Source: Spirochaetota bacterium
GTDB taxonomy: Bacteria; Spirochaetota; UBA4802; JAFGDQ01
Direction: 5' to 3'
Assembly: GCA_034190085.1 (NCBI GenBank)
Contig: JAXHTS010000066.1
Location: forward strand, 1-56,423
Length of the DNA stretch: 56,423 bases
Made by a program: the position numbers and the translations under genes
Notes under the pieces: model-generated
Seen by the model: the letters and a program-made list of their open reading frames with translations, nothing else
What the model was told of the DNA's origin: nothing
The model's database searches: none
Part shown: piece by piece, positions 1-56,423 of the stretch
Layout of the letters: each line of letters opens with the position of its first letter
How positions within the stretch are numbered: position 1 is the first letter of the stretch

Positions 1-133
1 TCCAAACAGCTTTTCGCAAATAGTCGAGCCTATCTGATCTCTTCTTTTCAGCTACCCACCACCATTCCTTATTCTTCTCAAGCTCTCCTAAGGTTTTATC
101 AGGAACTGTGCTTCTCTTTGACCCTTCTACCAT
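1..133 (-). CDS. Glycyl radical enzyme catalytic subunit, N-terminal end only (cut by window edge)
   Basis: The minus strand from 133 reads 44 codons before the window ends. The peptide contains EWWWVAEKKRS and RLDYLRKAVW, which match almost exactly the N-termini of the two GRE catalytic subunits at 1505-4028 and 4307-6829. A GGAGGT ribosome binding site at 146-141 lies 7 nt before the ATG and fixes the start. It is therefore the beginning of a third paralogue in the same orientation, downstream of the TRAP binding-protein gene at 361-1395. The radical glycine and active-site cysteine lie outside the window, so activity cannot be judged. The first 15 or so residues differ from the other copies. 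Confidence 0.85.
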   Translation of the reverse strand, partial: MVEGSKRSTVPDKTLGELEKNKEWWWVAEKKRSDRLDYLRKAVW

Positions 134-360
134 AAAACATACCTCCATTGTTATAATTATTACCCTCTAAATTTCTATTATCCCTCATTATACACCTTTA
201 ACCCCAAAACTTATTTTTATAAAATCTGTTCATATTACGATAAACCTATTTGATAACTTTTATCAAAACAACTTGAATTATCATTTAGGTATCCTTAATA
301 TACAATCATAAAGGTTACTCCAGCTACTCCTATACACACCTCCTTTAACAGTAGTTTATA

Positions 361-1395
361 TCATCTGACCCTATTTGCTCTATAAGATTTCAAATAATCC
401 ATAACCTCATTAAGCAACTCCTTAGGATACTCCTTCCCTGCCATCTTATTCCAGACTGTCATAGTCCTCTTCCTTAATATATCGATCTCCTCAGTTGTCA
501 TGCAAACCTCTTTACAACCATAATCGATCATCCCTTTTCGTGCATCATCACTCACTCTAATCGCCTCTTTTTTTACTTCCCCCTCAATTTCTAATGCGAT
601 TCTCCTGAGTTTATCCCTTTGATAAGCAGGTAGTTTTTTCCATTCCGATTTTAATACTACAAATATTGCCTGATCAAATCTAATCGGAACCGGATTTATA
701 TACTTTGTTATAGTATAGAGTTGCGCCGCTAACCACCACAATGAAGGAGATATCGCCCCATCAACTACTCCAGATCTCACGGAAGGAACGACATCTGGCA
801 CATTAACAGGAATTGGACTCGATCCAAGTGACTTTAATACCTCTGCCTCCAATGGTCCATGCCACGTTAATATTTTACTCTTCTTAAAGTCCTCAATCTG
901 TTTAAGAGGATACTTTGTTGAATAAAAATTAGACTCAACATCCATGGTCATTAGTATTATAAATCCTTTTTTCTCAGCAATTTTATTCAATTTTGGTCTC
1001 AACCTTTCTCTTACATAAATCACTTCCTCCATATTATTAAACAAGAAGGGCAGTTCTGTCACAGTTATTCCAGGACAGACATCAGCATTGCAGGTTCCTG
1101 AAAGCATTGCTGCTTGCAGTTGACCTATCCTCATCTTTGCCAAATAATCCTCCTCATCCCCCATTATTGCTCCTGTGTACCAGACAAATTTAAGATCCCC
1201 ATTTGTTGCTTTCAAAGCTGCATGCGTAAAATCCAATGTTAAAATTTCCATCATTTTGATTGAATCCTGACCCAAAGTTGCCCATTTCCACACATACTTA
1301 GGCTCCTTTTTGGCCATTAAACTAGAAAAACATAATCCAATAATAATCAACCCAAACAAGATAAGAGCTATGAAGCTTTTCTTACTCCTTTTCAT
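361..1395 (-). CDS. dctP: TRAP transporter substrate-binding protein, DctP family (paralogue A)
   Basis: This 344-residue periplasmic solute receptor should deliver an organic anion to a DctQM membrane pair. An N-terminal signal or anchor segment (about residues 8-28: basic residues, then a leucine/isoleucine-rich stretch) precedes the mature part. Family features are the WHGPLEAEVLKSLG region and the ligand-binding segment VPSVRSGVVDGAISPS followed by WWLAAQLY. Very similar proteins are encoded at 30009-31049, 31131-32174 and 32485-33510. No dctQ or dctM lies beside this copy, so it probably shares the membrane subunits at 26313-28205. It sits between the GRE gene starting at 133 and the one ending at 1505, which links its ligand to GRE metabolism. 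The ligand is unknown; a mono- or dicarboxylate is the default guess. Confidence 0.9.
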   Translation of the reverse strand: MKRSKKSFIALILFGLIIIGLCFSSLMAKKEPKYVWKWATLGQDSIKMMEILTLDFTHAALKATNGDLKFVWYTGAIMGDEEDYLAKMRIGQLQAAMLSGTCNADVCPGITVTELPFLFNNMEEVIYVRERLRPKLNKIAEKKGFIILMTMDVESNFYSTKYPLKQIEDFKKSKILTWHGPLEAEVLKSLGSSPIPVNVPDVVPSVRSGVVDGAISPSLWWLAAQLYTITKYINPVPIRFDQAIFVVLKSEWKKLPAYQRDKLRRIALEIEGEVKKEAIRVSDDARKGMIDYGCKEVCMTTEEIDILRKRTMTVWNKMAGKEYPKELLNEVMDYLKSYRANRVR

Positions 1396-1504
1396 AAAAA
1401 CTAACCCCTAAATAATTATTTAATCTCGTTATTTAGATAAACATGCTCATCTCCTTCTTAGATCTTATAACTATCCCTTATAGATATTATTGGAGAAATC
1501 ATTC

Positions 1505-4028
1505 CTATCCCAATCCCTGTATAGTCCTCTGAATAATATTGTCCTGTGTTTTACGGCTGATATCCACAAAATGTGCGCTGTAACCCGCAACACGTACTAT
1601 CACCTCCTGGTACTGCTCAGGATCCTTCTGCGCTGCCCTAAGCGTTGCATCATCCACCATATTGAACTGTACATGATCAAGTCCCAGATCCGACCATGTC
1701 TTCATGTACGCCTTCCATAATTGATAGCCCTTCTCACCAGAGAGCTGTGTTGGTGAAAGACGCTGGTTCAAAAGAAAGGCCCTGCCATCGCTTACATGGT
1801 CTATCTTCCCACAAGACTTCAATACAGCCGTAGGCCCCTTCTTATCGAGCCCGGGACCAGGTGATATGCCTCCATCATAAAGCGCATCTCCCAACCTCCT
1901 ACCACTGGGAAGAGCGTGAACCATATTTGAAAAGTGTATGTTGCCACTAATGTTCTCAGGCAAAGCAGGCCACGTATTCCCTGAGGGACACCTTATCTCC
2001 CTGGAATGCCTTGCAACCTCTCTCAAACAGCGCACCATCATATCATCCGCATAATCATTATCATTTCCCCACTTAGGGGCATTATTCACAAAGTCAAGTC
2101 GCATCTCCTCCTTGCCTTCCCAGTTATTCTCCAGCGCATCCACCAACTCCTCCATCGCGTATCTCTTCTCATCAAAGACTAATCTCTTTACAGCCGCTAG
2201 GCTATCTACATTCTCAACCCACGTGAAGAAGGTTACCCAGGCATTGCCCCCTCTCAAGAGATGGCACCAACGCATCAAGACCACTCTCTATTGACTTCTC
2301 AGAGATTGCTGAGAGAAAGGGACGACCCCAATTCTCTGGACTCTTCACTCTAGCACGATTTGCTATCCGTACACCAAAATTCATTAACCACTCCATCTGT
2401 TTTACCCAAGCTGCAAATAACTCCTCAAAATCAGTAAACTTCCTCGCATCCCCTGTCCTTGGCCCCATCTGCATCTTTACTATATGATCATAACCACTAT
2501 GAAGGGCATACTCGACCATCTTTGAGCAATTCAGTGTCGCAGTAGCCATACGACATGGCTGAGCACCACGCTTCGTTGTTGGACATGGTGACATGCAGGC
2601 CTGATGTACCCAGAGCCTCATCTCATCCAGCGGATGACTATGCCAATGCATCCCATTTGCTATCAGAACAGGGTCATTCCGTATACTCGGATACCCCAAT
2701 CCGTGTCTAATGCACTCAAATACCTCCCTCCAAACCTCATCTGACACTCCTGGATGCCACCTGAATCCAAATGTCGGATTGGATACCCGAACAAACCTCG
2801 CCGCCTGCAAAAAGGCAATGGTCAAATCATTGCAGGCATCACTTCCATCAGAATTCACTCCTCCCAAGGTCCATACCCATGTGCCGGATATGCCCTGAGC
2901 TGCCTCAGACCCAAATCTCGGAAGGTAATGTCCCAACTCATAGCAACGGATCAAGAACTCCCCAACAAAATCAAGCGCCTCCTCCTTCGTAATATGCTTC
3001 TCTATATTCACATCCCTATTATAGTAAGACCAATGATAGTAATCCGGACGGGCTGGCCATGCTGACTCAAAGTCCTCGAATCTTGTCCATACCTGAATAA
3101 AATGATCGTACTGAAACGACTCCTGCAAGTTCCTCGGTGGCTTTGCAGGTACCCTCTCACATGTCTCAACAATACTCAAAAGCTCCTCCTTCCTCTTAGT
3201 ATCGGATTCAAAGCTCTCTGCTATAATCCGCGCCAACCTTGCGTATCTCTTTGCATTCCTGATACAGGCCTCCAATATAATCTGCATGGCCTCCCAATTC
3301 GGTAGCTTATCATATAGGGGAAGGATATCAGGCCCTGGATTGCCATCTATCCGCTCCTCCGCTCCGTCTATCCTCTGCTGTATCTCTTCGATTATCTCCT
3401 CAAATGCCCTCTTACCTGTCATGAAATACTCATATTCTTTTCCAGAATAACCAAAGCTGCCGCCGATAGGAACACCCCACATTAGAACAGTACTCATAAG
3501 CTTCACTGCCTCTTCACTGGAGAATTCTCTAAATATCTTACCTGTACTATCTCTCGTACCCCAATAATTGTTGATTTCAGCCATAGTCTTGAGAGATTCC
3601 TCCTCTGGCTCAGGGATTATAACTGGATCGTTGTATATCTCCTCATTGATGAAGCTTGCTAATTCACAATACCAAAAGACAGAGTTCGGAAGACTACCCA
3701 GATAGCCCACAAGCTGTGCATTATCAGTAATGAATATAGTAATATTATCAAGCACATGTGATAGGGCTTTCGCCCTCCTCAACATTATGGGATCATTTTC
3801 ACTCTCCTTCCAGGATTCAGTAAATAGCAACGGCCTCTCAATATCGATCTTAAGACCTGGTTCATACATCCCTCCCTTCTTCCCCTTCTTCCATACCGCC
3901 TTCCTCAAATAATCCAATCTCTCAGACCTCTTCTTCTCAGCAACCCACCACCATTCTCTACTATTCTCGAGTTCTTTTATATCCCTTTCCCGAGATGTAC
4001 CCCTAAAGTCCTTGGCTCGTGATTCCAT
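1505..4028 (-). pseudogene. Glycyl radical enzyme catalytic subunit (X-succinate synthase-like), single frameshift
   Basis: This gene would encode about 840 residues close in sequence to the product of 4307-6829. Reading from the ATG at 4028 (preceded by GGGAGG; a further ATG at 4043 overlaps that site), frame is lost at about 2250. There the minus strand has five G (plus 2247-2251), where four would keep SLERG-NAWVTFF in frame. The remaining part (2250-1505) is intact in the other frame. It includes the radical loop RVAGYSAHF and the C-terminal RTIQGLG. The active-site segment HQACMSPCPTTK lies in the first part. No other stop or frameshift was seen, so this is either a very recent lesion or a homopolymer error in the assembly. 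If the error explanation holds, the gene is an active second enzyme. Confidence 0.85.
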
Positions 4029-4183
4029 GTTACATCCTCCCATATTTATTTTTTTATCTAACTACTGCCATCATACCTCCAATAAAATTATCTATACATA
4101 AATTCCAACAAATCAGTTGTACCAAACATTAATATTTTAAATAATCTATATTATCTGGATCACAATTAAATAATCCATCAAAA

Positions 4184-4199
4184 ACCGTCCAGCCTGTTT
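4184..4199. promoter_or_regulatory. Candidate operator shared with the sdh and MmgE/PrpD genes
   Basis: The plus strand reads ACCGTCCAGCCTGTTT, about 155 nt upstream of the GRE start at 4028. Near-identical words occur upstream of MmgE/PrpD (29889-29904, ACCGTCCAGACTGCTT) and of sdhA (15038-15052, ACCGTCTGACTGCTT, one base shorter). All three lie in non-coding DNA before minus-strand genes. No regulator is identified in the window, and the 263-bp gap around this copy shows nothing else. Confidence 0.4.
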
Positions 4200-4306
4200 T
4201 TTAATCTTAAAATATATACCTCCTCAAAATAAACTACTCCCAACCCCATTCAGCAGAATAGCATATTATTGAAGATCAAAACCATGAGGTCCCCTATAGG
4301 AAATCT

Positions 4307-6829
4307 CTAACCTAAGCCTTGTATAGTCCTCTGTATGATATTGTCCTGAGTCTTACGACTAATATCAACGAAATGAGCGCTATAACCAGCTACCCGAACA
4401 ATCACCTCCTGATACTGCTCTGGATCTTTTTGCGCAGCCCTGAGAGTAGCATCATCGATCATATTAAACTGAACGTGATCAAGCCCTAAATCAGCCCACG
4501 TCTTCATGTAAGACTTCCATAGCTGATAACCCTTCTCACCCGAAAGCTGAGTTGGCGATAAACGCTGATTTAATAAAAAAGACCTTCCCTCGCTTATATG
4601 ATTAATCTTACCACAGGACTTTAATACTGCAGTTGGCCCCTTCTTATCCAAACCAGGACCAGGTGAAATGCCGCCATCGTACAGGGCATCCCCCAACTTC
4701 CTGCCATTAGGAAGTGCATGGACCATACCCGAAAAATGTATATTGCCGCTCACATTCTCTGGCAAGGCAGGCCATGTGTTGCCAGATGGACACCTTATCA
4801 CACTTGAATGGCGCGCTGCTTCCCTCAAGCATTTAACCATTATCTCGTCCACTTCATCATCATCATTTCCCCACTTAGGAGCATTCTTCACAAAATCCAA
4901 TCTCATCCCCTCTTTCCCTTCCCAATTGCTCTCCAATGCATCCATTAACTCGTCCATCGTATACTTTTTCTCATCAAATACTAATTTCTTAACAGCTGCT
5001 AAACTATCAGCATTCTCCACCCAGGTAAAGAAAGTGACCCATGCATTGCCTCTCTCAATCGATGGCTCAAGAGCATCCATTCCAGTCTCAATACACTTTT
5101 CAGAGATGGATGATAAAAAGGGACGACCATAAAATTCGGGACTCTTCACCCGTCCCCTGTTTACTATACGCGCCGCAAAACTCATCATCCACTCCATCTG
5201 CTTCACCCATGCAGCAAAAAACTCTTCAAAATCAGCAAACGTCCTTGCATCTCCAGTTTTCGGGCCCATCTGCAATTTAATACAATGATCAAATCCATTA
5301 TGCAGCGCATACTCAACCATTTTTGAAGTATTCAATGTTGTTGAAGCCATACGACATGGTTGAAAACCATATTTGGTAGTTGGACAGGGCGACATACATG
5401 CCTGATGAACCCAAGTCCTCATCTCTTCAAGCGGATGGCTGTGCCAGTGCATCCCATTCGCTATTAAAATAGGATCATTCCGAATGCTAGGATATCCTAA
5501 ACCTTGTCGTATACATTCGAATACCTCCCTCATCACATCATCTGAAACCTTAGGGTGCCACCTGAATCCAAAGGTAGGGCCAGAGACTCTTACAAGCCTT
5601 GCTGCTTTTAAAAGCGCTAGGGTCAAATCGTTGCATGCATCGCTACCATCTGGTTTCACTCCCCCAATAGTCCATATCCATGTTCCAGATATGCCCTGAA
5701 CCCCCTCAGACGCAAATGAAGGGACATACATACCCACCTCATGGCAACGAATCATGAACTCCCCTACAAGATCAAGCGCTTCCTCCTCTGATATCTTCTT
5801 ATCAATCTTTACATCTCTATCATAATAAGGCCAGTGATAATAATCTGGACGAGATGGCCAGGCGCCTTCAGCATCCTCAAATCTACTAAAGATTTGTATA
5901 AAATGATCAAACTGCAAAGATTCCTGAAAACTCCCCGGTGGCTTAGCTGGAACCCTTTCACAGGTCTCTGCTATGCATAAGAGTTCTTCTTTCCTTTTTG
6001 GATCTGACTCATAATTCTCTGCTATTATCCTGGCTAATCTAGCAAATCTATTCGCTGTCCTAATACATGCCTCAAGAATTATCTGCATTGCCTCCCAGTT
6101 GGACAGCTTGTCATATAACGGTAGAATATCTGGCCCAGGATTCCCATCTATTTTTTCCTCAGCATCATCTATTCTTTCCTGTATCTCATCAATAATATCC
6201 TCCAATCCTCTTTTGCCATTCATAAAATACTCATAGTCCTTTCCAGCGTAACCGAAACTCCCACCAACAGGAATACCCCACATTAGGACTGTACTCATCA
6301 ATTTCACAGCCTCCTCGCTGGAAAACTCACGGAAAACCTTTCCCAGATTATCCCGCGAACCCCAGTAATTATTAAGATCAACCATAACCTTAAGCGACTC
6401 ATCCTGTGGTTCGGGTATAATAACTGGATCATTATATATCTCATCATTAACAAAACTAGCTACGTCTACATACCAGACAAGCGTATTTGGAAGACTCCCC
6501 AAATATCCCACAATTTGTGCATGGTCTGTGATATGAATAGTAATATTATCAAGGACATGGGCTACAGCCTTGGCCCTTCTCATCATTATGGGATCATTTT
6601 CGTTCTCCTTCCATGATTCAGTAAAGAGGAGTGGTCTCTCTAAATCTACTTTAATACCAGGTTCATACATCCCTCCCTTTTTACCCTTCTTCCAGACTGC
6701 TTTTCTAAGGTAATCAAGCCTCTTCGACCTCTTCTTCTCAGCAACCCACCACCATTCTCTATTATGCTCCAATTCCTCGATACTCCTTTTCTGCGAAAAC
6801 TCAACATCCCTACCTATTTCTGGTGCCAT
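4307..6829 (-). CDS. Glycyl radical enzyme catalytic subunit, fumarate-adding (alkyl-/arylsuccinate synthase) type
   Basis: This 840-residue protein is probably the large subunit of an enzyme that adds a substrate radical to fumarate. The PFL-like barrel spans roughly residues 30-690 and the glycine-radical domain 700-840. The radical loop RVAGYSAHF places the radical on Gly815. The active-site motif HQACMSPCPTTK places the thiyl cysteine at Cys478 (Cys482 is the nearby alternative). The Cys-Gly spacing and the MSPCP signature are those of BssA/AssA-type enzymes, not of PFL, diol dehydratase or isethionate lyase. GGAGGT upstream of the ATG supports the start. Two small Fe-S subunit genes lie upstream in the same orientation, as expected for this family. 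The hydrocarbon or other substrate cannot be read from the sequence, and no activase gene is nearby. Confidence 0.88.
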   Translation of the reverse strand: MAPEIGRDVEFSQKRSIEELEHNREWWWVAEKKRSKRLDYLRKAVWKKGKKGGMYEPGIKVDLERPLLFTESWKENENDPIMMRRAKAVAHVLDNITIHITDHAQIVGYLGSLPNTLVWYVDVASFVNDEIYNDPVIIPEPQDESLKVMVDLNNYWGSRDNLGKVFREFSSEEAVKLMSTVLMWGIPVGGSFGYAGKDYEYFMNGKRGLEDIIDEIQERIDDAEEKIDGNPGPDILPLYDKLSNWEAMQIILEACIRTANRFARLARIIAENYESDPKRKEELLCIAETCERVPAKPPGSFQESLQFDHFIQIFSRFEDAEGAWPSRPDYYHWPYYDRDVKIDKKISEEEALDLVGEFMIRCHEVGMYVPSFASEGVQGISGTWIWTIGGVKPDGSDACNDLTLALLKAARLVRVSGPTFGFRWHPKVSDDVMREVFECIRQGLGYPSIRNDPILIANGMHWHSHPLEEMRTWVHQACMSPCPTTKYGFQPCRMASTTLNTSKMVEYALHNGFDHCIKLQMGPKTGDARTFADFEEFFAAWVKQMEWMMSFAARIVNRGRVKSPEFYGRPFLSSISEKCIETGMDALEPSIERGNAWVTFFTWVENADSLAAVKKLVFDEKKYTMDELMDALESNWEGKEGMRLDFVKNAPKWGNDDDEVDEIMVKCLREAARHSSVIRCPSGNTWPALPENVSGNIHFSGMVHALPNGRKLGDALYDGGISPGPGLDKKGPTAVLKSCGKINHISEGRSFLLNQRLSPTQLSGEKGYQLWKSYMKTWADLGLDHVQFNMIDDATLRAAQKDPEQYQEVIVRVAGYSAHFVDISRKTQDNIIQRTIQGLG

Positions 6830-6854
6830 CGTACATACCTCCCTTAAAATTTTG

Positions 6855-6902
6855 ATTCAATTTAATATTATGCGATATATAACTCACTTAATTAAATTGA
6901 AT
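6855..6902. repeat. 12-bp perfect inverted repeat in the GRE leader
   Basis: ATTCAATTTAAT (6855-6866) and ATTAAATTGAAT (6891-6902) are exact reverse complements separated by 24 nt. They lie 26-73 nt before the ATG of the intact GRE gene, so the stem would form in its untranslated leader or at its promoter. AT-rich stems arise by chance fairly easily, so function is uncertain. Confidence 0.4.
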
Positions 6903-6917
6903 GGTGATACCTAAGGA

Positions 6918-6939
6918 TTTCACAAAATTAATTGTGAAA
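6918..6939. promoter_or_regulatory. Operator-like palindrome upstream of the intact GRE gene
   Basis: TTTCACAA and TTGTGAAA are perfect 8-bp arms around AATTAA, about 90 nt upstream of the GRE start at 6829. The size and symmetry suit a dimeric helix-turn-helix regulator. The half-site order is not that of CRP or FNR. No equivalent was seen upstream of the other GRE copies. Confidence 0.4.
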
Positions 6940-7266
6940 AACACTATGACATATTATTTTTTTTATCATTATTCATCCTAATTCACTCTACACTATTTCC
7001 CCTCTAAATCATCCTAAATTTATAAAAAATGATTAGCTCAATGAAAAGGATAAATTCCATTGTAATATCGATCTATAAATCAGATTCTGTTAATCCCTCC
7101 TTGATTACATCAATATCATTAACATCAAGAGAGATGGTAATCTCATTATATATTACTTCTAAAAGTATTAATGCCTGCTCAAAGCATAACCAAGACTGCT
7201 AATGACTAACAAAAACATAAATATGTATATGTGTAACTATCAAATAAGTAGCGGGGGACATACTGA

Positions 7267-7560
7267 CCAAGCCCTTGGATTATTCTCTCTATATTATAAT
7301 TTTTTATAACTAAACTTATATCCACAAAATAAACTTGCTTTTCAACAAATCCAAATAATCAACATCCTGTTACCACTCAGGATCCCTTGAGTTATATTTG
7401 GTGTTAAATTAAGCTCAAAATCAGTATAAACCTGAATAAAATTATACCCTGTAGCAGATTAAATTTTTATGTAGGCCTTAATTATTATGATAACATTTCT
7501 CGCAAGATACCAAGACAAAGGATAGGTGTTAGGTTAATCATACCTCTTTTTGGGGATCCC
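7267..7560 (-). pseudogene. Decayed relic of a glycyl radical enzyme 3' end
   Basis: This otherwise empty stretch aligns by eye with the last roughly 290 bp of the GRE gene ending at 1505. Exact blocks include ATATCCACAAAAT (about 7317) and CTCAGGATCC (about 7376). Between them are similar segments at nearly the same spacing, with short indels. A further match is the ATGTAGGCCTT block near 7472, against ATGTACGCCTT in the intact copies. All three frames are interrupted. The relic has the same orientation as the intact genes and sits between the catalytic and small-subunit genes, so it records a fourth catalytic copy lost by decay. The right-hand boundary is uncertain. The flanking DNA (6940-7266 and 7560-7900) shows no gene. 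Confidence 0.55.
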
Positions 7561-7902
7561 TCTAAAAGACCGCTCTCTAATATTTACTAAATCTCCTATC
7601 TCCACTTCTCATTATTAGATAAAGACAATTACTGGCATTGTTTTATCATCACACTTACTCTATATTTTTTATAATAGTTATATTTATGGCGCTTCTACAC
7701 AAAATTTCTCTTTAATGCTACTCTCAATTAATATAAATAACCAGGTTTAACATTTCGAAAATAAACTTATTGCAGAAGCGCCAATCATTCATAGCAAGCT
7801 CACTCATCTTTAACATAACTCTCTATATCTTATTTTTCAAAGATAATAAAGCTATAGATATAAAGTTTGTCTAATCATATTCGACAAAACTCTCTCTCTA
7901 TT

Positions 7903-8265
7903 TCACTTTTTCATCTGTCTCTGATGTCGGCTAACCATTGGATCAAGTGATTGTGATATATCTGTATCTATCAATTCCAGCTCATCATAATATTTACAAT
8001 TAGCTGCATCATTATTGAAACCCACTGCCAAAAAGGCCTCTCCCTCTGTCACAAATACTGGATTATCAGTTTTAAAATCTGTGCCCTCCTTCAATACATT
8101 GCATATACCGCTCACTGTGCCCAAACCGGCCTGAAAATAATTCTTACATTTGCCACAGGCCTTATCAGGAACGGTCTCCCTCTCTTCCACACTTCTAGCC
8201 TTCTCGCTGGTACCTAACATCGCTTCCCTTACTCCATCCCATTCACTTCCTCTTTTTCTTGGCAT
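7903..8265 (-). CDS. Small Fe-S subunit of a glycyl radical enzyme (BssB/BssC-like), copy 1
   Basis: This 120-residue protein has four cysteines (Cys37, Cys40, Cys55, Cys90) in the order CGKC, GICNVL, NCKYYDE. The pattern CxxC, one Cys about 15 residues on and one about 35 further is that of the small HiPIP-like subunits that carry a [4Fe-4S] cluster in benzylsuccinate synthase-type enzymes. The identical MPRKRG start and the shared SVEERE, DTDISQS and RHQRQM segments make it a paralogue of the product of 8998-9351. It lies upstream of the catalytic genes in the same orientation, but with a 1.07-kb gap holding a GRE relic. Its role in stabilising or protecting the catalytic subunit is inferred from the family. 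Confidence 0.75.
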   Translation of the reverse strand: MPRKRGSEWDGVREAMLGTSEKARSVEERETVPDKACGKCKNYFQAGLGTVSGICNVLKEGTDFKTDNPVFVTEGEAFLAVGFNNDAANCKYYDELELIDTDISQSLDPMVSRHQRQMKK

Positions 8266-8375
8266 ATCTATACTCCTCTTGAATTAATAATAATGTATAG
8301 TGTATAATTATATTTATTTATTAATTGTAGTTCATTTTGATAACATAGATCACACTCTTTTGATTATCCCTCAAA

Positions 8376-8433
8376 CAAAAAAACCTTTATCTTCTATTGA
8401 AAGTAGAGAATATAGAAGATAAAGGTTTTTTTG
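8376..8433. terminator. 22-bp perfect hairpin, bidirectional terminator-like
   Basis: The arms 8376-8397 and 8412-8433 are perfect reverse complements (each contains the AACCTTTATCTTCTAT word or its complement) around a 14-nt loop. The outer stem is A7/T7, so a T run closes the hairpin in either direction. It lies between the two small-subunit genes, about 110 nt before the ATG at 8265. It could end transcription of the upstream gene and leave 7903-8265 with its own promoter. Confidence 0.6.
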
Positions 8434-8833
8434 TTTTTATTGATTTTATGATCCCTCATGTTTCCCTTCATAATATATCTATTAATATCCAATTAGTTGA
8501 ATCCTGCTCACTATTTCAATTTCTGTATTTTTCTGACTTAAAATTACTGGTAACTACTTAGATAGAAACAAAAAATCGAACCTTATGAAAACCTGATATG
8601 TTAAAACCTCCTCTTATCATTTAATTATAAAATGCCTAAATCCAATCACTATAACAAAATTTTAGTTTTATGATTTTGCCGCATTTTCATCTCAAGATTC
8701 ATACGAAATAAATCCTCTCACATCAGTTACATTAAATAATTATGATTCTCAATCACAATAATCCCTTGTAAGGTTTTGTTTTATGTCTCAATTATAAGCT
8801 TATATAATATATTTACATGAATATTTAATATTT

Positions 8834-8886
8834 AATAAAAGTCTCTATCTCCCGCATATTTATTTAGGAAGACAAAGACTTTTATT
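8834..8886. terminator. Inverted repeat downstream of small subunit 2
   Basis: AATAAAAGTCT (8834-8844) pairs with AGACTTTTATT (8876-8886) across 31 nt. It starts 112 nt after the stop codon of the gene ending at 8998. It resembles a weak terminator for that minus-strand gene. The rest of the 732-bp gap 8266-8997 is AT-rich and shows no gene. Confidence 0.4.
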
Positions 8887-8997
8887 ATCATTTCATCGTT
8901 TTATAAATATTACTCATAGATCATTAAACAATTTTTACTTAAACCGTAATCTCAACAAACCAATAAATATTTTAAGTAGATAATAAACCGAATACGC

Positions 8998-9351
8998 CTA
9001 CTTCTGCATCTGTCTCTGATGACGACTAAACATCGGATCATTCGATTGTGATATATCTGTATCTATTATTTCCATCTCATCATAATAGGTGCATTTACTA
9101 GCATCCATATTAAACATCGTAGGCAAGAAGACTTTACCCTCTGTAACAAATACAGGCGGTTCAACTGTAAAGTTAGTACCATCCTTTAAAACATTACATA
9201 AGCCATTACCAGAAATTTGATAAAAATTCTTGCACTTACCGCAAGCCTTCTCCGGGACATTCTCCCTCTCCTCAACACTTCTGGTTTTTTCGCTCATATC
9301 TAACATGGCATCTCTTGCGCTATTCCATTGAGCTCCTCTTTTCCTTGGCAT
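8998..9351 (-). CDS. Small Fe-S subunit of a glycyl radical enzyme (BssB/BssC-like), copy 2
   Basis: This 117-residue paralogue of the protein at 7903-8265 has cysteines at 37, 40, 52 and 87, fitting one [4Fe-4S] cluster. The N-terminal MPRKRG, the SEKTRSVEERE segment and the tail RHQRQMQK are almost the same in both. It differs mainly in the loop before Cys52, which is three residues shorter. In known fumarate-adding enzymes the beta and gamma small subunits are only distantly alike. Two close paralogues here are better read as partners for different catalytic copies than as beta plus gamma of one enzyme; this is inference. A purine-rich GGAGG-like site precedes the ATG. Confidence 0.75.
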   Translation of the reverse strand: MPRKRGAQWNSARDAMLDMSEKTRSVEERENVPEKACGKCKNFYQISGNGLCNVLKDGTNFTVEPPVFVTEGKVFLPTMFNMDASKCTYYDEMEIIDTDISQSNDPMFSRHQRQMQK

Positions 9352-9797
9352 CTCTTCCTCCTTTCAATTATAAATTATATTATGGCGTTCCAGAAAAAAT
9401 TCAATGTTCATATATTCATACTATAAAATCTTTTAGTAGATGACTATATAAAACTATAAGCCATTTATATAAATATTTTCTATAGAATCGCCATTAATTA
9501 TATCATTTCTCAATTAGCATTGCATAAAACACATGCTAATATCCTCATGGATCATAATAATTCCAAGCTTAATATTGTCAAGGGGAATTATTGCATTAGA
9601 TTGAAAAAACATTTACCATACAAGGAAGGAAATCAATAAAACCATTTATTAGTCAAAATATTATAAATAAGATATTGAATATTGAGTAAAATATCATTAA
9701 AAATAACAATATGATCACTTACATTTCTAATATGCCCTACAAACCCTTGTCTCAGTTAGCATTGATCTAATTCATTTGATACTAACAATAGATTAAC

Positions 9798-9857
9798 TTT
9801 TGTATTACAATCCCTCTTTATTAAATGGTATCAAAGTAGAGGGATTGTAATACAAAA
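9798..9857. repeat. 20-bp perfect inverted repeat after the sdh/bc operon
   Basis: Arms 9798-9817 and 9838-9857 are exact reverse complements (TTTTGTATTACAATCCCTCT in the left arm) around a 20-nt loop. It lies 130 nt beyond the stop of the last operon gene (9987). No T run follows on the minus strand, so it is an atypical terminator; an RNA-stabilising hairpin is as likely. The 15-nt word CCTCTTTATTAAATG occurs at 9813-9827, across the arm-loop junction, and again at 9886-9900. The rest of the 635-bp gap 9352-9986 shows no gene. Confidence 0.55.
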
Positions 9858-9986
9858 CGTATTACGCTTTTATAATAGTTATATACCTCTTTATTAAATG
9901 CGCACCTCATTACGATCAGTCAATATTTATATATCATAAACCAATCCCACTCAATAAAGGATACAATATCATCCACTTAAGGCCAA

Positions 9987-10331
9987 TCAGAAATAAAATA
10001 TCCTCAGCTTGAGCACCATTACCAGCAAGACAGCCCCTAAAATCATCAATAAGCCAAATAGCACTTTCTGTAGTGTAACCCTCTTACTGAGGTCCAATAT
10101 AATCACGCGAAGACCTAATACAGCATGAAAGCATACACAGAGTGCCATTAAGGTTTGGATTAAAACCTGATAAGGATATACGAGATGAAGTGTCACAAAT
10201 ACAATAATACCTAAAGCAGAAAATCTCTGCAAAAGCCATGCCCACATCCCAATTTGCGTCGAACGCCACTCAGACAGGGTGAGCACCTCCCTTTTGTTAA
10301 CTATATCACCACTATTTTTAACGTCTTCCAT
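9987..10331 (-). CDS. Succinate dehydrogenase membrane anchor, SdhC/SdhD-like
   Basis: This 114-residue protein has three hydrophobic segments (about residues 29-48, 52-72, 84-108). The first carries QRFSALGIIVFVTLHL, and the second FHAVLGLRVIILDL, a histidine-glycine-arginine arrangement typical of SdhD-type anchors that bind heme b and quinone. GGAGG 7 nt upstream supports the ATG. It is the last gene of the operon with sdhA, sdhB-Rieske and cytochrome b-c, separated from the last by about 130 bp. Only one anchor gene is present where many SDHs have two. Either it works as a homodimer or the fused cytochrome b supplies the remaining quinone site (inference). Confidence 0.75.
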   Translation of the reverse strand: MEDVKNSGDIVNKREVLTLSEWRSTQIGMWAWLLQRFSALGIIVFVTLHLVYPYQVLIQTLMALCVCFHAVLGLRVIILDLSKRVTLQKVLFGLLMILGAVLLVMVLKLRIFYF

Positions 10332-10462
10332 TATTTGCCTCCATATTTATTATATTGCCAGACTTTATTAATCCTGTATAAAACAACATTTCAATATATT
10401 TGCTGCCAATAGTGACAATTCCAAATAATTCAATCCATATTATTCTATAAACTATAATACAA

Positions 10463-11962
10463 TTAAATACTCTTCTCTTCTTCCCCTTTGTCATTTGTTG
10501 TGGAGACAATATCCTTTTTAAGATATACCTCATCTGTCTTTCCACTACCAATCCCAGACCTATATAGCTTATAGGTGCTCCTAAATACAGACGGTTCAAC
10601 TGTTTTTATATTATATTTCATTAAATCGATGCTTGTTACATAACTAACTAAAGCATCAAGATCATATTTATCGAAATAGTATTTTATCATCTTTCCCTTA
10701 CCCAGTACCTTATCTGGATCCTTGAGTAGGTCTTCAACAAATTTCTTATCCCTCTTAGCGCCGACCTTCCAAAGATCAGGGGCATGCTTCATTCCCACAC
10801 CCTTAATGCTATGACAACAGTAACATACATTCTTTTCAAAGATTGCCATGCCTGCAAGCTCCTTAACCTCAAGGGTACGATCTGGAGCAAAGAACTTGCC
10901 TGGAAGGGGGCTGGATATATGAGCTATAAGAGTAAGATAACCTGCGATAATGATTGCTGACACACCTGAAGCAATTGCAATAGGTCTTTTCAAATAGGCC
11001 CTCTCTTCATTTCTGTCATAAAAAGGCAATAACAATACAAGGGCACCACCTATTACAGGTACTACCGCCAATGCAATTATTATCAACTTTCCCTCAAACA
11101 TCTTTATTATCTCATATCCAAAGAGGATAAACCACTCAGGTTTAGGCACTGAATCAATATCCGCTAACGGAGAAGCCTGCTTTGCCTCATGCACACCAGC
11201 AAATTTTGCAAGTACTATCAACAATACAAAGGCAAGAATAACTACTATTACATCCTTTGCAAGTTGGTAAGGGAAAAACGGTTGTGTGCCCACATCACCC
11301 TTCTCCTTTTTAGGAGGAGGCCCTTTCTCCCCATGAATCTGAATCATCAAGATGTGGATAGCCAGAAAGCCTGCTAGCCCCAATGGGATTAACACTATAT
11401 GAAAGGCGAAATACCTTCCTAAGGTTACACCCCCGGTCTGTTTGCCACCAACGACATTTGCGATCCAGGAGCCGACGACTGGAATATAATCAAAGGTTGT
11501 TGCGAGAATCGTTACCGCCCAATAGGAGATATCAGTCCATGGTAGTATATAACCTGTAAGAGCCATTGCCATTGTTGCTCCAAGGAGAAACACCCCAGCT
11601 ATCCAGGTTACCTCATTGGGCTTTTTATATCCACCATCAAAGAAAACCCGCGCCATGTGAAGCATAACAACAATTAACATCAAATTTGAGCCCCAATGGT
11701 GTATTCCTCTTATAAGCCATCCCCAGACCATCTCATTCTGAATATACTGCGTGCTACTGTATGCGCTCTCAATTGTTGGCACAAAATTACAAGCTAATAT
11801 AATTCCTGTAACAACCTGCGAGATCAATAAAAATAGGGCCAAGGCACCTAATGTGTGCCACCAGCTTATATCCTTGGAAAGCGGCTTATAAATAACCTTT
11901 TCCTTTAAAAAGTCCCAAAGTAACCGATCATCAACCCATCTTTTTTTCTGAACTGGTTCCAT
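10463..11962 (-). CDS. Cytochrome b (b6 plus subunit IV type) fused to a C-terminal cytochrome c domain
   Basis: This is the 499-residue core of a bc-type quinol oxidoreductase. Heme b ligands are visible as His88-x13-His102 and His188-x14-His203; the 14-residue second spacing is the b6 type. The quinol-site motif PEWF is at 275-278, in the subunit-IV-like half. After the last membrane segment (about 330-347) comes a heme c domain with CYCCH at 380-384, and Met425 as a possible axial ligand. So b6, subunit IV and cytochrome c are one chain. The ATG lies 3 nt after the stop of the upstream sdhB-Rieske gene, with a GAGGAAG site inside that gene, so the two are translationally linked. The cytochrome c domain should face the periplasm and take electrons from the Rieske head. 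Confidence 0.9.
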   Translation of the reverse strand: MEPVQKKRWVDDRLLWDFLKEKVIYKPLSKDISWWHTLGALALFLLISQVVTGIILACNFVPTIESAYSSTQYIQNEMVWGWLIRGIHHWGSNLMLIVVMLHMARVFFDGGYKKPNEVTWIAGVFLLGATMAMALTGYILPWTDISYWAVTILATTFDYIPVVGSWIANVVGGKQTGGVTLGRYFAFHIVLIPLGLAGFLAIHILMIQIHGEKGPPPKKEKGDVGTQPFFPYQLAKDVIVVILAFVLLIVLAKFAGVHEAKQASPLADIDSVPKPEWFILFGYEIIKMFEGKLIIIALAVVPVIGGALVLLLPFYDRNEERAYLKRPIAIASGVSAIIIAGYLTLIAHISSPLPGKFFAPDRTLEVKELAGMAIFEKNVCYCCHSIKGVGMKHAPDLWKVGAKRDKKFVEDLLKDPDKVLGKGKMIKYYFDKYDLDALVSYVTSIDLMKYNIKTVEPSVFRSTYKLYRSGIGSGKTDEVYLKKDIVSTTNDKGEEEKSI

Positions 11963-11965
11963 AAT

Positions 11966-13225
11966 CTATGCTTCCTCCAAATTCCGAAGATAGAGTTCTC
12001 CTCCCTCAACCTTAACCTCTAATCGCTCCAAAGGCCTAGGCGGGGGACCTACAACTACTTTCCCATCTATATCAAATGCACCCCCATGGCAAGGACACAT
12101 AAATTTACGTATTGAATCTTCCCAATAACAAATACAACCTAAATGTGTACAGGTTGGATCAATTGCGCTAATTTCGCCCTTCTCATTTTTCACAACATAG
12201 GCTCTCTTAGGATAGGTGACAAGACGGCCCTTCTCCCATTTCTTCCTCTCATAAATCACCTCGGCTGGCTTATTGACATCGACCTCTGGCATTGCGCCAA
12301 CATTAATCCATCCCTTCACCCATCCACGTACCCCCTTGCTAAGCAAGGGTACAGAAAAAACACCCGCAAAAACCGCCGCGACAAGGCCAGCGCCTCCCAA
12401 AAACACTGTCTTCAAGAAACTCCTTCTCTCTAAAAGAGACTCACCGGGCGCTGAAGGTGGAGGAGGGGTTATCGACCTAACCTTTCCGCCTTCCTGTTCC
12501 TTCAACTCATTCTTCTTCTGCGACATAAAGGGATACAATACAGCCTGCCTCTTTAGATGATTAACCGCTTCTGTAGGACGCAACTCTTTTGGACAGGCAT
12601 CAGTGCAACGAAGCTCAGTATGACAACGCCATATCCCTGATTCCGAAATTAGATTCAGAAGCCGCTCCCTTCCCTCTGCATCACGATCATCCTTGAGTTT
12701 GGCATCCGCGGCCAAAAACGCAAAAGGGCCCGGGAAGTCAGGATCCCAACTGCACATTGTACATGCGGCATAACAGGAACCACATAGAATGCACTCCACT
12801 AGACCATCCAATTCTTTACGATTTTTTTTAGATTGATAAAACTCTTTATTTTCTTGAGGTATCTCCTTTGGTATGAGATAGGGTTCAACAATTTCATATT
12901 TTCTATAAAAATCTGTCATATCAACAACCAAATCTTTTAATAACGGAAGGTGAGCAAGCGGCTCAAGAACTACTTTTTTAGTTTTTAAATTCTTTACAAT
13001 AGTGCGACAAGCAAGTCCATATCGACCATTTATTTTCATTCCACAAGAACCACAAACTGCCGCCCGACAGGAACATCGATAGGCAATGCTTGAATCAAGA
13101 TTTTCCAAAATATAAAATAGACATTCCAATACAGTTGTGTCACTCTCTACAGGCACTTGGAACACATCATATCGAGGTTCTTTATCCACATCTGGATCAA
13201 ATCTTAATACTTTAAACTCAACCAT
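11966..13225 (-). CDS. sdhB: Succinate dehydrogenase iron-sulfur subunit fused to a Rieske protein
   Basis: This single 419-residue chain has two modules. Residues 1-240 are SdhB: [2Fe-2S] ligands Cys53, 58, 61 and 73, [4Fe-4S] ligands Cys145, 148, 151 and 211, and [3Fe-4S] ligands Cys155, 201 and 207, all at standard spacing. A proline-rich linker (about 253-265) leads to a twin-arginine-like segment, ERRSFLKT, and one membrane helix (about 272-296). Then comes a complete Rieske domain with CTHLGC (359-364) and CPCHGG (377-382). The start is the ATG at 13225, with GGAGGT at 13237-13232. An upstream in-frame ATG at 13297 lies inside sdhA and lacks this support. sdhA ends one base earlier. SdhB would sit in the cytoplasm and the Rieske head outside, joined across the membrane. 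Confidence 0.92.
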   Translation of the reverse strand: MVEFKVLRFDPDVDKEPRYDVFQVPVESDTTVLECLFYILENLDSSIAYRCSCRAAVCGSCGMKINGRYGLACRTIVKNLKTKKVVLEPLAHLPLLKDLVVDMTDFYRKYEIVEPYLIPKEIPQENKEFYQSKKNRKELDGLVECILCGSCYAACTMCSWDPDFPGPFAFLAADAKLKDDRDAEGRERLLNLISESGIWRCHTELRCTDACPKELRPTEAVNHLKRQAVLYPFMSQKKNELKEQEGGKVRSITPPPPSAPGESLLERRSFLKTVFLGGAGLVAAVFAGVFSVPLLSKGVRGWVKGWINVGAMPEVDVNKPAEVIYERKKWEKGRLVTYPKRAYVVKNEKGEISAIDPTCTHLGCICYWEDSIRKFMCPCHGGAFDIDGKVVVGPPPRPLERLEVKVEGGELYLRNLEEA

Positions 13226-13226
13226 C

Positions 13227-14939
13227 CTAATACCTCCTCTCTTCTGGCTGCCATTTTGTGACAGATACTGACTTATAAGAAAGTTTTGGTCCATCATCAG
13301 TGCATTTCGCTACAGTATGCTTCATCCACTTCTTATCATCCCGTTTCTCAAAATCCCTTCTATAATGAGCGCCACGAGACTCTTCACGCTTTAGCGCTCC
13401 TAACGTAATCACCTCCGCCATATCAAGATTCGCCTTTATCTCTAAAGTCCAGGTCTTATCATAATTAAAAACATTACCTTTACTGATTGATCTTATATTC
13501 TTAAACCGCTTCTTCAACTCCCTTACATGGTTTAAGGCAGATGTTAAACCTTCCTTGTTTCTAAAGACCTGCACCTTTGTATCCATTACTTCATGCAACT
13601 CATCCTGAATATGATATTGATTCTCTGTTCCTCCACGATTGTACAACTCATCCAATTCCGCCTCTTTCTTCTTCAATACATTCTTGATAATTCCATCCTT
13701 CTTGGAAGCGCCCTTCCCCTTTACAATATTACCAACATAATCCCCAACCCTTGCTCCAAATACCACACAATCCAAAAGGGAGTTTCCACCGAGCCGATTA
13801 GCGCCATGCACGCTCACACAAGCGCACTCTCCACAAGCATAAAATCCTTCCATCTCTGTCTTGCCATCAGCGTCAGCATCTATACCACCCATAGTGTAAT
13901 GAACCGCTGGCCGAATAGGAATAGGCTTTTTAATGGGATCAATTCCCAAAAATTCTATACATATCTCTCGTATTCCAGGAAGTCTCTCCATTATCTTCTC
14001 AGCTCCCAGATGTCTCAAATCTAGATGAACATAATCGCCTTTATCTATCCCATGTCCCTCGTTGATCTCTGTCATAATGGAACGTGCGACCATATCCCTG
14101 GGAGCAATCTCCATATAATTCGGGGCATACTTTTTCATAAACCGCTCACCCTCATTATTAATAAGGTAGCCCCCCTCTCCTCTTGCCCCTTCAGATATTA
14201 AAATATTTTTCCCAATTATACCGCTGGGATGAAACTGAACAAACTCCATATCTAATAGTGGTATGCCCGCCCAATACGGCAAAGTAACACCCAATGCAGT
14301 TGAACTATAAGAATTTGTTGTATGTCCATAGATTCTGCCCGAACCTCCCGTTGCGAATATTACAGCATGCCCAAGAAAAATTTCAAGCTTCCCTGTTCGC
14401 ATATTAAAGCATGTTACACCCTTACAAACCCCATCATCGACAACCAACCCTATAACATAATATTCATCATAGAGTACGACATGATCCTTTAATGTAAGGT
14501 ATTTCTGAAACAGGGTATGAAGTATAAAATGACCTGTCCGGTCAGAGCCATAACATGTTCTTGGGAAGGCCCCACCGCCAAATGGCCGTTGAGCTATTGT
14601 GCCATCCTCCTCCCTTGAAAACGGGCATCCCCATTGCTCTAACTCCCTAATCCTATCAGGAGCCTCTTTGGTCATAATCTCAATTGCATCCTGATCTCCC
14701 AAAAAATCACTTCCTTTAACAGTATCGTAAGCATGCCTTTCAGCGCTATCATCCCTCCCTTCAGGATTATTGCCCAGTGAGCCATTTATTCCACCCTGAG
14801 CCTGCCCGGAATGTGATCTTATTGGATATATTTTTGATATCCAACCAACATCAACACCAAGAAGGCCTGCTTTATCCACCGCCATATTGCCAGCAAGACC
14901 TCCACCTACAACAAGCAGTTCATGCGAATGAGCCTCCAT
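13227..14939 (-). CDS. sdhA: Succinate dehydrogenase / fumarate reductase flavoprotein subunit
   Basis: This 570-residue flavoprotein interconverts succinate and fumarate. The N-terminal FAD fold has [11 protein letters not shown], and the FAD-linking histidine lies in [17 protein letters not shown]. Active-site elements are the HPSG motif, the RDMVARSI arginine, and [28 protein letters not shown] matches the family near the C-terminal FAD contacts. It is the first gene of the operon. Its stop (13229-13227) is one base from the ATG of sdhB-Rieske, whose ribosome binding site lies in the last sdhA codons. The company of a bc-type complex argues for the succinate-oxidising direction. Next to a fumarate-adding GRE cluster it could regenerate fumarate; that link is inference. 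Confidence 0.93.
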
Positions 14940-15037
14940 TTATCCCCTCCTAAAAATAATTATAATTTGCAGGAATTAAAAGATTGTAATAAAATAATAA
15001 TTTCATTGCGTATCTAAAACAATCCACCATAAATAAA

Positions 15038-15088
15038 ACCGTCTGACTGCTTTCTAAACAAAAATGAATTATCAAATACAAATGTCAA
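15038..15088 (-). promoter_or_regulatory. Candidate sdh operon promoter and operator
   Basis: On the minus strand a TTGACA box (15088-15083) lies upstream of the word AAGCAGTCAGACGGT (15052-15038), about 100 nt before the sdhA ATG. The same TTGACA-then-motif order occurs before the MmgE/PrpD gene. GTCTGAC in the middle is a short palindrome around one base. No convincing -10 box could be fixed. Confidence 0.4.
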
Positions 15089-15198
15089 GATAAAATGAAA
15101 AAAATGAGTGAAAATTTAGAAGGCGCTTTAGAGTGTGATAGCAAAAAAACACTGGAATTCATGCAGAATAATAATTTAAAAGAACCCCAATGCCAAAT

Positions 15199-17433
15199 CT
15201 ATTTATTCATGTGAATATTGCAATATTCTCCTGGTTCAGTCCCTGAGTAATACAATTCGTCAATTGACACCCTCGGGCAAGAGCCATCCTCCCTTGGCAC
15301 TAACCCTGAATCTAAACATATGGTTTGAAAAGATATTCCATCATCAGGCACTAGGAAATCTCCCGGAATCCTATCATTATAAATGCGTGATACATAACTG
15401 ACCCAGATGGGAGCGGCAACAACACCACCTGCCCGTCCCTCACCCAATGAGATTGCCCCTTTGTTATTTCCAATCCATATAACCGTAACTAGATCATGAG
15501 TATATCCCACAAACCAGGCATCATTAAAATCTGAACTAGTGCCAGTCTTTCCTGCAATGGGAAAACCAATCCTTTTACCCAAAACAGCATGATAAGCCGT
15601 TCCCCCCTCCTCGAATACACCCTTTAAAATTGATACTGTAATAGCGCAGGCTATTCTATCCACAATCCTCTCATATCGCCTCCTCCTCTCCTCAACATAT
15701 CTCATCACCCCTCCTTCATTATCCCAAACAACATTACCGTTGTAATCCTTAACGAATCTCACACCAAAGGGTTTGATGTAATTTCCTCCGTTTACTAACA
15801 GGGAATGAAGAATACAGCTCTCCATTGGTGAAATCTCATAAGTGCCTAAAGCAAGGGAAAGGGTTCTTCCAAATCTCTTACCCAGTTCCTCTTCAGATAG
15901 ACCCAAACCCTTTTTCAGTATCCCGAAGATCGCATCATACCCTATCCTATCCAACAACTTAACAGCAATAACATTTATAGATTTCCGAAGAGCCTCCCTA
16001 AGGATTATACTTCCAATATGCTGGTCATTATAATTCTTTGGTGAATATTCATCCTCAAAAACCGTCTTCTCATCAATAAAGACAGTGGAAGGAGTAAAAT
16101 TCATGCTTTCAAAGGCAGCCGCATATATGACAGGTTTAAATGATGAACCAGGTTGTCTCCTTATTTGGGACACATGATCCAATTGATTCTTGGATGAAAA
16201 GCTATAACCACCAACGTATGAAATTATCTCGCCTGTAAATGGATTAAGGGACACAAAGGCTCCCTCAATATTGCCTGCCTTTTCGTTCTCAATTTTATAG
16301 TCTACATTATCATTAATAACGCTAGCTTTTTCATGATGAAACTCCCTCTGTTTTAATATCCCCTCTCTCAACTCCTCTACAGCCACATCCTGCTTGCTTG
16401 AATCTATGGTTGTATACACACTCAATCCTCCCTTCTTGACAACATCCTCCCCAAACTTCTCAACTATGATTCTTCTTATCTGTTCATTAAAAAAGGGAGC
16501 CCTGTTTATTCTATAAGAGCTGAACAGGAAGCTGCCGATCATAGAGGACTCAGCTTTTCCATATACGTCTAATGCAAAATCCCACTTCACCAAGAATCTT
16601 TTGAACTGTGCCAAAGCCATCCCCTCACTAATGAAATCAGAGTCAACCATTGACTTCATAATTCTTCTTGTTTTATCAAGAGAGGATGACAGATTTGCAA
16701 GGGGAGAATAGATAGAGGGATTTGAGATAGTAGCGACTATCATGGCGCATTCAGTCTCGTTCAATTCCCTTACAGAAGAGCCAAAAAACATCTTCGAAGC
16801 TGACTCCACTCCATAAGCGCCGTTCCCAAAGTATATGAGATTCAAATACATTGACAGAATATCCTGCTTATCATACCTCCTTTCTATATCAAAAGCGCAA
16901 AAGAGTTCATAGATCTTCCTCTTAAGACTTCTCTCCATATCTGTGAAAAGAACCTTCGCAAGCTGTTGTGTAATTGTGCTTCCCCCCTGCACCACCCGAA
17001 AGTGCGTAAGGTTGATCACCAAAGCCCTCAAAATCCCCCTATAACTAATACCTCGGTGTCTGTAAAAGGCTCTATCCTCGCTTGCAATCACTGCCTTGAT
17101 TAACCAAGGAGGGATGTGACTATAGGGAACGATCTCCCTCTTTTGCTCGAAAAATTCCCCAATAATATCATTGTTCCTATCATATATCCTAGTGGGTATA
17201 TCCACAACCTTGGATGCAAGATCAATATCACTATAACTGTAGATATATCCCCCCCGAAGCTCCTCTGTACGGTCTATAAGCCTCTTATATTTGGAGAGCC
17301 TATTTAACGCCTCATCCTTGTCACTCAACCAATTATAATAAATAACTCCAGTGTAAAGTGCAATGACAAGCATGATCATTAAGGGTATAATTATAAATAT
17401 TATCTTACTTGGCGACAAGACCAAATGCATCAC
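15199..17433 (-). CDS. mrcA: Penicillin-binding protein 1A (bifunctional glycosyltransferase/transpeptidase)
   Basis: This 744-residue peptidoglycan polymerase is anchored by one N-terminal helix (about residues 10-32). The GT51 domain shows the catalytic ASEDRAFYRHRGI and GGSTITQQLAK, then RKIYELF. The transpeptidase domain has the serine in PGSSFKP (SxxK), a serine-x-asparagine motif in RKSINV, and GKTGTSSDFNDAWFVGYT. A C-terminal stretch with EYCNIHM ends the protein. The length is normal for class A PBPs. It is followed at 9987-14939 by the sdh operon in the same orientation, but separated from it. RlmN lies 40 bp upstream on the same strand and may share a transcript. Confidence 0.93.
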   Translation of the reverse strand: MMHLVLSPSKIIFIIIPLMIMLVIALYTGVIYYNWLSDKDEALNRLSKYKRLIDRTEELRGGYIYSYSDIDLASKVVDIPTRIYDRNNDIIGEFFEQKREIVPYSHIPPWLIKAVIASEDRAFYRHRGISYRGILRALVINLTHFRVVQGGSTITQQLAKVLFTDMERSLKRKIYELFCAFDIERRYDKQDILSMYLNLIYFGNGAYGVESASKMFFGSSVRELNETECAMIVATISNPSIYSPLANLSSSLDKTRRIMKSMVDSDFISEGMALAQFKRFLVKWDFALDVYGKAESSMIGSFLFSSYRINRAPFFNEQIRRIIVEKFGEDVVKKGGLSVYTTIDSSKQDVAVEELREGILKQREFHHEKASVINDNVDYKIENEKAGNIEGAFVSLNPFTGEIISYVGGYSFSSKNQLDHVSQIRRQPGSSFKPVIYAAAFESMNFTPSTVFIDEKTVFEDEYSPKNYNDQHIGSIILREALRKSINVIAVKLLDRIGYDAIFGILKKGLGLSEEELGKRFGRTLSLALGTYEISPMESCILHSLLVNGGNYIKPFGVRFVKDYNGNVVWDNEGGVMRYVEERRRRYERIVDRIACAITVSILKGVFEEGGTAYHAVLGKRIGFPIAGKTGTSSDFNDAWFVGYTHDLVTVIWIGNNKGAISLGEGRAGGVVAAPIWVSYVSRIYNDRIPGDFLVPDDGISFQTICLDSGLVPREDGSCPRVSIDELYYSGTEPGEYCNIHMNK

Positions 17434-17473
17434 TCTTCTCGTAAAAATATATATTCCCCCATCATAATTATTC

Positions 17474-18526
17474 CTATCTCACACTGTGATACGCTTCCCT
17501 TTGACCTGAAAGCTGTCCACAGGCTCCATTTATATCATTTCCAAAACTTCTCCTCATTGTAATGGGTATATTCATTATCTCAAGCGCTTCTGCAAACCGC
17601 ATAACCTCATCATCGGAGGGTATCTCATAATCGTGTTCTCCAGAATTGAGTTTTATTAGATTCAACTTAATCCTGTTATATTTAAACATCCTTTTCAATC
17701 TCTTTGCATCCTCATATGAAATATTATCCCTTCTCATCACATACTCTATTGTGAGTCTATTCCTAGAGGCAGGAAACTTATTATTTAATAAATTCACAAT
17801 ATCTGATATAGGATACCTCTTTTCAACGGGCATGTTTACTCTTCTCTTGTCTGGCATAGTATCGTTAAGGGAAATTGCAAGATTATATAATCTACCCTCA
17901 TCAATGAACCTTTCAATTCCATCCCTAATGCCGCAGGTAGAAATTGTTATCTTCCTCACTGAAATATGAAACCCAAAGGAATAATTCATTATGTCTGCCG
18001 CTTTTAGCACATTGATGTAATTCAATAGGGGTTCCCCCATCCCCATAAAAACAATATTATTGTTTTTCAAGCCTGTTATTCTCCTAATCTGACAAACTTG
18101 ATCAAGAATTTCCGCCACATTCAGATTTCTCTTAAAGCCAATTCTGGCCGTTTGACAAAATCTACAACCCATTGCACATCCGATCTGGCTGGAGAGACAG
18201 ATAGTAACCCTACCATCAGCCTCCCTATCATTCTGAATTAACAAAGCCTCTATAAAGTTCCCGTCATAGGTCCTAAAGAGAAATTTCTGGGTGCAGTCAG
18301 CATCAGAAATGAGCCGATCCTCGACTACAATAGGGGATATGGAATAATTACACTCAAGCTGATTTCTAAGATCCTTAGAGAAGTTGGTCATCTTGAAAAA
18401 TGAATCAACATTCTTTTCATAAAGCCAGTTGAAGAGTTGTTTAGCTCGATATCTCTTCTCCCCTAAATCAGCGAAAACCTGAACCGCTTCCCCATGTGAG
18501 AGATTCTTAACTGAAGACTTATACAT
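17474..18526 (-). CDS. rlmN: Dual-specificity 23S rRNA/tRNA adenine-C2 methyltransferase RlmN
   Basis: This 350-residue radical SAM enzyme methylates A2503 of 23S rRNA and A37 of some tRNAs. The cluster motif is CAMGCRFC. The N-terminal accessory part contains RAKQLFNWLYEKN, a family hallmark. GMGEPLLNY follows the radical SAM core. The C-terminal SFGNDINGACGQL carries the methyl-carrier cysteine. Length and motif order are standard. It precedes the PBP1A gene by 40 bp on the same strand. Confidence 0.95.
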   Translation of the reverse strand: MYKSSVKNLSHGEAVQVFADLGEKRYRAKQLFNWLYEKNVDSFFKMTNFSKDLRNQLECNYSISPIVVEDRLISDADCTQKFLFRTYDGNFIEALLIQNDREADGRVTICLSSQIGCAMGCRFCQTARIGFKRNLNVAEILDQVCQIRRITGLKNNNIVFMGMGEPLLNYINVLKAADIMNYSFGFHISVRKITISTCGIRDGIERFIDEGRLYNLAISLNDTMPDKRRVNMPVEKRYPISDIVNLLNNKFPASRNRLTIEYVMRRDNISYEDAKRLKRMFKYNRIKLNLIKLNSGEHDYEIPSDDEVMRFAEALEIMNIPITMRRSFGNDINGACGQLSGQREAYHSVR

Positions 18527-18757
18527 TATTCCTCGAATTATGCTTTATCTTTATATACTTATTCTTCCCTGATCTCACTGTCAAGGAAAAAGGGAATAGA
18601 AGCAACTACTCAAAAAATTGAAAGGACGTAAATTTATGTTTTCGATTACCACAAATTATTGGCAATTATTAACATTATGAAAATGTATGGAAAGCATTCC
18701 TCCCCACTAATCAAGAAGTTACCTAGGAGGTCAATAATAATAAATTTCATTTAAATC

Positions 18758-18784
18758 TTGACATTTTTTCAAAAAGAATATGAT
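18758..18784 (+). promoter_or_regulatory. Possible promoter for the YgiT-gltX-thiL run
   Basis: TTGACA (18758-18763) and TATGAT (18779-18784) are 15 nt apart, 100 nt before the ATG at 18884. The spacer is shorter than usual. The rest of the divergent 357-bp gap 18527-18883 shows nothing else recognisable. Confidence 0.35.
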
Positions 18785-18883
18785 TATAGTATCTTCGATG
18801 ATCAGGCATTACAATCCTCTCTTTAATTTATGGTTAATCTCAAAAAAAAATACTGATATGCACTTAAGTTTAGAGGTGAATCC

Positions 18884-19117
18884 ATGGAATGTCACTGTGG
18901 TGGTAGGTTAACTGAAGGGAAAAGTAGCTACCGCGTAAGTAGAGACAATTTCTGCATTATAATTGAAAATATTCCAGCATTCAAATGCACTAAATGTAAA
19001 AAAATACTATTTAAGGCTGAGTTAGTTGAGAAGATTTACAAATTGGTCAATAAGACTGAAAGAGATATCAATGAGATAATTACCGGCAAACCCTCTATCC
19101 ATTCATATGATTACTAG
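18884..19117 (+). CDS. YgiT-type zinc finger protein
   Basis: This 77-residue protein has two CxC/CxxC pairs (ECHCGG near the start, FKCTKCK at about 47-52) and a KAELVEKIYKL helix. This is the compact zinc-binding fold found in the N-terminus of MqsA-type antitoxins and in free-standing YgiT proteins. The helix-turn-helix half of MqsA is missing, and no toxin gene lies beside it. It precedes gltX by 57 bp on the same strand. Function is unknown; the fold assignment is fairly safe. Confidence 0.7.
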   Translation: MECHCGGRLTEGKSSYRVSRDNFCIIIENIPAFKCTKCKKILFKAELVEKIYKLVNKTERDINEIITGKPSIHSYDY

Positions 19118-19174
19118 AGAATATAGATTGGAACTTAAACATACAACCCAAAATACAACCATAGGGACATTACA

Positions 19175-20620
19175 ATGAGATTTAGATTTGCTCCCAGCCC
19201 AACAGGCTATCTTCATATAGGCAACGTCAGAACAGCGATATACAACTACCTAATATCAAAAAAATACAATGCTTCTTTTGTGTTAAGGATTGAAGATACT
19301 GATATGGAGAGGAGTAGCAGGGAATCTGAGCAATCCATTCTGGATGATCTTAAATGGCTCGGTATAGAATGGAATGAGGGCCCGGATGTTGGAGGAGATT
19401 TTGGCCCCTATAGACAATCAGAGAGATTTAATATTTATAAAGAGTATACGGAGAGGCTGATTAGGGATGGGAAAGCGTATTACTGCTATTGCACACAGGA
19501 AGAGCTGGATATCATGAGAAGAGAATCCCTCTTGAGAAATGATGATCCTGTTTACCAGGGAAGGTGCAGGGAGTTGAGTAATAATGAAAAGAAAAAATTT
19601 GAGGCTGAGGGACGGAAACCCTCTGTTAGATTTAGGTTGCCTAAGGAAGAGACTATTATTATAAACGATATTATTAAGGGTAGAGTCTTATTTGATAGTG
19701 AAAATATAGGAGGCGATTTTATTATCACAAGGCCTGATGGCATCCCTGTTTATAATTATATAGTCACCATTGATGATGCACTGATGAAAATCTCACATGT
19801 GATAAGAGGAGAGGATCACCTATCAAACACACCCAAGCAGATGCTGATTGCCCATGCGTTAAATCTTCCGATTCCGAGGTATGCCCATCATGCATTAGTT
19901 TTAGGTCCTGACAAATCCAAACTGAGCAAAAGGCATGGGATAACATCCGTGAATATGTATAGAAGAAATGGCTATCTTCCTGAGGCAATAGTAAACTATC
20001 TTGCTATTCTGGGATGGACATCTAAAAGCGGAGAGGAGATTATGCCCATTGATGAGATTATTAAGGAGATTGACATTGAGGATCTCTCAAATAAACCGGC
20101 TGTGTTTGATTTTCAGAAGTTAAAATGGATAAATGGGCACTATATCCGCAATTCTCCATTAAATGATATAACTGAACTCTCCTTACCCTTTATCATGGAT
20201 GAGGGGTATTGTCTTGATGAAACGGATAAAGACTGGCTACAAAAGGTTATCTCCCTTCTGCAAGGGAAATGCGATCTACTATCAGACATATCAAATCTTG
20301 CAGGAATCTTCCTGAAGGATGTTCAGGAACCGGATGAAGAGGCGGATGAGCTTCTCAATCAGGAGGAGTCAAAGATCATTATTGAGAAGTTATATACCAT
20401 TATTTCAGATGATCTCGACATGAACAACTTTGCTAATGATTTAATTAACAGAATTAAAGAAAATACATCTATTAAGGGGAAAAAGCTCTTTATGCCGCTA
20501 CGAGCTGTTTTAACAGGAAAATTAAAGGGGCCAGAACTTGATAAAGCAATAGAACTCATCGGTTTTGCTAAATCTAAGGAGAGGATATCATATTTCTATG
20601 ATAAATACGCAAATAAATAA
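19175..20620 (+). CDS. gltX: Glutamyl-tRNA synthetase
   Basis: This 481-residue class I synthetase charges tRNA with glutamate. The ATP-binding HIGH motif is in FAPSPTGYLHIGN at the N-terminus, the RIEDTD motif follows, and the KMSKS counterpart is KLSKRHG. The C-terminal anticodon-binding region completes a normal length. The stop overlaps the start of thiL by 23 bp, so the two are cotranscribed. Glutaminyl-tRNA synthetase at 23578-25269 implies direct Gln-tRNA charging, so this enzyme need not be of the non-discriminating type. Confidence 0.96.
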   Translation: MRFRFAPSPTGYLHIGNVRTAIYNYLISKKYNASFVLRIEDTDMERSSRESEQSILDDLKWLGIEWNEGPDVGGDFGPYRQSERFNIYKEYTERLIRDGKAYYCYCTQEELDIMRRESLLRNDDPVYQGRCRELSNNEKKKFEAEGRKPSVRFRLPKEETIIINDIIKGRVLFDSENIGGDFIITRPDGIPVYNYIVTIDDALMKISHVIRGEDHLSNTPKQMLIAHALNLPIPRYAHHALVLGPDKSKLSKRHGITSVNMYRRNGYLPEAIVNYLAILGWTSKSGEEIMPIDEIIKEIDIEDLSNKPAVFDFQKLKWINGHYIRNSPLNDITELSLPFIMDEGYCLDETDKDWLQKVISLLQGKCDLLSDISNLAGIFLKDVQEPDEEADELLNQEESKIIIEKLYTIISDDLDMNNFANDLINRIKENTSIKGKKLFMPLRAVLTGKLKGPELDKAIELIGFAKSKERISYFYDKYANK

Positions 20621-21599
20621 TGAATGGCAGCTTCTCGATAAAATAAAAGAGACCATTGAAGCAAAGAACTCAATTAATTCAGACCATATAGTCAAGTCAA
20701 TCGGTGATGACTGCGCTGCCTTTCGGTTAGGCAACAACAGAATAGGTCTAATAACCACTGACATTAGCATTGAATCAATACACTTTAATCTAGATTTGAG
20801 TTCACCCGAAGAGATAGGATTTAAGGCGATTATGGGAGGCATCTCTGATATCACTGCTATGGGAGGCGAATCAAAACTGGCATTTATCTCAATCGGAATA
20901 CCGGTTATCCTAAGCCAGGAGTATGTGTTGAGGATTTATGATGGAATGATAGATGCTGCCAATAGGGCTAGCGTATTACTGGTTGGGGGCGACACGTCAA
21001 GATCAAGGGAGTTAATTATAAATATTACTATCTACGGTGAAGTTGATGAGAACAGAATAATAAATAGAAACAGCGCAAGGGATGGGGACATCATTTATAT
21101 CACTGGACATATTGGAGATTCAAGAGCAGGAATGGAAATTTTGGAATCTAAAAGCATAGAGAATAGAGAAGCCTACAAGATCCTAATTGAAAGACATACA
21201 AGGCCAATCGCCAGATTTGATATAATAGACGAGATCATCCAGATATTTAATCCAACCTCAATGATAGATATATCAGATGGTCTGCTTTCCGATTTAAGGC
21301 ATATATGCAATGAAAGCCTTGGTGGATTTATAATTGAAGAAGAGGCTATCCCGCTATCAAAGGAACTCCTTAAATTTTTTACTCATAGAGATGATAGCGT
21401 ATATGAATATGCGCTGAGTAGCGGAGAGGAATATGAACTGCTCTTCACATCCCCAAAAGAGCTAACCAATACAATGAAGATAAATATAAATAATATACCC
21501 ATAAATCCTATTGGAAGGATTACAGACAAGGGCTTTTATATTATGAGAAAGAATGCACTCAAGGAAGTTCAGATCACCGGTTATAATCACTTCAAATAA
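20598..21599 (+). CDS. thiL: Thiamine-monophosphate kinase
   Basis: This protein of about 333 residues phosphorylates thiamine monophosphate to the coenzyme diphosphate. Motifs are SIGDDCAAF, the magnesium-binding ITTDISIESIHF, the GGISDITAMGG loop, LVGGDTSRS and MIDISDGLLSDL, in the standard AIR-synthase-like order. The ATG at 20598 (peptide MINTQINN) is the best start. An upstream in-frame ATG at 20565 would add 11 residues that lie inside gltX. The gene ends 24 bp before the next lipoprotein gene. Confidence 0.92.
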   Translation: MINTQINNEWQLLDKIKETIEAKNSINSDHIVKSIGDDCAAFRLGNNRIGLITTDISIESIHFNLDLSSPEEIGFKAIMGGISDITAMGGESKLAFISIGIPVILSQEYVLRIYDGMIDAANRASVLLVGGDTSRSRELIINITIYGEVDENRIINRNSARDGDIIYITGHIGDSRAGMEILESKSIENREAYKILIERHTRPIARFDIIDEIIQIFNPTSMIDISDGLLSDLRHICNESLGGFIIEEEAIPLSKELLKFFTHRDDSVYEYALSSGEEYELLFTSPKELTNTMKININNIPINPIGRITDKGFYIMRKNALKEVQITGYNHFK

Positions 21600-21623
21600 T
21601 AGACTTTTATAGGAAGTATATGT

Positions 21624-22346
21624 ATGATTAGATATCCCATCTATAAAATAATCCTAGGATTGATTCTAATATGCCTCCCTCAAGGCTGTTATGAGATGCC
21701 TCAAAGTATTCCCATTGGCAAATGGAGCTACAGGTTACTTGTCAACAATGTTGAGATGGGTAGCGCCTTAATTTCAAACTCCATCGTTGAAGGCAATTAT
21801 ATCTCCACATCAGAACTCAAATTTTCAACCGGGAATATAACCAATACAAATAAGCAAATTATTACAGAAACAAAGGAATTCAAACCAGTTAAACTCCAAA
21901 CCCACAATAAGACCCTAACCGGAGACAATGTCTATGAAACAATAACAGTCTCTGTATTCAATGATAGGAATGTGGATGTAAAAATTACAACAGGGAAAGA
22001 AAAAACAACAAATAATGCTAAAATTACACTAGGAAAAGACTCAATCCTTGATGGCAACTTCTTCCTTTCAAAGCTTATTGAGGGAAAATTTAAAAGTGGT
22101 CTCGAAATTGAGGCCAACATCTATGATCCATCCATTGAGCTTGAAGAACCCATCATTACGAAAGTCAAGGTAATCGGTTTGAAGAATATCGAAGTTGATG
22201 GCAAGGATGAACGATTAATACATATATCCCAAAGCATTGAAAACATTAAAAGCATTGACTTCTTTATAGACAGCGCTGGCATCATGAGAAAAGGAGTAAT
22301 TGAAATGTTAAATATCAGAATTGAGTTAATAAGGAATATCCAATAA
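21624..22346 (+). CDS. DUF3108-like lipoprotein
   Basis: This 240-residue exported protein has an N-terminal hydrophobic segment ending in LPQGC, a plausible lipobox with Cys22. The body is beta-rich, starting with GKWSYRLLVNNVEMG and with repeated hydroxylated and lysine-rich strands. This resembles DUF3108 envelope proteins, though the match is by general pattern rather than by a clear motif. It lies between thiL and a transglutaminase-like protein on the same strand, 24 and 29 bp away, so the two envelope proteins probably act together. Biochemical role unknown. Confidence 0.55.
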   Translation: MIRYPIYKIILGLILICLPQGCYEMPQSIPIGKWSYRLLVNNVEMGSALISNSIVEGNYISTSELKFSTGNITNTNKQIITETKEFKPVKLQTHNKTLTGDNVYETITVSVFNDRNVDVKITTGKEKTTNNAKITLGKDSILDGNFFLSKLIEGKFKSGLEIEANIYDPSIELEEPIITKVKVIGLKNIEVDGKDERLIHISQSIENIKSIDFFIDSAGIMRKGVIEMLNIRIELIRNIQ

Positions 22347-22375
22347 TTGAGGTCATCCTTAATTAAGGAATAGTG

Positions 22376-23206
22376 ATGCTCCTTCTGATTTATCAGCGAA
22401 AACCAAAAAGCCTTCTCCTCGTCACAATAATGCTATACATCCTTGTATTTTTCCAATATTCTGTCTTAGCAATCAATACATCCCTCTATTCTGTCAAGCT
22501 CAATAAATATTCAGCGGAAGTATATAATGAGAAGACATCCAGGTATATGCTTTCCTCATCAAGTCCCATATTTCAATTGCCCAATACACCATTTCAAAGA
22601 ATTATTAAATGGGATAAGAAATCAATTCTGCTAATATCAGGGAAACTCAACACCAATGAGGTATCAACTGTTTTGCCGATGTATCTTACAAATACAAGGT
22701 TCTTAAATATCAACAGCCCGGAAATAGTGGAACTTAGCAGAAAATTTCGAAATTCAAAGGAAGTTATAAGGGATGTGGAGGGATTTGTCTGCAATCATAT
22801 CAAGCGAAAGATATTCGGGATTCCCCTGCTTCCTGCTTTACAGATACTCGAAAGCAGATCAGGGGACTGCACAGAGCATACTATACTGACAATAGCTATC
22901 CTACGCTCACTCAAGATTCCATGCCGCGCCATCATCGGAATGATTTTATGTAAAGATTTTCAGGGTCATAAAAATGTATTTGTCTATCATATGTGGGCAG
23001 AGGCATATAAGGATGGGGATTGGCTTTTAATAGACTCTACAAGACCTGGAAAAAAATTCCACAATCGATACATTTCATTCTCCTATCATCACCTAAAAAC
23101 TGAAATGCCTCTATCCTGCTTAAAGGCTGTTTCAGGGATAAAGAATCTATCAGTTGAGTATATTAATAGATCAATAGAGAAGCAACAAAACATGGATTTT
23201 TATTAA
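22376..23206 (+). CDS. Transglutaminase-like cysteine protein, exported
   Basis: This protein of about 276 residues has an N-terminal membrane or signal segment (about 12-33). The transglutaminase-like core shows the catalytic triad in order: Cys in SGDCTEHT, His in VYHMWAEAY, Asp in LLIDSTRPG. Such domains in envelope proteins act as proteases or amide hydrolases rather than cross-linkers. The start is probably the ATG at 22376 after AAGGAA; a GTG sits just before it. It pairs with the DUF3108-like lipoprotein upstream, a combination that suggests processing of an envelope component. Substrate unknown. Confidence 0.8.
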   Translation: MLLLIYQRKPKSLLLVTIMLYILVFFQYSVLAINTSLYSVKLNKYSAEVYNEKTSRYMLSSSSPIFQLPNTPFQRIIKWDKKSILLISGKLNTNEVSTVLPMYLTNTRFLNINSPEIVELSRKFRNSKEVIRDVEGFVCNHIKRKIFGIPLLPALQILESRSGDCTEHTILTIAILRSLKIPCRAIIGMILCKDFQGHKNVFVYHMWAEAYKDGDWLLIDSTRPGKKFHNRYISFSYHHLKTEMPLSCLKAVSGIKNLSVEYINRSIEKQQNMDFY

Positions 23207-23559
23207 TTCCTTGGAATGTGTTGAAGATATTCTGCTATTAAAAATTCAGCTACTTCTTTAAATAAATAAAAGTTTACCCTTTTCTTTCAATAAATGTAAA
23301 AGGGACTGGAAGAGCGCCTTGTTTTACTTGACTTAATCTATTTTTTACAATATTCAATATATCGTAGTTCGCTTAATAAATATTTGCACATAAAGGATTG
23401 GTAGAATCGCTAATCTCCCAGCATTTTGAGATTGATAAAATGCAAATTGAAAAATCAATCACGCACCTCCCTCTTCTCATGGGGATAGCATTTTGATACA
23501 ATTATACCAAATATCCGATTTTAACTGTAAATATTCAAGAATATTACCCAGAGGAAAGC
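23207..23559. other. Intergenic gap before glnS with two short inverted repeats
   Basis: No gene is seen. CCCTTTT (23277-23283) pairs with AAAAGGG (23298-23304), a weak terminator-like stem after the transglutaminase gene. GCATTTT (23421-23427) pairs with AAAATGC (23437-23443) closer to glnS. A T-box leader was looked for and not found. Confidence 0.35.
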
Positions 23560-23577
23560 GTGAAGGAGATCGCAGAT

Positions 23578-25269
23578 ATGGCCACAACTGATTCAACTAC
23601 CACCTCAAACTTTATTCGCGACATAATTGATCAGGACCTGAAGCTGAATAAGAATGAAGGCAGGGTTGTAACCCGATTCCCACCTGAACCCAATGGATAT
23701 CTTCACATTGGACATGCCAAGTCCATCTGTCTCAACTTTGGCCTCGCTAGTCAATACAAGGGCATATGCAATTTACGTTTTGATGACACAAATCCATGCA
23801 AGGAGGAGGTTGAATATGTAGAATCAATCAAGTCAGATATTCATTGGCTTGGATTTGATTGGAATGAGCGACTCTTCCACGCCTCAGATTACTTTGAACT
23901 ACTATATCAGTATGCTATTCAGTTAATAAAAAGGGGCAAGGCCTATGTCTGTAGTCTGAGCGCTGGGGAGATCAGGGAATACCGCGGCACACTAACGGAA
24001 CCTGGTCGTGAGAGTCCCTATCGCAATCGCTCTGTGGAAGAGAACCTGAACCTTTTTACTCGCATGCGATCAGGGGAATTCGAGGATGGCGCTCATGTTT
24101 TAAGAGCAAAAATTGATATGGCTTCCCCAAATTTAAGCATGCGTGATCCGACAATATACCGCATTCGGCGGGTGACACATCATAGAACAGGCGACACATG
24201 GCCCATTTATCCAATGTATGATTTCACACACTGCCTTTCGGATTCTATCGAAGGCATCACACATTCTATCTGCACCCTGGAATTTGAAAACAATCGCCCC
24301 TTGTACGATTGGGTGCTCGATGAATTGGATGTAAAGTGTCATCCACAGCAGATAGAATTTGCACGCCTAAATCTCAGCCACACCATAATGAGCAAGCGAA
24401 AGCTGCTGGAGTTGGTGGAACTGGGGATAGTAACTGGATGGGATGATCCCAGGATGCCTACACTGGCAGGTTTAAAAAGACGAGGCTATACACCAGAATC
24501 GATCCGATACTTTTGTGAACGCATTGGGGTTGCCAAAAGAGAGAGCATAGTTGATATGGCCATGCTGGAGCACTGCATACGCGAAGATCTAAACAAACGA
24601 GCTTCACGTGTTATGGCCGTATTGCGCCCGATCAAGCTGATTATTGACAACTATCCTGAAGGGGAAGAAGAAGAACTGGATGCTGTAAACAATCCTGAGG
24701 ATATCAGCACAGGTTCGAGGAAGATACCCTTCTCACGCATTCTCTACATCGAACAAGAGGATTTTCGTGAAAATCCACCAAAAAAATACTTCCGCCTAGC
24801 CCCTGGCCACGAGGTGCGGTTGCAACATGCTTATTATATCAAGTGTGTAAAAATAATCAAGGATGAAAAAACAGATAAAGTGATAGAGATTCACTGCACA
24901 TATGATCCTGAGACACGAGGAGGTTGGTCTAAGGATGGAAGAAAGGTAAAAGGGACATTACACTGGGTCTCTGCTACTCATTCTATACCAGCAACAATCC
25001 GTTTGTACGATCATCTCTTTACTAAACCAGATCCTCTAGATGAAAGAGATAATTCTGATTATAAACAATATTTGAATCCGAATTCATTAGAGACACTAGT
25101 CTCATGCCATGTTGAACCGAGTCTTGCAGAAGCCAAACCTGGAAGCAGTTACCAATTCCTGAGACAGGGCTATTTCTGTGTTGATTCAATTGACTCAACT
25201 CCTGAATCCCTTGTATTTAATCGAACGGTGTCCCTCCGCGATTCCTGGATTGGAAGGGTTAAGGATTGA
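23578..25269 (+). CDS. glnS: Glutaminyl-tRNA synthetase
   Basis: This protein of about 563 residues is a class I synthetase that charges tRNA with glutamine. The HIGH motif is in [17 protein letters not shown] and the KMSKS motif is [30 protein letters not shown] is split across the family-typical core, and the C-terminal beta-barrels with [12 protein letters not shown] complete it. AAGGAG just upstream favours the ATG at 23578 over the in-frame GTG at 23560. glnS spread to bacteria by transfer and is limited to some lineages, so its presence is a mild taxonomic hint. A hairpin terminator follows at 25288-25310. Confidence 0.96.
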
Positions 25270-25280
25270 TATTATTAGAA

Positions 25281-25310
25281 ATAAAAAAAGGGGCTAATCT
25301 TTAGCCCCTT
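25281..25310 (-). terminator. Rho-independent terminator of the TRAP operon (shared with glnS)
   Basis: AAGGGGCTAA (25288-25297) and TTAGCCCCTT (25301-25310) form a perfect 10-bp stem with a 3-nt loop. On the minus strand it is followed by a T run (25287-25283), so it ends the transcript of 25348-33510. It lies between convergent genes and may also stop glnS. Confidence 0.85.
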
Positions 25311-25347
25311 GTATAAGAATAAGGTATTATTATAATAGAAAACTGCT

Positions 25348-26256
25348 TTAAAACCACTTATATTTCTCTTTTAAGAATACCCTGGCCTTTATCTTAGCAA
25401 CTTCATTTAAGAGATATCCACCCTTCATAACTGATGAATCAGTCTCAAGTGTTCTTTTAATGAGTCTGTCAAACATCTCCTCATCCTTGATTAGGGTAGC
25501 ATAAAACCTCGCCTTAAAGGCATCAACCACAAGGAAATTGCCTTTATTCTGAGCTTCGACCTTTTCAAACCACTTCAGCGCATTCTCAGGTCCGCCATCG
25601 GGATCAATCATCGTAGGCATCATACAACAATATAGGGCCATGAAAAGCTTTCCGAAACCGAAGAAATATTCTGGATCAAGCTCTAATGCCTTCTTAAACA
25701 GAGCAATAACATCCGCCATAGCCATAATTGCAGTCAAATCATCCATTGATAAAAACAGCTTCAAACCGATATTTGCTCCTAAAAATAATACAGCATCGAT
25801 ATCTTCATCCTTAGCATGTTTTACAAGGGCATGAAGCTTTTCTCCCTTCTCAAGCCCCTTTCGAATCTTGCCATTGCGCTTAATAGCCCTCCATCCATAG
25901 GACTCGCCAATGGAGTATAGTTCCTTAGCGTAATCAGGATCCTCATCCTCAACCAATAGGCCATAGGCAACGTAAAGCATGGAACATATTGTTAATAGCC
26001 TTCTACTCTTGGGTGCAAGTTCAGTAACAGCTGTAAGAAGAACCGCATCTCCTGCAAGCCCCTCTTTGACCATTCGGCTGCTTCTTACATCCATTATTGC
26101 ATTCATCAGATCATCAAAATTGGGCTCAGCAACAATATCACTTAATATCCACCCCCTACTTGCCTTACTCGTTGACCCACACCCCGTAATTCCCAATAAA
26201 AAGACAAATGCCAAACAGACACTCAATGCCCTAACATAAGAATTCTTTAACTTCAT
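25348..26256 (-). CDS. TRAP transporter T-component (TatT-like) lipoprotein
   Basis: This 302-residue lipoprotein has a signal peptide ending in LLGITGCGS (lipid-bearing Cys26). The mature part is all-helical with TPR-like segments. These include ALELDPEYFFGFGKLFMALY, of which about 18 residues match the repeat pattern, and the NALKWFEKVEAQN helix. This is the pattern of TatT, the T component first described beside TRAP genes in Treponema, which forms trimers with the binding protein and may handle hydrophobic ligands. It is the last gene of the operon behind dctM. Its presence suggests a ligand less water-soluble than common dicarboxylates (inference). Confidence 0.8.
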   Translation of the reverse strand: MKLKNSYVRALSVCLAFVFLLGITGCGSTSKASRGWILSDIVAEPNFDDLMNAIMDVRSSRMVKEGLAGDAVLLTAVTELAPKSRRLLTICSMLYVAYGLLVEDEDPDYAKELYSIGESYGWRAIKRNGKIRKGLEKGEKLHALVKHAKDEDIDAVLFLGANIGLKLFLSMDDLTAIMAMADVIALFKKALELDPEYFFGFGKLFMALYCCMMPTMIDPDGGPENALKWFEKVEAQNKGNFLVVDAFKARFYATLIKDEEMFDRLIKRTLETDSSVMKGGYLLNEVAKIKARVFLKEKYKWF

Positions 26257-26312
26257 AAAGCTCTCTCCTCCTTTTTTAATATTCCCGCTAATTTGTATAA
26301 TTTTTGTTATGT

Positions 26313-27623
26313 CTATATTGTTAACAATTCCGGTCTTTTGCCCATCATATCTATCAATAGTAACGAAAGCTTAGGCCAGTAGGTAATTACAAGAAGAACG
26401 AGTATATTCAGAATGAAGAATGGTATTACAACCCTAAATAATCTAACAATTGGTTCTTGAAATCTTACACTGGCAACAAATAGATTCATACCTATGGGCG
26501 GAGTCAAATACCCGATTGTCATATTTGATAGGAAGACTATGCCAAGATGGACTGGATCAATACCATAACCATCGGCAATTGGCGCAATAAGAGGCACAAG
26601 AACAAGTATCGCTGAAAAGATATCCATCATACATCCTGCAATCAGCAGAAAACCGTTTAACGCCATTAAAAAACCCAGCTTAGAGGAAATATGCTTTTGA
26701 ATAAATTCCATCATCGCCTGAGGAATCTGTTGATCTATTAGATAATTCGTGAGGCCCAGAGCAAGGCCGAGTATACACATCAACGCGCCCACCATTACCA
26801 TGCTGTCTACTACTACATCCAATAACTTCTTGAATCCAATATCTCTATAAATAAAACACTCTGTAATTATAGCATAAGCTGCGGAAACAGCGGCTGCCTC
26901 TCCAACAGTAATAATTCCGGTAAATATTCCAATAACAATTACAAAGGGAAGGGGTATCTCCCATTTCGATTCATTAATGGCCCCTAAAATCGTAGAAATT
27001 GACATCCGTTCAGTTGGAATCTTTATCTTATGCCCGTGCCATACAGAATATATTATCAGAACTAACACCAACAATGAACCAGGCAAAACACCTGCAATGA
27101 ATAATAGCACAGTATCAACTTGAGATATCAATGCATAGATAATGATCGGCAGACTCGGAACAAAGAGTAGACCAAGGCTACCGGATGTTGTAACCAATCC
27201 TAAGGAGAAGTCCTCCTCAAAACCGCTCTTTATGAGCGCTGGCAAGAGCAATCCTCCAATGGCAATAATAGCAAGGGCGTTTGCGCCTGTGAGGGCTGTA
27301 AAGATGGAACCTGCAACCAGAACAACCACTGCCATTCCTCCTGGCAACCAAGAGAGAAAGGCGCTTGATAATCTTATCATTCTCTCTGAAGCCTTGCTCT
27401 CTGCCAACAGATAACCTGTAAAAGTAAAAAGAGGCAGCGCAATTATTCCAGGCGCCCTGGATATTTTACTGATCTCTGTAATAATCGCATTTGTGCTTAG
27501 ATCAATACTTGTGAAAAAGTACAGCGTCAAACCGCCAATTACTCCAAACAAAGGGGTACCAATCAATATTAACAAAAGAACAAAAACAATAGCTAAAAAT
27601 ACTAAAATAACTCCCATAATCAA
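26313..27623 (-). CDS. dctM: TRAP transporter large permease subunit DctM
   Basis: This 436-residue membrane protein with about a dozen hydrophobic segments is the ion-coupled permease of the TRAP system. Typical elements are PLFTFTGYLLAESKASERM near the first third, SGSLGLLFVPSLPIIIYA in the substrate-path region, and TPPIGMNLFVAS near the C-terminus. It lies between dctQ and the T-component gene, each less than 100 bp away on the same strand. Three binding-protein genes and MmgE/PrpD precede it, so one permease may serve several receptors. Confidence 0.93.
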   Translation of the reverse strand: MIMGVILVFLAIVFVLLLILIGTPLFGVIGGLTLYFFTSIDLSTNAIITEISKISRAPGIIALPLFTFTGYLLAESKASERMIRLSSAFLSWLPGGMAVVVLVAGSIFTALTGANALAIIAIGGLLLPALIKSGFEEDFSLGLVTTSGSLGLLFVPSLPIIIYALISQVDTVLLFIAGVLPGSLLVLVLIIYSVWHGHKIKIPTERMSISTILGAINESKWEIPLPFVIVIGIFTGIITVGEAAAVSAAYAIITECFIYRDIGFKKLLDVVVDSMVMVGALMCILGLALGLTNYLIDQQIPQAMMEFIQKHISSKLGFLMALNGFLLIAGCMMDIFSAILVLVPLIAPIADGYGIDPVHLGIVFLSNMTIGYLTPPIGMNLFVASVRFQEPIVRLFRVVIPFFILNILVLLVITYWPKLSLLLIDMMGKRPELLTI

Positions 27624-27701
27624 TCTCCTCTATACTTTTCTACTTCATAATATATTTAATTTTATTATTAATTCTTACCCAATATGTTATTACTGGTCAC
27701 G

Positions 27702-28205
27702 TTATACACTTGCATCCCCTCTCTTCTCAAGTGTCAAAATCGCTATCAACATTCTCACCGATGTAATAAAAAAGAAATAAGGAACTGCTAACATAACGAT
27801 CCAATCAGGCACACCTTCTACAATTTGACTAACATTATATTCACTTAAAATACCAAGGTAATCTACAGCAGTTAAAAATAGAAACCCACTGACTACTCCC
27901 ACAATTAGTTTTGTAACAAAATCAATAAGGGTTCGCATACGTCCGCCTGTATATTGAGCTATTAGATCCACTGAAATATGCCTACCATAATATGTCGTTA
28001 GCGACGCCCCGACAAAAGTAGACCATATTACAGTAACCTTGACAACCTGATCAACCCACATAAATCCCATCTGAAACAAATTCCTTACTACAACCTGTCC
28101 AAAAGCCATGGTAACCATAATAAATAATACCATGTAGATGACGAGTTTTTCTAACCTCATCAGATACATATCTGCTAACTGCACATACTCTAAAATTTTT
28201 TTCAT
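27702..28205 (-). CDS. dctQ: TRAP transporter small permease subunit DctQ
   Basis: This 167-residue protein has four hydrophobic segments (about 20-42, 52-70, 92-113, 133-155). WVDQVVKVTVIWSTFVGAS and YGRHISVDLI match the conserved core of DctQ. It precedes dctM by 78 bp. Together they form the membrane part for the substrate-binding proteins at 30009-33510 and probably 361-1395. Confidence 0.9.
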   Translation of the reverse strand: MKKILEYVQLADMYLMRLEKLVIYMVLFIMVTMAFGQVVVRNLFQMGFMWVDQVVKVTVIWSTFVGASLTTYYGRHISVDLIAQYTGGRMRTLIDFVTKLIVGVVSGFLFLTAVDYLGILSEYNVSQIVEGVPDWIVMLAVPYFFFITSVRMLIAILTLEKRGDASV

Positions 28206-28446
28206 GCTATCCTACTCCTTTTTCTTTCTCTATCTTTTCTTAATAATACTAAGACTTCATTTTACATCTATTTACATCTATCTTAAATAGTTCATTACAC
28301 CAATCTTGTTCAAAACTTGACCCTAACTTTAATAATTGAGAACCTCTATCACTCAAGGGCAATCTTTATTCCAGCATAATGATAATTGATAAATCCCTCC
28401 TCCTTACTATTGACCCCCCCTTTTTTAAATTTATAATCGCTATAAA

Positions 28447-29778
28447 TTAAACATTGAACTTTTCAATGAAGCCTTTCATATTTGCCTGATTCTCTAAAGA
28501 AAAAATATCTTCAACGATCTCTATTGTTTTCGCCTCACCCAAAATTGGACTGCACAAATCAAGGAACTTGGCTTTGATCTTATCCTTCTTAACTTCATAT
28601 TCTGGTATCTCCTGTAATATATCAGAAAAAGCCGAATTTACCCTTCCATCCTTTGTCTCTATCTCCACAGTGGACTCTAGCCCCAGTTTTTGGTCATCTA
28701 AAACAAGTGATATCTTTGTCATCAAATCCTTAATTTTCTGGTCATTAACCTTTTCATCAGTAAATGCCTGCATTCCAGTGTTCCCTCTCAAAAGAGCATT
28801 GGCCACACAATATGGAATGCTGAATTTACCTTCAAGTCCTGTATTTACTTCAGTTTTGCCTGCAGCATCACACGAAAGTTGTGAAGAACTAATCTTTATC
28901 GACTCTATATCATCCAGGTTTATGTTTTCCTTTTGTACAATATTCCTTGCTGCCTCAATTGGCGAGTGGGTAGCATGACAGGATGCATGATATTTCTGGG
29001 CTATATTCTCCACCTCCCATGTCTTACCCAGTGTATTGATGACATCCTCATTCTCCTGCCCCTTTAACACCTGAAAAAAGCCATGTGCTCCTTCGAGAAT
29101 ATCATCAGCGCTTGTAAAACCTTCCCTTGCCAATAGGGCGGATAAGAGTCCAGCATCAGATGATTTGCCAGCATGAAAGGGCTTACACATTGTGCCGAAT
29201 ACCCTCTTCAGTCCAGAGGCCTGTGTTCCTGCAATACCAAGCGCATTAACTGTCTGCTCTTCATTAAGCCCCAAAAGTCTCGCGCAAGCGGCTGCTGAGG
29301 CAAAATGACCCAGAGTGGATGTGCCATGCCATCCTATTAAATAATGCTCTCCGCCAGCGCACATTCCAACAGTTGCTCCTACTTTTATCCCTATAATATA
29401 AGCGGTCAAAAAATCATGCCCACTCTTCTCTTTCCATTCTGATATTGCAAGAATTGACGGGAAAATGGTTACAGAGGGATGACCCAAAAAGGTCGCTAAT
29501 GTGTCATCATAATCAAGAGCATGTGAGGCTGATCCATTGATCAGCGTGGCCTGACTAACGGTTTTTTTCATATTATGACCAATTATTGAAGCCTGCTCAA
29601 ATCCCCCCATCTGATCCGCATATCGGATCAATTTCTCCACAAGGGGATCATCCTTAGCCGCCATGGTTACAGCAAGCCAATCCATAAAAGCCACCTTGGA
29701 ATGATCATAAGCAGCGGAAGGAATGTCGGTTTCTTTTGTATCAACAATAAACTTAGCAATAGTCTTAGTCAAACCCAT
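28447..29778 (-). CDS. MmgE/PrpD family protein
   Basis: This protein of about 443 residues belongs to the family of 2-methylcitrate dehydratase, cis-aconitate decarboxylase and iminodisuccinate epimerase. It shows the family core: SASHALDYDDTLATFLGHPS, TSTLGHFASAAACARLLGL, and the MCKPFHAGKSSDAGLLSALLA segment, each in the right order, then HATHSPIEAA near the C-terminal lid. GGAGG upstream favours the ATG at 29778 over one at 29805. It lies between three TRAP receptors and dctQM, so it probably acts on the imported acid: dehydration, decarboxylation or epimerisation of a branched di- or tricarboxylate. The exact reaction cannot be assigned. Confidence 0.88.
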   Translation of the reverse strand: MGLTKTIAKFIVDTKETDIPSAAYDHSKVAFMDWLAVTMAAKDDPLVEKLIRYADQMGGFEQASIIGHNMKKTVSQATLINGSASHALDYDDTLATFLGHPSVTIFPSILAISEWKEKSGHDFLTAYIIGIKVGATVGMCAGGEHYLIGWHGTSTLGHFASAAACARLLGLNEEQTVNALGIAGTQASGLKRVFGTMCKPFHAGKSSDAGLLSALLAREGFTSADDILEGAHGFFQVLKGQENEDVINTLGKTWEVENIAQKYHASCHATHSPIEAARNIVQKENINLDDIESIKISSSQLSCDAAGKTEVNTGLEGKFSIPYCVANALLRGNTGMQAFTDEKVNDQKIKDLMTKISLVLDDQKLGLESTVEIETKDGRVNSAFSDILQEIPEYEVKKDKIKAKFLDLCSPILGEAKTIEIVEDIFSLENQANMKGFIEKFNV

Positions 29779-29888
29779 TGATCTGCCTCCAGTAATCATC
29801 AACAATAAATATTATCTTTAAATATTCTAATTGGCCTAGCACGTACTAGGATAAACTTAACCTTAGGTAAACAATGACCTAAATTTCC

Positions 29889-29934
29889 ACCGTCCAGACT
29901 GCTTGAAAACTAAATCTAGCCCTTAAAATGTCAA
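29889..29934 (-). promoter_or_regulatory. Candidate MmgE/PrpD promoter and operator
   Basis: On the minus strand TTGACA (29934-29929) is followed 24 nt later by AAGCAGTCTGGACGGT (29904-29889), about 110 nt before the ATG at 29778. The same pair occurs before sdhA. It suggests that MmgE/PrpD and dctQM can be transcribed separately from the upstream receptor genes. Confidence 0.4.
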
Positions 29935-30008
29935 GAAAAAATAGAAAAAAATAAAAAAACTATAAGTAACTGTTCAACAATCGTGCACACATAATGAAAA
30001 TATGACCT

Positions 30009-31049
30009 TCACCTCTTTTTACCTTTCTTTGCTCGGTAGTCTTTTATATGACCCAAAACCTCATCTAAGAGTTCCCTTGAATACACCTTACCAGCCATAT
30101 TATCCCATACTGGCCTCGTCCTCTTTTTGAAAACCTCAATCTCCTTAGGAGTCATCTTTACCTCAATACAACCATAATCAATCATACCCCTCTTAGCTTC
30201 TTCTGATAGTGTAACCGCTTCTTTTTCAAATATTTTCTCAACCTTCACCCATAATTTCTGAATACCCTTCTGCTGATTCGACGGTAGTTTGTTCCACTCC
30301 TTCAGTAATACGATAAATACAGCCTGATCATATCGAATTGGAATTGGATTCAAATACTTTGTAATTGGATAAAGTTGCGCAGCCAGCCACCAGATAGAGG
30401 GTGATATAGCTCCATCTACCACACCTGACCTCATGGAAGGCACAACCTCAGGGACATTTACAGGAATTGGACTCGCTCCAAGAGCCTTTAACACCTCCAC
30501 TTCAAGAGGGCCATGCCAAGTAAGAAATTTGCTTTTTTCGAAATCCTCAGGTCGCCTCATTGGATATTTCGCCGAATAAAAATGTTCATCAAAGCTTCCC
30601 ATTGCTAATAATTTAAATCCATTCTTTTCCGTCAATTTATATATTGTAGGCCTTATCTTCTCCCTTACATGACAGACTTCCTCTAAATCATTAAAGATGA
30701 AGGGTAGCTCCAATACAGATATTCCGGGACATACCATTGCATTGGACGTTCCTGAAATCATCGCCCCTTGCAGTTGACCAATCCGCATCTTAGCCACATA
30801 ATCCTCTTCATCTCCCATCACTCCACCCATATACCAGACAAATTTTAGATCACCATTAGTCAATTTTAGAACATCACGCGTCATATCCACGGTCAAAATA
30901 CTCACCATCTTTATTGTATCCTGACCCAGGGTTGCCCATTTCCATACATGCTTAGGCTTTTTTGCCGCAATTACCTTTGAAACACAAAACCCAACTAGGA
31001 ACAATCCCAATAAAACTGACGAAAACAAATAAATTCTCCTCTTCTTCAT
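30009..31049 (-). CDS. dctP: TRAP transporter substrate-binding protein, DctP family (paralogue B)
   Basis: This 346-residue periplasmic receptor has a signal segment at about residues 7-27. It is very close to the products of 361-1395 and 32485-33510: KWATLGQDTIKM, KFVWYMGGVMGDEEDYVAKM, LTWHGPLEVEVLKALGASP and VPSMRSGVVDGAISPS. The last contains the family arginine expected to bind a substrate carboxylate. It lies 230 bp upstream of MmgE/PrpD on the same strand and 82 bp downstream of paralogue C. Ligand unknown. Confidence 0.92.
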   Translation of the reverse strand: MKKRRIYLFSSVLLGLFLVGFCVSKVIAAKKPKHVWKWATLGQDTIKMVSILTVDMTRDVLKLTNGDLKFVWYMGGVMGDEEDYVAKMRIGQLQGAMISGTSNAMVCPGISVLELPFIFNDLEEVCHVREKIRPTIYKLTEKNGFKLLAMGSFDEHFYSAKYPMRRPEDFEKSKFLTWHGPLEVEVLKALGASPIPVNVPEVVPSMRSGVVDGAISPSIWWLAAQLYPITKYLNPIPIRYDQAVFIVLLKEWNKLPSNQQKGIQKLWVKVEKIFEKEAVTLSEEAKRGMIDYGCIEVKMTPKEIEVFKKRTRPVWDNMAGKVYSRELLDEVLGHIKDYRAKKGKKR

Positions 31050-31130
31050 TTAAATACCTCCCCTCTTTCTATATTTATATATATCTAATTAGCATATCAT
31101 ATTCAAATTTAACTTCTGATTTTGAATTAC

Positions 31131-32174
31131 CTAACCCCTCCAATCCATTGCACGATACATTTCCAAATGGTTCATCACTTCATCCAACAATTCCTGAGAA
31201 TATACCCTTCCAGCCACCATTTCCCAAAGTGGCTTTGTCTTAATTCTAAATAACTCGATCTCCTCTGAAGTCATCTTGACTTCCTCACATCCATAATCAA
31301 TCATCCCCTGAAGCGCATCAGTGCAGACTTGACGACCTTCATTGTTTAAACGATTCTCTACATCTGATGCGATAATTAAAATAGCTGTCTTATATTTATC
31401 AGGGATTCTATTCCATGTCTTCAATAAGACTACAAATAATCCTGTGTCATATCTAATTGGAATAGGATTTATATACTTTGTAATACGATAGAGTTGTGTT
31501 GTTAACCACCAGCAGGATGGAGATATGCAACTATCCACCACACCTGCCCTTATTGAAGGGACAATCTCTGAAATACTCAATGGAACTGGCGTCGCCCCAA
31601 GAGCCTTTAATAACTCCACCTCCAAAGAGCCGTGCCATGTTAAAATTTTGCTCTTCTCAAAATCCTCAGGTGTCCTTAAGGGATATTTTGTTGAATATAG
31701 ATGTTCGAAACCTACATCTATCATTGCTATGACCTTGAATTTATTTTTTTCTGCAATTTTATCTATCCTAGACCTCATCTTTTTTCTAACATATATCACC
31801 TCATCCCAATTATCAAAGAGGAAGGGGAGTTCTAATACAGATATACCAGGACATATAACCTCATTTATAGGTCCAATAATCCCAGCTCCCTGCAATTGAC
31901 CACTCTTCATTTTCTCGATATAATCCTTCTCATCTCCCATTATGCCTCCACCATACCAGACAAATTTCATATCCCAATTAGTAGTTTCCATAACCCTTTG
32001 AGTAAAATATAGTGTTAAAATATTTATCATTCTGATTGTTTCCTGATTATGCATAGCCAACTTCCAAACATACTTAGGCTTTCTATCCGCCATTAAGTTG
32101 GTTATGCTATAACTACAAATAAGTAATCCCAATAAGACTAAATATAATTGATTTAATCTCATCAACTTCATCAT
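31131..32174 (-). CDS. dctP: TRAP transporter substrate-binding protein, DctP family (paralogue C, divergent)
   Basis: This 347-residue receptor has an N-terminal hydrophobic segment (about 8-28). It keeps the family frame (LTWHGSLEVELLKALGATP, VPSIRAGVVDSCISPSCWW) but is clearly the most divergent of the four. NQETIRM replaces GQDTIKM, GIIGPINEVICPG replaces the usual AMISGTSNA region, and DSCISPSCWW adds two cysteines where the others read DGAISPS. These changes fall around the predicted ligand pocket, so it may bind a different acid. It is the middle gene of three adjacent receptors. Confidence 0.88.
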   Translation of the reverse strand: MMKLMRLNQLYLVLLGLLICSYSITNLMADRKPKYVWKLAMHNQETIRMINILTLYFTQRVMETTNWDMKFVWYGGGIMGDEKDYIEKMKSGQLQGAGIIGPINEVICPGISVLELPFLFDNWDEVIYVRKKMRSRIDKIAEKNKFKVIAMIDVGFEHLYSTKYPLRTPEDFEKSKILTWHGSLEVELLKALGATPVPLSISEIVPSIRAGVVDSCISPSCWWLTTQLYRITKYINPIPIRYDTGLFVVLLKTWNRIPDKYKTAILIIASDVENRLNNEGRQVCTDALQGMIDYGCEEVKMTSEEIELFRIKTKPLWEMVAGRVYSQELLDEVMNHLEMYRAMDWRG

Positions 32175-32484
32175 AAATACCTCACTTTTATTTATGATAT
32201 AATTGTAACACTCTTTAACATTGCAATGTCGTAACGTTTTGGAGGGATTAGCAATTAGACTAAGGTGTGGGAAAGAGATGGAATAATTCTTTCTTAATAA
32301 GCCAAAGACATAGAATATATAATATATTCAATAGCGATTAATTATGTGAAGCCAATAATCTCTCAATTATTCTTCACTTCCCCAATTTTTTTATCAATAG
32401 ACTTAATCCTCTCCCCCGAAAAGTCATTACCTCAAAAGGAAAAAGCAATATCCCCTATTTAATTACATCACCGTTATCAACAGG
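32175..32484. other. Gap with a hairpin between two TRAP receptor genes
   Basis: No gene is seen. GTGAAGCCAATAAT (32346-32359) and ATTATTCTTCAC (32366-32377) form an imperfect stem about 110 nt after the stop of the receptor gene 32485-33510. No T run follows on the minus strand. It could attenuate or stabilise the transcript between the two receptors. Confidence 0.35.
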
Positions 32485-33510
32485 CTATCGCTTTCTGGCT
32501 CGATACTTATTTCTATGTGCCAATACTTCCTCATATAAAGCCTTGGGATACAGCTTTCCAGCCATATTATCCCAAACTGGTCTGGTCCTCTTCTTGAAGA
32601 CCTCAATCTCCTCAGGTGTCATCTTTACCTCTGTACATCCATATTTAATCATTCCTATTTTTGCCTCCTCCAGCACCTTATAAGTCTCGCGATCAAAGGT
32701 CTTCTCTAATTTTATAGCTATCTGCTCAATAGCTTTTCTCTGAGAGACTGGCAGCTTAATCCATTCCTTCAATACAACTATTATAACACCCGTATCAAAC
32801 CTAATAATTAGTGGGTTGATATACTTTGTTATTGTGTAGAGTTGCGCAGCCAACCACCAAGCGGATGGAGATATTGCTCCATCGACAACACCTGATCTCA
32901 TTGATGGAACAACCTCTGGCACGTTTACAGGAATTGGACTAGCCCCAAGAGCCTTCAAAACCTCAACCTCCAGTGGGCCATGCCATGTCAATATTTTACT
33001 CTTCCTAAAATCTTCTGGATTTCTTAAGGGATATTTTGCTGAATAGAAATGCTCATCCAAACATGCCATAGCTAATACCTTAAAGCCATTTTTTTCAGAA
33101 ATTTTTTCAATTTTAGGCTTCATCTTATCTCTTACATAACGCGCTTCCTCATAACTATCGAAAAGAAAAGGCAGCTCCATCACAGATATCCCAGGACAGA
33201 CAGTTGCATTAGATGTTCCTGTAATCATTGCCCCTTGCAGTTGACCAATCCTCATCTTTGCAACATAATCTTCCTCGTCTCCCATCACCCCGCCCATATA
33301 CCAGACAAACTTAAGATCCCCATTCGTTGCTTTTAGGACATCCTGGGTAAAATCTACTGTGATAACACTTACCATTTTAATTGAGTCCTGACCCAGCGAT
33401 GCCCATTTCCAAACATACTTTGGCTTTTTTTCAGCCATTAAGATAGATAAGCAAAAAGCAAAAAGCAGAAACCCTGATAAAAATACTAACGAATAAACCA
33501 TCCTCCTCAT
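32485..33510 (-). CDS. dctP: TRAP transporter substrate-binding protein, DctP family (paralogue D)
   Basis: This 341-residue receptor is the first gene of the TRAP operon. A signal segment (about 5-26) precedes KPKYVWKWASLGQDSIKM, KFVWYMGGVMGDEEDYVAKM, LTWHGPLEVEVLKALGASP and VPSMRSGVVDGAISPS, so it is nearly interchangeable with paralogue B over most of its length. Differences gather in the C-terminal third. Such close duplicates point to recent expansion, either for dosage or for related ligands. GGAGG-like AGGAGGT lies just upstream of the ATG. Confidence 0.92.
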   Translation of the reverse strand: MRRMVYSLVFLSGFLLFAFCLSILMAEKKPKYVWKWASLGQDSIKMVSVITVDFTQDVLKATNGDLKFVWYMGGVMGDEEDYVAKMRIGQLQGAMITGTSNATVCPGISVMELPFLFDSYEEARYVRDKMKPKIEKISEKNGFKVLAMACLDEHFYSAKYPLRNPEDFRKSKILTWHGPLEVEVLKALGASPIPVNVPEVVPSMRSGVVDGAISPSAWWLAAQLYTITKYINPLIIRFDTGVIIVVLKEWIKLPVSQRKAIEQIAIKLEKTFDRETYKVLEEAKIGMIKYGCTEVKMTPEEIEVFKKRTRPVWDNMAGKLYPKALYEEVLAHRNKYRARKR

Positions 33511-34446
33511 CTTAAGACCTCCTAATTATCTTATTTTGTTATTTCTTAAAAGTGTGAAGATGAAATGGGGCGACCACCCTAAAAAAACACTTAAAATGTC
33601 CAACATCCTCTAACTAACACCAAGAATTAAACTACATAATTGGTTATTCACAAAACCATAGCCTTCTATATTTAGCTTTTGTTGTATAATTCCAATTATT
33701 TATTAAGTCTAATTATGATGGATATACAGGATAACAGTCTATTCATACCTCTCCTTTAGGTGTAACACTGCTTTAAGGACATTATTGAGACTTGGCATAT
33801 GTGGATACTTCCACCACCCTTTGCCAATAAAGTTGATTAAACTCTACCTTCACTTTTTAAGAATTAATTTACATTTACATAACCTTATTTGACATCTGGT
33901 TATCTTATAAATTAAATCGCCTTCTTAATCAGAAAATCACTTTTGATAGACAGGTTCACGACGAGGCAAGCTAAAACGCTACTTTGACATGCTAATAAGC
34001 AATGGCGGGATTATCTATAGCCTTAAATAAATAGCATTGACGAAATATCTTGATAAAAATATTGACCAATTCACATAATTGGTGTGACAAACCATCTTCA
34101 CCAAGAATTAAGGTGGTTATATTGCGATAAAAATACAACATTATTATATTCACACAAGCACTTTTTTTCAAATCGCTTTATAGACCTGAACTCTTAATAT
34201 ATTCAGGAATTATTACAACATAAAAATTTATACGAATTTTTATATACAAAACTATGGGATGTGTAACCCGATTTCAATAGCCATTATATTGTGAAGAATC
34301 AAATGAATTTTTTGATTCCGATATAAAATATACAATTATCTAAAAAATAGATTGCAGTTCGCATACCCATTATCCAAAGTTATAATCATTGAAACATTAT
34401 ACAAAGCAATTGAAAAGCCTGAGATAACGATAATTTGGAGTAGAGA
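33511..34446. other. 936-bp intergenic region with an inverted repeat and a short orphan reading frame
   Basis: No complete gene is seen between the divergent TRAP operon and purL. ACCAATT (34065-34071) and AATTGGT (34077-34083) form an operator-like palindrome with a 5-nt spacer. On the minus strand 33843-33740 is open and reads FIGKGWWKYPHMPSLNNVL before ending in KERYE. It has no start codon and looks like the tail of a lost gene, but I do not recognise the family. Confidence 0.35.
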
Positions 34447-37431
34447 ATGGGATGTTCAAAAATCAGAATAGAGGTTTTTTATATAATACCCGATTCACGA
34501 GAAGATATCCTTCTGAAAAAAATTAACCGATTAGGATTTCACCTAAATAGAATATTCATCACTGACAATTATCTCATCAATGCAGATTTATCCAATGAAG
34601 ATATACTTAGGATTGCCAAGTCTATAATACAGCCCGTTACACAGGACTATAAAATAAACATACCCCACTACCCAGATTCATTTGATTATGCAGTTGAGAT
34701 AGGATTTTTGCCGGGAGTTACAGATAATATATCCAATACAGCAAGAGAAACAATCGAAGATCTTCTGAAGAAAAAATTTGAACCTCAGAAGTCGATTTTC
34801 ACATCAAAAACATATTTCTTCAGCGGAAATATAAGCAGAGAGGAGGCCTACAGCATTGGTCTGGAATTGCACAATCCACTGATTCACAGAATGCATTTAT
34901 TATCTCATGATGATTATCTCAAAAACGATGGAATGGGATTGGAATTACCTGTTGTAAGGATGAGAGAGCGATCGGAGTCCATTGAGGTCGATATGGAAAT
35001 GTCAGATGATGATCTAATGATATTGGGCAAGGAAGGCATAGCCGATGAAGATGGGAAAAGAAGGGGCACACTTGCACTGGATATGCTATCGCTTAAAGCA
35101 ATCAGGGATTACTTCAAGTATAAGGAATGCAGAAATCCCACAGATATTGAGCTTGAATCCATTGCTCAAACCTGGAGCGAGCACTGCAAGCATAGAATAT
35201 TCGCCTCAAGGCTGGATGATATTGATGAAGGCATATTTAAGAGGTATATTAAACAGGCTACAGAGAGGATTATTAGTGATAGGGGGGATGATTTTTGCGT
35301 TTCAGTATTTGAAGATAATTCTGGCGGGATAAAATTTGACGAAAATTATGTAATCTCCGATAAAGTAGAAACCCATAATAGCCCAAGCGCTCTTGATCCA
35401 TTCGGCGGTGCCATAACAGGCATTGTTGGAGTGAACAGGGATACTATTGGATTTGGGCTCGGCGCAAAACCAATAGCCAATAGATTCGGATTCTGCTTCG
35501 CTTCCCCCTTTGACAATAGATCCTTATACAGGGATAAAGATGAGAACTCAAAGTTACTCCCCCCGAGGAGAATAATGGAGGGTGTAATCCATGGAGTAAA
35601 TGTAGGTGGGAACTGTTCAGGGATTCCTACTCCTCAGGGTTTTATATATTTTGATGAGAGATACAGGGGCAAGCCATTGGTTTTTGTTGGGACAATTGGA
35701 CTCATTCCTCGATATATAAACGGAAAATCTTCTGTTCATAAATGCGCCAGAGACGGCGATAATATAGTCGTTATAGGCGGCAGGGTTGGACGCGATGGAA
35801 TTCATGGAGCAACCTTCTCTTCTGAGGCCCTCACCCATGGCAGCCCTGCTACAGCGGTTCAAATAGGAGATCCTATTACGCAGAAAAAGTTTTCAGATGC
35901 CATTACAAAGGAGGCGATGGATAAGCGTTTATATAATTCAATAACAGATAATGGAGCTGGTGGATTATCCTGCTCAGTTGCAGAGATGGGTAGAGAGTCG
36001 GGAGGATTTGAGGTTAACCTCAATAAGGTGCCGCTTAAATACTCTGGTCTTGCCCCATGGCAGATTTGGGTGAGCGAATCTCAAGAAAGGATGACATTAG
36101 CAGTTCCACCAGAAAAACTTGAAGAATTTATTGGTCTAATGGAGAGAAGAGGGGTGGAGACTGCGGTTATCGGACGATTTAATAATACAGGCAGGGGAGT
36201 GGTTGCCTTTAATGGCAGGAAAATCTTTGATCTGGATATGCAATTTTTACATGAAGGGCTGCCGCAAAAAATACTAAAGACTAATTATAATAAAAAGTCA
36301 AATCCCTATCCTCCCTTCCCTAAACCTGATAATCTAACAAAAGTATTTTGTGATATGATTAGCAGATTAAACACATCCTCCTTTGAGTTTATCTCCTCAC
36401 AATATGATCATGAGGTCCAGGCTGGTTCAGTAATAAAACCCCTCCAGGGAAGGGGTAGAGCGAACAGCAATGCAACTGTAATAAAGCCACAACTGGATTC
36501 CCTCAAGGGAGTGGTAATATCACAGGGGCTCTATCCATCCTATGGCGACATTGATACTTATTGGATGGCAGCATGTTCTATTGATACTGCTATTAGGAAC
36601 GCCATTTCAGTGGGAGGAACATTGAAGAGAATCGCTTTGCTCGACAACTTTTGCTGGTGTGATTCTGAGAATCCGACAAGATTAGCTGAGTTAAAGGATG
36701 CTGCTAGAGCCTGTTATGATTTTGCTGTGGCTTACGGTACCCCCTATATTTCCGGAAAAGACAGCATGTTTAATGATTTCAGGGGATATGATGAAAACTA
36801 TGAAGAGGTATTCATTTCTATACCACCAACGCTTCTTATCTCCTCCATTGGCATAGTAGAGAATGTGAATAGATGTCAGACCATTGACTTCAAGTTTGAA
36901 GGAGATCAAATCTATATACTGGGCAAAACTGAAGATGAAATAGGTGGAAGCGAATACCTTGCTTATATAGGGGAAAAGACTTCAGGAAGAGGGTATATTG
37001 GAGATAATATCCCCAAAGTTGATTCAACAAAGAACATGGACCTGTATAAAGCCTTTGAGACTGCAACTGAACGAGAGCTATTAGCTTCCAGCATCAGCAT
37101 CGAGCGAGGGGGGATTGGTGTTGCTATCTCAAAATCAGCCATTGCAGGAATGCGTGGATTCACTTTAGACCTTTCAAGAATCCCGGCAAAAAAACACCTC
37201 AGAATCGATACGCTTCTGTACTCAGAATCCCAGGGCAGGTTTCTTGTCACAGTCAATCGATCAAAAATAATAGAATTTGAGAGGATATTTAGGGATTTGC
37301 CTGTCAAGCAAGTTGGGGAGGTGTTGAAGGATGATAGGATTGAGATAAAAAACGGAGATGATTCTAATTTAATAATGACAGATGTTATTAAATTGAGGGA
37401 TTCATATAAGGAGTTATTTAAAGATATGTAA
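34447..37431 (+). CDS. purL: Phosphoribosylformylglycinamidine synthase, PurS-PurL-type long form
   Basis: This 994-residue enzyme of purine synthesis converts FGAR to FGAM with ATP and ammonia. Residues 1 to about 160 look like two PurS-type domains (the second contains VEIGFLPGVTDNISNTARET). The PurL core follows: WSEHCKHRIF, VETHNSPSALDPFGGAITG, GGNCSGIPTPQGF, GRDGIHGATFSS, DNGAGGLSCSVAEMG and SESQERM. No glutaminase domain is present at the C-terminus, so a separate PurQ is needed. The size is between small PurL (about 740) and the full enzyme (about 1300). Similar lengths are, as I recall, usual in some Deltaproteobacteria. The nitroreductase gene follows 29 bp after the stop. Confidence 0.93.
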   Translation: MGCSKIRIEVFYIIPDSREDILLKKINRLGFHLNRIFITDNYLINADLSNEDILRIAKSIIQPVTQDYKINIPHYPDSFDYAVEIGFLPGVTDNISNTARETIEDLLKKKFEPQKSIFTSKTYFFSGNISREEAYSIGLELHNPLIHRMHLLSHDDYLKNDGMGLELPVVRMRERSESIEVDMEMSDDDLMILGKEGIADEDGKRRGTLALDMLSLKAIRDYFKYKECRNPTDIELESIAQTWSEHCKHRIFASRLDDIDEGIFKRYIKQATERIISDRGDDFCVSVFEDNSGGIKFDENYVISDKVETHNSPSALDPFGGAITGIVGVNRDTIGFGLGAKPIANRFGFCFASPFDNRSLYRDKDENSKLLPPRRIMEGVIHGVNVGGNCSGIPTPQGFIYFDERYRGKPLVFVGTIGLIPRYINGKSSVHKCARDGDNIVVIGGRVGRDGIHGATFSSEALTHGSPATAVQIGDPITQKKFSDAITKEAMDKRLYNSITDNGAGGLSCSVAEMGRESGGFEVNLNKVPLKYSGLAPWQIWVSESQERMTLAVPPEKLEEFIGLMERRGVETAVIGRFNNTGRGVVAFNGRKIFDLDMQFLHEGLPQKILKTNYNKKSNPYPPFPKPDNLTKVFCDMISRLNTSSFEFISSQYDHEVQAGSVIKPLQGRGRANSNATVIKPQLDSLKGVVISQGLYPSYGDIDTYWMAACSIDTAIRNAISVGGTLKRIALLDNFCWCDSENPTRLAELKDAARACYDFAVAYGTPYISGKDSMFNDFRGYDENYEEVFISIPPTLLISSIGIVENVNRCQTIDFKFEGDQIYILGKTEDEIGGSEYLAYIGEKTSGRGYIGDNIPKVDSTKNMDLYKAFETATERELLASSISIERGGIGVAISKSAIAGMRGFTLDLSRIPAKKHLRIDTLLYSESQGRFLVTVNRSKIIEFERIFRDLPVKQVGEVLKDDRIEIKNGDDSNLIMTDVIKLRDSYKELFKDM

Positions 37432-37460
37432 CAAGTTTATAAACACAGTTGGAGGTATTT

Positions 37461-38132
37461 ATGGAGTTAAAAGAGGCAATTAAGATTAGAAAGAGCATTA
37501 GAGGTTTTAAGCCTGATCCTGTATCTAAGAAAGTTTTATCCGAGATAATGGAGATATCAGTTCGCGCGCCCTCAGCGATGAACATTCAACCATGGGAGGT
37601 GCTAATAGTGGCTGGTGAGCCATTGGAAGAGATACGCAAGAGCAACATTGAGATGCTGAGCAGTGGCAAAATGCCTATCTCTGATTTCGGCGAAATGAAA
37701 CCATATGAAGGGGTTTATAAAGAACGTCAGAAGTCCCTCGGCATTGAATTGTATAGGTTATTGGGAATAGCCAGGGATGATAAACAAAAGAGAATGGAAT
37801 GGACGATGAAGGGCTTCGGTGTCTTTGATGCTCCTGCATTAATAATTCTTACAGCTGATGAGTGCTTGGAGACAAGAACGGCCAGTTCTGACATCGGTGG
37901 CCTTATTCAGACCATCTGCTTGACTGCTTTAGATTATGGTCTTGGAACCTGTATAAACGGACAAGGCATAATGTTTCCAGATGTTGTAAGAAAGGCTTTA
38001 GGCATTCCTGAATCGAAAAAATTGCATATTTGCATTGCCATTGGGTATCCAGACCTGGAACATCCAGCAAATAATCTGCAAAGCGAGAGGGAACCTATCG
38101 AAAACAACGTTACCTGGTTTGGTTTCGAGTAG
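37461..38132 (+). CDS. Nitroreductase family flavoprotein
   Basis: This protein of about 223 residues is an FMN-dependent oxidoreductase. RKSIRGFKPDPVSKKVLSEI and the RAPSAMNIQPWEVLIV FMN-binding segment open it. DIGGLIQTICLTALDYGLGTC and the AIGYPD motif near the end are standard. The ATG at 37461 follows GGAGGT at 37451-37456; an in-frame TTG at 37449 overlaps that site and is unlikely. It lies directly behind purL on the same strand, probably by readthrough rather than by shared function. The substrate cannot be predicted. Confidence 0.88.
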   Translation: MELKEAIKIRKSIRGFKPDPVSKKVLSEIMEISVRAPSAMNIQPWEVLIVAGEPLEEIRKSNIEMLSSGKMPISDFGEMKPYEGVYKERQKSLGIELYRLLGIARDDKQKRMEWTMKGFGVFDAPALIILTADECLETRTASSDIGGLIQTICLTALDYGLGTCINGQGIMFPDVVRKALGIPESKKLHICIAIGYPDLEHPANNLQSEREPIENNVTWFGFE

Positions 38133-38435
38133 ATGACTGATATAATTATGAATGTCCAGAAATAATATGAGGATTGAAACCTTGGGATAACGCCATGATT
38201 AAATGGTATAAGAGGAAGAGGCCTTGCTCATAACCCCTTTCATGGCGGATATTCTCCTTACATAACTTGAACGAAATATGCATAGGCAAATTATCATAGC
38301 GTTATCCATTGATTCATGCTGGAGTTGGTTCTGTTATTCACGAAAATTGAAAGCATATTCTGAAATACAACAATGGAAAAAACACACCTTCTTAGACCTC
38401 ATAATACTGTCATTATTGAGTCAGGCTAATGGTCA
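38133..38435. other. Convergent gap with a terminator-like inverted repeat
   Basis: No gene is seen. CGCCATGA (38191-38198) and TCATGGCG (38240-38247) are perfect 8-bp arms around 41 nt, located between the ends of the nitroreductase and the SDR gene. No T run follows, so this is only a weak terminator candidate. Confidence 0.3.
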
Positions 38436-39314
38436 TCACCCCATTGTCAGGTCTGCCTCCTTAAAGAGGATTTCATTGATGTTATCAGCAATATCTTTGG
38501 CCATAGCAACACCACCCTCTTTCTGATAACCCTCTGACATTGTCATCTTAAACTCGCGTACTGAGGTGCCATGTATACCACCCCTGCTGCCCATAACCCT
38601 TCCGGTTAAATCCTTAGACAGATCTGATGCAAAAAATAGCGCCAACTGGGCTGTCGGTTCAACTGAAATAATATTTTCGTTCATATCCTTCATTCCAGGC
38701 AGATTTGAAACCATTCTTGTATATCCGCTGGGGCTTACACAATTGACCCGTATGCCATACTTTGCCAGCTCCATTGCGGCAATCTTTGTAAATGCATAAA
38801 TTCCGGCTTTAGCTGTGCCATAATTGATCTGACCGAAATTGCCGATAAGGCCAGACACTGAGGTAGTATTTATTATAACACCTCCGCTTCCCTGCGCTTT
38901 CATTATTCTCGCTACAGCCCTGGTACAGAGGAACGTATGCTTGGCATGAACCTTCAACACCATGTCCCAATCTTCCTCTGTCATATTCACAACAGTTCGA
39001 TCCCTTAAAATGCCAGCGTTATTGACCAATATATCCAACCTGCCAAACTTTGACAAGGCAGTCCACATGAGAGAATCCGCGCCGTCTAACGTAGAAACAT
39101 CTGCAAAATTTGACTCTGCTACGCCACCCGCTTCCCTGATTTCCTTTACCGTCTGATTAGCCACAGCAGCATCGCTGCCCGTACCGCTTACAGTACCACC
39201 CAAGTCATTGACAACAACCTTTGCTCCCTCTTTCGCCATGACCATGGCCTCAGCTCTCCCTACACCACGACCACCACCTGTTATTATTGCTACTTTACCA
39301 TCTAAAAGTCCCAT
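38436..39314 (-). CDS. Short-chain dehydrogenase (3-hydroxyacyl-CoA dehydrogenase-like SDR)
   Basis: This 292-residue NAD(P)-dependent oxidoreductase has the nucleotide motif TGGGRGVG, the NNAG motif in LVNNAGILRDRT, the catalytic serine in TTSVSGLIGN, and YGTAK (Tyr-xxx-Lys). The long loop VNDLGGTVSGTGSDAAVA and RDRTVVNMTEEDWD resemble the dehydrogenase part of peroxisomal multifunctional enzyme 2. That points to 3-hydroxyacyl-CoA substrates in beta-oxidation. It stands alone between convergent and divergent neighbours. It could serve degradation of GRE products, but no other beta-oxidation gene is near. Confidence 0.85.
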   Translation of the reverse strand: MGLLDGKVAIITGGGRGVGRAEAMVMAKEGAKVVVNDLGGTVSGTGSDAAVANQTVKEIREAGGVAESNFADVSTLDGADSLMWTALSKFGRLDILVNNAGILRDRTVVNMTEEDWDMVLKVHAKHTFLCTRAVARIMKAQGSGGVIINTTSVSGLIGNFGQINYGTAKAGIYAFTKIAAMELAKYGIRVNCVSPSGYTRMVSNLPGMKDMNENIISVEPTAQLALFFASDLSKDLTGRVMGSRGGIHGTSVREFKMTMSEGYQKEGGVAMAKDIADNINEILFKEADLTMG

Positions 39315-39787
39315 TTTTCCCCCTTTGCATTATGTGATAAAAATAAGCCTATTATTTATCTACTCAATATGGGATCAGGAATTGAGAAGGGTATCATACC
39401 CGCAGCTTGTAGCAGAAAGTAGGATATCCCAATCCCTTTCAACATGAGTAGTTTTGAATTACAATAATAAAAATTTCAAAAATCATGCCATGTGTCAAGT
39501 CACAAATGTACATCTCATCATGTAATACTGTAAAAAGGTCAAAGAGAAATTAACCCAAGGAAAGTTATTGACCAAATGAGATAGCGGTCATAATTATGCT
39601 ATTATGACCGTTAAAAACATTTATATAGTGTATTATTATTCATTTAAGCGTATAAGCAAGGGGAGGATAATTAAGTGGATAAATTAGTCTTGTGACTGTA
39701 TTAAAATCTCAATTAACTAAATCAGCGAGAATACATACTATATAGAATCATTTAAAATTAAACTAATCGGGGAAGAAGAGTGTAAAT
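39315..39787. other. Divergent intergenic region with an operator-like palindrome
   Basis: CGGTCATAAT (39585-39594) and ATTATGACCG (39601-39610) are perfect 10-bp arms around 6 nt, about 180 nt before the DUF166 gene. The short loop and divergent position suit a regulator site. No other feature is seen in this 473-bp gap. Confidence 0.4.
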
Positions 39788-40420
39788 ATGTCAGGCACAC
39801 AAAAAATTGCTGTTTTTCAACAAAATAATAGCGGAGAAAAAAAAATCCAAGGCATAAAAAAATATGGGAAAGGCCTTATTTCTATAGAAATTATTTCCAT
39901 TGATTCCCCCTTGCCATCATTAATTGAGAATGCAAGGAGTTACCTACCCTCTTTAATACAGGCTGATCTTGTTATCGATTTTCTCAAACATCCGGATATC
40001 TCTCTTGATCTTGCCCTTTTGTGCAGGGAGAAGGATATCCCTGTAATCGCCTCAGGGAAGAGATCAGTGATTGATGGCGTCATAACCCCTCCTACCTGAT
40101 GCGGCCTCTCAAGGCAGGTCTGCCTTGGAGAATATGGAGTAAAATTTGGAGCGCCAGTTTTTTCTGTTACTGTACGCAACAATAGAATATCAGATATACA
40201 AGTTATTCGAGGTGCTCCTTGCGGAGCGACCTGGTCTGCGGCAGAGAGGGTTGTTGGTGATAGAATTGAGGATGCAAAATCACGAATAGGTTTGGAACTC
40301 CAATTCTTCTGCTCGGCTGATCCCTCAGGTTGGGATCCAATCTACGGGAAAAGCCCTGTTCATTTTGCAGGCAAAATTCATTCAACAGCGCTAACAACAG
40401 CCTTGCAGACACAATCATGA
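39788..40420 (+). CDS. dfsP: DUF166-family selenoprotein (DfsP-like), UGA read as selenocysteine 104
   Basis: Conventional reading stops at UGA 40097-40099, but the same frame stays open for another 106 codons to 40420. The downstream part is clearly the same protein: CGLSRQVCLGEYG, RGAPCGATWSAAE, LQFFCSADPSGWDPIYGKS, PVHFAG, all conserved DUF166 features. The UGA sits where the family has the first Cys of a Cys-Cys pair (PPT-Sec-Cys-GL). A SECIS hairpin follows directly (40110-40127). The full product is 210 residues with Sec104 and Cys105. DUF166 selenoproteins are known in databases as DfsP; the reaction is unknown. A radical SAM/SPASM gene follows 34 bp later. Without Sec insertion only a 103-residue fragment would be made. 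Confidence 0.85.
40097..40127 (+). promoter_or_regulatory. Bacterial SECIS element with its UGA codon
   Basis: UGA (40097-40099) is followed after 10 nt by CAAGGC (40110-40115), the loop AGGTCT (40116-40121) and GCCTTG (40122-40127), a perfect 6-bp stem. The apical GCAGGTCTGC is the same as in E. coli fdhF. The distance from UGA to the loop GGU (17 nt) is within one base of that in fdhF. This is the binding site expected for SelB. Confidence 0.85.
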
Positions 40421-40454
40421 TTAATCGCTGAATCCTATAGATTAGGTATTGTAA

Positions 40455-41480
40455 ATGTTGGATATTAAACCCTGCCCGGAATTAATCTAGTTCGCTACAA
40501 ATGAATGCGATTTAGACTGTGTCTATTGTTGCAACAACAGCAATACCAAAAAATCGAATGAGCTCTCCACTAGCGAAGCTAGGGAGTTGATTCTTCAGGT
40601 GGCAGAATTTTCAAAATACTTTGTAATAGTTGGTGGAGAACCGCTGTTAAGAGATGATATCTTTGAATTGTTTGAATATGCTCATATGATCGGCCTACCA
40701 TGCAGCATAATAACAAAGGGAACAACCATTAATAGGAAACAGGCTGTAGATATGGCAACAATGAATGTGAATGTAAATATCGCTTTAGACGCAATGACCC
40801 CTAATGCATGTGATCAGTTGAGTCAATGTAATGGCGTTTTTGATAAAACAAAGGAAGCGATTGATATTTGTCATGAGTTTGGCATCCTACAAGGTATTAC
40901 CTGCACCCTTACAAAACAAAACGCAAAGGAGACCTTTGATGTCCTGGATTTTGCTGCCAGCATCGGTGCAGAGGGATGCTGGATGAGTTTGCGTCCTTTA
41001 GGTCATGGGAAACACATTTATAATGACTATGCATTGACTAAAGATGAATATGAAAAATATCTGCATGCTTTCTTTCATCAAGCAGATGAAGTAAGTAAAA
41101 AGACAGGCCTATACTTCCATGTTTACGATCCAATATATTCACGTATTCTAGTTCAACATAATGTTCAGGCTTTAAAGATATGCGGTCTGGGGAAATATCT
41201 GAATGTTGACGCTGAAGGCAATGTTATAGCCTGTCTCTTTACAGATCTTCATGTTGGGAACATCAGGGAAAAGTCCATTAAGGAGATATGGTTGGAGGTA
41301 ATATCCGATCAATTTTTTCAAAAAATCCATGATCCCACAAATCTTAAGGGCGCCTGTGGGGAGTGCCGTTACAACTCAATATGTGGTGGTTGTCGAGCTC
41401 GTGCATTTCAACTAACAGGAGACTGGTTTGCCTCTGATCCTGCCTGTTATTATACTATGTCAACTGATAGTAAAACATAA
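40455..41480 (+). pseudogene. Radical SAM/SPASM protein with an in-frame UAG at codon 12
   Basis: From the ATG at 40455 the frame reads MLDIKPCPELI, then TAG (40488-40490), then FATNECDLDCVYCCNN. The radical SAM motif CDLDCVYC thus lies just behind the stop, and no start codon lies between. Downstream the frame is intact to 41480: GGEPLL, a core barrel, and a C-terminal SPASM region with CGLGKYLNVDAEGNV and GECRYNSICGGC. About 341 residues in all. Relatives normally have an aromatic residue at the stop position, so TGG to TAG is the simplest explanation: a nonsense mutation or sequencing error. UAG recoding is possible but less likely, because other genes here end in TAG. It follows the DUF166 selenoprotein gene and probably acts with it. 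Confidence 0.8.
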
Positions 41481-41625
41481 ATAGCATCTGATATTTAAAG
41501 ATTGTGAAGACTCACCTAATGTATAAATCAAATTGAATTTGACATAGAATTAGCCTATACTATCTATAGAATTAACTGAGAAGAGCATTAAACAATATGA
41601 TAGATGAGAAGGGAAGGCTCATTCT

Positions 41626-42564
41626 ATGCCAAATGAAATAATTGAATTAACGGTTCCAGAAGAATGCTACCTTGAGAGAATAGACAGATTTCTATCACAA
41701 TCCCTTGAGATAGATACATCAAGAAACCATATCCAAAGGCTTATTAGGGATAATAACATTACTGCCAATGGGAAGGAGATCAAACAAAACTATAAAGTGA
41801 AAACCAATGATATAATTCGCATTGAGCTTCCAACTCCCCAGAAGCTAAAATTGGAGCGTGAGAATACTCCTTTAGATATTATTTATGAAGACAATTCGAT
41901 TGCGGTCATAAACAAGCCCTCGGGCATTGTAGTGCATCCTGGGCCAGGACATTGGAACAAGACCCTCGTTAATGCCCTTCTATATCATTTTAATGATCTC
42001 TCCTCTATCGGCGGAATCCTTCGTCCGGGGATTGTGCACAGACTCGATAAAGACACCTGTGGGCTGATGATTATAGCTAAAAATGACCAATCACATAGAT
42101 TCATTGTAGAGGAATTTTCACATAGAAGGGTAATAAAAAGATACTCAGCAATTGTTGTTGAAAAACCCAAAAGCGACCATGAAATAATAGACAAGCCAAT
42201 TGGGAGACACCCAAAGTATCGTCATAAGATGACCATTATGCCTGATGGCAAAGATTCAGTAACAGAATATTATTTAAAAAGGATATGGAATACAGGAAAT
42301 GGCATCTATTCCTTTATGGATATATTTCCCCATACAGGAAGGACACATCAAATAAGGGTTCATCTATCATCAAACGGCACGCCAGTTGTTGGGGATCCCA
42401 TATATTCAAAGAAATGGCAATCCCATAAGGTCCCATTCCTCTTGCTTGCATCAACCTACCTAGAATTCACCAATCCGGAAAATAATGAGAGGTTGAGCTT
42501 TGAGACTCCCTTGCCTGAACATATTGAGAACTTCATTAAAAAGCTTGATAAACTCTCATTATGA
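41626..42564 (+). CDS. rluD: RluD-type ribosomal large subunit pseudouridine synthase
   Basis: This 312-residue RNA-modifying enzyme has an N-terminal S4 RNA-binding domain (about 15-75: RIDRFLSQSLEIDTSRNHIQRL). The catalytic domain follows, with INKPSGIVVHPGPGH and the catalytic aspartate in GIVHRLDKDTCGLM. HTGRTHQIRVHLSSNG and GDPIYS complete the RluA/RluD family pattern. The exact target uridines cannot be told from sequence alone; RluD is the best fit by length and the S4 domain. Confidence 0.9.
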   Translation: MPNEIIELTVPEECYLERIDRFLSQSLEIDTSRNHIQRLIRDNNITANGKEIKQNYKVKTNDIIRIELPTPQKLKLERENTPLDIIYEDNSIAVINKPSGIVVHPGPGHWNKTLVNALLYHFNDLSSIGGILRPGIVHRLDKDTCGLMIIAKNDQSHRFIVEEFSHRRVIKRYSAIVVEKPKSDHEIIDKPIGRHPKYRHKMTIMPDGKDSVTEYYLKRIWNTGNGIYSFMDIFPHTGRTHQIRVHLSSNGTPVVGDPIYSKKWQSHKVPFLLLASTYLEFTNPENNERLSFETPLPEHIENFIKKLDKLSL

Positions 42565-42783
42565 ACATGCAATATCAATGATAAAACATATGATTCTGCC
42601 GGGCTCCATATCAATAATCGAAATTATTGTTTTTTAGATAAATATAATAATTATGCTATAATTTATTTAATTATTGCACTTCTTTTATGTATTTGAGCTA
42701 TAACTATTTATTTGTAATTAAAAAAGTACTTGCTAATATGTAACCCATATATATTTTTGACAAAAATTAAAAGGAGATAAAAT

Positions 42784-43503
42784 ATGCCAACAATAAGCGA
42801 TATTAAAAGGCATGGGAAGAGGAGGTTTTATCTATTATTTGGTTCCATAGCGCTGATTTTTACATTTGCCGGAAGCATCGTTGCTGTAAAACTAATGAAT
42901 GTTGTTCCTCAAAAAATTGGTTTCAAGGATTTACAATTTGTAAATCTTAATAGACCCTTATGCGAGGATTGTCATGGAGATTCTCTTGCTGATGCTCATC
43001 ACGGCACAAAAAATGCTATTTCTGGGAAGTGTAATGCATGTCACAATATTTCAACCAAGGCTGGAAGTGTTGGAGTATCATTGGAAAAAAATTGTATACA
43101 GTGTCACAAGAAGAGCCCTCACCATAATACAGAGGCCGCGTTAAATAAAGAATGTACATCTTGCCATGACACACCAGGTGTAAGCGATTATAGCCAAAAA
43201 GTGCCATCCTATAAACCTTCAAAAATTACTCCCACAACGGATAGCTGTAAGAACTGTCATCTTGAAGGCACTGTAGATGGACAGAAGGTTGTCAGCATTA
43301 AGAAGGCTCATCATGGAATTTCCCTTAAGGGGTGTGATATTTGTCATGACATGAAAAACAAGGCCAGTAAAGACATAAGAATTTGCGAAAGATGTCATGA
43401 TGTTAAATCCCTACATGAGGTATTGCCACATGTTGAAAAGAGCGCATGTATTGGATGCCATGGGGATAAAATTGTTCCTGAAAAACCAAAACCAAAATCA
43501 TAA
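42784..43503 (+). CDS. Membrane-anchored octaheme c-type cytochrome
   Basis: This 239-residue protein has an N-terminal anchor (about 14-37, after the basic HGKRRF) and eight CxxCH heme sites at residues 60, 83, 104, 124, 155, 184, 201 and 222. HH pairs (72-73, 113-114, 176-177) offer axial ligands, so bis-histidine hemes are likely. The pattern resembles NapC/NirT-associated and class III-type electron carriers, but no named family was recognised. GGAG 7 nt before the ATG supports the start, and a terminator follows at 43581. As a single-gene unit it could link the quinone pool or the bc complex to periplasmic acceptors (inference). Confidence 0.88.
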   Translation: MPTISDIKRHGKRRFYLLFGSIALIFTFAGSIVAVKLMNVVPQKIGFKDLQFVNLNRPLCEDCHGDSLADAHHGTKNAISGKCNACHNISTKAGSVGVSLEKNCIQCHKKSPHHNTEAALNKECTSCHDTPGVSDYSQKVPSYKPSKITPTTDSCKNCHLEGTVDGQKVVSIKKAHHGISLKGCDICHDMKNKASKDIRICERCHDVKSLHEVLPHVEKSACIGCHGDKIVPEKPKPKS

Positions 43504-43580
43504 TTCTTAGTGAAGGCCAAAGCTCACCCTTATATATTCTTGTTGAGGATGAATAAGGGCATACAGATATGCAATAATAT

Positions 43581-43617
43581 CCCGCTAAAGATTGAAGGAT
43601 TTTAGCGGGTTATTTTT
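43581..43617 (+). terminator. Rho-independent terminator of the cytochrome c gene
   Basis: CCCGCTAAA (43581-43589) and TTTAGCGGG (43601-43609) form a perfect 9-bp stem with an 11-nt loop, followed by TTATTTTTT. It lies 78 nt after the stop of the octaheme cytochrome gene. Confidence 0.88.
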
Positions 43618-43726
43618 TAATATATACATTTGTGTTATGCTTTATTGTAAGAGATATAAAAAAAGATATAAATTTATGGATTGGACATTACTTGGAGTCT
43701 TTGTTGCTTGAATATGGAGAGTAAAA

Positions 43727-44563
43727 ATGGTAGTAGATTTTCACACACATATATTTAAGAATGACGTTATTGAGAGTCGAGAAAAATATTTTGGGGATAA
43801 AAATTATTATTTTTTATATTCTGGGGAAAAGGCAAGGATGATCAATCACAATATGATGCTTGATTCAATGAATGACTCAGGTATAGATTTTGCGGTTGCC
43901 ATGGGGTTCCCTTGGTATGAGGAGAAACACTGTGATGAACAGAATGAATACTTTAATGATGTGTACGATTTATCCAAGGGAAGGATTATTCCCTTTGGCT
44001 CTGTTCCAATACGAAATGGAATTGACATTGATCGATATGTGAAAGGGATAAAGGAGAGTGGACTCTTTGGCATAGGAGAGATTGCCTTCTACAAGGAGGG
44101 CATGAATCAGAGAAACAATAATATTCTAAGACAAATTTTTGATTCAGCACAAAGATATTTCCTTCCAGTCTGTCTTCATGTTAATGAGCCAGTTGGACAC
44201 GAATATATGGGCAAATATGAGCCAAGCCTGAAAATATTATATTCCATACTACTCGATTTTCCGGATTTAACTATAATTCTCGCTCACTGGGGAGGAGGGC
44301 TCTTCCTATACGAACTGATGCCTGAGGTTCAGGAGGCATTTAAGAATGTATATTATGATACAGCGGCCTCTCCATTTCTCTATAGCGACGAAATATATGA
44401 TATAGTAATAAGAATCGTGGGCTCAAAAAAAATTCTGTTCGGTAGCGATTACCCCTTAATCAAATTTAAGAGATATCTAAATTCAATTAACACATGTGTT
44501 AAGGACATAGAGGACAGAGAAAATATTATCCATAAAAATGCCAAGGATATTCTGAATATCTAA
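43727..44563 (+). CDS. Amidohydrolase-2 family metal-dependent hydrolase
   Basis: This 278-residue TIM-barrel protein has metal-binding DFHTHIF at the N-terminus, GIGEIAF in the middle, the LHVNEP histidine, ILAHWGGG, and the aspartate in FGSDYP near the end. This set is that of the ACMSD/decarboxylase-type amidohydrolases. Members hydrolyse or decarboxylate cyclic or aromatic acids; the substrate here is unknown. It stands between the cytochrome gene and the converging patatin gene, ending 9 bp from the latter's stop. Confidence 0.85.
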   Translation: MVVDFHTHIFKNDVIESREKYFGDKNYYFLYSGEKARMINHNMMLDSMNDSGIDFAVAMGFPWYEEKHCDEQNEYFNDVYDLSKGRIIPFGSVPIRNGIDIDRYVKGIKESGLFGIGEIAFYKEGMNQRNNNILRQIFDSAQRYFLPVCLHVNEPVGHEYMGKYEPSLKILYSILLDFPDLTIILAHWGGGLFLYELMPEVQEAFKNVYYDTAASPFLYSDEIYDIVIRIVGSKKILFGSDYPLIKFKRYLNSINTCVKDIEDRENIIHKNAKDILNI

Positions 44564-44571
44564 TATTTCAA

Positions 44572-45738
44572 CTATTCAAAAAGGGGCTTAATCCTATCCT
44601 TAATCCTGCCCGATTCCACCATACCACCAAACTCATCTCCCATCCGTTGGCTTTCGTCTATTGCTTTGCTCCAGAATGATATACGCTCTCTGTCGCAACC
44701 CCTAAAGCGGATAAAATCTTTTCTGTCTGGTATTCTCTTATATGGCAAGCGTTCAATGAAATCCTTAGATGGAGCGATGACAACAACATTATCCATGTTT
44801 GATGAATTTGGCTTGCGCCTTTTTATTCTCTTATCAAACCATCCAGGAACAATACGATTCATAAAATGAGGGAAAAGGGCTATCTTGTCGCTGTCTTTCA
44901 GAAATGGTATATCCAGATGGTAATCTATCATACTTCCATCCCTATACATCCCTTTAGGCATTCCAGGAACGCCCTTCACTCCTGGCATTGCCAGGGGGAT
45001 TGATCCCGAGGCGAGTATTGCATGCCGCAACATATCTTCGTTAAGCGCTATCCTCTCAATTGGAAATTCATCCATTTCAAAAAAAGGAGGCAGATCTCTT
45101 GGATCATAAAACAGAGCCCTTTTGAAAAAAAATCGCAAATTCCTCCTTTTAATATAGTTTAACACAATGGCCCCCAAAAGGCCTAAACTCAAAACCTTGG
45201 TGTTATCACTTGCTACTGGCCATCTGCATATAGCAGACAACATGCTTATCCTAAAGCAGGCGTGAGATAAGATATCGCTTTTACTACCATTATTCATAAA
45301 ACTATTCATAATATCTATAGCTGTTTTATATACCTCTTTAGGTGTTGGTTTTGATGAATAGCTCTGGTTCACGTATGCATCAATAAAGGAATCGTACACA
45401 CCTCCAGAAACGCTTGAAGCAACGGCGGCAAAACGCCAGGCGCCTATAGATGAACCAATAAGAAATAATGGCTCTTTTCTGCTTTTAAACCATGAGAAAA
45501 ACAAAAAGCGATCCAATCCTTTGAGGAGTAATCCCTTTGGACCCCCAGCCGCACCGGCTACTACTTCCACCATTTCGGGTTTAAGCCCCTTATCCCTTAT
45601 AAGGGACAGGGCCCTCTTTCCCCCAAAGATTTCAATATTTTCTGACACTCTCTTTTCCTTGATTACATCGATAATTGATATTAAAAAATCCTCAATAGGC
45701 CTATGGACTAAACATCCAGAACTACAGTTGCAGTCCAT
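44572..45738 (-). CDS. Patatin-like phospholipase
   Basis: This protein of about 388 residues is a lipid acyl hydrolase with a Ser-Asp dyad. The oxyanion-hole segment GAAGGPKGL is followed by GSSIG (nucleophile serine in GxSxG), and the aspartate is in DGSMIDYHLD. No signal peptide is obvious. The first ATG (45738) overlaps the end of the archease gene by 31 bp. A GTG at 45648 behind AAGGAA is an alternative that would remove 30 cysteine-containing residues. It is the third gene of an rtcB-archease-patatin run. A link between a phospholipase and RNA ligation is not known to me, so the grouping may be incidental. Confidence 0.82.
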   Translation of the reverse strand: MDCNCSSGCLVHRPIEDFLISIIDVIKEKRVSENIEIFGGKRALSLIRDKGLKPEMVEVVAGAAGGPKGLLLKGLDRFLFFSWFKSRKEPLFLIGSSIGAWRFAAVASSVSGGVYDSFIDAYVNQSYSSKPTPKEVYKTAIDIMNSFMNNGSKSDILSHACFRISMLSAICRWPVASDNTKVLSLGLLGAIVLNYIKRRNLRFFFKRALFYDPRDLPPFFEMDEFPIERIALNEDMLRHAILASGSIPLAMPGVKGVPGMPKGMYRDGSMIDYHLDIPFLKDSDKIALFPHFMNRIVPGWFDKRIKRRKPNSSNMDNVVVIAPSKDFIERLPYKRIPDRKDFIRFRGCDRERISFWSKAIDESQRMGDEFGGMVESGRIKDRIKPLFE

Positions 45739-46139
45739 ATATCCCTTCTTTGCTCAATAAGTAACTTGTGCATAGTAACAGCCTTCACATCAACATTAAA
45801 GATATGCTTATCTCTTTTGATCCTCTCTCCATAAGTGATGCAGTTTAGCTTGTAACCATCAGTAGTTTCGCAAATATGTACGGAATCGGCAATTAGAAGA
45901 AGTGATGAAGAGTCTTTATAAAATAAAAACTCTTGAAGGTATTCATAGAACAAAAGTGTAATATCAGCATTTTCAAGATCAATGCACTTTACTATTTCTC
46001 TAGATATTTGTTCAACATTCTGAACTATTATAGCAATTATGGCAAATGCGCTATTTTTAAATAACTCACTCAGTTCTTTTCCATAGGCGCGGAAGGCAAC
46101 ATCTGCCAAAGAATAATCATCGACTATTTCAAAACACAT
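45708..46139 (-). CDS. Archease, RtcB cofactor protein
   Basis: This 143-residue protein opens with FEIVDDYSLADVAFRAYGKEL and ends with ...TMHKLLIEQ...TATVVLDV, which match the start and end of archease with its metal-binding acidic residues. Archease speeds guanylylation and turnover of the RNA ligase RtcB. The rtcB gene lies directly upstream (72 bp), a well-known pairing. The gene overlaps the patatin gene's first ATG. Confidence 0.88.
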   Translation of the reverse strand: MCFEIVDDYSLADVAFRAYGKELSELFKNSAFAIIAIIVQNVEQISREIVKCIDLENADITLLFYEYLQEFLFYKDSSSLLLIADSVHICETTDGYKLNCITYGERIKRDKHIFNVDVKAVTMHKLLIEQRRDIWTATVVLDV

Positions 46140-46211
46140 GTTGATTTAAACTCAAATGGATATATATGATCACAATCAAATATTATCCACTATCCATTTT
46201 GTTCTTGGTAT

Positions 46212-47684
46212 CTATCCCTTTATGTTTCCAATTGGGATTAATTTAGCTACAGGCCTACTTAATCCTGCAAGTCTCGTTGCCTCAACAACCTCATCAATAT
46301 TTTTATACGCGGCGCCTGCCTCCTCAGCAAGACCAGATAACGAGGCTGTTTGAACGTATATATCCTTCACTTCAAGCATTCGCTGGAGATCCTTTCCAAA
46401 AAACCTTTTCTTCGCTTGTCTTCTTGACATAATCCTTCCACTCCCATGAGCTGTAGTAAAGAAGGTCTTCTCAGCATCAGGAATTCCCACTAAAAGATAT
46501 GAACCTGACTCCATGCTTCCGCCGATTATGACTGGCTGTCCGTGGTTAAGGTATCGCTTAGGAAGTTCCTTCCGCTTTGACGCAAATGCCCTAGTAGCGC
46601 CTTTTCTGTGAACTAAGAGATCCCTTTCTTTTCCGTCTACTATATGTTTCTCGAGCTTTGCTGTATTATGACATACATCATATACCAGTCTTATTCCAAG
46701 GTCATCCGGGCTTTTCTGAAACACATCAGCAAACACCTCCCGAATCCGATGCAATATCAATTCTCTATTCAAGTAGGCAATATTAATAGCGCAGTTCATC
46801 GCTTCAAAATAGGCCCTCCCATCTTGAGAATTAAATGGTGCGCATGCAAGCTCCCTATCTGGCATGGTCAATCCGTAGAGCCTCTCAGCTACAGGAACAA
46901 ATCTCAGCAGATAATCCGACGCAATCTGATGTCCAAAGGCCCTGCTTCCGCAGTGTATCATTATTAAGACCTGATCATCCAAAAAGATCCCAAACTCCCT
47001 TGCAACTTCCTCATCAAAGAGGTTTTCCCTTTTAGCTATTTGTATCTCCAAAAAGTGATTCCCTGAGCCTAATGTGCCGATCTGGCTTCTACCCCTCTCG
47101 CGAGCCTTATTTGAAACTGACGCCGGATTCGCTCCCCTTATGCATCCCCTGTCCTCAATATACTCAATATCCTCCCTCTGTCCATATCCATTCTCCACAG
47201 CCCAATTCGCACCCTTTATCATCGCCTGGTCAAATTTACTGTTGGATAGATTTAACACACCCTTTGCTCCTACACCTGAGGGTATTTGCGAAAAAAGCCT
47301 GTCCACAAGCCTTTTTATTTTTGGTCGAATTTCTTCTAACGTTAGCGAAGTCGCAACCAGACGAATGCCGCAATTAATATCAAATCCGATTCCTCCGGGA
47401 GAAATAACACCATCCACAGGGTCTATCGCTGCCACACCTCCTATTGGAAACCCATATCCTGAGTGTCCATCAGGAAGACAGATTGCATATTTGACAATCC
47501 CCGGCAGCATTGCCACATTCGTTACCTGATCTACTACCGCATCATCCATATTCTCTAAAAGCCTCTCTGTTGCATAAATTCTAGCTGGCACGCGCATCCC
47601 CGATTTATAATCTTTAGAAATCTCATATATACAACTGTCAATCTTATTAATTTTTTCTAACTTCATCTTAAGAATCTGCGCCAT
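46212..47684 (-). CDS. rtcB: RNA-splicing ligase RtcB
   Basis: This 490-residue enzyme joins RNA 2',3'-cyclic phosphate or 3'-phosphate ends to 5'-OH ends using GTP and manganese. Motifs in order: LPDGHSGYGFPIGGVAA, GGIGFDINCG, QIGTLGSGNHFLEIQ, HCGSRAFGHQ, CHNTAK, HRKGATRAF, GSMESGSYL and the guanylate-accepting histidine in TAHGSGRIMSR. The C-terminal KLIPIGNIKG is standard. Length matches full-size RtcB. It is the first gene of a run with archease. Repair of damaged tRNA or rRNA is the likely role. Confidence 0.96.
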   Translation of the reverse strand: MAQILKMKLEKINKIDSCIYEISKDYKSGMRVPARIYATERLLENMDDAVVDQVTNVAMLPGIVKYAICLPDGHSGYGFPIGGVAAIDPVDGVISPGGIGFDINCGIRLVATSLTLEEIRPKIKRLVDRLFSQIPSGVGAKGVLNLSNSKFDQAMIKGANWAVENGYGQREDIEYIEDRGCIRGANPASVSNKARERGRSQIGTLGSGNHFLEIQIAKRENLFDEEVAREFGIFLDDQVLIMIHCGSRAFGHQIASDYLLRFVPVAERLYGLTMPDRELACAPFNSQDGRAYFEAMNCAINIAYLNRELILHRIREVFADVFQKSPDDLGIRLVYDVCHNTAKLEKHIVDGKERDLLVHRKGATRAFASKRKELPKRYLNHGQPVIIGGSMESGSYLLVGIPDAEKTFFTTAHGSGRIMSRRQAKKRFFGKDLQRMLEVKDIYVQTASLSGLAEEAGAAYKNIDEVVEATRLAGLSRPVAKLIPIGNIKG

Positions 47685-47880
47685 AACAGGTCAATTAGGG
47701 ATTAAATATCAATTTCACAATTGTTATTATATTACATGGGAACATACTCAGACCTAATGATTATATTTCTGAATATAACAACATAAAAAAGTTTAAAAAA
47801 GTATAATTTCGTATTATAATAAACAGAAACTATTATAATTCAATCAAAAAATAAAAAACATATCCTAGCTGGTTAATTAT

Positions 47881-49914
47881 ATGTTCCAGATTTTTTTTAT
47901 TCTCTCCATTTGGTTATGCTATATGTTTTACACCGGCCAGTGGCATTTATTTATAAATCACTGGCAGATGTCATTAGTAATGTTGGGAGGATCATTTACT
48001 GCTGGAGCCAGCCCCGAAAGTGGAGGCGCTTTTGCGTTTCCGGTTATGTCTCTTTTATATCATATCCCCCCTGATCTTATTAGAAATTTTAGTCTAATTA
48101 TACAAAGCGTAGGAATGACCCTAGCATCCTTTTATATATACAAAAAGAGGATCAGCATAGATAGATACTATTTATTATTGTCAACCATTGGAGGCGCCAT
48201 CGGGATTACACTTGGCACCCTTCTCTTTAGAGATTTTAGCTCCCCTGACTATATAAAAATGCTCTTCTTCTCCTTCTGGCTTAGCTTTGCTTTTGTTCTT
48301 TTTTATATAAATCATATTAAAAAACGTCATGTAAACAACAGCCTTCCTGATCTAAATAGATATAAAAAATCAGTTTTAATTTTTATGGCTCTCATTGGCG
48401 GAATATTAACTTCAATATTGGGCAGCGGTATTGACATTTTTACATTTTCTTATGTAACAATGAGATACAACCTTTCAGAGAAGGTTGCTACTCCAACAAG
48501 CATAATAATTATGACGGTTACCTCCATCTATGGCTTTATATTAAGAATATTATTATATAATGATATTGGTGTTACAGAATTGAATTTGCTAAAAGTATGC
48601 ATCCCTGTGGTCATATTCGGCGCCCCTTTAGGTGTCTATACTCTAACAAAAATAAAAAGAATGCAGATAGCAAATCTGTTGTATGTAGTTCTATTAGCTC
48701 AGTTTGTTGCTGCATGGGCAGTAATAAGACCAGAAGGAAAGTTGTTAATATTTTCTATTGTTGTATTTCTTTGTGGAATTATTATTTTTTCTTTTATTGG
48801 AAATGTAATATTATTTGGGGTGGTTTTAAAAAAAATATTTGTGCCTGAAAAATTTTCAGGCAGAACCTTTGCCTGGGATAAGAATAATACAGTTGGATTT
48901 GATATTGGATTAGGATTCTGGAATAACATTTTTAATCAGAAAAAAATCTTTATTATACTCTTTGGTATCTGGATTGTGGCTTTATTATTATTTACTAATG
49001 GGAATACTTTTATACTCTTGAAATCGCCTATTCCAATTATTTTGATAGTAATATCAATTATTGCTTCATTAATTGCGAATTCAACAGCTGCTGGTGGGGG
49101 TATTATTTTTCTACCCATATTCTCATTTATTTTTGTAAGGTGGTTGCATAGAATTGATATTACAGATTCATATTTTGCTGAACAGACTTACACTCTATTC
49201 GGTATTGTAATTGCAATTCATGTTACTCAGGCCTTTGGTATGCTTTCAGGTAGCCTCTCGTGGTGGAGAAGTGGGGTAAAAATACTAATTAAGGAAAATC
49301 TATTTAATATATTTGGAGCCATCCTTGGTATTATTATTGGAAAATATTTTATTATCAGTGAAGAACTAGTATATAGGGCTTTCGGTATAATCAATCTTCT
49401 AATGTCATGCATTATTATTTATAAACTCTTTATTGTAAAGAATATTCCAATAAATACACACTGGCCTGGCAAATTAAGCTGGATTTTCTTTTTTGTGGGT
49501 ATAGTTGGAGGTCTATTGTCAGCATGGACAAGCATCGGAATTGGCGGTCTAACATCATTTATACTGATATTAATTCTAAAACCGGAGATCGGCATTGCTA
49601 ATGGAAGTTTTATAATGGCAGTTACCTCAATAGTAACTGTTGTGGTTCACATAATATTGAATCAACCAATCCCTGTTGAGATTATACTCTTCACAATACC
49701 AGCAGTACTCTTCGGAGGATATGCCGCTCCTTTTTTCGGGATGTGGGTGGGTAGACATTTTTATAGATTACTAATTAAATTTGAATCAATAATTACATAT
49801 GATATTCAGTACAATGTAAAGAAGGAGGTACTTGAGTATACATCGGGTCAGTTAATCATGACAATCACCTTTATTCTCGTCTGCCTTTTGAATGGAATCT
49901 ATTATATATTTTAA
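47881..49914 (+). CDS. TauE/SafE family transporter, double-length
   Basis: This 677-residue membrane protein is about twice the length of normal TauE/SafE proteins. The first half (1 to about 300) has GGSFTAGASPESGGAFAFPVMSLL, of which a stretch resembles the family's glycine-rich entry. The second half (about 350-677) has NSTAAGGGIIFLPIFSF and an AWTSIGIGGLTSF segment. So two TauE-like units seem to be joined by a middle linker around residues 315-345. Family members export sulfite, sulfoacetate or similar anions. No sulfur-metabolism gene is near, so the substrate is open. It is a single-gene unit with no close operon partner. Confidence 0.78.
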   Translation: MFQIFFILSIWLCYMFYTGQWHLFINHWQMSLVMLGGSFTAGASPESGGAFAFPVMSLLYHIPPDLIRNFSLIIQSVGMTLASFYIYKKRISIDRYYLLLSTIGGAIGITLGTLLFRDFSSPDYIKMLFFSFWLSFAFVLFYINHIKKRHVNNSLPDLNRYKKSVLIFMALIGGILTSILGSGIDIFTFSYVTMRYNLSEKVATPTSIIIMTVTSIYGFILRILLYNDIGVTELNLLKVCIPVVIFGAPLGVYTLTKIKRMQIANLLYVVLLAQFVAAWAVIRPEGKLLIFSIVVFLCGIIIFSFIGNVILFGVVLKKIFVPEKFSGRTFAWDKNNTVGFDIGLGFWNNIFNQKKIFIILFGIWIVALLLFTNGNTFILLKSPIPIILIVISIIASLIANSTAAGGGIIFLPIFSFIFVRWLHRIDITDSYFAEQTYTLFGIVIAIHVTQAFGMLSGSLSWWRSGVKILIKENLFNIFGAILGIIIGKYFIISEELVYRAFGIINLLMSCIIIYKLFIVKNIPINTHWPGKLSWIFFFVGIVGGLLSAWTSIGIGGLTSFILILILKPEIGIANGSFIMAVTSIVTVVVHIILNQPIPVEIILFTIPAVLFGGYAAPFFGMWVGRHFYRLLIKFESIITYDIQYNVKKEVLEYTSGQLIMTITFILVCLLNGIYYIF

Positions 49915-50101
49915 CGCTTGAATTTGGTTGATACTATTTAATTGATGCATCACAAATTATAACAATATCTGGACTTCATTTTTCAGTTATCTAAAAGAAT
50001 AGCAGAAAATCCCTGAGAGGGTTGCTCACACACCTCCTCTTAATTTTTTGATAACCTACCACCTTCAGATATATATGAAATCACAGCAGATATGTTACTA
50101 T

Positions 50102-51400
50102 TTATAAAGTATTATATAATCCATCTTTATCATCATAATTTGATAATACATTCTTTATGTCATAGACTACACAGTTATTATTTTTGAGGCTGCTGATATC
50201 CATTTTTTTGAATTCATCATGAGCAACAGCTAAAACTATCGCATCATAGTGCTTATCCTCAAGTGATGAGCTGCAATCCAATAAATCCAAATGATACTCT
50301 TCCCTAACCGCCATCTTATCCGCCCATGGATCGAATACATCGACATTACAACAATATTCCTTTAACTCATCAATTACATCTATTACCTTTGAGTTTCTAA
50401 TATCCGGACAGTTTTCTTTAAAGGTGATACCCATTACAAGCACATAAGCCCCCTCAATTTTCTGTCCTTTTTGTATCATCAATTTTATTACCTGATTGGC
50501 AACATATATACCCATATTATCATTTATTCTTCTACCAGCTAATATGATCTCTGGGTTATAACCCAACTCTTCCGCTTTGTGCGTAAGATAGTATGGATCA
50601 ACTCCTATGCAGTGCCCTCCAACGAGTCCTGGCTTAAAGGGTAGAAAATTCCATTTAGTCATGGCCGCTTCAAGCACATCCTTGGTATTAATACCTAATT
50701 TATTAAAAATTATTGCCAGTTCATTAACAAAGGCAATGTTAATATCCCTTTGTGCATTCTCAATGACCTTAGCTGCCTCCGCTACTCTAATGGATGAGGC
50801 TCTATAGGTTCCAGCTTCAATAATACCCCTGTACAAAATATCTACCTTTTCAGCCACCTCTGATGTAGAGCCCGATGTCACCTTTACTATCTTGGTTACT
50901 GTATGATTTCTGTCTCCTGGATTCAATCTCTCTGGACTATAACCGCAAAAAAAGTCACTATTGAAGATCAATCCAGATTCCTTTTCTATTACAGGAACAC
51001 ATTCCTCTTCAGTGCACCCTGGATAAACAGTAGACTCATAAATCACGAGGTCACCCTTTTTAATAACCTTACCAACTATCCTACTTGCCTCCAATAGGGG
51101 CTGTAAATTTGGCCTTTTGTGTTTATCTATAGGTGTGGGAACTGTTACAATATAGTAATTACAATCCTCTATGTCCCTTAGATTTGTTGTAAAAGCAAGG
51201 CCTTTAGCACTACCTAACTCCTCTTCATTAACCTCAAGGGTTCTATCAAAGCCCTTTCTTAGCTCTTCAATCCTTCCATGATCGATATCAAAACCTGTTG
51301 TCTTATGCTTTTTACTAAATTCAACTGCCAAAGGAAGGCCGACATATCCAAGCCCGATTATTGCTATTATAGGCGAATCAATTATTTGTTGAGAAATCAC
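50102..51400 (-). CDS. tviB: UDP-N-acetylglucosamine/galactosamine 6-dehydrogenase, TviB (VipA) type
   Basis: This 432-residue NAD-dependent enzyme oxidises the C6 of a UDP-HexNAc to the uronate for surface polysaccharide. It opens with the Rossmann motif [33 protein letters not shown], the PERLNPGD segment and the catalytic cysteine in [20 protein letters not shown] (within LVGGHCIG) follow, then [16 protein letters not shown]. These agree closely with TviB/VipA rather than with WecC or UDP-glucose dehydrogenase. No other polysaccharide gene lies in the window. Confidence 0.9.
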
Positions 51401-51865
51401 TCTTAACCCTTAATTTAGCGTTACTTCATTCAATTCACTTATTGAATTCAAGATACACTTATACGGTTAGATTACTCCAATCTTATAATCTGCCTGCTAC
51501 CACTTCTTATCGTTATATAAATAATATCGGTATTGAGTAATCTTGAAAAAATCTACTTACTCAGGTATTTTAATACTTTTATAACAGATTGTTACAGAAG
51601 CATTCCCTTCCCTATGTTAAAAGGAATCATTCGTCCTGCTGAGCTTAAACCTATATTTACCATCCAGCATTAATAATTGATGGTTCAAAATTTGAAGAAT
51701 TTAATACATTGAATAACCATCTCATCATAATTTAAATTCTATTTCACTAATGAAACAGAATCATCAATTAACAATAGTTAACTCAATATATTCTATTGTA
51801 TCTACACTTAGGTATAAGCACTAACGATTAAGGGATTCAACTATACAAAGGATGGGATAAAAAAC
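51401..51865. other. 465-bp intergenic region, nothing recognised
   Basis: This AT-rich gap lies between the tviB and RRM genes. Only short AT-rich repeats such as TTGAATTCAA-like words near 51440 are visible. No gene or clear terminator was identified. Confidence 0.3.
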
Positions 51866-52120
51866 CTAAGAGTTTCGTGGCCTTGCTACGTTTACTCTGA
51901 TATTTCTACCCTGTACTTCGGTATCGTTCAGTTGCTGAATTGCATTTTCGGCATCAGCATTTTCAGACATTTCTACAAATCCAAATCCTTTTGATCTGCC
52001 TGTTTCCCTATCTGTGATAATCTTAACAGATGAAACTTCTCCATGCTGCTCAAACAACTCTTGCAGAGACTCCTCTGTCATTGAGTATGCCAGATTACCA
52101 ACATAAATATTAACTGACAT
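51866..52120 (-). CDS. RNA-binding protein with a single RRM domain
   Basis: This 84-residue protein is almost entirely one RNA recognition motif. RNP-2 is IYVGNL (residues 5-10) and RNP-1 is KGFGFVEM (about 44-51). The linker ITDRETGRSKG is standard, and only a short basic tail VNVARPRNS follows. Such small RRM proteins occur in cyanobacteria, Desulfobacterota and others, are often cold-induced, and bind single-stranded RNA. A long AT-rich upstream region (52121-53090) would fit a regulated leader, but nothing specific is visible there. Confidence 0.93.
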   Translation of the reverse strand: MSVNIYVGNLAYSMTEESLQELFEQHGEVSSVKIITDRETGRSKGFGFVEMSENADAENAIQQLNDTEVQGRNIRVNVARPRNS

Positions 52121-53090
52121 AAAAACACCTCATTAAACTACATCTTTCCTTCCCAAAAATTTCCACCTTTTATACTAATGCAAAAGGCATGTATCAGGGA
52201 TACGCTTATCTTCTAACTTTCTATCATTAAGAAAGCAAGTATTCTAAGAATTATGTAAAAACACTTCATCTAATATTTATTAATATAAATAAAGATACTG
52301 TAATTATAAAAAACACACAATCAACAACACATGGTACTCATAAATTAGCAATTCTTAACGCCTTGCCATTTCTATAAGTAATATGTGATAATAGCATAAA
52401 CCATCTTTATCTATTTTACTACATTTCAATTTTTAATTCCAAAAAAAAGGATCCCTGGATTATTGTAAATTCTGATGCAGTATAATAAAGTCAGCGGATT
52501 AACGTTAATTATTGTATTATCTCCTCGCTATTCTTGATCTATATCTAGAAAATTATGAATCAAATAATAATTATGTAAATATTTAGTGTATATACATTTT
52601 TTCATTATAGCCTAAAAAAGTCAAGAATTGTTTTAATAAATAATGATAAACCTATTCAGGAGCAAAGAGTTATTCTTATGAACACATATCACTGTATTGA
52701 ACAAAAAACAATCCAAGAGTGTGTGTTTAGAGCGATATAATTTAGAATAATTATTTGAATATATTATTTAAATGAATAAAGCTACATCATGATATAAGAA
52801 TTGACTTATTTTGATAAATGAATATCATTAAACTATAAACTCTTAAATGGATAAAGTAAAAATATAATAATTATGACATATAGGTTTCTTATCTATAGAT
52901 TTATTTTCTGTCAGTTTATGTGAAGAAACATTATGAATATTATAAAAATTTGTTTTAAATGATTCAGATTGGAGAGAACTTGAATAGCAAATAACGAATC
53001 TCTGAGTCCTTTGCAGTGAGTAATAGGATAGAATAATTTACTTTAGTGTGGGAGCCTATTATCTTGCGTAATAAATCTGGTTTATAGAAG
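52121..53090. other. 970-bp AT-rich intergenic region
   Basis: No coding frame with recognisable content was seen on either strand. It separates the divergent RRM and rhomboid genes and must hold both promoters. It is more AT-rich than its surroundings and has many short A/T runs, so motif calls would not be reliable. Confidence 0.4.
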
Positions 53091-53648
53091 TTGAATACAT
53101 CTAATACTACAAATAGAACATCCCCTTTTGTCATAATGATTTATGTCTTAGCTCTGTTATGGTTAATAACCCTAGCGAGTCTCTTTTTACCAATTAATAA
53201 TTATGGCATTATACCAAGAAATATATCCGGGCTAAAGGGTGTCATCTTTTCACCATTCATTCACTCTTATCCATTTCATCTTATTGCAAACAGCTTAAGC
53301 CTATATATTCTGGGTATTATTCTAATAAGCCTTGAAAGAAACCGCACTATTTTAATTATAGTGCATATCATTATCTGGGGAGGGCTTGGCACATGGCTAA
53401 TTGGTCGAGGCGGGACTGTGCATGTTGGCTCAAGTGGTGTGATATATGGCATAATGGGATATCTCTTTTCAGTTGGAATATTTAACAGAAATTTTAAAAC
53501 TATTATAATATCATTGATTACCTTTTTTTTGTATGGTGGCGCAATCTGGGGCATTTTCCCTAGCCGTTCTTTTATTTCATGGGAAGCACATTTATGTGGA
53601 TTAATATCCGGTGTAATGATTGCTAAAATGTATTCCAAGTCTCATTGA
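53091..53648 (+). CDS. Rhomboid-family intramembrane serine protease
   Basis: This 185-residue membrane protein has about six hydrophobic segments. HLIANSLSLYILG carries the HxxxN motif of the second helix. The catalytic serine lies in VGSSGVIYGIMGYL, and the catalytic histidine in WEAHLCGLISGV. The frame opens with a TTG at 53091. A later ATG near 53129 would remove about 13 residues before the first helix, and either is possible. Length is typical for the minimal bacterial rhomboid. Substrates are unknown. Confidence 0.87.
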   Translation: MNTSNTTNRTSPFVIMIYVLALLWLITLASLFLPINNYGIIPRNISGLKGVIFSPFIHSYPFHLIANSLSLYILGIILISLERNRTILIIVHIIIWGGLGTWLIGRGGTVHVGSSGVIYGIMGYLFSVGIFNRNFKTIIISLITFFLYGGAIWGIFPSRSFISWEAHLCGLISGVMIAKMYSKSH

Positions 53649-53794
53649 ATTCACACTTAAAAATCGAATAATTATAATTTTGATTTACAATGTACTTATA
53701 ACTGATTATGTGCTAGACAAATTTAACTAAGCAATCATATTTAAGTACTGAAGACACTATTCTAAAATATTAACATCCTGGAGGGAACAAATAG

Positions 53795-54283
53795 ATGAAG
53801 GGAATATTGACAAAAAAAAACACACTCGTACTGCTAGCTTGCGCTCTAATTATATTTGTATTACAATGCAAAACTACTACAATCCAAAATAAAAATATTG
53901 GGGATACCGAAAAGACCGAAAAGGTGAGAAAAAAAATTATTGATGACGATGCTTTAGGTTGTATCGATGGTGACTGCATCAATGGTCAGGGCACCTTTCG
54001 TTACCCCGATGGTAGCACCTATATAGGTCAATTTGTAAATGGCCTAATGGAAGGACAAGGCACCTTTACCTGGGGAGAAAAATCAGTATGGGCTGGCTCA
54101 AAGTTTATAGGTGAATTCAAGAAAGGCAGAATCAATGGTTATGGGACATGGACATGGCCAAGGGGGGGAAAGTATATAGGAGAATGTAAGGATAATATGA
54201 TTCATGGCAAGGGGACTATGTATTACCCTGATGGAAGGGTAAAGACGGGCAGATGGAAAAATGATAGATATGTAGGCGAATGA
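53795..54283 (+). CDS. MORN-repeat lipoprotein
   Basis: This 162-residue exported protein has a signal segment ending in IFVLQC (probable lipid-bearing Cys25). After a charged linker come four or so MORN repeats from about residue 58. Representative units are GQGTFRYPDGSTYIGQF, GQGTFTWGEKS, GYGTWTWPRGGKYIGE and GKGTMYYPDGRVKTG. MORN repeats form open beta-structures that bind lipids or proteins. The function here is unknown. GGAGG before the ATG supports the start. Confidence 0.87.
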   Translation: MKGILTKKNTLVLLACALIIFVLQCKTTTIQNKNIGDTEKTEKVRKKIIDDDALGCIDGDCINGQGTFRYPDGSTYIGQFVNGLMEGQGTFTWGEKSVWAGSKFIGEFKKGRINGYGTWTWPRGGKYIGECKDNMIHGKGTMYYPDGRVKTGRWKNDRYVGE

Positions 54284-54445
54284 AATTGTAGATTATACAA
54301 TCACAATATCTCATTAGTGTTATTTTGTTTTCAGGAGGCGAAAAATACTCAAATAATTATAAATACATTGGTAAATATATCAATGAATTAGGATTTTTCC
54401 ATTCTTTAAGTATTAGTTTACCAATATTGTACTTATAGGATTATC

Positions 54446-54473
54446 TTGACAAATATAAATAATATGATATAGT
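54446..54473 (+). promoter_or_regulatory. Strong promoter predicting a leaderless transcript
   Basis: TTGACA (54446-54451) and TATAGT (54468-54473) have a 16-nt spacer. A start site 6-7 nt past the -10 box falls at 54480, the A of the ATG of the next gene, and no ribosome binding site is visible. The rest of the gap 54284-54479 shows no gene. Confidence 0.6.
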
Positions 54474-54479
54474 CATATT

Positions 54480-54902
54480 ATGAATTTAATAGTATTAGAG
54501 AAATTTAGAAATATCTGTTATCAGATAACGCGAAATATACCCTCTTCCTATGAATGGGAGATGGATGAAAGATTTAATACGCCAATAATTATTTTTGATA
54601 AAAAGGATAAGGATGTAATATTGACTACAGTATCTTTAGAGTTTGATAAATATTGGGAATCCGATTCGATAGTTAAACCCTCAAAAATTATTAAAAAATT
54701 GATCAATTCAATTAATGGAATACAACCAGGACAAAAGGTATTCGCTTCCACAGAGGCTGATAAACTAATACTCTTCGCTGCATGGTGGCCGTGGAATAAT
54801 GATGTCAACATCTCATTGCGTATAGGTATGTTTACGCTTAAGGAAAAGATTATGAGTAACAGTGAGATCAGAGAACACCTGAAGGAATGGTTTGACCTTT
54901 AA
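54480..54902 (+). CDS. Conserved-looking protein of unknown function
   Basis: This 140-residue soluble protein has no signal peptide and no recognised motif. It is rich in aromatic and charged residues. Visible features are the SSYEWEMDERFNTPIIIF stretch, an alternating strand pattern typical of an alpha/beta fold, and an AAWWPWNNDVN segment. The promoter just upstream (54446-54473) and a good codon pattern support a real gene. The expected message would start at or within a base of the ATG. Neighbours give no functional clue. The gene ends 134 bp from the stop of the converging metallophosphoesterase. Confidence 0.6.
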   Translation: MNLIVLEKFRNICYQITRNIPSSYEWEMDERFNTPIIIFDKKDKDVILTTVSLEFDKYWESDSIVKPSKIIKKLINSINGIQPGQKVFASTEADKLILFAAWWPWNNDVNISLRIGMFTLKEKIMSNSEIREHLKEWFDL

Positions 54903-55035
54903 ATAGTAAATAATCCTTCCCCCCTCAGAGTTATCATATTCAATGTTCAGGACCGGCCTTTCTTCGTTATTTCCATAGATGAGGATAGCTAAAACTAAAT
55001 GTTCACAACACCCCACTTCCACATTTGGCAATACT

Positions 55036-56187
55036 TCAATCAAAATCTATCTTAATATTTACAATTTCAGAGATTGTAGATATTCTGTAAGGGGCACCTG
55101 CTGTTCCTACTCCTGAGGTTATATAATAGTGTACACCGCCCTTCTGTATATACCCCCAGCTAACCTCAAAGATCATCTTCACTATTTGAGTCAGAGGAAA
55201 CATTTGCCCATTATGCGTATGTCCTGATAATTGCAGATCGATTTGATTATCATATGCTTCTTGTAAATCGAATGGCTGATGATCCATTAGGATGATGGGA
55301 AGACTTTTATCAATATTAGCTGTTAAATATTTTAGGGATTTTCTTTTTCTAAGTAAAAATCTTTCACTGCTTAAATCCTCCCTACCTATCAGGAAAAAGC
55401 TATTGTCAATTTTGATTACCCTATCCCTTAAAAATCGAATCCTAAATTTACTTAGATGATTAATGGTTTCATCCACATCCCCAAAAAATTCATGATTTCC
55501 TAAAACAGCAAAAATACCATATTTTGATTCTATCTTTAAAAGAATTTGTCCCATACCCCTTTGCTTGAAAGGTTCAATAACATTATCAACAATATCCCCA
55601 ACAAATAACACAATATCAGGATGCAGGGAGTTTATTTTATTCACAATGTTTTCAAGCTTGGCCTTAGTAAAAATCGAATTGATATGTATATCAGAGACCA
55701 TCAGAACATTCAGTGATCTCAATTGTCCCGCTTTTTTATGTACATTTATATGTAATCCTGTGACCTTTATATTCGCAGCATTTCTATAGCCTATTACTAA
55801 TACTATAATAATTATCGAAGTAACTGTTATAAGAAGTATCTGCTTTATCCTTTGATAAGATTCTTTGGGTACTTTTGGATAAAAACGAAATAGTTTAAGA
55901 AGCAAACGAAGAAGATCAATCAATATGATCGAAATGAAGAGATAGAGTACTGCGCCATGCCATAGGTGACCGATCCATGAAAAAAGGCTAATCAATGGAG
56001 AGTAAGTGAACCTTTGTAATAGGAACCCCAATAGTGAGGAGATATAGAATATGAAAAATATACTAGAATAGATCCATCCAATATATAACCGCTTGGGGAT
56101 GGCCTGCCAGCCTCTGATGAATATGTAATAATGCAATGCAGTATGAATTATGAAAAAGGCAACAAAAAACACTATGGTAATATTCAT
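55036..56187 (-). CDS. Membrane-anchored metallophosphoesterase (YkuE-like)
   Basis: This 383-residue protein has four N-terminal membrane segments (about 2-22, 33-57, 72-95, 114-135), then a calcineurin-like phosphoesterase domain. Metal ligands are visible as VSDIHINS, FVGDIVDN, GNHEFFGD, LMDHQPFD and SGHTHNGQMFP in order. The architecture matches YkuE-type enzymes, some of which hydrolyse UDP-diacylglucosamine or other envelope phosphoesters. The substrate is unknown. The preceding partial gene at 56310-56423 is on the same strand. Confidence 0.9.
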   Translation of the reverse strand: MNITIVFFVAFFIIHTALHYYIFIRGWQAIPKRLYIGWIYSSIFFIFYISSLLGFLLQRFTYSPLISLFSWIGHLWHGAVLYLFISIILIDLLRLLLKLFRFYPKVPKESYQRIKQILLITVTSIIIIVLVIGYRNAANIKVTGLHINVHKKAGQLRSLNVLMVSDIHINSIFTKAKLENIVNKINSLHPDIVLFVGDIVDNVIEPFKQRGMGQILLKIESKYGIFAVLGNHEFFGDVDETINHLSKFRIRFLRDRVIKIDNSFFLIGREDLSSERFLLRKRKSLKYLTANIDKSLPIILMDHQPFDLQEAYDNQIDLQLSGHTHNGQMFPLTQIVKMIFEVSWGYIQKGGVHYYITSGVGTAGAPYRISTISEIVNIKIDFD

Positions 56188-56309
56188 TTTAGGTCACGAA
56201 CCAAATCTGAGGGTATAGTAAATTCAGGCATCCCCTTATTTAGTAATGATGAGAATTCCCCAAAAACCTATTTTAGCGTTTCTGGTTTAGGAGAAACTCT
56301 CGGATTTCT

Positions 56310-56423
56310 CTACTCATATATCTCGTATACCTTATTGTAAAGCACAAATCTTACATTTCTTCCGAGAGCCAAGAATTGAGCAGATTCAGGATTTTCCCTG
56401 AGAAACTGAAAGTACCTCTTGCT
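56310..56423 (-). CDS. C-terminal end of an unrecognised protein (cut by window edge)
   Basis: The minus strand is open from the window edge to TAG at 56312-56310. The peptide ends in ALGRNVRFVLYNKVYEIYE. It is not recognised, and the short length makes it only a probable gene. It would be the last 37 codons of a gene upstream of the metallophosphoesterase, on the same strand. Confidence 0.4.
   Translation of the reverse strand, partial: SKRYFQFLRENPESAQFLALGRNVRFVLYNKVYEIYE

Follow-up and report, generated by a model that had tools for sequence, protein, structure and literature searches.

At least 28 MasD-like alkylsuccinate synthase genes and an unlinked accessory operon in the draft genome of a probable spirochaete

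INTRODUCTION

The left end of contig C66, a stretch of 56,423 nucleotides assigned to a Spirochaetota bacterium and called here the window, carries several closely similar glycyl radical enzyme (GRE) genes, small four-Cys proteins and a TRAP receptor. This locus raises the question of which reaction the enzymes catalyze, how many copies the genome holds, and how such genes came to lie in a spirochaete. At hydrocarbon sites, spirochaetes have been described as feeding on dead biomass by fermentation (PMC6052044).

RESULTS

Layout of the window

All the pieces named in an earlier note on this DNA were found on the minus strand: intact, frameshifted, partial and decayed catalytic genes, two 4-Cys proteins and a TRAP receptor between them. 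In the direction of transcription, the order is a succinate dehydrogenase (SDH)-type operon, the two 4-Cys proteins, the intact GRE gene, the frameshifted one, the TRAP receptor and the partial GRE gene (Table 1). The decayed gene was recognized as a short C-terminal vestige, and the 4-Cys proteins are paralogous, as the note had stated. The partial copy is present as well, but it is simply cut by the contig end, the window starting at base 1 of C66.

The frameshifted copy demonstrated 76% DNA identity to the intact gene, with the extra G as its sole break, and a dN/dS of about 0.05-0.07 against its nearest paralogues, similar to that of other copies; the break could be of recent origin or reflect faulty assembly. 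The first visible lesion of a second frameshifted catalytic copy (L009:13128-15637) is a one-base change in a T run, and both frameshifts may be sequencing errors because each visible lesion sits in a homopolymer. Positions 1-365 of the window share 98% identity with the end of contig C52, and both contigs break off at the same point; such near-identical contig ends suggest a few recent duplicates or strain variants left unresolved by the assembly. The starts of contigs C79 and C56 are also near-identical ends (98-99% overall, together with the C66/C52 pair).

Between the two beta genes is an inverted repeat (8370-8460) that resembles a terminator and is flanked by A/T runs, so the genes may be transcribed separately. 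Farther along the window, a TRAP transporter (DctQ, DctM), three tandem DctP receptors and an MmgE/PrpD protein are encoded at 26313-33510 (minus strand).

Table 1. Features of the window and genes of the second X-succinate synthase type (L017, L018 and L020 are loci elsewhere in the same genome)
Feature	Position	Strand	Evidence or remark
MasD-like catalytic (alpha) gene, N-terminal 44 codons	1..133	-	tblastn E about 1e-12; truncated by contig end
TRAP transporter substrate-binding protein, DctP type	361..1395	-	NCBIfam TRAP_S1 above cut-off; Pfam DctP
MasD-like alpha gene, frameshifted (ORFs 2214-4043 and 1505-2284)	1505..4043	-	Single lesion: one extra G in a G run
Intact MasD-like alkylsuccinate synthase alpha subunit, 840 aa, clade A	4307..6829	-	9o8u MasD, 1327 bits; Cys477, Arg492, Glu690 and Trp185 equivalents and glycyl radical motif
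C-terminal vestige of a lost alpha gene, 22 residues	7266..7331	-	Local score 53 vs maximum of 42 in 60 shuffles
MasB-like beta subunit, copy 1, 120 aa, 4 Cys	7903..8265	-	9o8u chain B, E 5e-17
MasB-like beta subunit, copy 2, 117 aa, 4 Cys	8998..9351	-	66-68% identity with copy 1
SDH-type operon: SdhA, SdhB-Rieske fusion, cytochrome b/c, SdhC-like	9987..14939	-	Pfam; upstream of the fumarate-adding enzyme genes, same direction
Cytochrome b with C-terminal cytochrome c domain	10463..11962	-	Adjoins SdhB-Rieske gene
SdhB-Rieske fusion, one 443-aa ORF	11966..13297	-	
Second X-succinate synthase type	L017:5731-8229, L017:11275-13770, L018:2010-4499, L020:4269-6613		

Identity of the enzymes

Among PDB proteins, the intact window protein matched MasD of strain HxN1 (9o8u) with 1327 bits, compared to 485 for BssA and 350 or less for glycyl radical enzymes other than fumarate-adding ones. 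The fumarate-adding type proposed in the earlier note was upheld by phylogeny: in a tree of 121 proteins, the genome's MasD-like copies branched inside the alkylsuccinate synthases, among the enzymes that act on n-alkanes in strain HxN1, Desulfatibacillum and Desulfosarcina alkanivorans, and not with decarboxylases or C-S lyases. All full-length MasD-like copies carry the glycyl radical motif RVxGYSA and the catalytic cysteine in a CMSP loop. Residue roles (catalytic, fumarate-binding and pocket) were taken from the MASS study (PMC12358834). Cys477, Arg492, Trp185 and Tyr194 (MASS numbering) were invariant in the copies covering them, Glu690 and Thr598 nearly so, and the MASS-type pocket residues Trp185, Phe600 and Tyr194 were present. 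At the position of Phe192, which forms part of the wall of the alkane cavity in MASS (PMC12358834), one of the two clades described below (clade B) has Ala or Gly, and the other (clade A) has one extra residue close by.

A dehydratase, C-S lyase or decarboxylase was rejected on NCBIfam scores far below all curated cut-offs, the CMSP loop and the low PDB scores, and benzylsuccinate synthase on its score relative to MasD and on Tyr194, Thr598 and Trp185 of MASS type. The window genes are alkylsuccinate synthase genes (MASS/ASS type) for fumarate-adding glycyl radical enzymes, and alkylsuccinate formation is predicted from their sequences.

Copy number across the genome

The host genome is a draft of 4.27 Mb in 86 contigs, 96% complete with 1.9% estimated contamination. 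The earlier note had pointed to the left of the window for further copies; the window itself begins at a contig end, and a genome-wide search yielded 33 PF02901 matches. The MasD-like catalytic genes number 28, comprising 25 full-length genes (71-100% identity to the window copy), one truncated and two frameshifted, and 13 of the 28 lie within 50 kb of one another on the 121-kb contig C64, between 28.6 and 78 kb. Nine contigs break off within or next to alkylsuccinate synthase genes, some in near-identical sequence, so the true copy number is probably higher. These at least 28 divergent MasD-like versions are the largest set found in any genome compared, and the host group is not known for alkane use.

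A divergent second type, with a CMAP cysteine loop, is represented by three intact genes and one decayed gene (Table 1), at 46-47% identity. Each copy lies near its own 80-aa 4-Cys protein, for which no Pfam or PDB match was obtained, and most are also near TRAP receptors. Relatives of the 80-aa protein occur in a Syntrophaceae MAG, in DeMMO5_3 and in Solincola-type loci. TetR-family regulators, possibly hydrocarbon-responsive, were observed directly upstream of two catalytic blocks (L009:3796-4374, plus strand; L015:16090-16698, minus strand).

Accessory subunits and activases

The genome encodes a beta (MasB), a gamma (MasC) and a rubredoxin-like delta subunit (MasE) together with a radical SAM activase, and the chain matches to the solved MASS complex had E values of 5e-17 for beta, 9e-12 for gamma and 2e-4 for delta. 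The five MasB-like beta genes fall into two kinds: three, in the window and on contig C67, adjoin clade A alphas, and two, on C52 and C56 (92% identical), adjoin clade B. A MasE-like rubredoxin-type delta, two adjacent activases and a MasC-like gamma form a cluster on contig C35 (L114 11842-9149), a contig without any catalytic alpha gene. A delta-like gene is also located near a divergent alpha gene on C45, and neither activase nor gamma was found beside alpha genes in the own-genome loci fetched.

For comparison, 34 loci from other genomes, each 12 kb or longer, had an activase (26 loci, within about 6 kb), a gamma (29), a beta (28) or a delta (25) near the catalytic gene. The earlier note had described the usual fumarate-adding operon as three subunits beside an activase; the adjoining activase is borne out by these loci, but the alkane enzyme has four subunits plus the activase (PMC12358834). 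A TRAP receptor was near the alpha gene in one of 80 comparison loci, in agreement with the view that this arrangement is unusual.

Because no activase or gamma lies near any catalytic block in the fetched sequence and the C35 operon is single and unlinked, the gene layout suggests that the alpha subunits share the C35 products in trans. Sharing of accessory proteins among the catalytic paralogues seems to hold barring further accessory genes in assembly gaps, where more could lie, as draft contigs often end inside alpha genes.

Evolution and selection

Two own-genome clades were resolved with IQ-TREE, clade A with 20 copies (SH-aLRT 98) and clade B with eight (SH-aLRT 100), both nested among sequences from cold-seep Chloroflexota and Desulfobacterota. 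The two clades are separated by sequences from cold-seep Dehalococcoidia, Desulfobacteraceae and Deltaproteobacteria. A single own-genome clade, and with it a single acquisition, was rejected by the AU test (p-AU 0.0001, lnL difference 120). The best reading of these sequences is that at least two alpha lineages were gained horizontally and then amplified to 20 and eight copies.

Within the clades, the median dS was about 2, with synonymous sites near saturation, and dN/dS was about 0.06, so the copies are old and individually maintained by purifying selection. Recent amplification is ruled out by dS, and the repeated local duplication and loss proposed in the earlier note gave way to old paralogues. 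The glycyl radical domain and the cysteine loop were almost invariant among copies, and the substrate-gating helix-loop-strand (MASS residues 168-189) had nearly twice the mean entropy. This excess is modest, with 35 of 804 equal-length windows matching or exceeding it in variability, including 24 from other parts of the protein, and diversification of substrate range therefore stays a proposal.

Host of the array

For a panB gene between alpha blocks, identity reached 71% and 66% in comparisons with two same-family genomes but no more than 51% with other members of the order. Because this panB is of host type, the array around it is part of this genome; the gltX gene of the window likewise agrees with the host order. 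RpoB is 1145 aa, unlike the long form of most Desulfobacterota loci, and the FlaA flagellar sheath protein gave three PF04620 matches above cut-off, compared to none in 14 control genomes. These sequences point to a Spirochaetota host. Among 39 relatives no comparable enzyme was found beyond one 34% match, and there was no comparable gene in 391 other sampled genomes of the phylum.

Genes for downstream steps

Two CoA-transferase family III genes lie between catalytic blocks of C64 (L014 5267-7829). In the window, the adjoining SdhB-Rieske and cytochrome b-c genes, with SdhA and an SdhC-like protein alongside, form an operon that is possibly a hybrid of complexes II and III. No match to the SdhB-Rieske protein was found in two same-family genomes, and elsewhere in the order the SdhB half alone was matched.

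DISCUSSION

Family, subunit set, copy number, unlinked accessory operon, the two expansions and purifying selection are directly established, and on this footing we consider it likely that the dispersed MASS set of this anaerobic, probably spirochaetal bacterium is a horizontally acquired, amplified and diversified means of alkane activation with common activation machinery. By analogy with MASS (PMC12358834), one or both C35 activases would install the radical on the glycine of each alpha-gamma unit, the delta subunit would hold the radical domain, and the two kinds of beta would gate substrate entry and close the channel over the alkane. The cysteine thiyl radical of alpha would take a hydrogen from the alkane, and the alkyl radical would be joined to fumarate. 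The C35 gamma and delta would serve all MasD-like alphas in trans. The copies are kept by selection, most likely because they differ in hydrocarbon range, which would divide labour by substrate, or in conditions of use. The CoA-transferase family III products would suit activation of the alkylsuccinate products, and the adjacent SDH may regenerate fumarate. A bolder, hub-and-spoke version, in which a single spirochaetal set of activases, gamma and delta would turn on a library of about 30 interchangeable catalytic subunits that differ in hydrocarbon range, is put forward tentatively, with the balance slightly against it.

Retention for dosage, with all copies catalyzing the same reaction on the same alkane and kept for enough of a slow enzyme, would agree with the conserved catalytic and fumarate-binding residues and the uniformly low dN/dS. 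Copies so retained are expected to be near-identical, however, whereas those observed show 14-29% protein divergence, with synonymous distances near saturation, and form two clades that have distinct cavity residues and are linked to distinct beta subtypes; we regard this explanation as unlikely. Somewhat less probable still is the addition of another substrate to fumarate, be it an alkylbenzene, a fatty acid, a phenol or some organic acid delivered by the TRAP receptors. TRAP receptors of organic acids do lie among the genes, the channel loop of clade A is altered, and the alkane substrate is a prediction from sequence; but the pocket residues Trp185, Phe600 and Tyr194 are of MASS type, the MASS-only delta subunit is present, and the copies branch among n-alkane enzymes (HxN1, Desulfatibacillum, Desulfosarcina alkanivorans).

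Inflation of the copy number by strain variants or contamination during assembly or binning has very little probability in our judgment. The nine contigs that end in or beside the genes, and the few contig ends that are 98-99% identical and could be strain variants, are what such inflation would leave. It fails as the main cause of the copy number on the 13 distinct copies of one 121-kb contig with a host-type gene between them; the estimated contamination is 1.9%, and nearly all copies differ far beyond strain variation. A diversified alkane-activating set remains the preferred reading.

If this reading is true, the spirochaete would itself degrade alkanes anaerobically, as a primary degrader with a broad range. 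The 28 homologues, alike in chemistry and accessory proteins but differing in cavity residues, would be a natural experiment on how the MASS pocket relates to alkane range, and whether one activase serves many alkylsuccinate synthases becomes directly testable. The array also cautions surveys that assA gene counts do not equal organism counts.

The closest characterized system is MasBCDE with its activase MasG in Azoarcus sp. HxN1 (9o8u, PMC12358834), alike in the type of catalytic subunit (about 65% identity), in beta, gamma and delta, and in catalytic and fumarate-binding residues. HxN1 has one compact mas cluster, whereas here 28 alphas lie in many blocks, with five betas and one unlinked delta-AE-AE-gamma operon. 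Benzylsuccinate synthase (BssABC/TutDFG) shares the reaction class and the gamma family BssC_TutF, but its catalytic subunit is far less similar (485 bits), and the pocket here is of MASS type.

More than one AssA-type enzyme per genome is likewise found in Desulfatibacillum alkenivorans and Desulfoglaeba alkanexedens (PMC7180275). Each of these genomes has two complete operons that include accessory genes of their own, and activase, gamma and delta adjoin alpha, unlike the arrangement here. Desulfoglaeba has two ass clusters (PMC7180275), one of which includes an MmgE/PrpD gene (PMC7180275); here such a gene is near the TRAP genes of the window. In one study, two or more variants of assA were present in most of the assA-bearing seep MAGs (PMC7673041); five assA genes occur in a Poribacteria MAG (PMC13170169). 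Overall, the open-access literature describes two to five assA genes per genome, with no report of comparable scale or of spirochaete alkylsuccinate synthases.

The nearest sequences to both own-genome clades come from cold-seep Dehalococcoidia and Desulfobacterota MAGs (PMC7673041; loci L034-L036, L041, L058 and L061-L089), which belong to other phyla and have smaller sets, their copy counts being lower bounds. The largest set counted elsewhere is the independent expansion of CSMAG_2994, with about a dozen alkylsuccinate synthases (a lower bound, part of the candidates having been scored). Loci L061-L089 are those of CSMAG_2994 and CSMAG_2959, another cold-seep lineage with the independent expansion. 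Set against these systems, the kind of enzyme is known, and what sets this case apart is the copy number, the apparently shared unlinked accessory operon and the host.

Follow-up and report, generated by a model that had tools for sequence, protein, structure and literature searches.

An operon joining succinate dehydrogenase to a Rieske/cytochrome b complex in a Spirochaetota bacterium with alkane-activation genes

We identified, in a genome of the phylum Spirochaetota, an operon in which the SdhB module of succinate dehydrogenase (SDH) and a Rieske domain are encoded as a single polypeptide. The sequence gives good support to the composition, the co-expression and the physical joining of an SDH and a Rieske/cytochrome b complex. 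Our best reading is that the operon encodes a tethered succinate:menaquinone / menaquinol:cytochrome c oxidoreductase. We consider it fairly likely that its products, as a single membrane complex or as two tethered ones, oxidize succinate to fumarate and pass the electrons on to cytochrome c in the periplasm, and the operon probably helps to regenerate the fumarate that is consumed in alkane breakdown. No description of an SdhB-Rieske fusion was found in the literature searched; the initial annotation of this DNA had pointed to no described complex of this composition.

Gene content of the operon

The window that we analyzed covers positions 1 to 56,423 of contig JAXHTS010000066.1 (assembly GCA_034190085.1). 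As called, all four open reading frames (ORFs) of the operon lie on the minus strand, which the initial annotation had left unstated, and span positions 9987-14939, in the order sdhA (13227..14939, 570 amino acids), the sdhB-Rieske fusion (11966..13225, 419 amino acids), a fusion of cytochrome b (b6 plus subunit IV) with a C-terminal monoheme cytochrome c (10463..11962, 499 amino acids), and a small SdhC-like membrane anchor (9987..10331, 114 amino acids). Each has a strong Shine-Dalgarno sequence (-10.7, -13.4, -9.3 and -9.3 kcal/mol, respectively), the one of sdhA being AGGAGGGG. The four genes had been described as tightly packed. This is true of the first three, with gaps of 1 and 3 nucleotides, whereas the SdhC-like gene is less tightly packed and follows after 131 nucleotides.

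The flavoprotein SdhA matches the Pfam families FAD_binding_2 (4.3e-100) and Succ_DH_flav_C (9.2e-40) and scores 740.6 bits against TIGR01812 (cut-off 567.3). Its FAD-histidine motif SHSGQAQGG and the catalytic HPSG, HYT and RGEGG are all intact, so that it carries both the covalent-FAD histidine and the catalytic residues of a complex II flavoprotein. The SdhB part of the fused chain matches Fer2_3 (7e-34, residues 4-107) and Fer4_8 (3e-8, residues 144-214), and reaches 268 bits against PRK05950 (cut-off 228). The cysteine motifs of all three complex II clusters (2Fe-2S, 4Fe-4S and 3Fe-4S) are in place, with the 2Fe-2S cysteines at 53/58/61/73 and CILCGSCYAAC at 145-155, together with C158, C201, C207 and C211. 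The structural model of this part is of high quality (pLDDT mostly > 85), with a TM-score of 0.90 to E. coli SdhB (1nek_B).

The last gene encodes a protein of three predicted helices and two histidines that matches Sdh_cyt above the cut-off (3.8e-8), resembles SdhC of M. smegmatis Sdh2 (6lum_C, E 1e-3) and keeps the conserved QRxS and HAxxGLRxxxxD motifs. It is the only Sdh_cyt protein over the cut-off in the whole genome. The initial annotation had called it SdhC/D-like; the SdhC-like subunit is confirmed, but family searches of the genome found no SdhD-like partner. The sole ORF in the 131-nucleotide gap (10318-10599) overlaps the end of the cytochrome b-cytochrome c gene, starts with TTG and has no recognizable anchor motif, and we judged it to be a chance ORF. 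A complete membrane anchor would consist of SdhC plus SdhD, or of one SdhC with five to six helices, whereas the genome was found to encode a single three-helix SdhC-like protein; it also differs from the five-helix diheme SdhC, with four conserved histidines, of menaquinone-linked type B SDHs. Measured against E. coli, the predicted SDH half, with one SdhC-like anchor and no SdhD found, is incomplete and lacks half of its quinone site. The partner may be diverged, or may lie within the missing 4% of the genome.

The cytochrome b part of the third chain has about seven helices and matches Cytochrome_B (PF00033, 1.5e-47) and, just under the cut-off, Cytochrom_B_C (7e-4). Its closest solved chains are cytochrome b of bc1 and cytochrome b6, and its fold matches cytochrome b. 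As in bc1/b6f complexes, four heme-ligand histidines (88 or 89/102 and 188/203) are accompanied by the Qo motif, here PEWF at 275. The C-terminal domain (Cytochrom_C, 1.1e-5) bears the heme motif CYCCH at 380 and provides the cytochrome c that serves as electron exit in such complexes. Overall, Pfam matches and motif inspection showed almost all cofactor motifs to be intact.

Topology of the fused chain

The fused chain is composed of SdhB (residues 1-232), a Pro-rich linker of about 34 residues (233-266), a twin-arginine motif RRSFLK at 267, a membrane helix at about 274-292, and the Rieske domain (314-400). This domain (Pfam Rieske, 3e-11) contains CTHLGC (359) and CPCHG (377), with the ligand cysteines C359, C364, C377 and C379. 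Motifs and preceding membrane helix are those of bc1/b6f Rieske proteins but, unlike other members, this one is fused to SdhB. Because the Tat-type signal and the single membrane helix lie between the two halves, SdhB is predicted to be cytoplasmic and the Rieske domain periplasmic. With their clusters on opposite sides of the membrane, the two halves would exchange electrons only via quinone, and the shared polypeptide alone makes no electron path between them. The fixed succinate:cytochrome c oxidoreductase that had been proposed is therefore retained in the sense of a tether with, at most, putative channeling, since quinone must carry the electrons. Model confidence was low for the linker, for the Rieske half and for the cytochrome c domain, in contrast to the well-modeled cytochrome b core. 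The poor models of the Rieske and cytochrome c domains reflect a lack of homologs, and we drew no geometric argument from them.

Cleavage could separate the two halves, or each could fold into a complex of its own. The fusion would then be a genetic tether only, translated as one chain that serves two ordinary complexes linked through the free menaquinone pool, with the linker cut or neutral and the fusion fixing only stoichiometry or assembly. We regard this as somewhat unlikely. The Rieske domain would need Tat export with SdhB attached, or excision beforehand, either of which is odd in the absence of a selected joint function, and the SDH half, with its single small anchor, may rely on the other half. 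On the other hand, the cofactor sites of each half look complete without the other, a Pro-rich linker modeled with low confidence is expected of a flexible or cleavable stretch, and relatives have separate Rieske/cytochrome b and SDH systems.

A closer, electronic integration of the two halves into one enzyme is also conceivable, although we hold it to be unlikely. The cytochrome b part would supply the missing half of the SDH anchor, and heme b would take up electrons from SdhB on the cytoplasmic side, from where they would traverse the membrane. Menaquinone reduction with succinate would in this way be driven by the membrane potential, with electrons being diverted by the Rieske arm and cytochrome c. 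Diheme type B SDHs use the membrane potential for this uphill reaction. If true, such an enzyme would represent a new menaquinone route for succinate oxidation, selected for fumarate recycling in anaerobic alkane degradation.

Integrity and occurrence of the fusion

As stated in the initial annotation, the SdhB and Rieske modules are encoded as the same polypeptide: they share one open frame, and the other two frames are each closed by several stops across the junction. We consider it very unlikely that overlapping sdhB and Rieske genes were merged by a mistake in assembly or sequencing, or through one recent base change, and that the operon is real while the fusion is not. The junction contains no homopolymer longer than three nucleotides. 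A stand-alone Rieske protein would start at the internal Met 234, and this position is almost devoid of a Shine-Dalgarno sequence (-2.7 kcal/mol, compared with -4.1 for the median position of the operon), whereas all four operon genes have strong ones. A Rieske protein starting there would have a 33-residue region before the twin arginines, compared with about 8-16 residues in the separate Rieske proteins of relatives, and the join therefore contains an added linker. Consistent with a merging error are the evidence from one assembly of a single genome, the end of SdhB homology almost exactly at the ATG of Met 234, and the frameshift in a masD copy (1505-4043), which indicates that indels occur in the contig. 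Even if the error were real, the sdhA-sdhB-Rieske-cytochrome b operon would stand.

We found no SdhB-Rieske fusion in the 392 other genomes sampled from the phylum, in 72,556 plasmids or in a scan of 84,980 genomes, which reaches close relatives only. Homologs in genome contigs, plasmids and viral contigs corresponded to unfused SdhB, to SdhA or to nothing. One locus with SdhA and cytochrome b 4 kb apart proved unrelated, with neither SdhB nor Rieske between them. Separate genes in related genomes had been named as a sign that the join is an assembly artifact. Relatives do hold SdhB and Rieske as separate genes, but the whole operon was seen in none of them, and their separate genes therefore do not show an assembly error. 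We rejected misbinning of the contig on the basis of rlmN, two genes upstream, which shares about 54-69% identity (mostly > 60%) with genomes of the same order and approximately 40% with the rest of the phylum.

Genomic context and proposed function

1-Methylalkylsuccinate synthase adds fumarate to alkanes. Directly upstream of the genes for this enzyme (masB-masB-masD), and on the same strand, lies the operon. The first gene downstream encodes a MasB-like small subunit (8998..9351, minus strand; E 1.6e-17 to PDB 9o8u_B) and is followed by a second one (7903..8265, minus strand; E 4.8e-17) and by masD (4307..6829, minus strand), which encodes the catalytic subunit. MasD scores 1327.5 bits against MasD of PDB 9o8u_A and 484.8 against TutD of benzylsuccinate synthase. 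It has a Gly_radical domain (5.9e-29) with the glycyl radical motif VRVAGYSAHF, so that both the glycyl radical site and the small subunit of 1-methylalkylsuccinate synthase are present. The neighboring masD copy is the frameshifted one. Among 393 genomes of the phylum, only this one has MasD at this level, and it is likewise the only one with the fusion. The alkane-activation genes, absent from the initial annotation, give the operon its likely purpose. It is accepted that fumarate has to be regenerated once alkylsuccinates have formed (PMC7673041, PMC9576796).

Genome-wide statements rest on family searches. The fused chain is the only Rieske protein in the genome and, besides a weak ferredoxin-domain match, the only SdhB over the threshold; no second SDH, Rieske or SdhC was found elsewhere. 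Since the genome is 96% complete, the SDH and Rieske/cytochrome b functions depend on this operon. The genes for menaquinone synthesis (futalosine pathway) are present, including the decarboxylase above its cut-off. Many multiheme cytochromes are encoded, including 26-heme and 16-heme ones, as is a [NiFeSe] hydrogenase flanked by cytochromes. As for other electron sinks, the genome contains neither a heme-copper oxidase nor a DsrAB/sulfite reductase family, and the candidate ORF for an outer-membrane conduit has no porin family match.

In the tethered enzyme that we favor, menaquinone would be reduced by SdhA and SdhB, placed above the SdhC-like anchor on the cytoplasmic face, and the tethered cytochrome b would then oxidize menaquinol at its Qo site. 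Of the two electrons, one would reach the fused cytochrome c by way of the Rieske domain, while the second would recycle through hemes b. Cytochrome c would hand its electrons to the periplasmic multiheme cytochrome network. The purpose, suggested by the adjoining mas genes, would be to refill the fumarate used by the MasB/MasD enzyme. As the oxidation of succinate by menaquinone runs uphill, a co-located menaquinol oxidase would pull the reaction forward.

The sequence does not reveal whether the enzyme runs as an SDH or as a fumarate reductase. Operation in reverse is highly improbable, as a menaquinol- or cytochrome-c-linked fumarate reductase, in which cytochrome b bifurcates quinol electrons (one to cytochrome c, one via SdhB towards fumarate), would oppose the adjoining enzyme, which consumes fumarate and returns succinate, and SdhB is nearest to E. 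coli/mitochondrial SDH (187 bits) and not to the fumarate reductases of Wolinella and Desulfovibrio (106 and 102 bits), although E. coli FrdB scores 166, SdhA does not separate the two classes, and a similar bifurcation is proposed for Kuenenia, whose Rieske/cytochrome b complexes carry an NAD(P) oxidoreductase module in the cytoplasm (PMC12954380).

The favored tethered enzyme means that this bacterium would have complex II covalently welded to a bc complex. Among respiratory complexes, complex II is the rarest member of stable supercomplexes, and every hydrocarbon degrader that relies on fumarate addition faces the uphill step from succinate to fumarate. If the fused protein is made, it would offer a natural test of whether quinone channeling between complexes II and III is useful, and would show how a menaquinone-based anaerobe solves this step.

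Comparison with known systems

The operon shares with canonical complex II (E. coli-type, sdhCDAB) SdhA and SdhB with FAD, 2Fe-2S, 4Fe-4S and 3Fe-4S motifs, and retains W160 and H202, the Trp and His that SdhB contributes to the quinone site. It differs in that SdhB runs on into a Tat-exported Rieske domain, and in having one SdhC-like anchor with no SdhD found. With bc1/b6f it shares a b6-type cytochrome b with two heme-b histidine pairs, PEWF at Qo, the Rieske ligands and one heme c. Here, however, cytochrome b, subunit IV and cytochrome c form one chain, Rieske is fused to SdhB, and the Ser and Tyr that raise the Rieske potential are replaced by Gly382 and Phe384.

The complexes of the anammox bacterium Kuenenia, also a menaquinone organism, follow a similar principle, in that a cytoplasmic oxidoreductase module and a cytochrome c of their own join a Rieske/cytochrome b core; their extra module is an NAD(P) oxidoreductase rather than SDH, and the available text describes no such fusion with the Rieske module (PMC12954380). 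Class F SDH, such as mycobacterial Sdh1 (PDB 7D6V; PMC10238741), is an SDH with a Rieske-type cluster, but there the cluster lies within the six-helix membrane anchor and no bc complex is involved, whereas here a true periplasmic Rieske domain, preceded by one helix, follows SdhB in the chain. PDB chain 7d6v_B is a weak match (71.6 bits, compared with 187.4 for E. coli SdhB). Complexes II and III are also held together in the supercomplexes of Perkinsus (CII2CIII2CIV2, PDB 9fq7) and Tetrahymena (PMC10227065). These are eukaryotic, non-covalent and built of many subunits, whereas the association predicted here is a covalent fusion encoded in a bacterial operon.

Organization and cofactor sites of the operon

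The four genes lie on the minus strand and encode, in transcription order, SdhA (13227-14939), an SdhB-Rieske fusion (11966-13225), a cytochrome b-cytochrome c fusion (10463-11962) and an SdhC-like anchor of 114 residues (9987-10331). SdhA, SdhB, Rieske and cytochrome b match their domain families securely, and the match is adequate for both the anchor and the cytochrome c domain; the subunit IV part of cytochrome b scores just under the domain cut-off. All four genes have a strong Shine-Dalgarno sequence, and the intergenic gaps are 1, 3 and 131 nt, in line with the 1-3 nt that the initial annotation had reported between the first three genes.

Inspection of the motifs largely agrees with the earlier claim that those for FAD, the three SdhB clusters, Rieske and the hemes are intact. 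SdhA retains the FAD histidine motif and the catalytic motifs, SdhB has the cysteines for all three clusters together with the quinone-site Trp and His, and the Rieske domain carries both CTHLGC and CPCHG. The His pairs of cytochrome b have the b6-type spacing (14 and 15 residues) and its Qo site reads PEWF. By sequence comparison, it lacks the Cys that holds the extra heme of b6f, which is apparently present in the cytochrome b of two relatives. The cytochrome c domain has a single CYCCH, and the anchor three predicted helices and two His.

In bc1 Rieske proteins, a Ser and a Tyr raise the potential of the cluster. These positions are Gly382 and Phe384 here, and the fused cluster is therefore likely to have a lower potential, fit for menaquinol. 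In yeast, the potential falls by 130 mV when the Ser is lost and by 65 mV when the Tyr is lost; since the same source documents an exception to the Tyr rule (PMC12954380), the lower potential is a prediction only.

The fusion and its distribution

Several features count for a genuine fusion: the gene is a single open frame with the two other frames closed, no homopolymer at the junction exceeds 3, the sole internal ATG has nearly no ribosome site ahead, and the N-region is 17-25 residues longer than in the separate Rieske proteins of relatives. Its occurrence in one assembly only and the frameshift in a nearby masD copy count against it. A fused SdhB-Rieske protein was otherwise absent from the 392 other genomes sampled from the phylum and from 72,556 plasmid records; a pattern-based scan across 84,980 species genomes, able to reach only close relatives, returned none either. 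Most relatives have no Rieske/cytochrome b system whatever. Where the pair occurs, a separate Rieske frame of approximately 157-181 residues lies directly upstream of a cytochrome b with no heme c motif. In four genomes of the phylum (loci L025-L028), SdhB homologues of 328-337 residues share a conserved C-terminal extension of approximately 90 residues beyond the last cluster.

Topology and proposed mechanism

In the SdhB/Rieske junction, a linker of approximately 34 residues is followed by a classic twin-arginine motif (RRSFLK) and then by a single hydrophobic helix. This arrangement predicts a cytoplasmic SdhB half and a periplasmic Rieske half, the sides that their functions require, and with this topology the fusion makes sense. 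The same predicted topology means that electrons cannot pass within the chain from the SdhB half to the Rieske half; a quinone must pick them up at the SdhB/SdhC site and deliver them to the Qo site of cytochrome b. The 'fixed succinate:cytochrome c oxidoreductase' of the initial annotation thus holds as a tether and, given the predicted topology, not as a wired path.

The complex is best read as a tethered succinate:menaquinone/menaquinol:cytochrome c oxidoreductase that regenerates fumarate. In menaquinone-using anaerobes, such as syntrophic propionate oxidisers, membrane potential drives uphill succinate oxidation by a diheme SDH (PMC10308238). In contrast, SdhB is here nearest to the E. 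coli and mitochondrial enzymes and the anchor is small, so this SDH is not of the diheme kind. As an alternative, menaquinol would be drawn off at once by the joined bc complex, which would pull succinate oxidation. No SdhD-like subunit was found in the genome, so a bolder hypothesis also has a place: cytochrome b might make up the rest of the SDH anchor.

The most likely acceptor for the fused cytochrome c is a periplasmic multiheme pool, since neither a heme-copper oxidase nor a member of the sulfite/nitrite reductase family was found in the genome and multiheme cytochromes are many. On another contig (C40, locus L093, 6252-9457), a 26-heme lipoprotein and a 16-heme cytochrome adjoin a SurA-like isomerase and genes of the futalosine route, by which menaquinone is made. 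This locus is a possible outer-membrane electron conduit; it has no porin of a recognised family, and no outer-membrane porin was confirmed. The genome also encodes several smaller cytochromes, formate dehydrogenases, a QrcB-like protein and a [NiFeSe] hydrogenase flanked by cytochromes. In Geobacter, menaquinol oxidation by bc-type complexes feeds electron transfer to the outside (PMC12307469), and by analogy electrons could leave the cell here.

Association with alkane activation

The contig belongs to the order of its own genome. Immediately 3' of the operon and in the same orientation come two masB genes and masD, for the small and catalytic subunits of 1-methylalkylsuccinate synthase, followed by a frameshifted masD copy. 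Addition to alkanes uses up fumarate, which the pathway has to regenerate (PMC7673041; PMC9576796). Apart from a weak ferredoxin-domain match, the genome has no second SdhB-like protein. At the level searched, MasD is absent from the 392 other sampled genomes of the phylum; as both MasD and the fusion occur in this genome alone among 393, they may have been acquired together.

The second masD-like gene (1505-4043, minus strand) is split into two overlapping ORFs, apparently because a short run of G has gained a base, and is almost without a Shine-Dalgarno sequence; the split reflects either decay of the gene or an error in sequencing. Another contig (C79, locus L098) has three masD-like glycyl radical enzyme ORFs in tandem, of which the central one shares 86% identity with the copy in the window. 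The window also hosts four paralogous TRAP solute-binding proteins (361-1395 and 30009-33510, minus strand), three of them in tandem, an unusually high number for a single contig, with a T-component lipoprotein and membrane subunits nearby. This set perhaps takes up hydrocarbon-derived acids.

Comparison with known systems

Three systems are nearest in principle. In the anammox Rieske/cytochrome b complexes (PMC12954380), the added module is a cytoplasmic NAD(P) oxidoreductase. The mycobacterial class F SDH has its own Rieske-type cluster, which lies in the membrane. The eukaryotic supercomplexes that include complex II assemble non-covalently. To our knowledge, from the openly accessible literature, none of the three combines SdhB with Rieske in a single polypeptide. 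The individual parts of the operon are ordinary; their combination is not.

Follow-up and report, generated by a model that had tools for sequence, protein, structure and literature searches.

Class C succinate dehydrogenases (SDHs) require two membrane anchors to enclose heme and quinone, and the mitochondrial I-II-III2-IV2 supercomplex is a non-covalent assembly in which the anchors of complex II are complete. Rieske proteins normally retain an uncleaved Tat anchor with a cytoplasmic N-terminus, and their hinge is located C-terminal to the membrane helix. Among the respiratory complexes, complex II is regarded as the one bound least tightly into supercomplexes (PMC10238741); in the mitochondrial supercomplex it is physically near complex III (as cited in PMC10238741), and in the mycobacterial class F SDH it is associated with a Rieske-type cluster that sits inside a six-helix membrane subunit (7D6V; PMC10238741). 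Internal Tat signals are documented for the Streptomyces Rieske protein Sco2149, which has a 43-residue loop ahead of RR, and for a NapH-NapG-type polyferredoxin with clusters on both sides; in these, Sec-inserted helices precede the Tat segment, and such dual Sec-Tat proteins have possibly arisen from adjacent genes (PMC5449189).

Here, we describe a locus from the draft genome (86 contigs) of an uncultured anaerobic bacterium of the Spirochaetota, in which a single gene joins SdhB to a Rieske protein. The gene lies in the window, by which we mean the whole stretch of 56,423 nucleotides that was analysed, and the features around it are collected in Table 1. Its domains and ligands mark the protein as an SdhB and as a Rieske protein at once. 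The SDH set to which it belongs is neither of class B (one 5-TM anchor of at least about 200 residues), nor of class C (two anchors of 3 TM each), nor of class F: operon and genome hold one small 3-TM anchor, and the Rieske ligands lie in a globular domain. Like the class F enzyme, the set associates SDH with a Rieske-type cluster, but here the cluster belongs to a full Rieske protein carried on SdhB and predicted to lie outside the membrane. As in the mitochondrial supercomplex, complex II may be close to complex III.

Table 1. Features of the SDH-Rieske-cytochrome b locus and its surroundings (positions in the window).
Feature	Position	Strand	Remarks
SdhB-Rieske fusion protein	11966..13225	minus	419 aa, single frame
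AGGAGG Shine-Dalgarno of fusion gene	13233..13238	minus	
SdhB domain	12533..13225	minus	residues 1-231; ligands for [2Fe-2S], [4Fe-4S] and [3Fe-4S] all present
Linker	12431..12532	minus	residues 232-265, 34 residues, PFMSQKKNELKEQEGGKVRSITPPPPSAPGESLL; stops in both other frames
ERRSFLK twin-arginine motif and single membrane helix	12338..12430	minus	residues 266-296
Rieske head	11969..12337	minus	residues 297-419, CTHLGC and CPCHGG
SdhA flavoprotein	13227..14939	minus	570 aa
Cytochrome b6/petD fused to C-terminal mono-heme cytochrome c	10463..11962	minus	
Single SdhC-like 3-TM membrane anchor	9987..10331	minus	114 aa; only Sdh_cyt gene found in genome
Small Cys-containing subunit-like protein	8998..9351	minus	Pfam/NCBIfam: no match
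Paralogous small Cys-containing subunit-like protein	7903..8265	minus	Pfam/NCBIfam: no match
Glycyl radical enzyme, MasD (1-methylalkylsuccinate synthase) type	4307..6829	minus	fumarate consumer

The frame is unbroken from the ATG at 13225 to the stop codon at 11968-11966 (419 codons); an alternative in-frame ATG at 13297 lies upstream, within sdhA, and lacks a comparable Shine-Dalgarno sequence. In a three-frame check of the fusion gene, both other frames contained several stops across the linker region. The original prediction of an SdhB domain followed by ERRSFLKT, a single helix and a Rieske head in one frame is confirmed, its coordinates being right within a few residues, and the twin-arginine segment is internal, as it had claimed, with R267-R268 placed after the SdhB domain. 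No start codon with a Shine-Dalgarno sequence was found just 5' of RR. Two candidate internal starts were rejected, namely the ATG at 12526, the sole one, 33 codons 5' of RR and without a Shine-Dalgarno sequence, and a TTG at residue 241, which has merely a weak purine run ahead of it. The AATGAG at linker residues 239-240 was considered as a relic of an ATGA overlap, but it is no better than chance, and the trees described below speak against descent from an Aminicenantia operon. A promoter and terminator scan gave counts near those of shuffled sequence and no usable signal.

Both halves of the protein are complete. Residues 1-231 match the NCBIfam succinate dehydrogenase Fe-S subunit with 268 bits, above the cut-off, and E. 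coli SdhB (1nek_B) with 3.9e-54, and they comprise Fer2_3 and the dicluster domain. None of the 11 cluster cysteines is missing (C53/58/61/73, C145/148/151/211 and C155/201/207), and by their position against E. coli SdhB we take them to be the ligands. The linker is rich in proline and charge and is probably disordered, those of its residues that were included in a model of the Rieske half having low pLDDT as far as the helix start. The hydrophobic peak at about residues 274-296, with the RR pair ahead of it, is the only one in the whole protein; by inspection, the helix is glycine/alanine-rich and is followed by K, R and K. Residues 314-400 constitute the Pfam Rieske domain, with ligands C359/H361/C377/H380 and the pair C364/C379, and in all respects but one the protein has the features of bc/b6f Rieske proteins, i.e. 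both boxes, the disulfide pair and an anchor ahead of the head, the exception being that this anchor is internal, not N-terminal. The model of the Rieske half (mean pLDDT 84) shows the whole Rieske fold together with one long helix, and its best structural matches are Rieske proteins, b6f ones among them; a model of the full-length fusion was poor in the C-terminal half (mean pLDDT 60).

The gene is embedded in a tight minus-strand operon in which 1 nt separates sdhA from the fusion and 3 nt separate the fusion from the cytochrome b gene, with the SdhC-like anchor after the cytochrome b-c gene. As in class C-like complex II (E. coli 1NEK, M. smegmatis 6LUM), the ligands of SdhA and SdhB are complete and the SdhC-type anchor has its heme-ligand His (in a CFHAVLG motif), together with the Q-site Arg/Ser pattern; unlike there, the window has one 3-TM anchor rather than two, a Rieske protein on the C-terminus of SdhB and a cytochrome b-c in the operon. 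The cytochrome b6/petD part (residues 1-350) has the four heme-ligand His with b6-type spacing (88/102 and 188/203) and the Qo motif PEWF, an instance of the PEW(Y/F) motif of Qcr/b6f-type cytochrome b, and the cytochrome c part has the heme motif CYCCH at residues 380-384. The locus shares with Qcr/b6f-type menaquinol:cytochrome c reductases (Bacillota QcrABC; Chloroflexota loci L038, L042 and L059) the Rieske insert, the b6-type spacing and a PetD-like part followed by cytochrome c, but differs in that b6 and PetD-c form a single chain and that SdhB and Rieske are fused. At L042 and L059, an SDH operon complete with its two anchors faces a Rieske-b6-petD/c operon head to head, such that complexes II and III are adjacent but divergent and both anchors are retained.

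Further along the same strand, the product of the MasD-type gene matches its best solved relative, MasD (9o8u_A), over nearly the whole length with 1327 bits. A second glycyl radical enzyme gene on the minus strand is split into two overlapping frames (window positions 1505-2284 and 2214-4043), whose products are a C-terminal part of 259 aa, which carries the glycine radical domain, and an N-terminal part of 609 aa, and is either a frameshifted paralogue or an assembly error. The two paralogous small proteins have MPRKRG... and CGKCKN and are probably small Fe-S subunits of alkylsuccinate synthase. The genome encodes TatC, and no heme-copper oxidase was detected in it. Contamination of the contig is not supported by the one marker considered, the single-copy gltX on the same contig, which has all its matches in same-order genomes (up to 64% identity, full-length). 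In the rest of the phylum, the SDHs that were examined carry either 5-TM anchors or none recognisable and are without an adjacent Rieske or cytochrome b gene; since the fusion is also absent from all 198 relatives searched, the operon is either foreign to the lineage or has been lost elsewhere.

The fusion is real and so far unique, known from one genome. Searches of about 790 other genomes and of plasmids yielded no second case, and none was found by a peptide-pattern search of 85,000 species, the pattern reaching close relatives only, or as a full-length protein in the Aminicenantia class and in samples of Fidelibacterota and Chloroflexota. One long SdhB match from Chloroflexota (G968; L196:3557-4600, plus strand) was rejected as a fusion, its C-terminal extension of roughly 100 residues not being Rieske. 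Neither an SdhB-Rieske fusion nor an SDH-Rieske-cytb operon, that of Aminicenantes included, is described in the open-access literature that was searched. Homologues with the same junction, which had been sought, were thus not encountered among the genomes searched, and an unfused counterpart of sdhB and Rieske was found instead. A separate Rieske start in relatives had been named as grounds for abandoning the fusion: every relative found does have one, but the window does not, and the fusion stands.

A cytochrome b scan of named genomes led to the Aminicenantes contig L056, and a class-wide search with locus retrieval added many more loci. In the L056 operon, which is shared by Aminicenantes and related genomes, sdhC-sdhA-sdhB-Rieske-cytB form a single run, and SDH is thus, as in the window, co-operonic with Rieske and cytochrome b and has one anchor. 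The operon differs in that it lacks a cytochrome c domain, has an extra one-TM protein and keeps sdhB and Rieske as separate genes at 28/28 inspected junctions, with an ATGA overlap in 26 and one base between the genes in 2; the Rieske proteins begin about 8-10 residues ahead of RR, within a wider range of about 5-15. The two kinds of locus also fall into separate clades. In the SdhA tree the window groups with two-anchor SDHs of Fidelibacterota and Chloroflexota (support 98/98 and 98/95), and the Aminicenantia operons cluster separately (100/100). In the cytochrome b tree the window joins Qcr-type proteins of Chloroflexota, Nitrospirota and Bacillota (98/91), apart from Aminicenantia, its exact position being unsure owing to a long branch. 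The insert in the Rieske head is common to the window and the Chloroflexota/Bacillota Qcr type and is absent from Aminicenantia. Taken together, both trees and the insert indicate that the SDH-Rieske-cytb linkage probably arose at least twice.

Directly 3' of cytB, several Aminicenantia loci (L056, L159-L161, L163, L165, L169, L174, L206, L216 and L221) have a gene for a conserved protein (about 100-150 aa) whose N-terminus resembles a signal and which has a single TM near its C-terminus (..IKEKTAIYVFLVWMWLSIVVLIYILRLKIKEADRL..); neither of the two tested had a Pfam match, and the protein may be an additional subunit of the SDH-Rieske-cytb complex. No CxxCH gene was found directly downstream in the Aminicenantia operons. 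As read from the sequence, 2-oxoacid:ferredoxin oxidoreductase-like genes follow the operon at L056, L159-L161 and L174, and these neighbours suggest a TCA-cycle role in Aminicenantia.

The best evidence for complexes II and III as one physical unit is the count of anchors, made with an HMM of SDH anchors built for this analysis. Exactly one 3-TM anchor was present in 33/33 countable SDH-Rieske-cytb operons (the window, 22 and 10), a pattern that represents two independent evolutionary events and not 33, and two anchors were present in all 17 SDH loci of the same type without a co-directional Rieske-cytb (9 + 8). A Pfam search of whole genomes likewise returned one Sdh_cyt in the window's genome and in 22/22 linked genomes, and at least two in 7/7 controls. 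Given the two-anchor need of class C enzymes, the loss of one anchor where cytochrome b has been gained suggests that the latter does part of the anchor's work; the association is strong and falls short of proof.

With regard to export, the fusion has the sequence features of a Tat substrate, RRxFLK standing before a moderately hydrophobic helix in a genome with TatC, and the combination of a glycine/alanine-rich helix and following positive residues has been linked to avoiding Sec insertion (PMC5449189). The internal RR with cytoplasmic parts ahead is shared with Sco2149 and the NapH-NapG-type polyferredoxin, of which the latter, having clusters on both sides, comes close as a precedent, and the linker is similar in length to the pre-RR loop of the Streptomyces Rieske protein (PMC5449189). 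Unlike in these dual Sec-Tat proteins, no hydrophobic segment comes before the Tat helix, and the novelty is that a soluble, cluster-bearing domain precedes the Tat signal. These features support the proposed topology, in which SdhB would lie inside and the Rieske head outside. They give no support to the further suggestions that this topology is a special challenge for Tat and that it tethers SdhB to a moving periplasmic head: as Rieske N-termini are normally inside and internal Tat signals are documented, SdhB would only lengthen a tail that is already cytoplasmic, and as the hinge lies beyond the membrane helix, the tether would not be on the moving part. The operon, the fusion of cytochrome b with cytochrome c and the lack of a second SDH anchor, on which the original prediction is silent, tell more than the topology does.

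On balance, we favour a reading in which complexes II and III are combined and the fusion is one of the subunits. In such a complex, SdhA and the SdhB domain would occupy the cytoplasmic face, the membrane part would consist of cytochrome b, the Rieske helix and one SdhC-like anchor (3 TM, where 6 are usual), and the Rieske head and the cytochrome c domain of cytochrome b would lie outside. SdhB would fold and be loaded with its clusters in the cytoplasm, Tat would recognise the internal RR about 35 residues after the SdhB fold and export the folded Rieske head, and the Rieske helix would be left as an N-in anchor. The SdhB and Rieske clusters being on opposite sides of the membrane, the covalent link would be no electron wire; it would rather set stoichiometry and keep the SDH quinone site beside cytochrome b. 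Electrons would likely flow from succinate via FAD and the SdhB clusters to quinone at the SdhC/cytochrome b interface, and on through Qo and Rieske to cytochrome c, and such a succinate:cytochrome c oxidoreductase would regenerate fumarate for the neighbouring alkylsuccinate synthase (MasD).

Four other explanations were weighed against the combined complex. After translation, a protease might cut the linker and leave complexes II and III separate with the quinone pool in common, which would suit both a long, proline-rich and, on the model, probably disordered linker and the fact that the two parts are separate proteins in every relative; we regard this as unlikely, as cleavage leaves the single SDH anchor of the linked operons unexplained and sits poorly with an in-frame fusion that has no Rieske start of its own. 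To a single complex working in reverse, as an energy-driven succinate:menaquinone reductase or a quinol:fumarate reductase whose two b hemes cross the membrane (cf. class B SDH), we assign a low probability. Electron transfer from succinate to menaquinone is uphill by established biochemistry, and a heme-copper oxidase in the window's genome, as noted, was not found; the reverse direction is a serious rival because an acceptor for the cytochrome c was not found and a CxxCH gene is lacking directly downstream in the Aminicenantia operons, several of which are followed by the 2-oxoacid:ferredoxin oxidoreductase-like genes. Against it, the window's added cytochrome c and the adjacent fumarate consumer suit succinate oxidation. 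A recent chance fusion without a selected function, tolerated where the geometry permits, would agree with its occurrence in one genome only but is most improbable, as cytochrome b-c is fused as well, one anchor has been lost, and the catalytic motifs are all intact. A sequencing or assembly indel that merged two genes is likewise scarcely credible: the draft state of the genome, the split gene elsewhere in the window and the Rieske gene lying one frame off sdhB in 26/28 relatives, where one indel could join the two, speak for it, but no start with a Shine-Dalgarno sequence stands at a proper distance before RR, the sole ATG is far from the 5-15 residues of relatives, and the joined stretch resembles a typical interdomain linker.

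More broadly, and more tentatively than for the combined complex itself, the locus may represent a new integrated type of complex II-III of at least two origins, in which cytochrome b stands in the place of the second SDH anchor and one quinone path would be shared by succinate oxidation and the Q-cycle, with the halves in the window joined covalently through SdhB-Rieske and a cluster-bearing soluble domain ahead of the Tat signal. Operons in two lineages that link complex II with a cytochrome bc complex and have dropped half of the anchor point to a stable II-III unit and provide concrete enzymes to purify. Further, the fusion opens to direct test the question of whether Tat can export the C-terminal half of a protein when the soluble half ahead of it has already folded and taken up its clusters. 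For the organism, the arrangement suggests that an anaerobic alkane degrader could couple the regeneration of fumarate with energy conservation.

Follow-up and report, generated by a model that had tools for sequence, protein, structure and literature searches.

The gene dfsP, found in a stretch of 56,423 nucleotides from the genome of a Spirochaetota bacterium (the window), is, judged by its sequence, close to certain to encode a selenoprotein. An in-frame UGA takes the place of the first cysteine of a conserved cysteine pair and is followed directly by a candidate bacterial SECIS hairpin. The selenoprotein reading, the family membership, the conserved residues and the gene context of dfsP were established computationally, and the features on which they rest are summarized in Table 1.

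Table 1. Positions of the features discussed, in the window unless a locus or genome contig is named
Feature	Position	Strand	Basis
dfsP, DUF166 family selenoprotein, 210 aa with Sec104	39788..40420	+	PF02593, NF041372, homologue alignment
In-frame UGA, Sec104, followed by invariant Cys105	40097..40099	+	codon comparison, homologues
Bacterial SECIS hairpin (candidate)	40100..40131	+	covariation; published bSECIS limits
SECIS stem, core of 6 bp	40110-40115 with 40122-40127	+	
SECIS stem, counted as 7 bp	40109-40115 with 40122-40128	+	
SECIS loop	40116-40121	+	
Decamer GCAGGTCTGC	40114-40123	+	
Cys145, APCGAT motif; also in distant DUF166; candidate counterpart of IscU Cys63	40220..40222	+	alignments, profile comparison
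Cys175, invariant in DfsP; distant DUF166 have Cys in the corresponding stretch	40310..40312	+	alignments
His192, SPVHFAG motif; also in distant DUF166	40361..40363	+	alignments
dfsP stop codon TGA	40418-40420	+	ORF reading
Radical SAM/SPASM gene, 35 nt downstream of dfsP	40455..41480	+	profile matches
In-frame TAG in the radical SAM/SPASM gene	40488-40490	+	
239-aa protein with several CxxCH-like motifs	42784-43503	+	
selD with in-frame TGA (L028)	G000:C49:117329-118249		
NifU-type scaffold gene	G000:C5:15292-15663		
128-aa gene	L042:7564-7947; relatives in L041, L047, L048, L051, L055, L062, L063, L066		
Cys-only DUF166 genes beside acsE	L140:7222-8022, L138:4013-4771, L139:2176-3000, L141:3123-3926		

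Reading frame and family of dfsP

The open reading frame of dfsP contains one in-frame TGA, at codon 104, and is otherwise open until its terminal TGA. Standard gene calling shortens the protein, as the first-pass annotation had foreseen: by ORF finding with translation table 11 it ends at 103 aa. The read-through product matches Pfam PF02593 (DUF166) with 154.7 bits over residues 9-207 (gathering cut-off 24.4), which bears out the earlier claim that the frame stays open over the remaining DUF166 motifs. It also matches NCBIfam NF041372, named 'DUF166 family (seleno)protein DfsP', with 322 bits at 203 of 203 positions; since this score exceeds the curated cut-off of 200, the dfsP product is a member of an already catalogued selenoprotein family. 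The sequence PPT(U/C)CGL that marks DfsP members, with Sec or Cys at the variable position, is present (42 sequences). The match is full length and the exchange of UGA for Cys is the one that the family name records; nothing defining sets the window copy apart, although it is at most 66% identical to every named homologue aligned (47-66% across 31 aligned homologues). DUF166 is listed among bacterial selenoproteins in two reviews, which trace it back to a 2007 survey of the Olavius algarvensis symbiont (PMC9312934, PMC13188914). A sequence search of solved structures with the dfsP product gave no match at E values up to 1, and no relative of dfsP was found in viral contigs.

Codon 104 could be compared in 42 readable homologues, the window included, and is TGA in 36 of them, TGC in four and TGT in two. 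The Cys homologues read PPT-C-CGL (PIT-C-CGL in L069) where the Sec genes read PPTUCGL, so that U takes the first position of a CC pair, just as had been proposed for this UGA. The TGA is shared by 35 other homologous genes, which makes misreading of a TGC or TGT very unlikely. A poorly resolved tree of the Sec and Cys rows places Cys at several points among Sec, with 5-6 label changes; this scatter suggests that Sec and Cys have probably been exchanged on more than one occasion.

The genome (4.27 Mb, 96% complete) holds all four of selA, selB, selC and selD. The matches to selC (70.1 bits), selB (312.8 bits) and selD (380 bits) are by score, and selA is a 491-aa open reading frame immediately preceding selB on its contig, its identity read from its sequence and position. 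An in-frame TGA interrupts selD as well, which makes selenophosphate synthetase a second probable selenoprotein.

The SECIS hairpin and the genes downstream

The core of the hairpin pairs CAAGGC with GCCUUG around the loop AGGUCU and starts 10 nt past the UGA, in agreement with the 6-bp stem and loop AGGTCT described at the outset. The stem can be counted as 7 bp, and 16 nt separate the UGA from the loop. With a folding energy of -14.3 kcal/mol, the hairpin lies within all four published bSECIS limits, which concern stem, loop G, spacing and energy (PMC13188914). The first-pass annotation had further noted that the apical decamer is that of Escherichia coli fdhF, and this is confirmed: the window has a single copy of GCAGGTCTGC (7 of 100 shuffles contain a copy at any position), and the fdhF stretch that holds it matches 5,368 of 5,426 E. 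coli genomes, the matches listed being annotated as fdhF. In both genes the decamer lies at the tip of a hairpin directly 3' of the UGA, but the dfsP stem is shorter, its pairs differ and its loop varies among homologous dfsP genes (AGGUUG, AGGAUU, AGGCCU).

A single 61-nt fold of the window hairpin is not exceptional (z = 0.00), and the case for a SECIS element therefore rests on comparison across homologues. The stem pairs in 94.4% of cells across 33 TGA-bearing sequences, and its covariation in these is 0.308, compared with 0.167 in shuffled alignments (0 of 500 as high) and at most 0.14 in slid registers. At the third stem pair, for instance, 16 rows have CG, 14 have AU and two have GC. 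The Cys genes have lost the hairpin at the equivalent place. Arg109 is found in 36 of 36 Sec genes versus three of six Cys genes, and Gln110 in 34 of 36 versus none of six; such drift of residues 109-110 in Cys genes is the pattern expected if the RNA, and not the protein, holds those letters. An Rfam scan of the window gave no match.

The radical SAM/SPASM gene downstream of dfsP is AhbD/NirJ-like and falls below all equivalog cut-offs among the matches listed. Its in-frame TAG lies at the AWE stretch of its homologues, five codons before the CxxxCxxC motif. Pyrrolysine at this codon was considered and rejected: the best pylS match reaches 29.0 bits versus a cut-off of 178, and of the window's 32 long open frames, 12 end in TAG. 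With TAG serving as an ordinary stop and no pylS in the genome, this gene seems to be either broken or misread. It was also rejected as a functional partner of dfsP, the pairing not being conserved at other dfsP loci. Further downstream, the 239-aa protein is likely, from its motifs, to be a multihaem cytochrome c.

The interrupted neighbour could be taken as a sign that this stretch is decaying, in which case the TGA of dfsP would be a plain stop like the neighbour's TAG, the gene a 103-aa fragment or pseudogene, and the hairpin a product of chance. Such an explanation is highly improbable: it would leave unexplained a TGA common to 35 other genes, a SECIS that covaries, strong conservation on both sides of codon 104 and a full set of selenocysteine genes.

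Protein anatomy, relatives and gene context

Residues invariant in DfsP include Cys79, Sec/Cys104, Cys105, Cys145, Cys175 and His192. The Cys-only proteins of DUF166 (PF02593, COG1810) resemble DfsP in overall length and keep Cys105, Cys145, a Cys near 175 and His192, but differ in having neither Cys nor Sec at 104, where distant members carry Phe (PFCSL), in being located in CODH/ACS operons and, in several, in having a further Cys-rich segment close to the N-terminus. Since distant DUF166 proteins keep Cys105 next to this Phe, Sec104 is, on the alignment, an addition beside an old Cys. An AlphaFold model of DfsP (mean pLDDT 91.8, pTM 0.87) has a Rossmann-like N-terminal half and a C-terminal half that forms a two-stranded alpha/beta domain. 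In a Foldseek search of this model against the PDB, nothing reached E 0.001; it gave Rossmann-like matches on the N-terminal half and, besides these, scattered weak rows. The C-terminal domain folded alone without an alignment gave an unusable model (pLDDT 35).

The C-terminal half has a possible but weak likeness to the IscU/NifU iron-sulphur scaffold, which we treat as a lead. ISCU2 could be aligned structurally to residues 106-211 over 88 residues with an rmsd of 3.1 A and a Z of 7.1 (second row 7.0), a value in the range that the aligner calls common for unrelated folds. A DUF166 profile compared with an enriched NifU/IscU alignment, whose IscU query is a sequence that we take to be that of IscU and whose other rows come from the genomes searched, scored 26.2 at a probability of only 13.9%. 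This score is higher than that of every one of 300 column shuffles, of which the best reached 19.4, and of all 19 decoy families, of which the best reached 22.0, and should be read with caution because the alignment was enriched after a comparison with NifU only had given nothing: that narrower profile, of low diversity, was indistinguishable from column shuffles, one of 60 being higher and another about equal. The enriched alignment sets Cys145-Gly on Cys63-Gly of IscU. DfsP would thus share with the IscU/NifU N-terminal scaffold (PF01592) a possible C-terminal arrangement and one Cys in register, but it has an extra N-terminal Rossmann-like domain and the position of IscU Cys106 is not Cys in DUF166. 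PF01592 does not recognise the dfsP product in the Pfam scan, which gives DUF166 only.

Scanning the genomes of 84,980 species yielded 44 loci. The close ones are, judged by name, nearly all from sulphate-reducing Desulfobacterota, and there are a few weak or partial matches in addition. No close DfsP was found in the 392 genomes of the window's phylum besides its own, where the best other match is 29% identical and nearly full length and the remainder are partial. The absence of close DfsP from these genomes and its presence in sulphate reducers hint at lateral transfer of dfsP into the window's lineage. In the window, dfsP has no conserved neighbour and lies apart from any acs or fdh genes. 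In loci of the Desulfobulbales type it follows an NAD-type formate dehydrogenase (a nuoF-like gene and fdhA, the latter split by its own TGA) and the 128-aa gene. The product of the latter, roughly 128 aa long, is conserved, ends in YCTRW(V/I)RLDI and has no match in Pfam (searched with the long form of L041) or NCBIfam; its gene lies directly before dfsP and, in most of the loci that have it, after fdhA. At one locus (L055) dfsP lies between a formate dehydrogenase operon and acsB-acsC-methyltransferase-cooC; at another (L065) acs genes lie a few kb from it. An ABC-F gene (c16), a sensor kinase (c10) and a rubrerythrin (c3) also occur as neighbours; they were set aside as what looks like the local context of single clades.

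In all four distant genomes examined from the window's phylum, the canonical Cys-only DUF166 gene belongs to a CODH/ACS operon that also holds acsE. DUF166 comes next after acsE in L139, L140 and L141, and one P-loop gene lies between them in L138. All four have cooC and acsD, and acsB, acsC and acsV are present where the contig reaches them. Three of the four proteins have an extra Cys-rich CxxCGDxCxxC near the N-terminus, and in L138 and L139 a P-loop gene like the N-terminal part of phosphotransacetylase adjoins DUF166. ACS beta scores over the cut-off in 27 of 30 DfsP genomes (26 of 29 besides the window's; the exceptions are G392, G409 and G412) versus 22 of 97 relatives besides the window's genome, or 23 of 98 with it. 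The Fisher p of 8e-11 overstates this association, because the two sets come from different lineages and the comparison is confounded by phylogeny. In a 2007 survey, COG1810 (MMP0976) is among the proteins specific to methanogens and Archaeoglobus, and the same list contains a CO dehydrogenase gene of nearby number, MMP0984 (PMC1852104).

Possible function of DfsP

The first-pass annotation saw in dfsP a redox-active site, and the two reviews that name DUF166 give no functional lead (PMC9312934, PMC13188914); gene context now adds a pathway lead. DUF166 genes lie beside acsE, DfsP genomes are rich in ACS and some dfsP genes occur near fdh and acs genes, which together suggest a link of DUF166 and DfsP to the Wood-Ljungdahl pathway. 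We tentatively propose, as a reading that has somewhat less than an even chance of being right, that DfsP serves CODH/ACS and formate dehydrogenase metabolism as an accessory protein, in redox chemistry or in the handling of metal clusters, through a centre formed by Sec104-Cys105, Cys145, Cys175 and His192. The ribosome, with SelB and Sec-tRNA, would read the UGA as selenocysteine because of the hairpin directly after it. Sec104-Cys105 and the invariant Cys145, Cys175 and His192 would then probably make up a centre at the C-terminal domain that is redox-active or binds metal. Through it DfsP could supply or repair a metal cluster, or keep one reduced, in the enzymes of the Wood-Ljungdahl pathway, namely CODH/ACS and, in some genomes, formate dehydrogenase. 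That these five residues share one centre, what they would bind and the role of DfsP in the pathway are matters that we infer.

The main competitor to this accessory role is a selenol-based thiol oxidoreductase or peroxidase-like enzyme, in which Sec104 and Cys105 would form a selenenylsulphide in turnover and no metal would be involved. The adjacent U-C pair, the Cys found for Sec in six homologues and the fact that most selenoproteins belong to the redox class (PMC9312934) all speak for it. It is nevertheless somewhat less likely than the accessory role, given that no thioredoxin-like fold stood out among the structural matches listed, where Rossmann-like rows dominate, that the invariant Cys145, Cys175 and His192 exceed the needs of a vicinal pair, and that canonical DUF166 has Phe at position 104. 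A general role in assembling Fe-S clusters, as their scaffold or carrier, analogous to IscU and independent of CO2 fixation, would suit the possible IscU-like C-terminal domain, but it appears improbable in a genome that has its own NifU-type scaffold and for a protein whose rare, scattered distribution is unlike that of a general assembly factor and whose operon context indicates acs and fdh genes. More speculative still is a specific version of the accessory role, in which DUF166 would be an unrecognised IscU-like scaffold or repair factor for the metal cluster of CODH/ACS and the selenolate of DfsP, beside a cluster ligand, would take part in cluster handling; selenocysteine would then be found in a metal-cluster assembly protein.

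Cluster maturation in the Wood-Ljungdahl pathway is incompletely understood. As a selenoprotein, the dfsP product adds one member to a listed family; its role would matter more. The position of DUF166 after acsE, together with the ACS-rich distribution of DfsP, offers a connection, open to testing, with one of the most ancient pathways of CO2 fixation.
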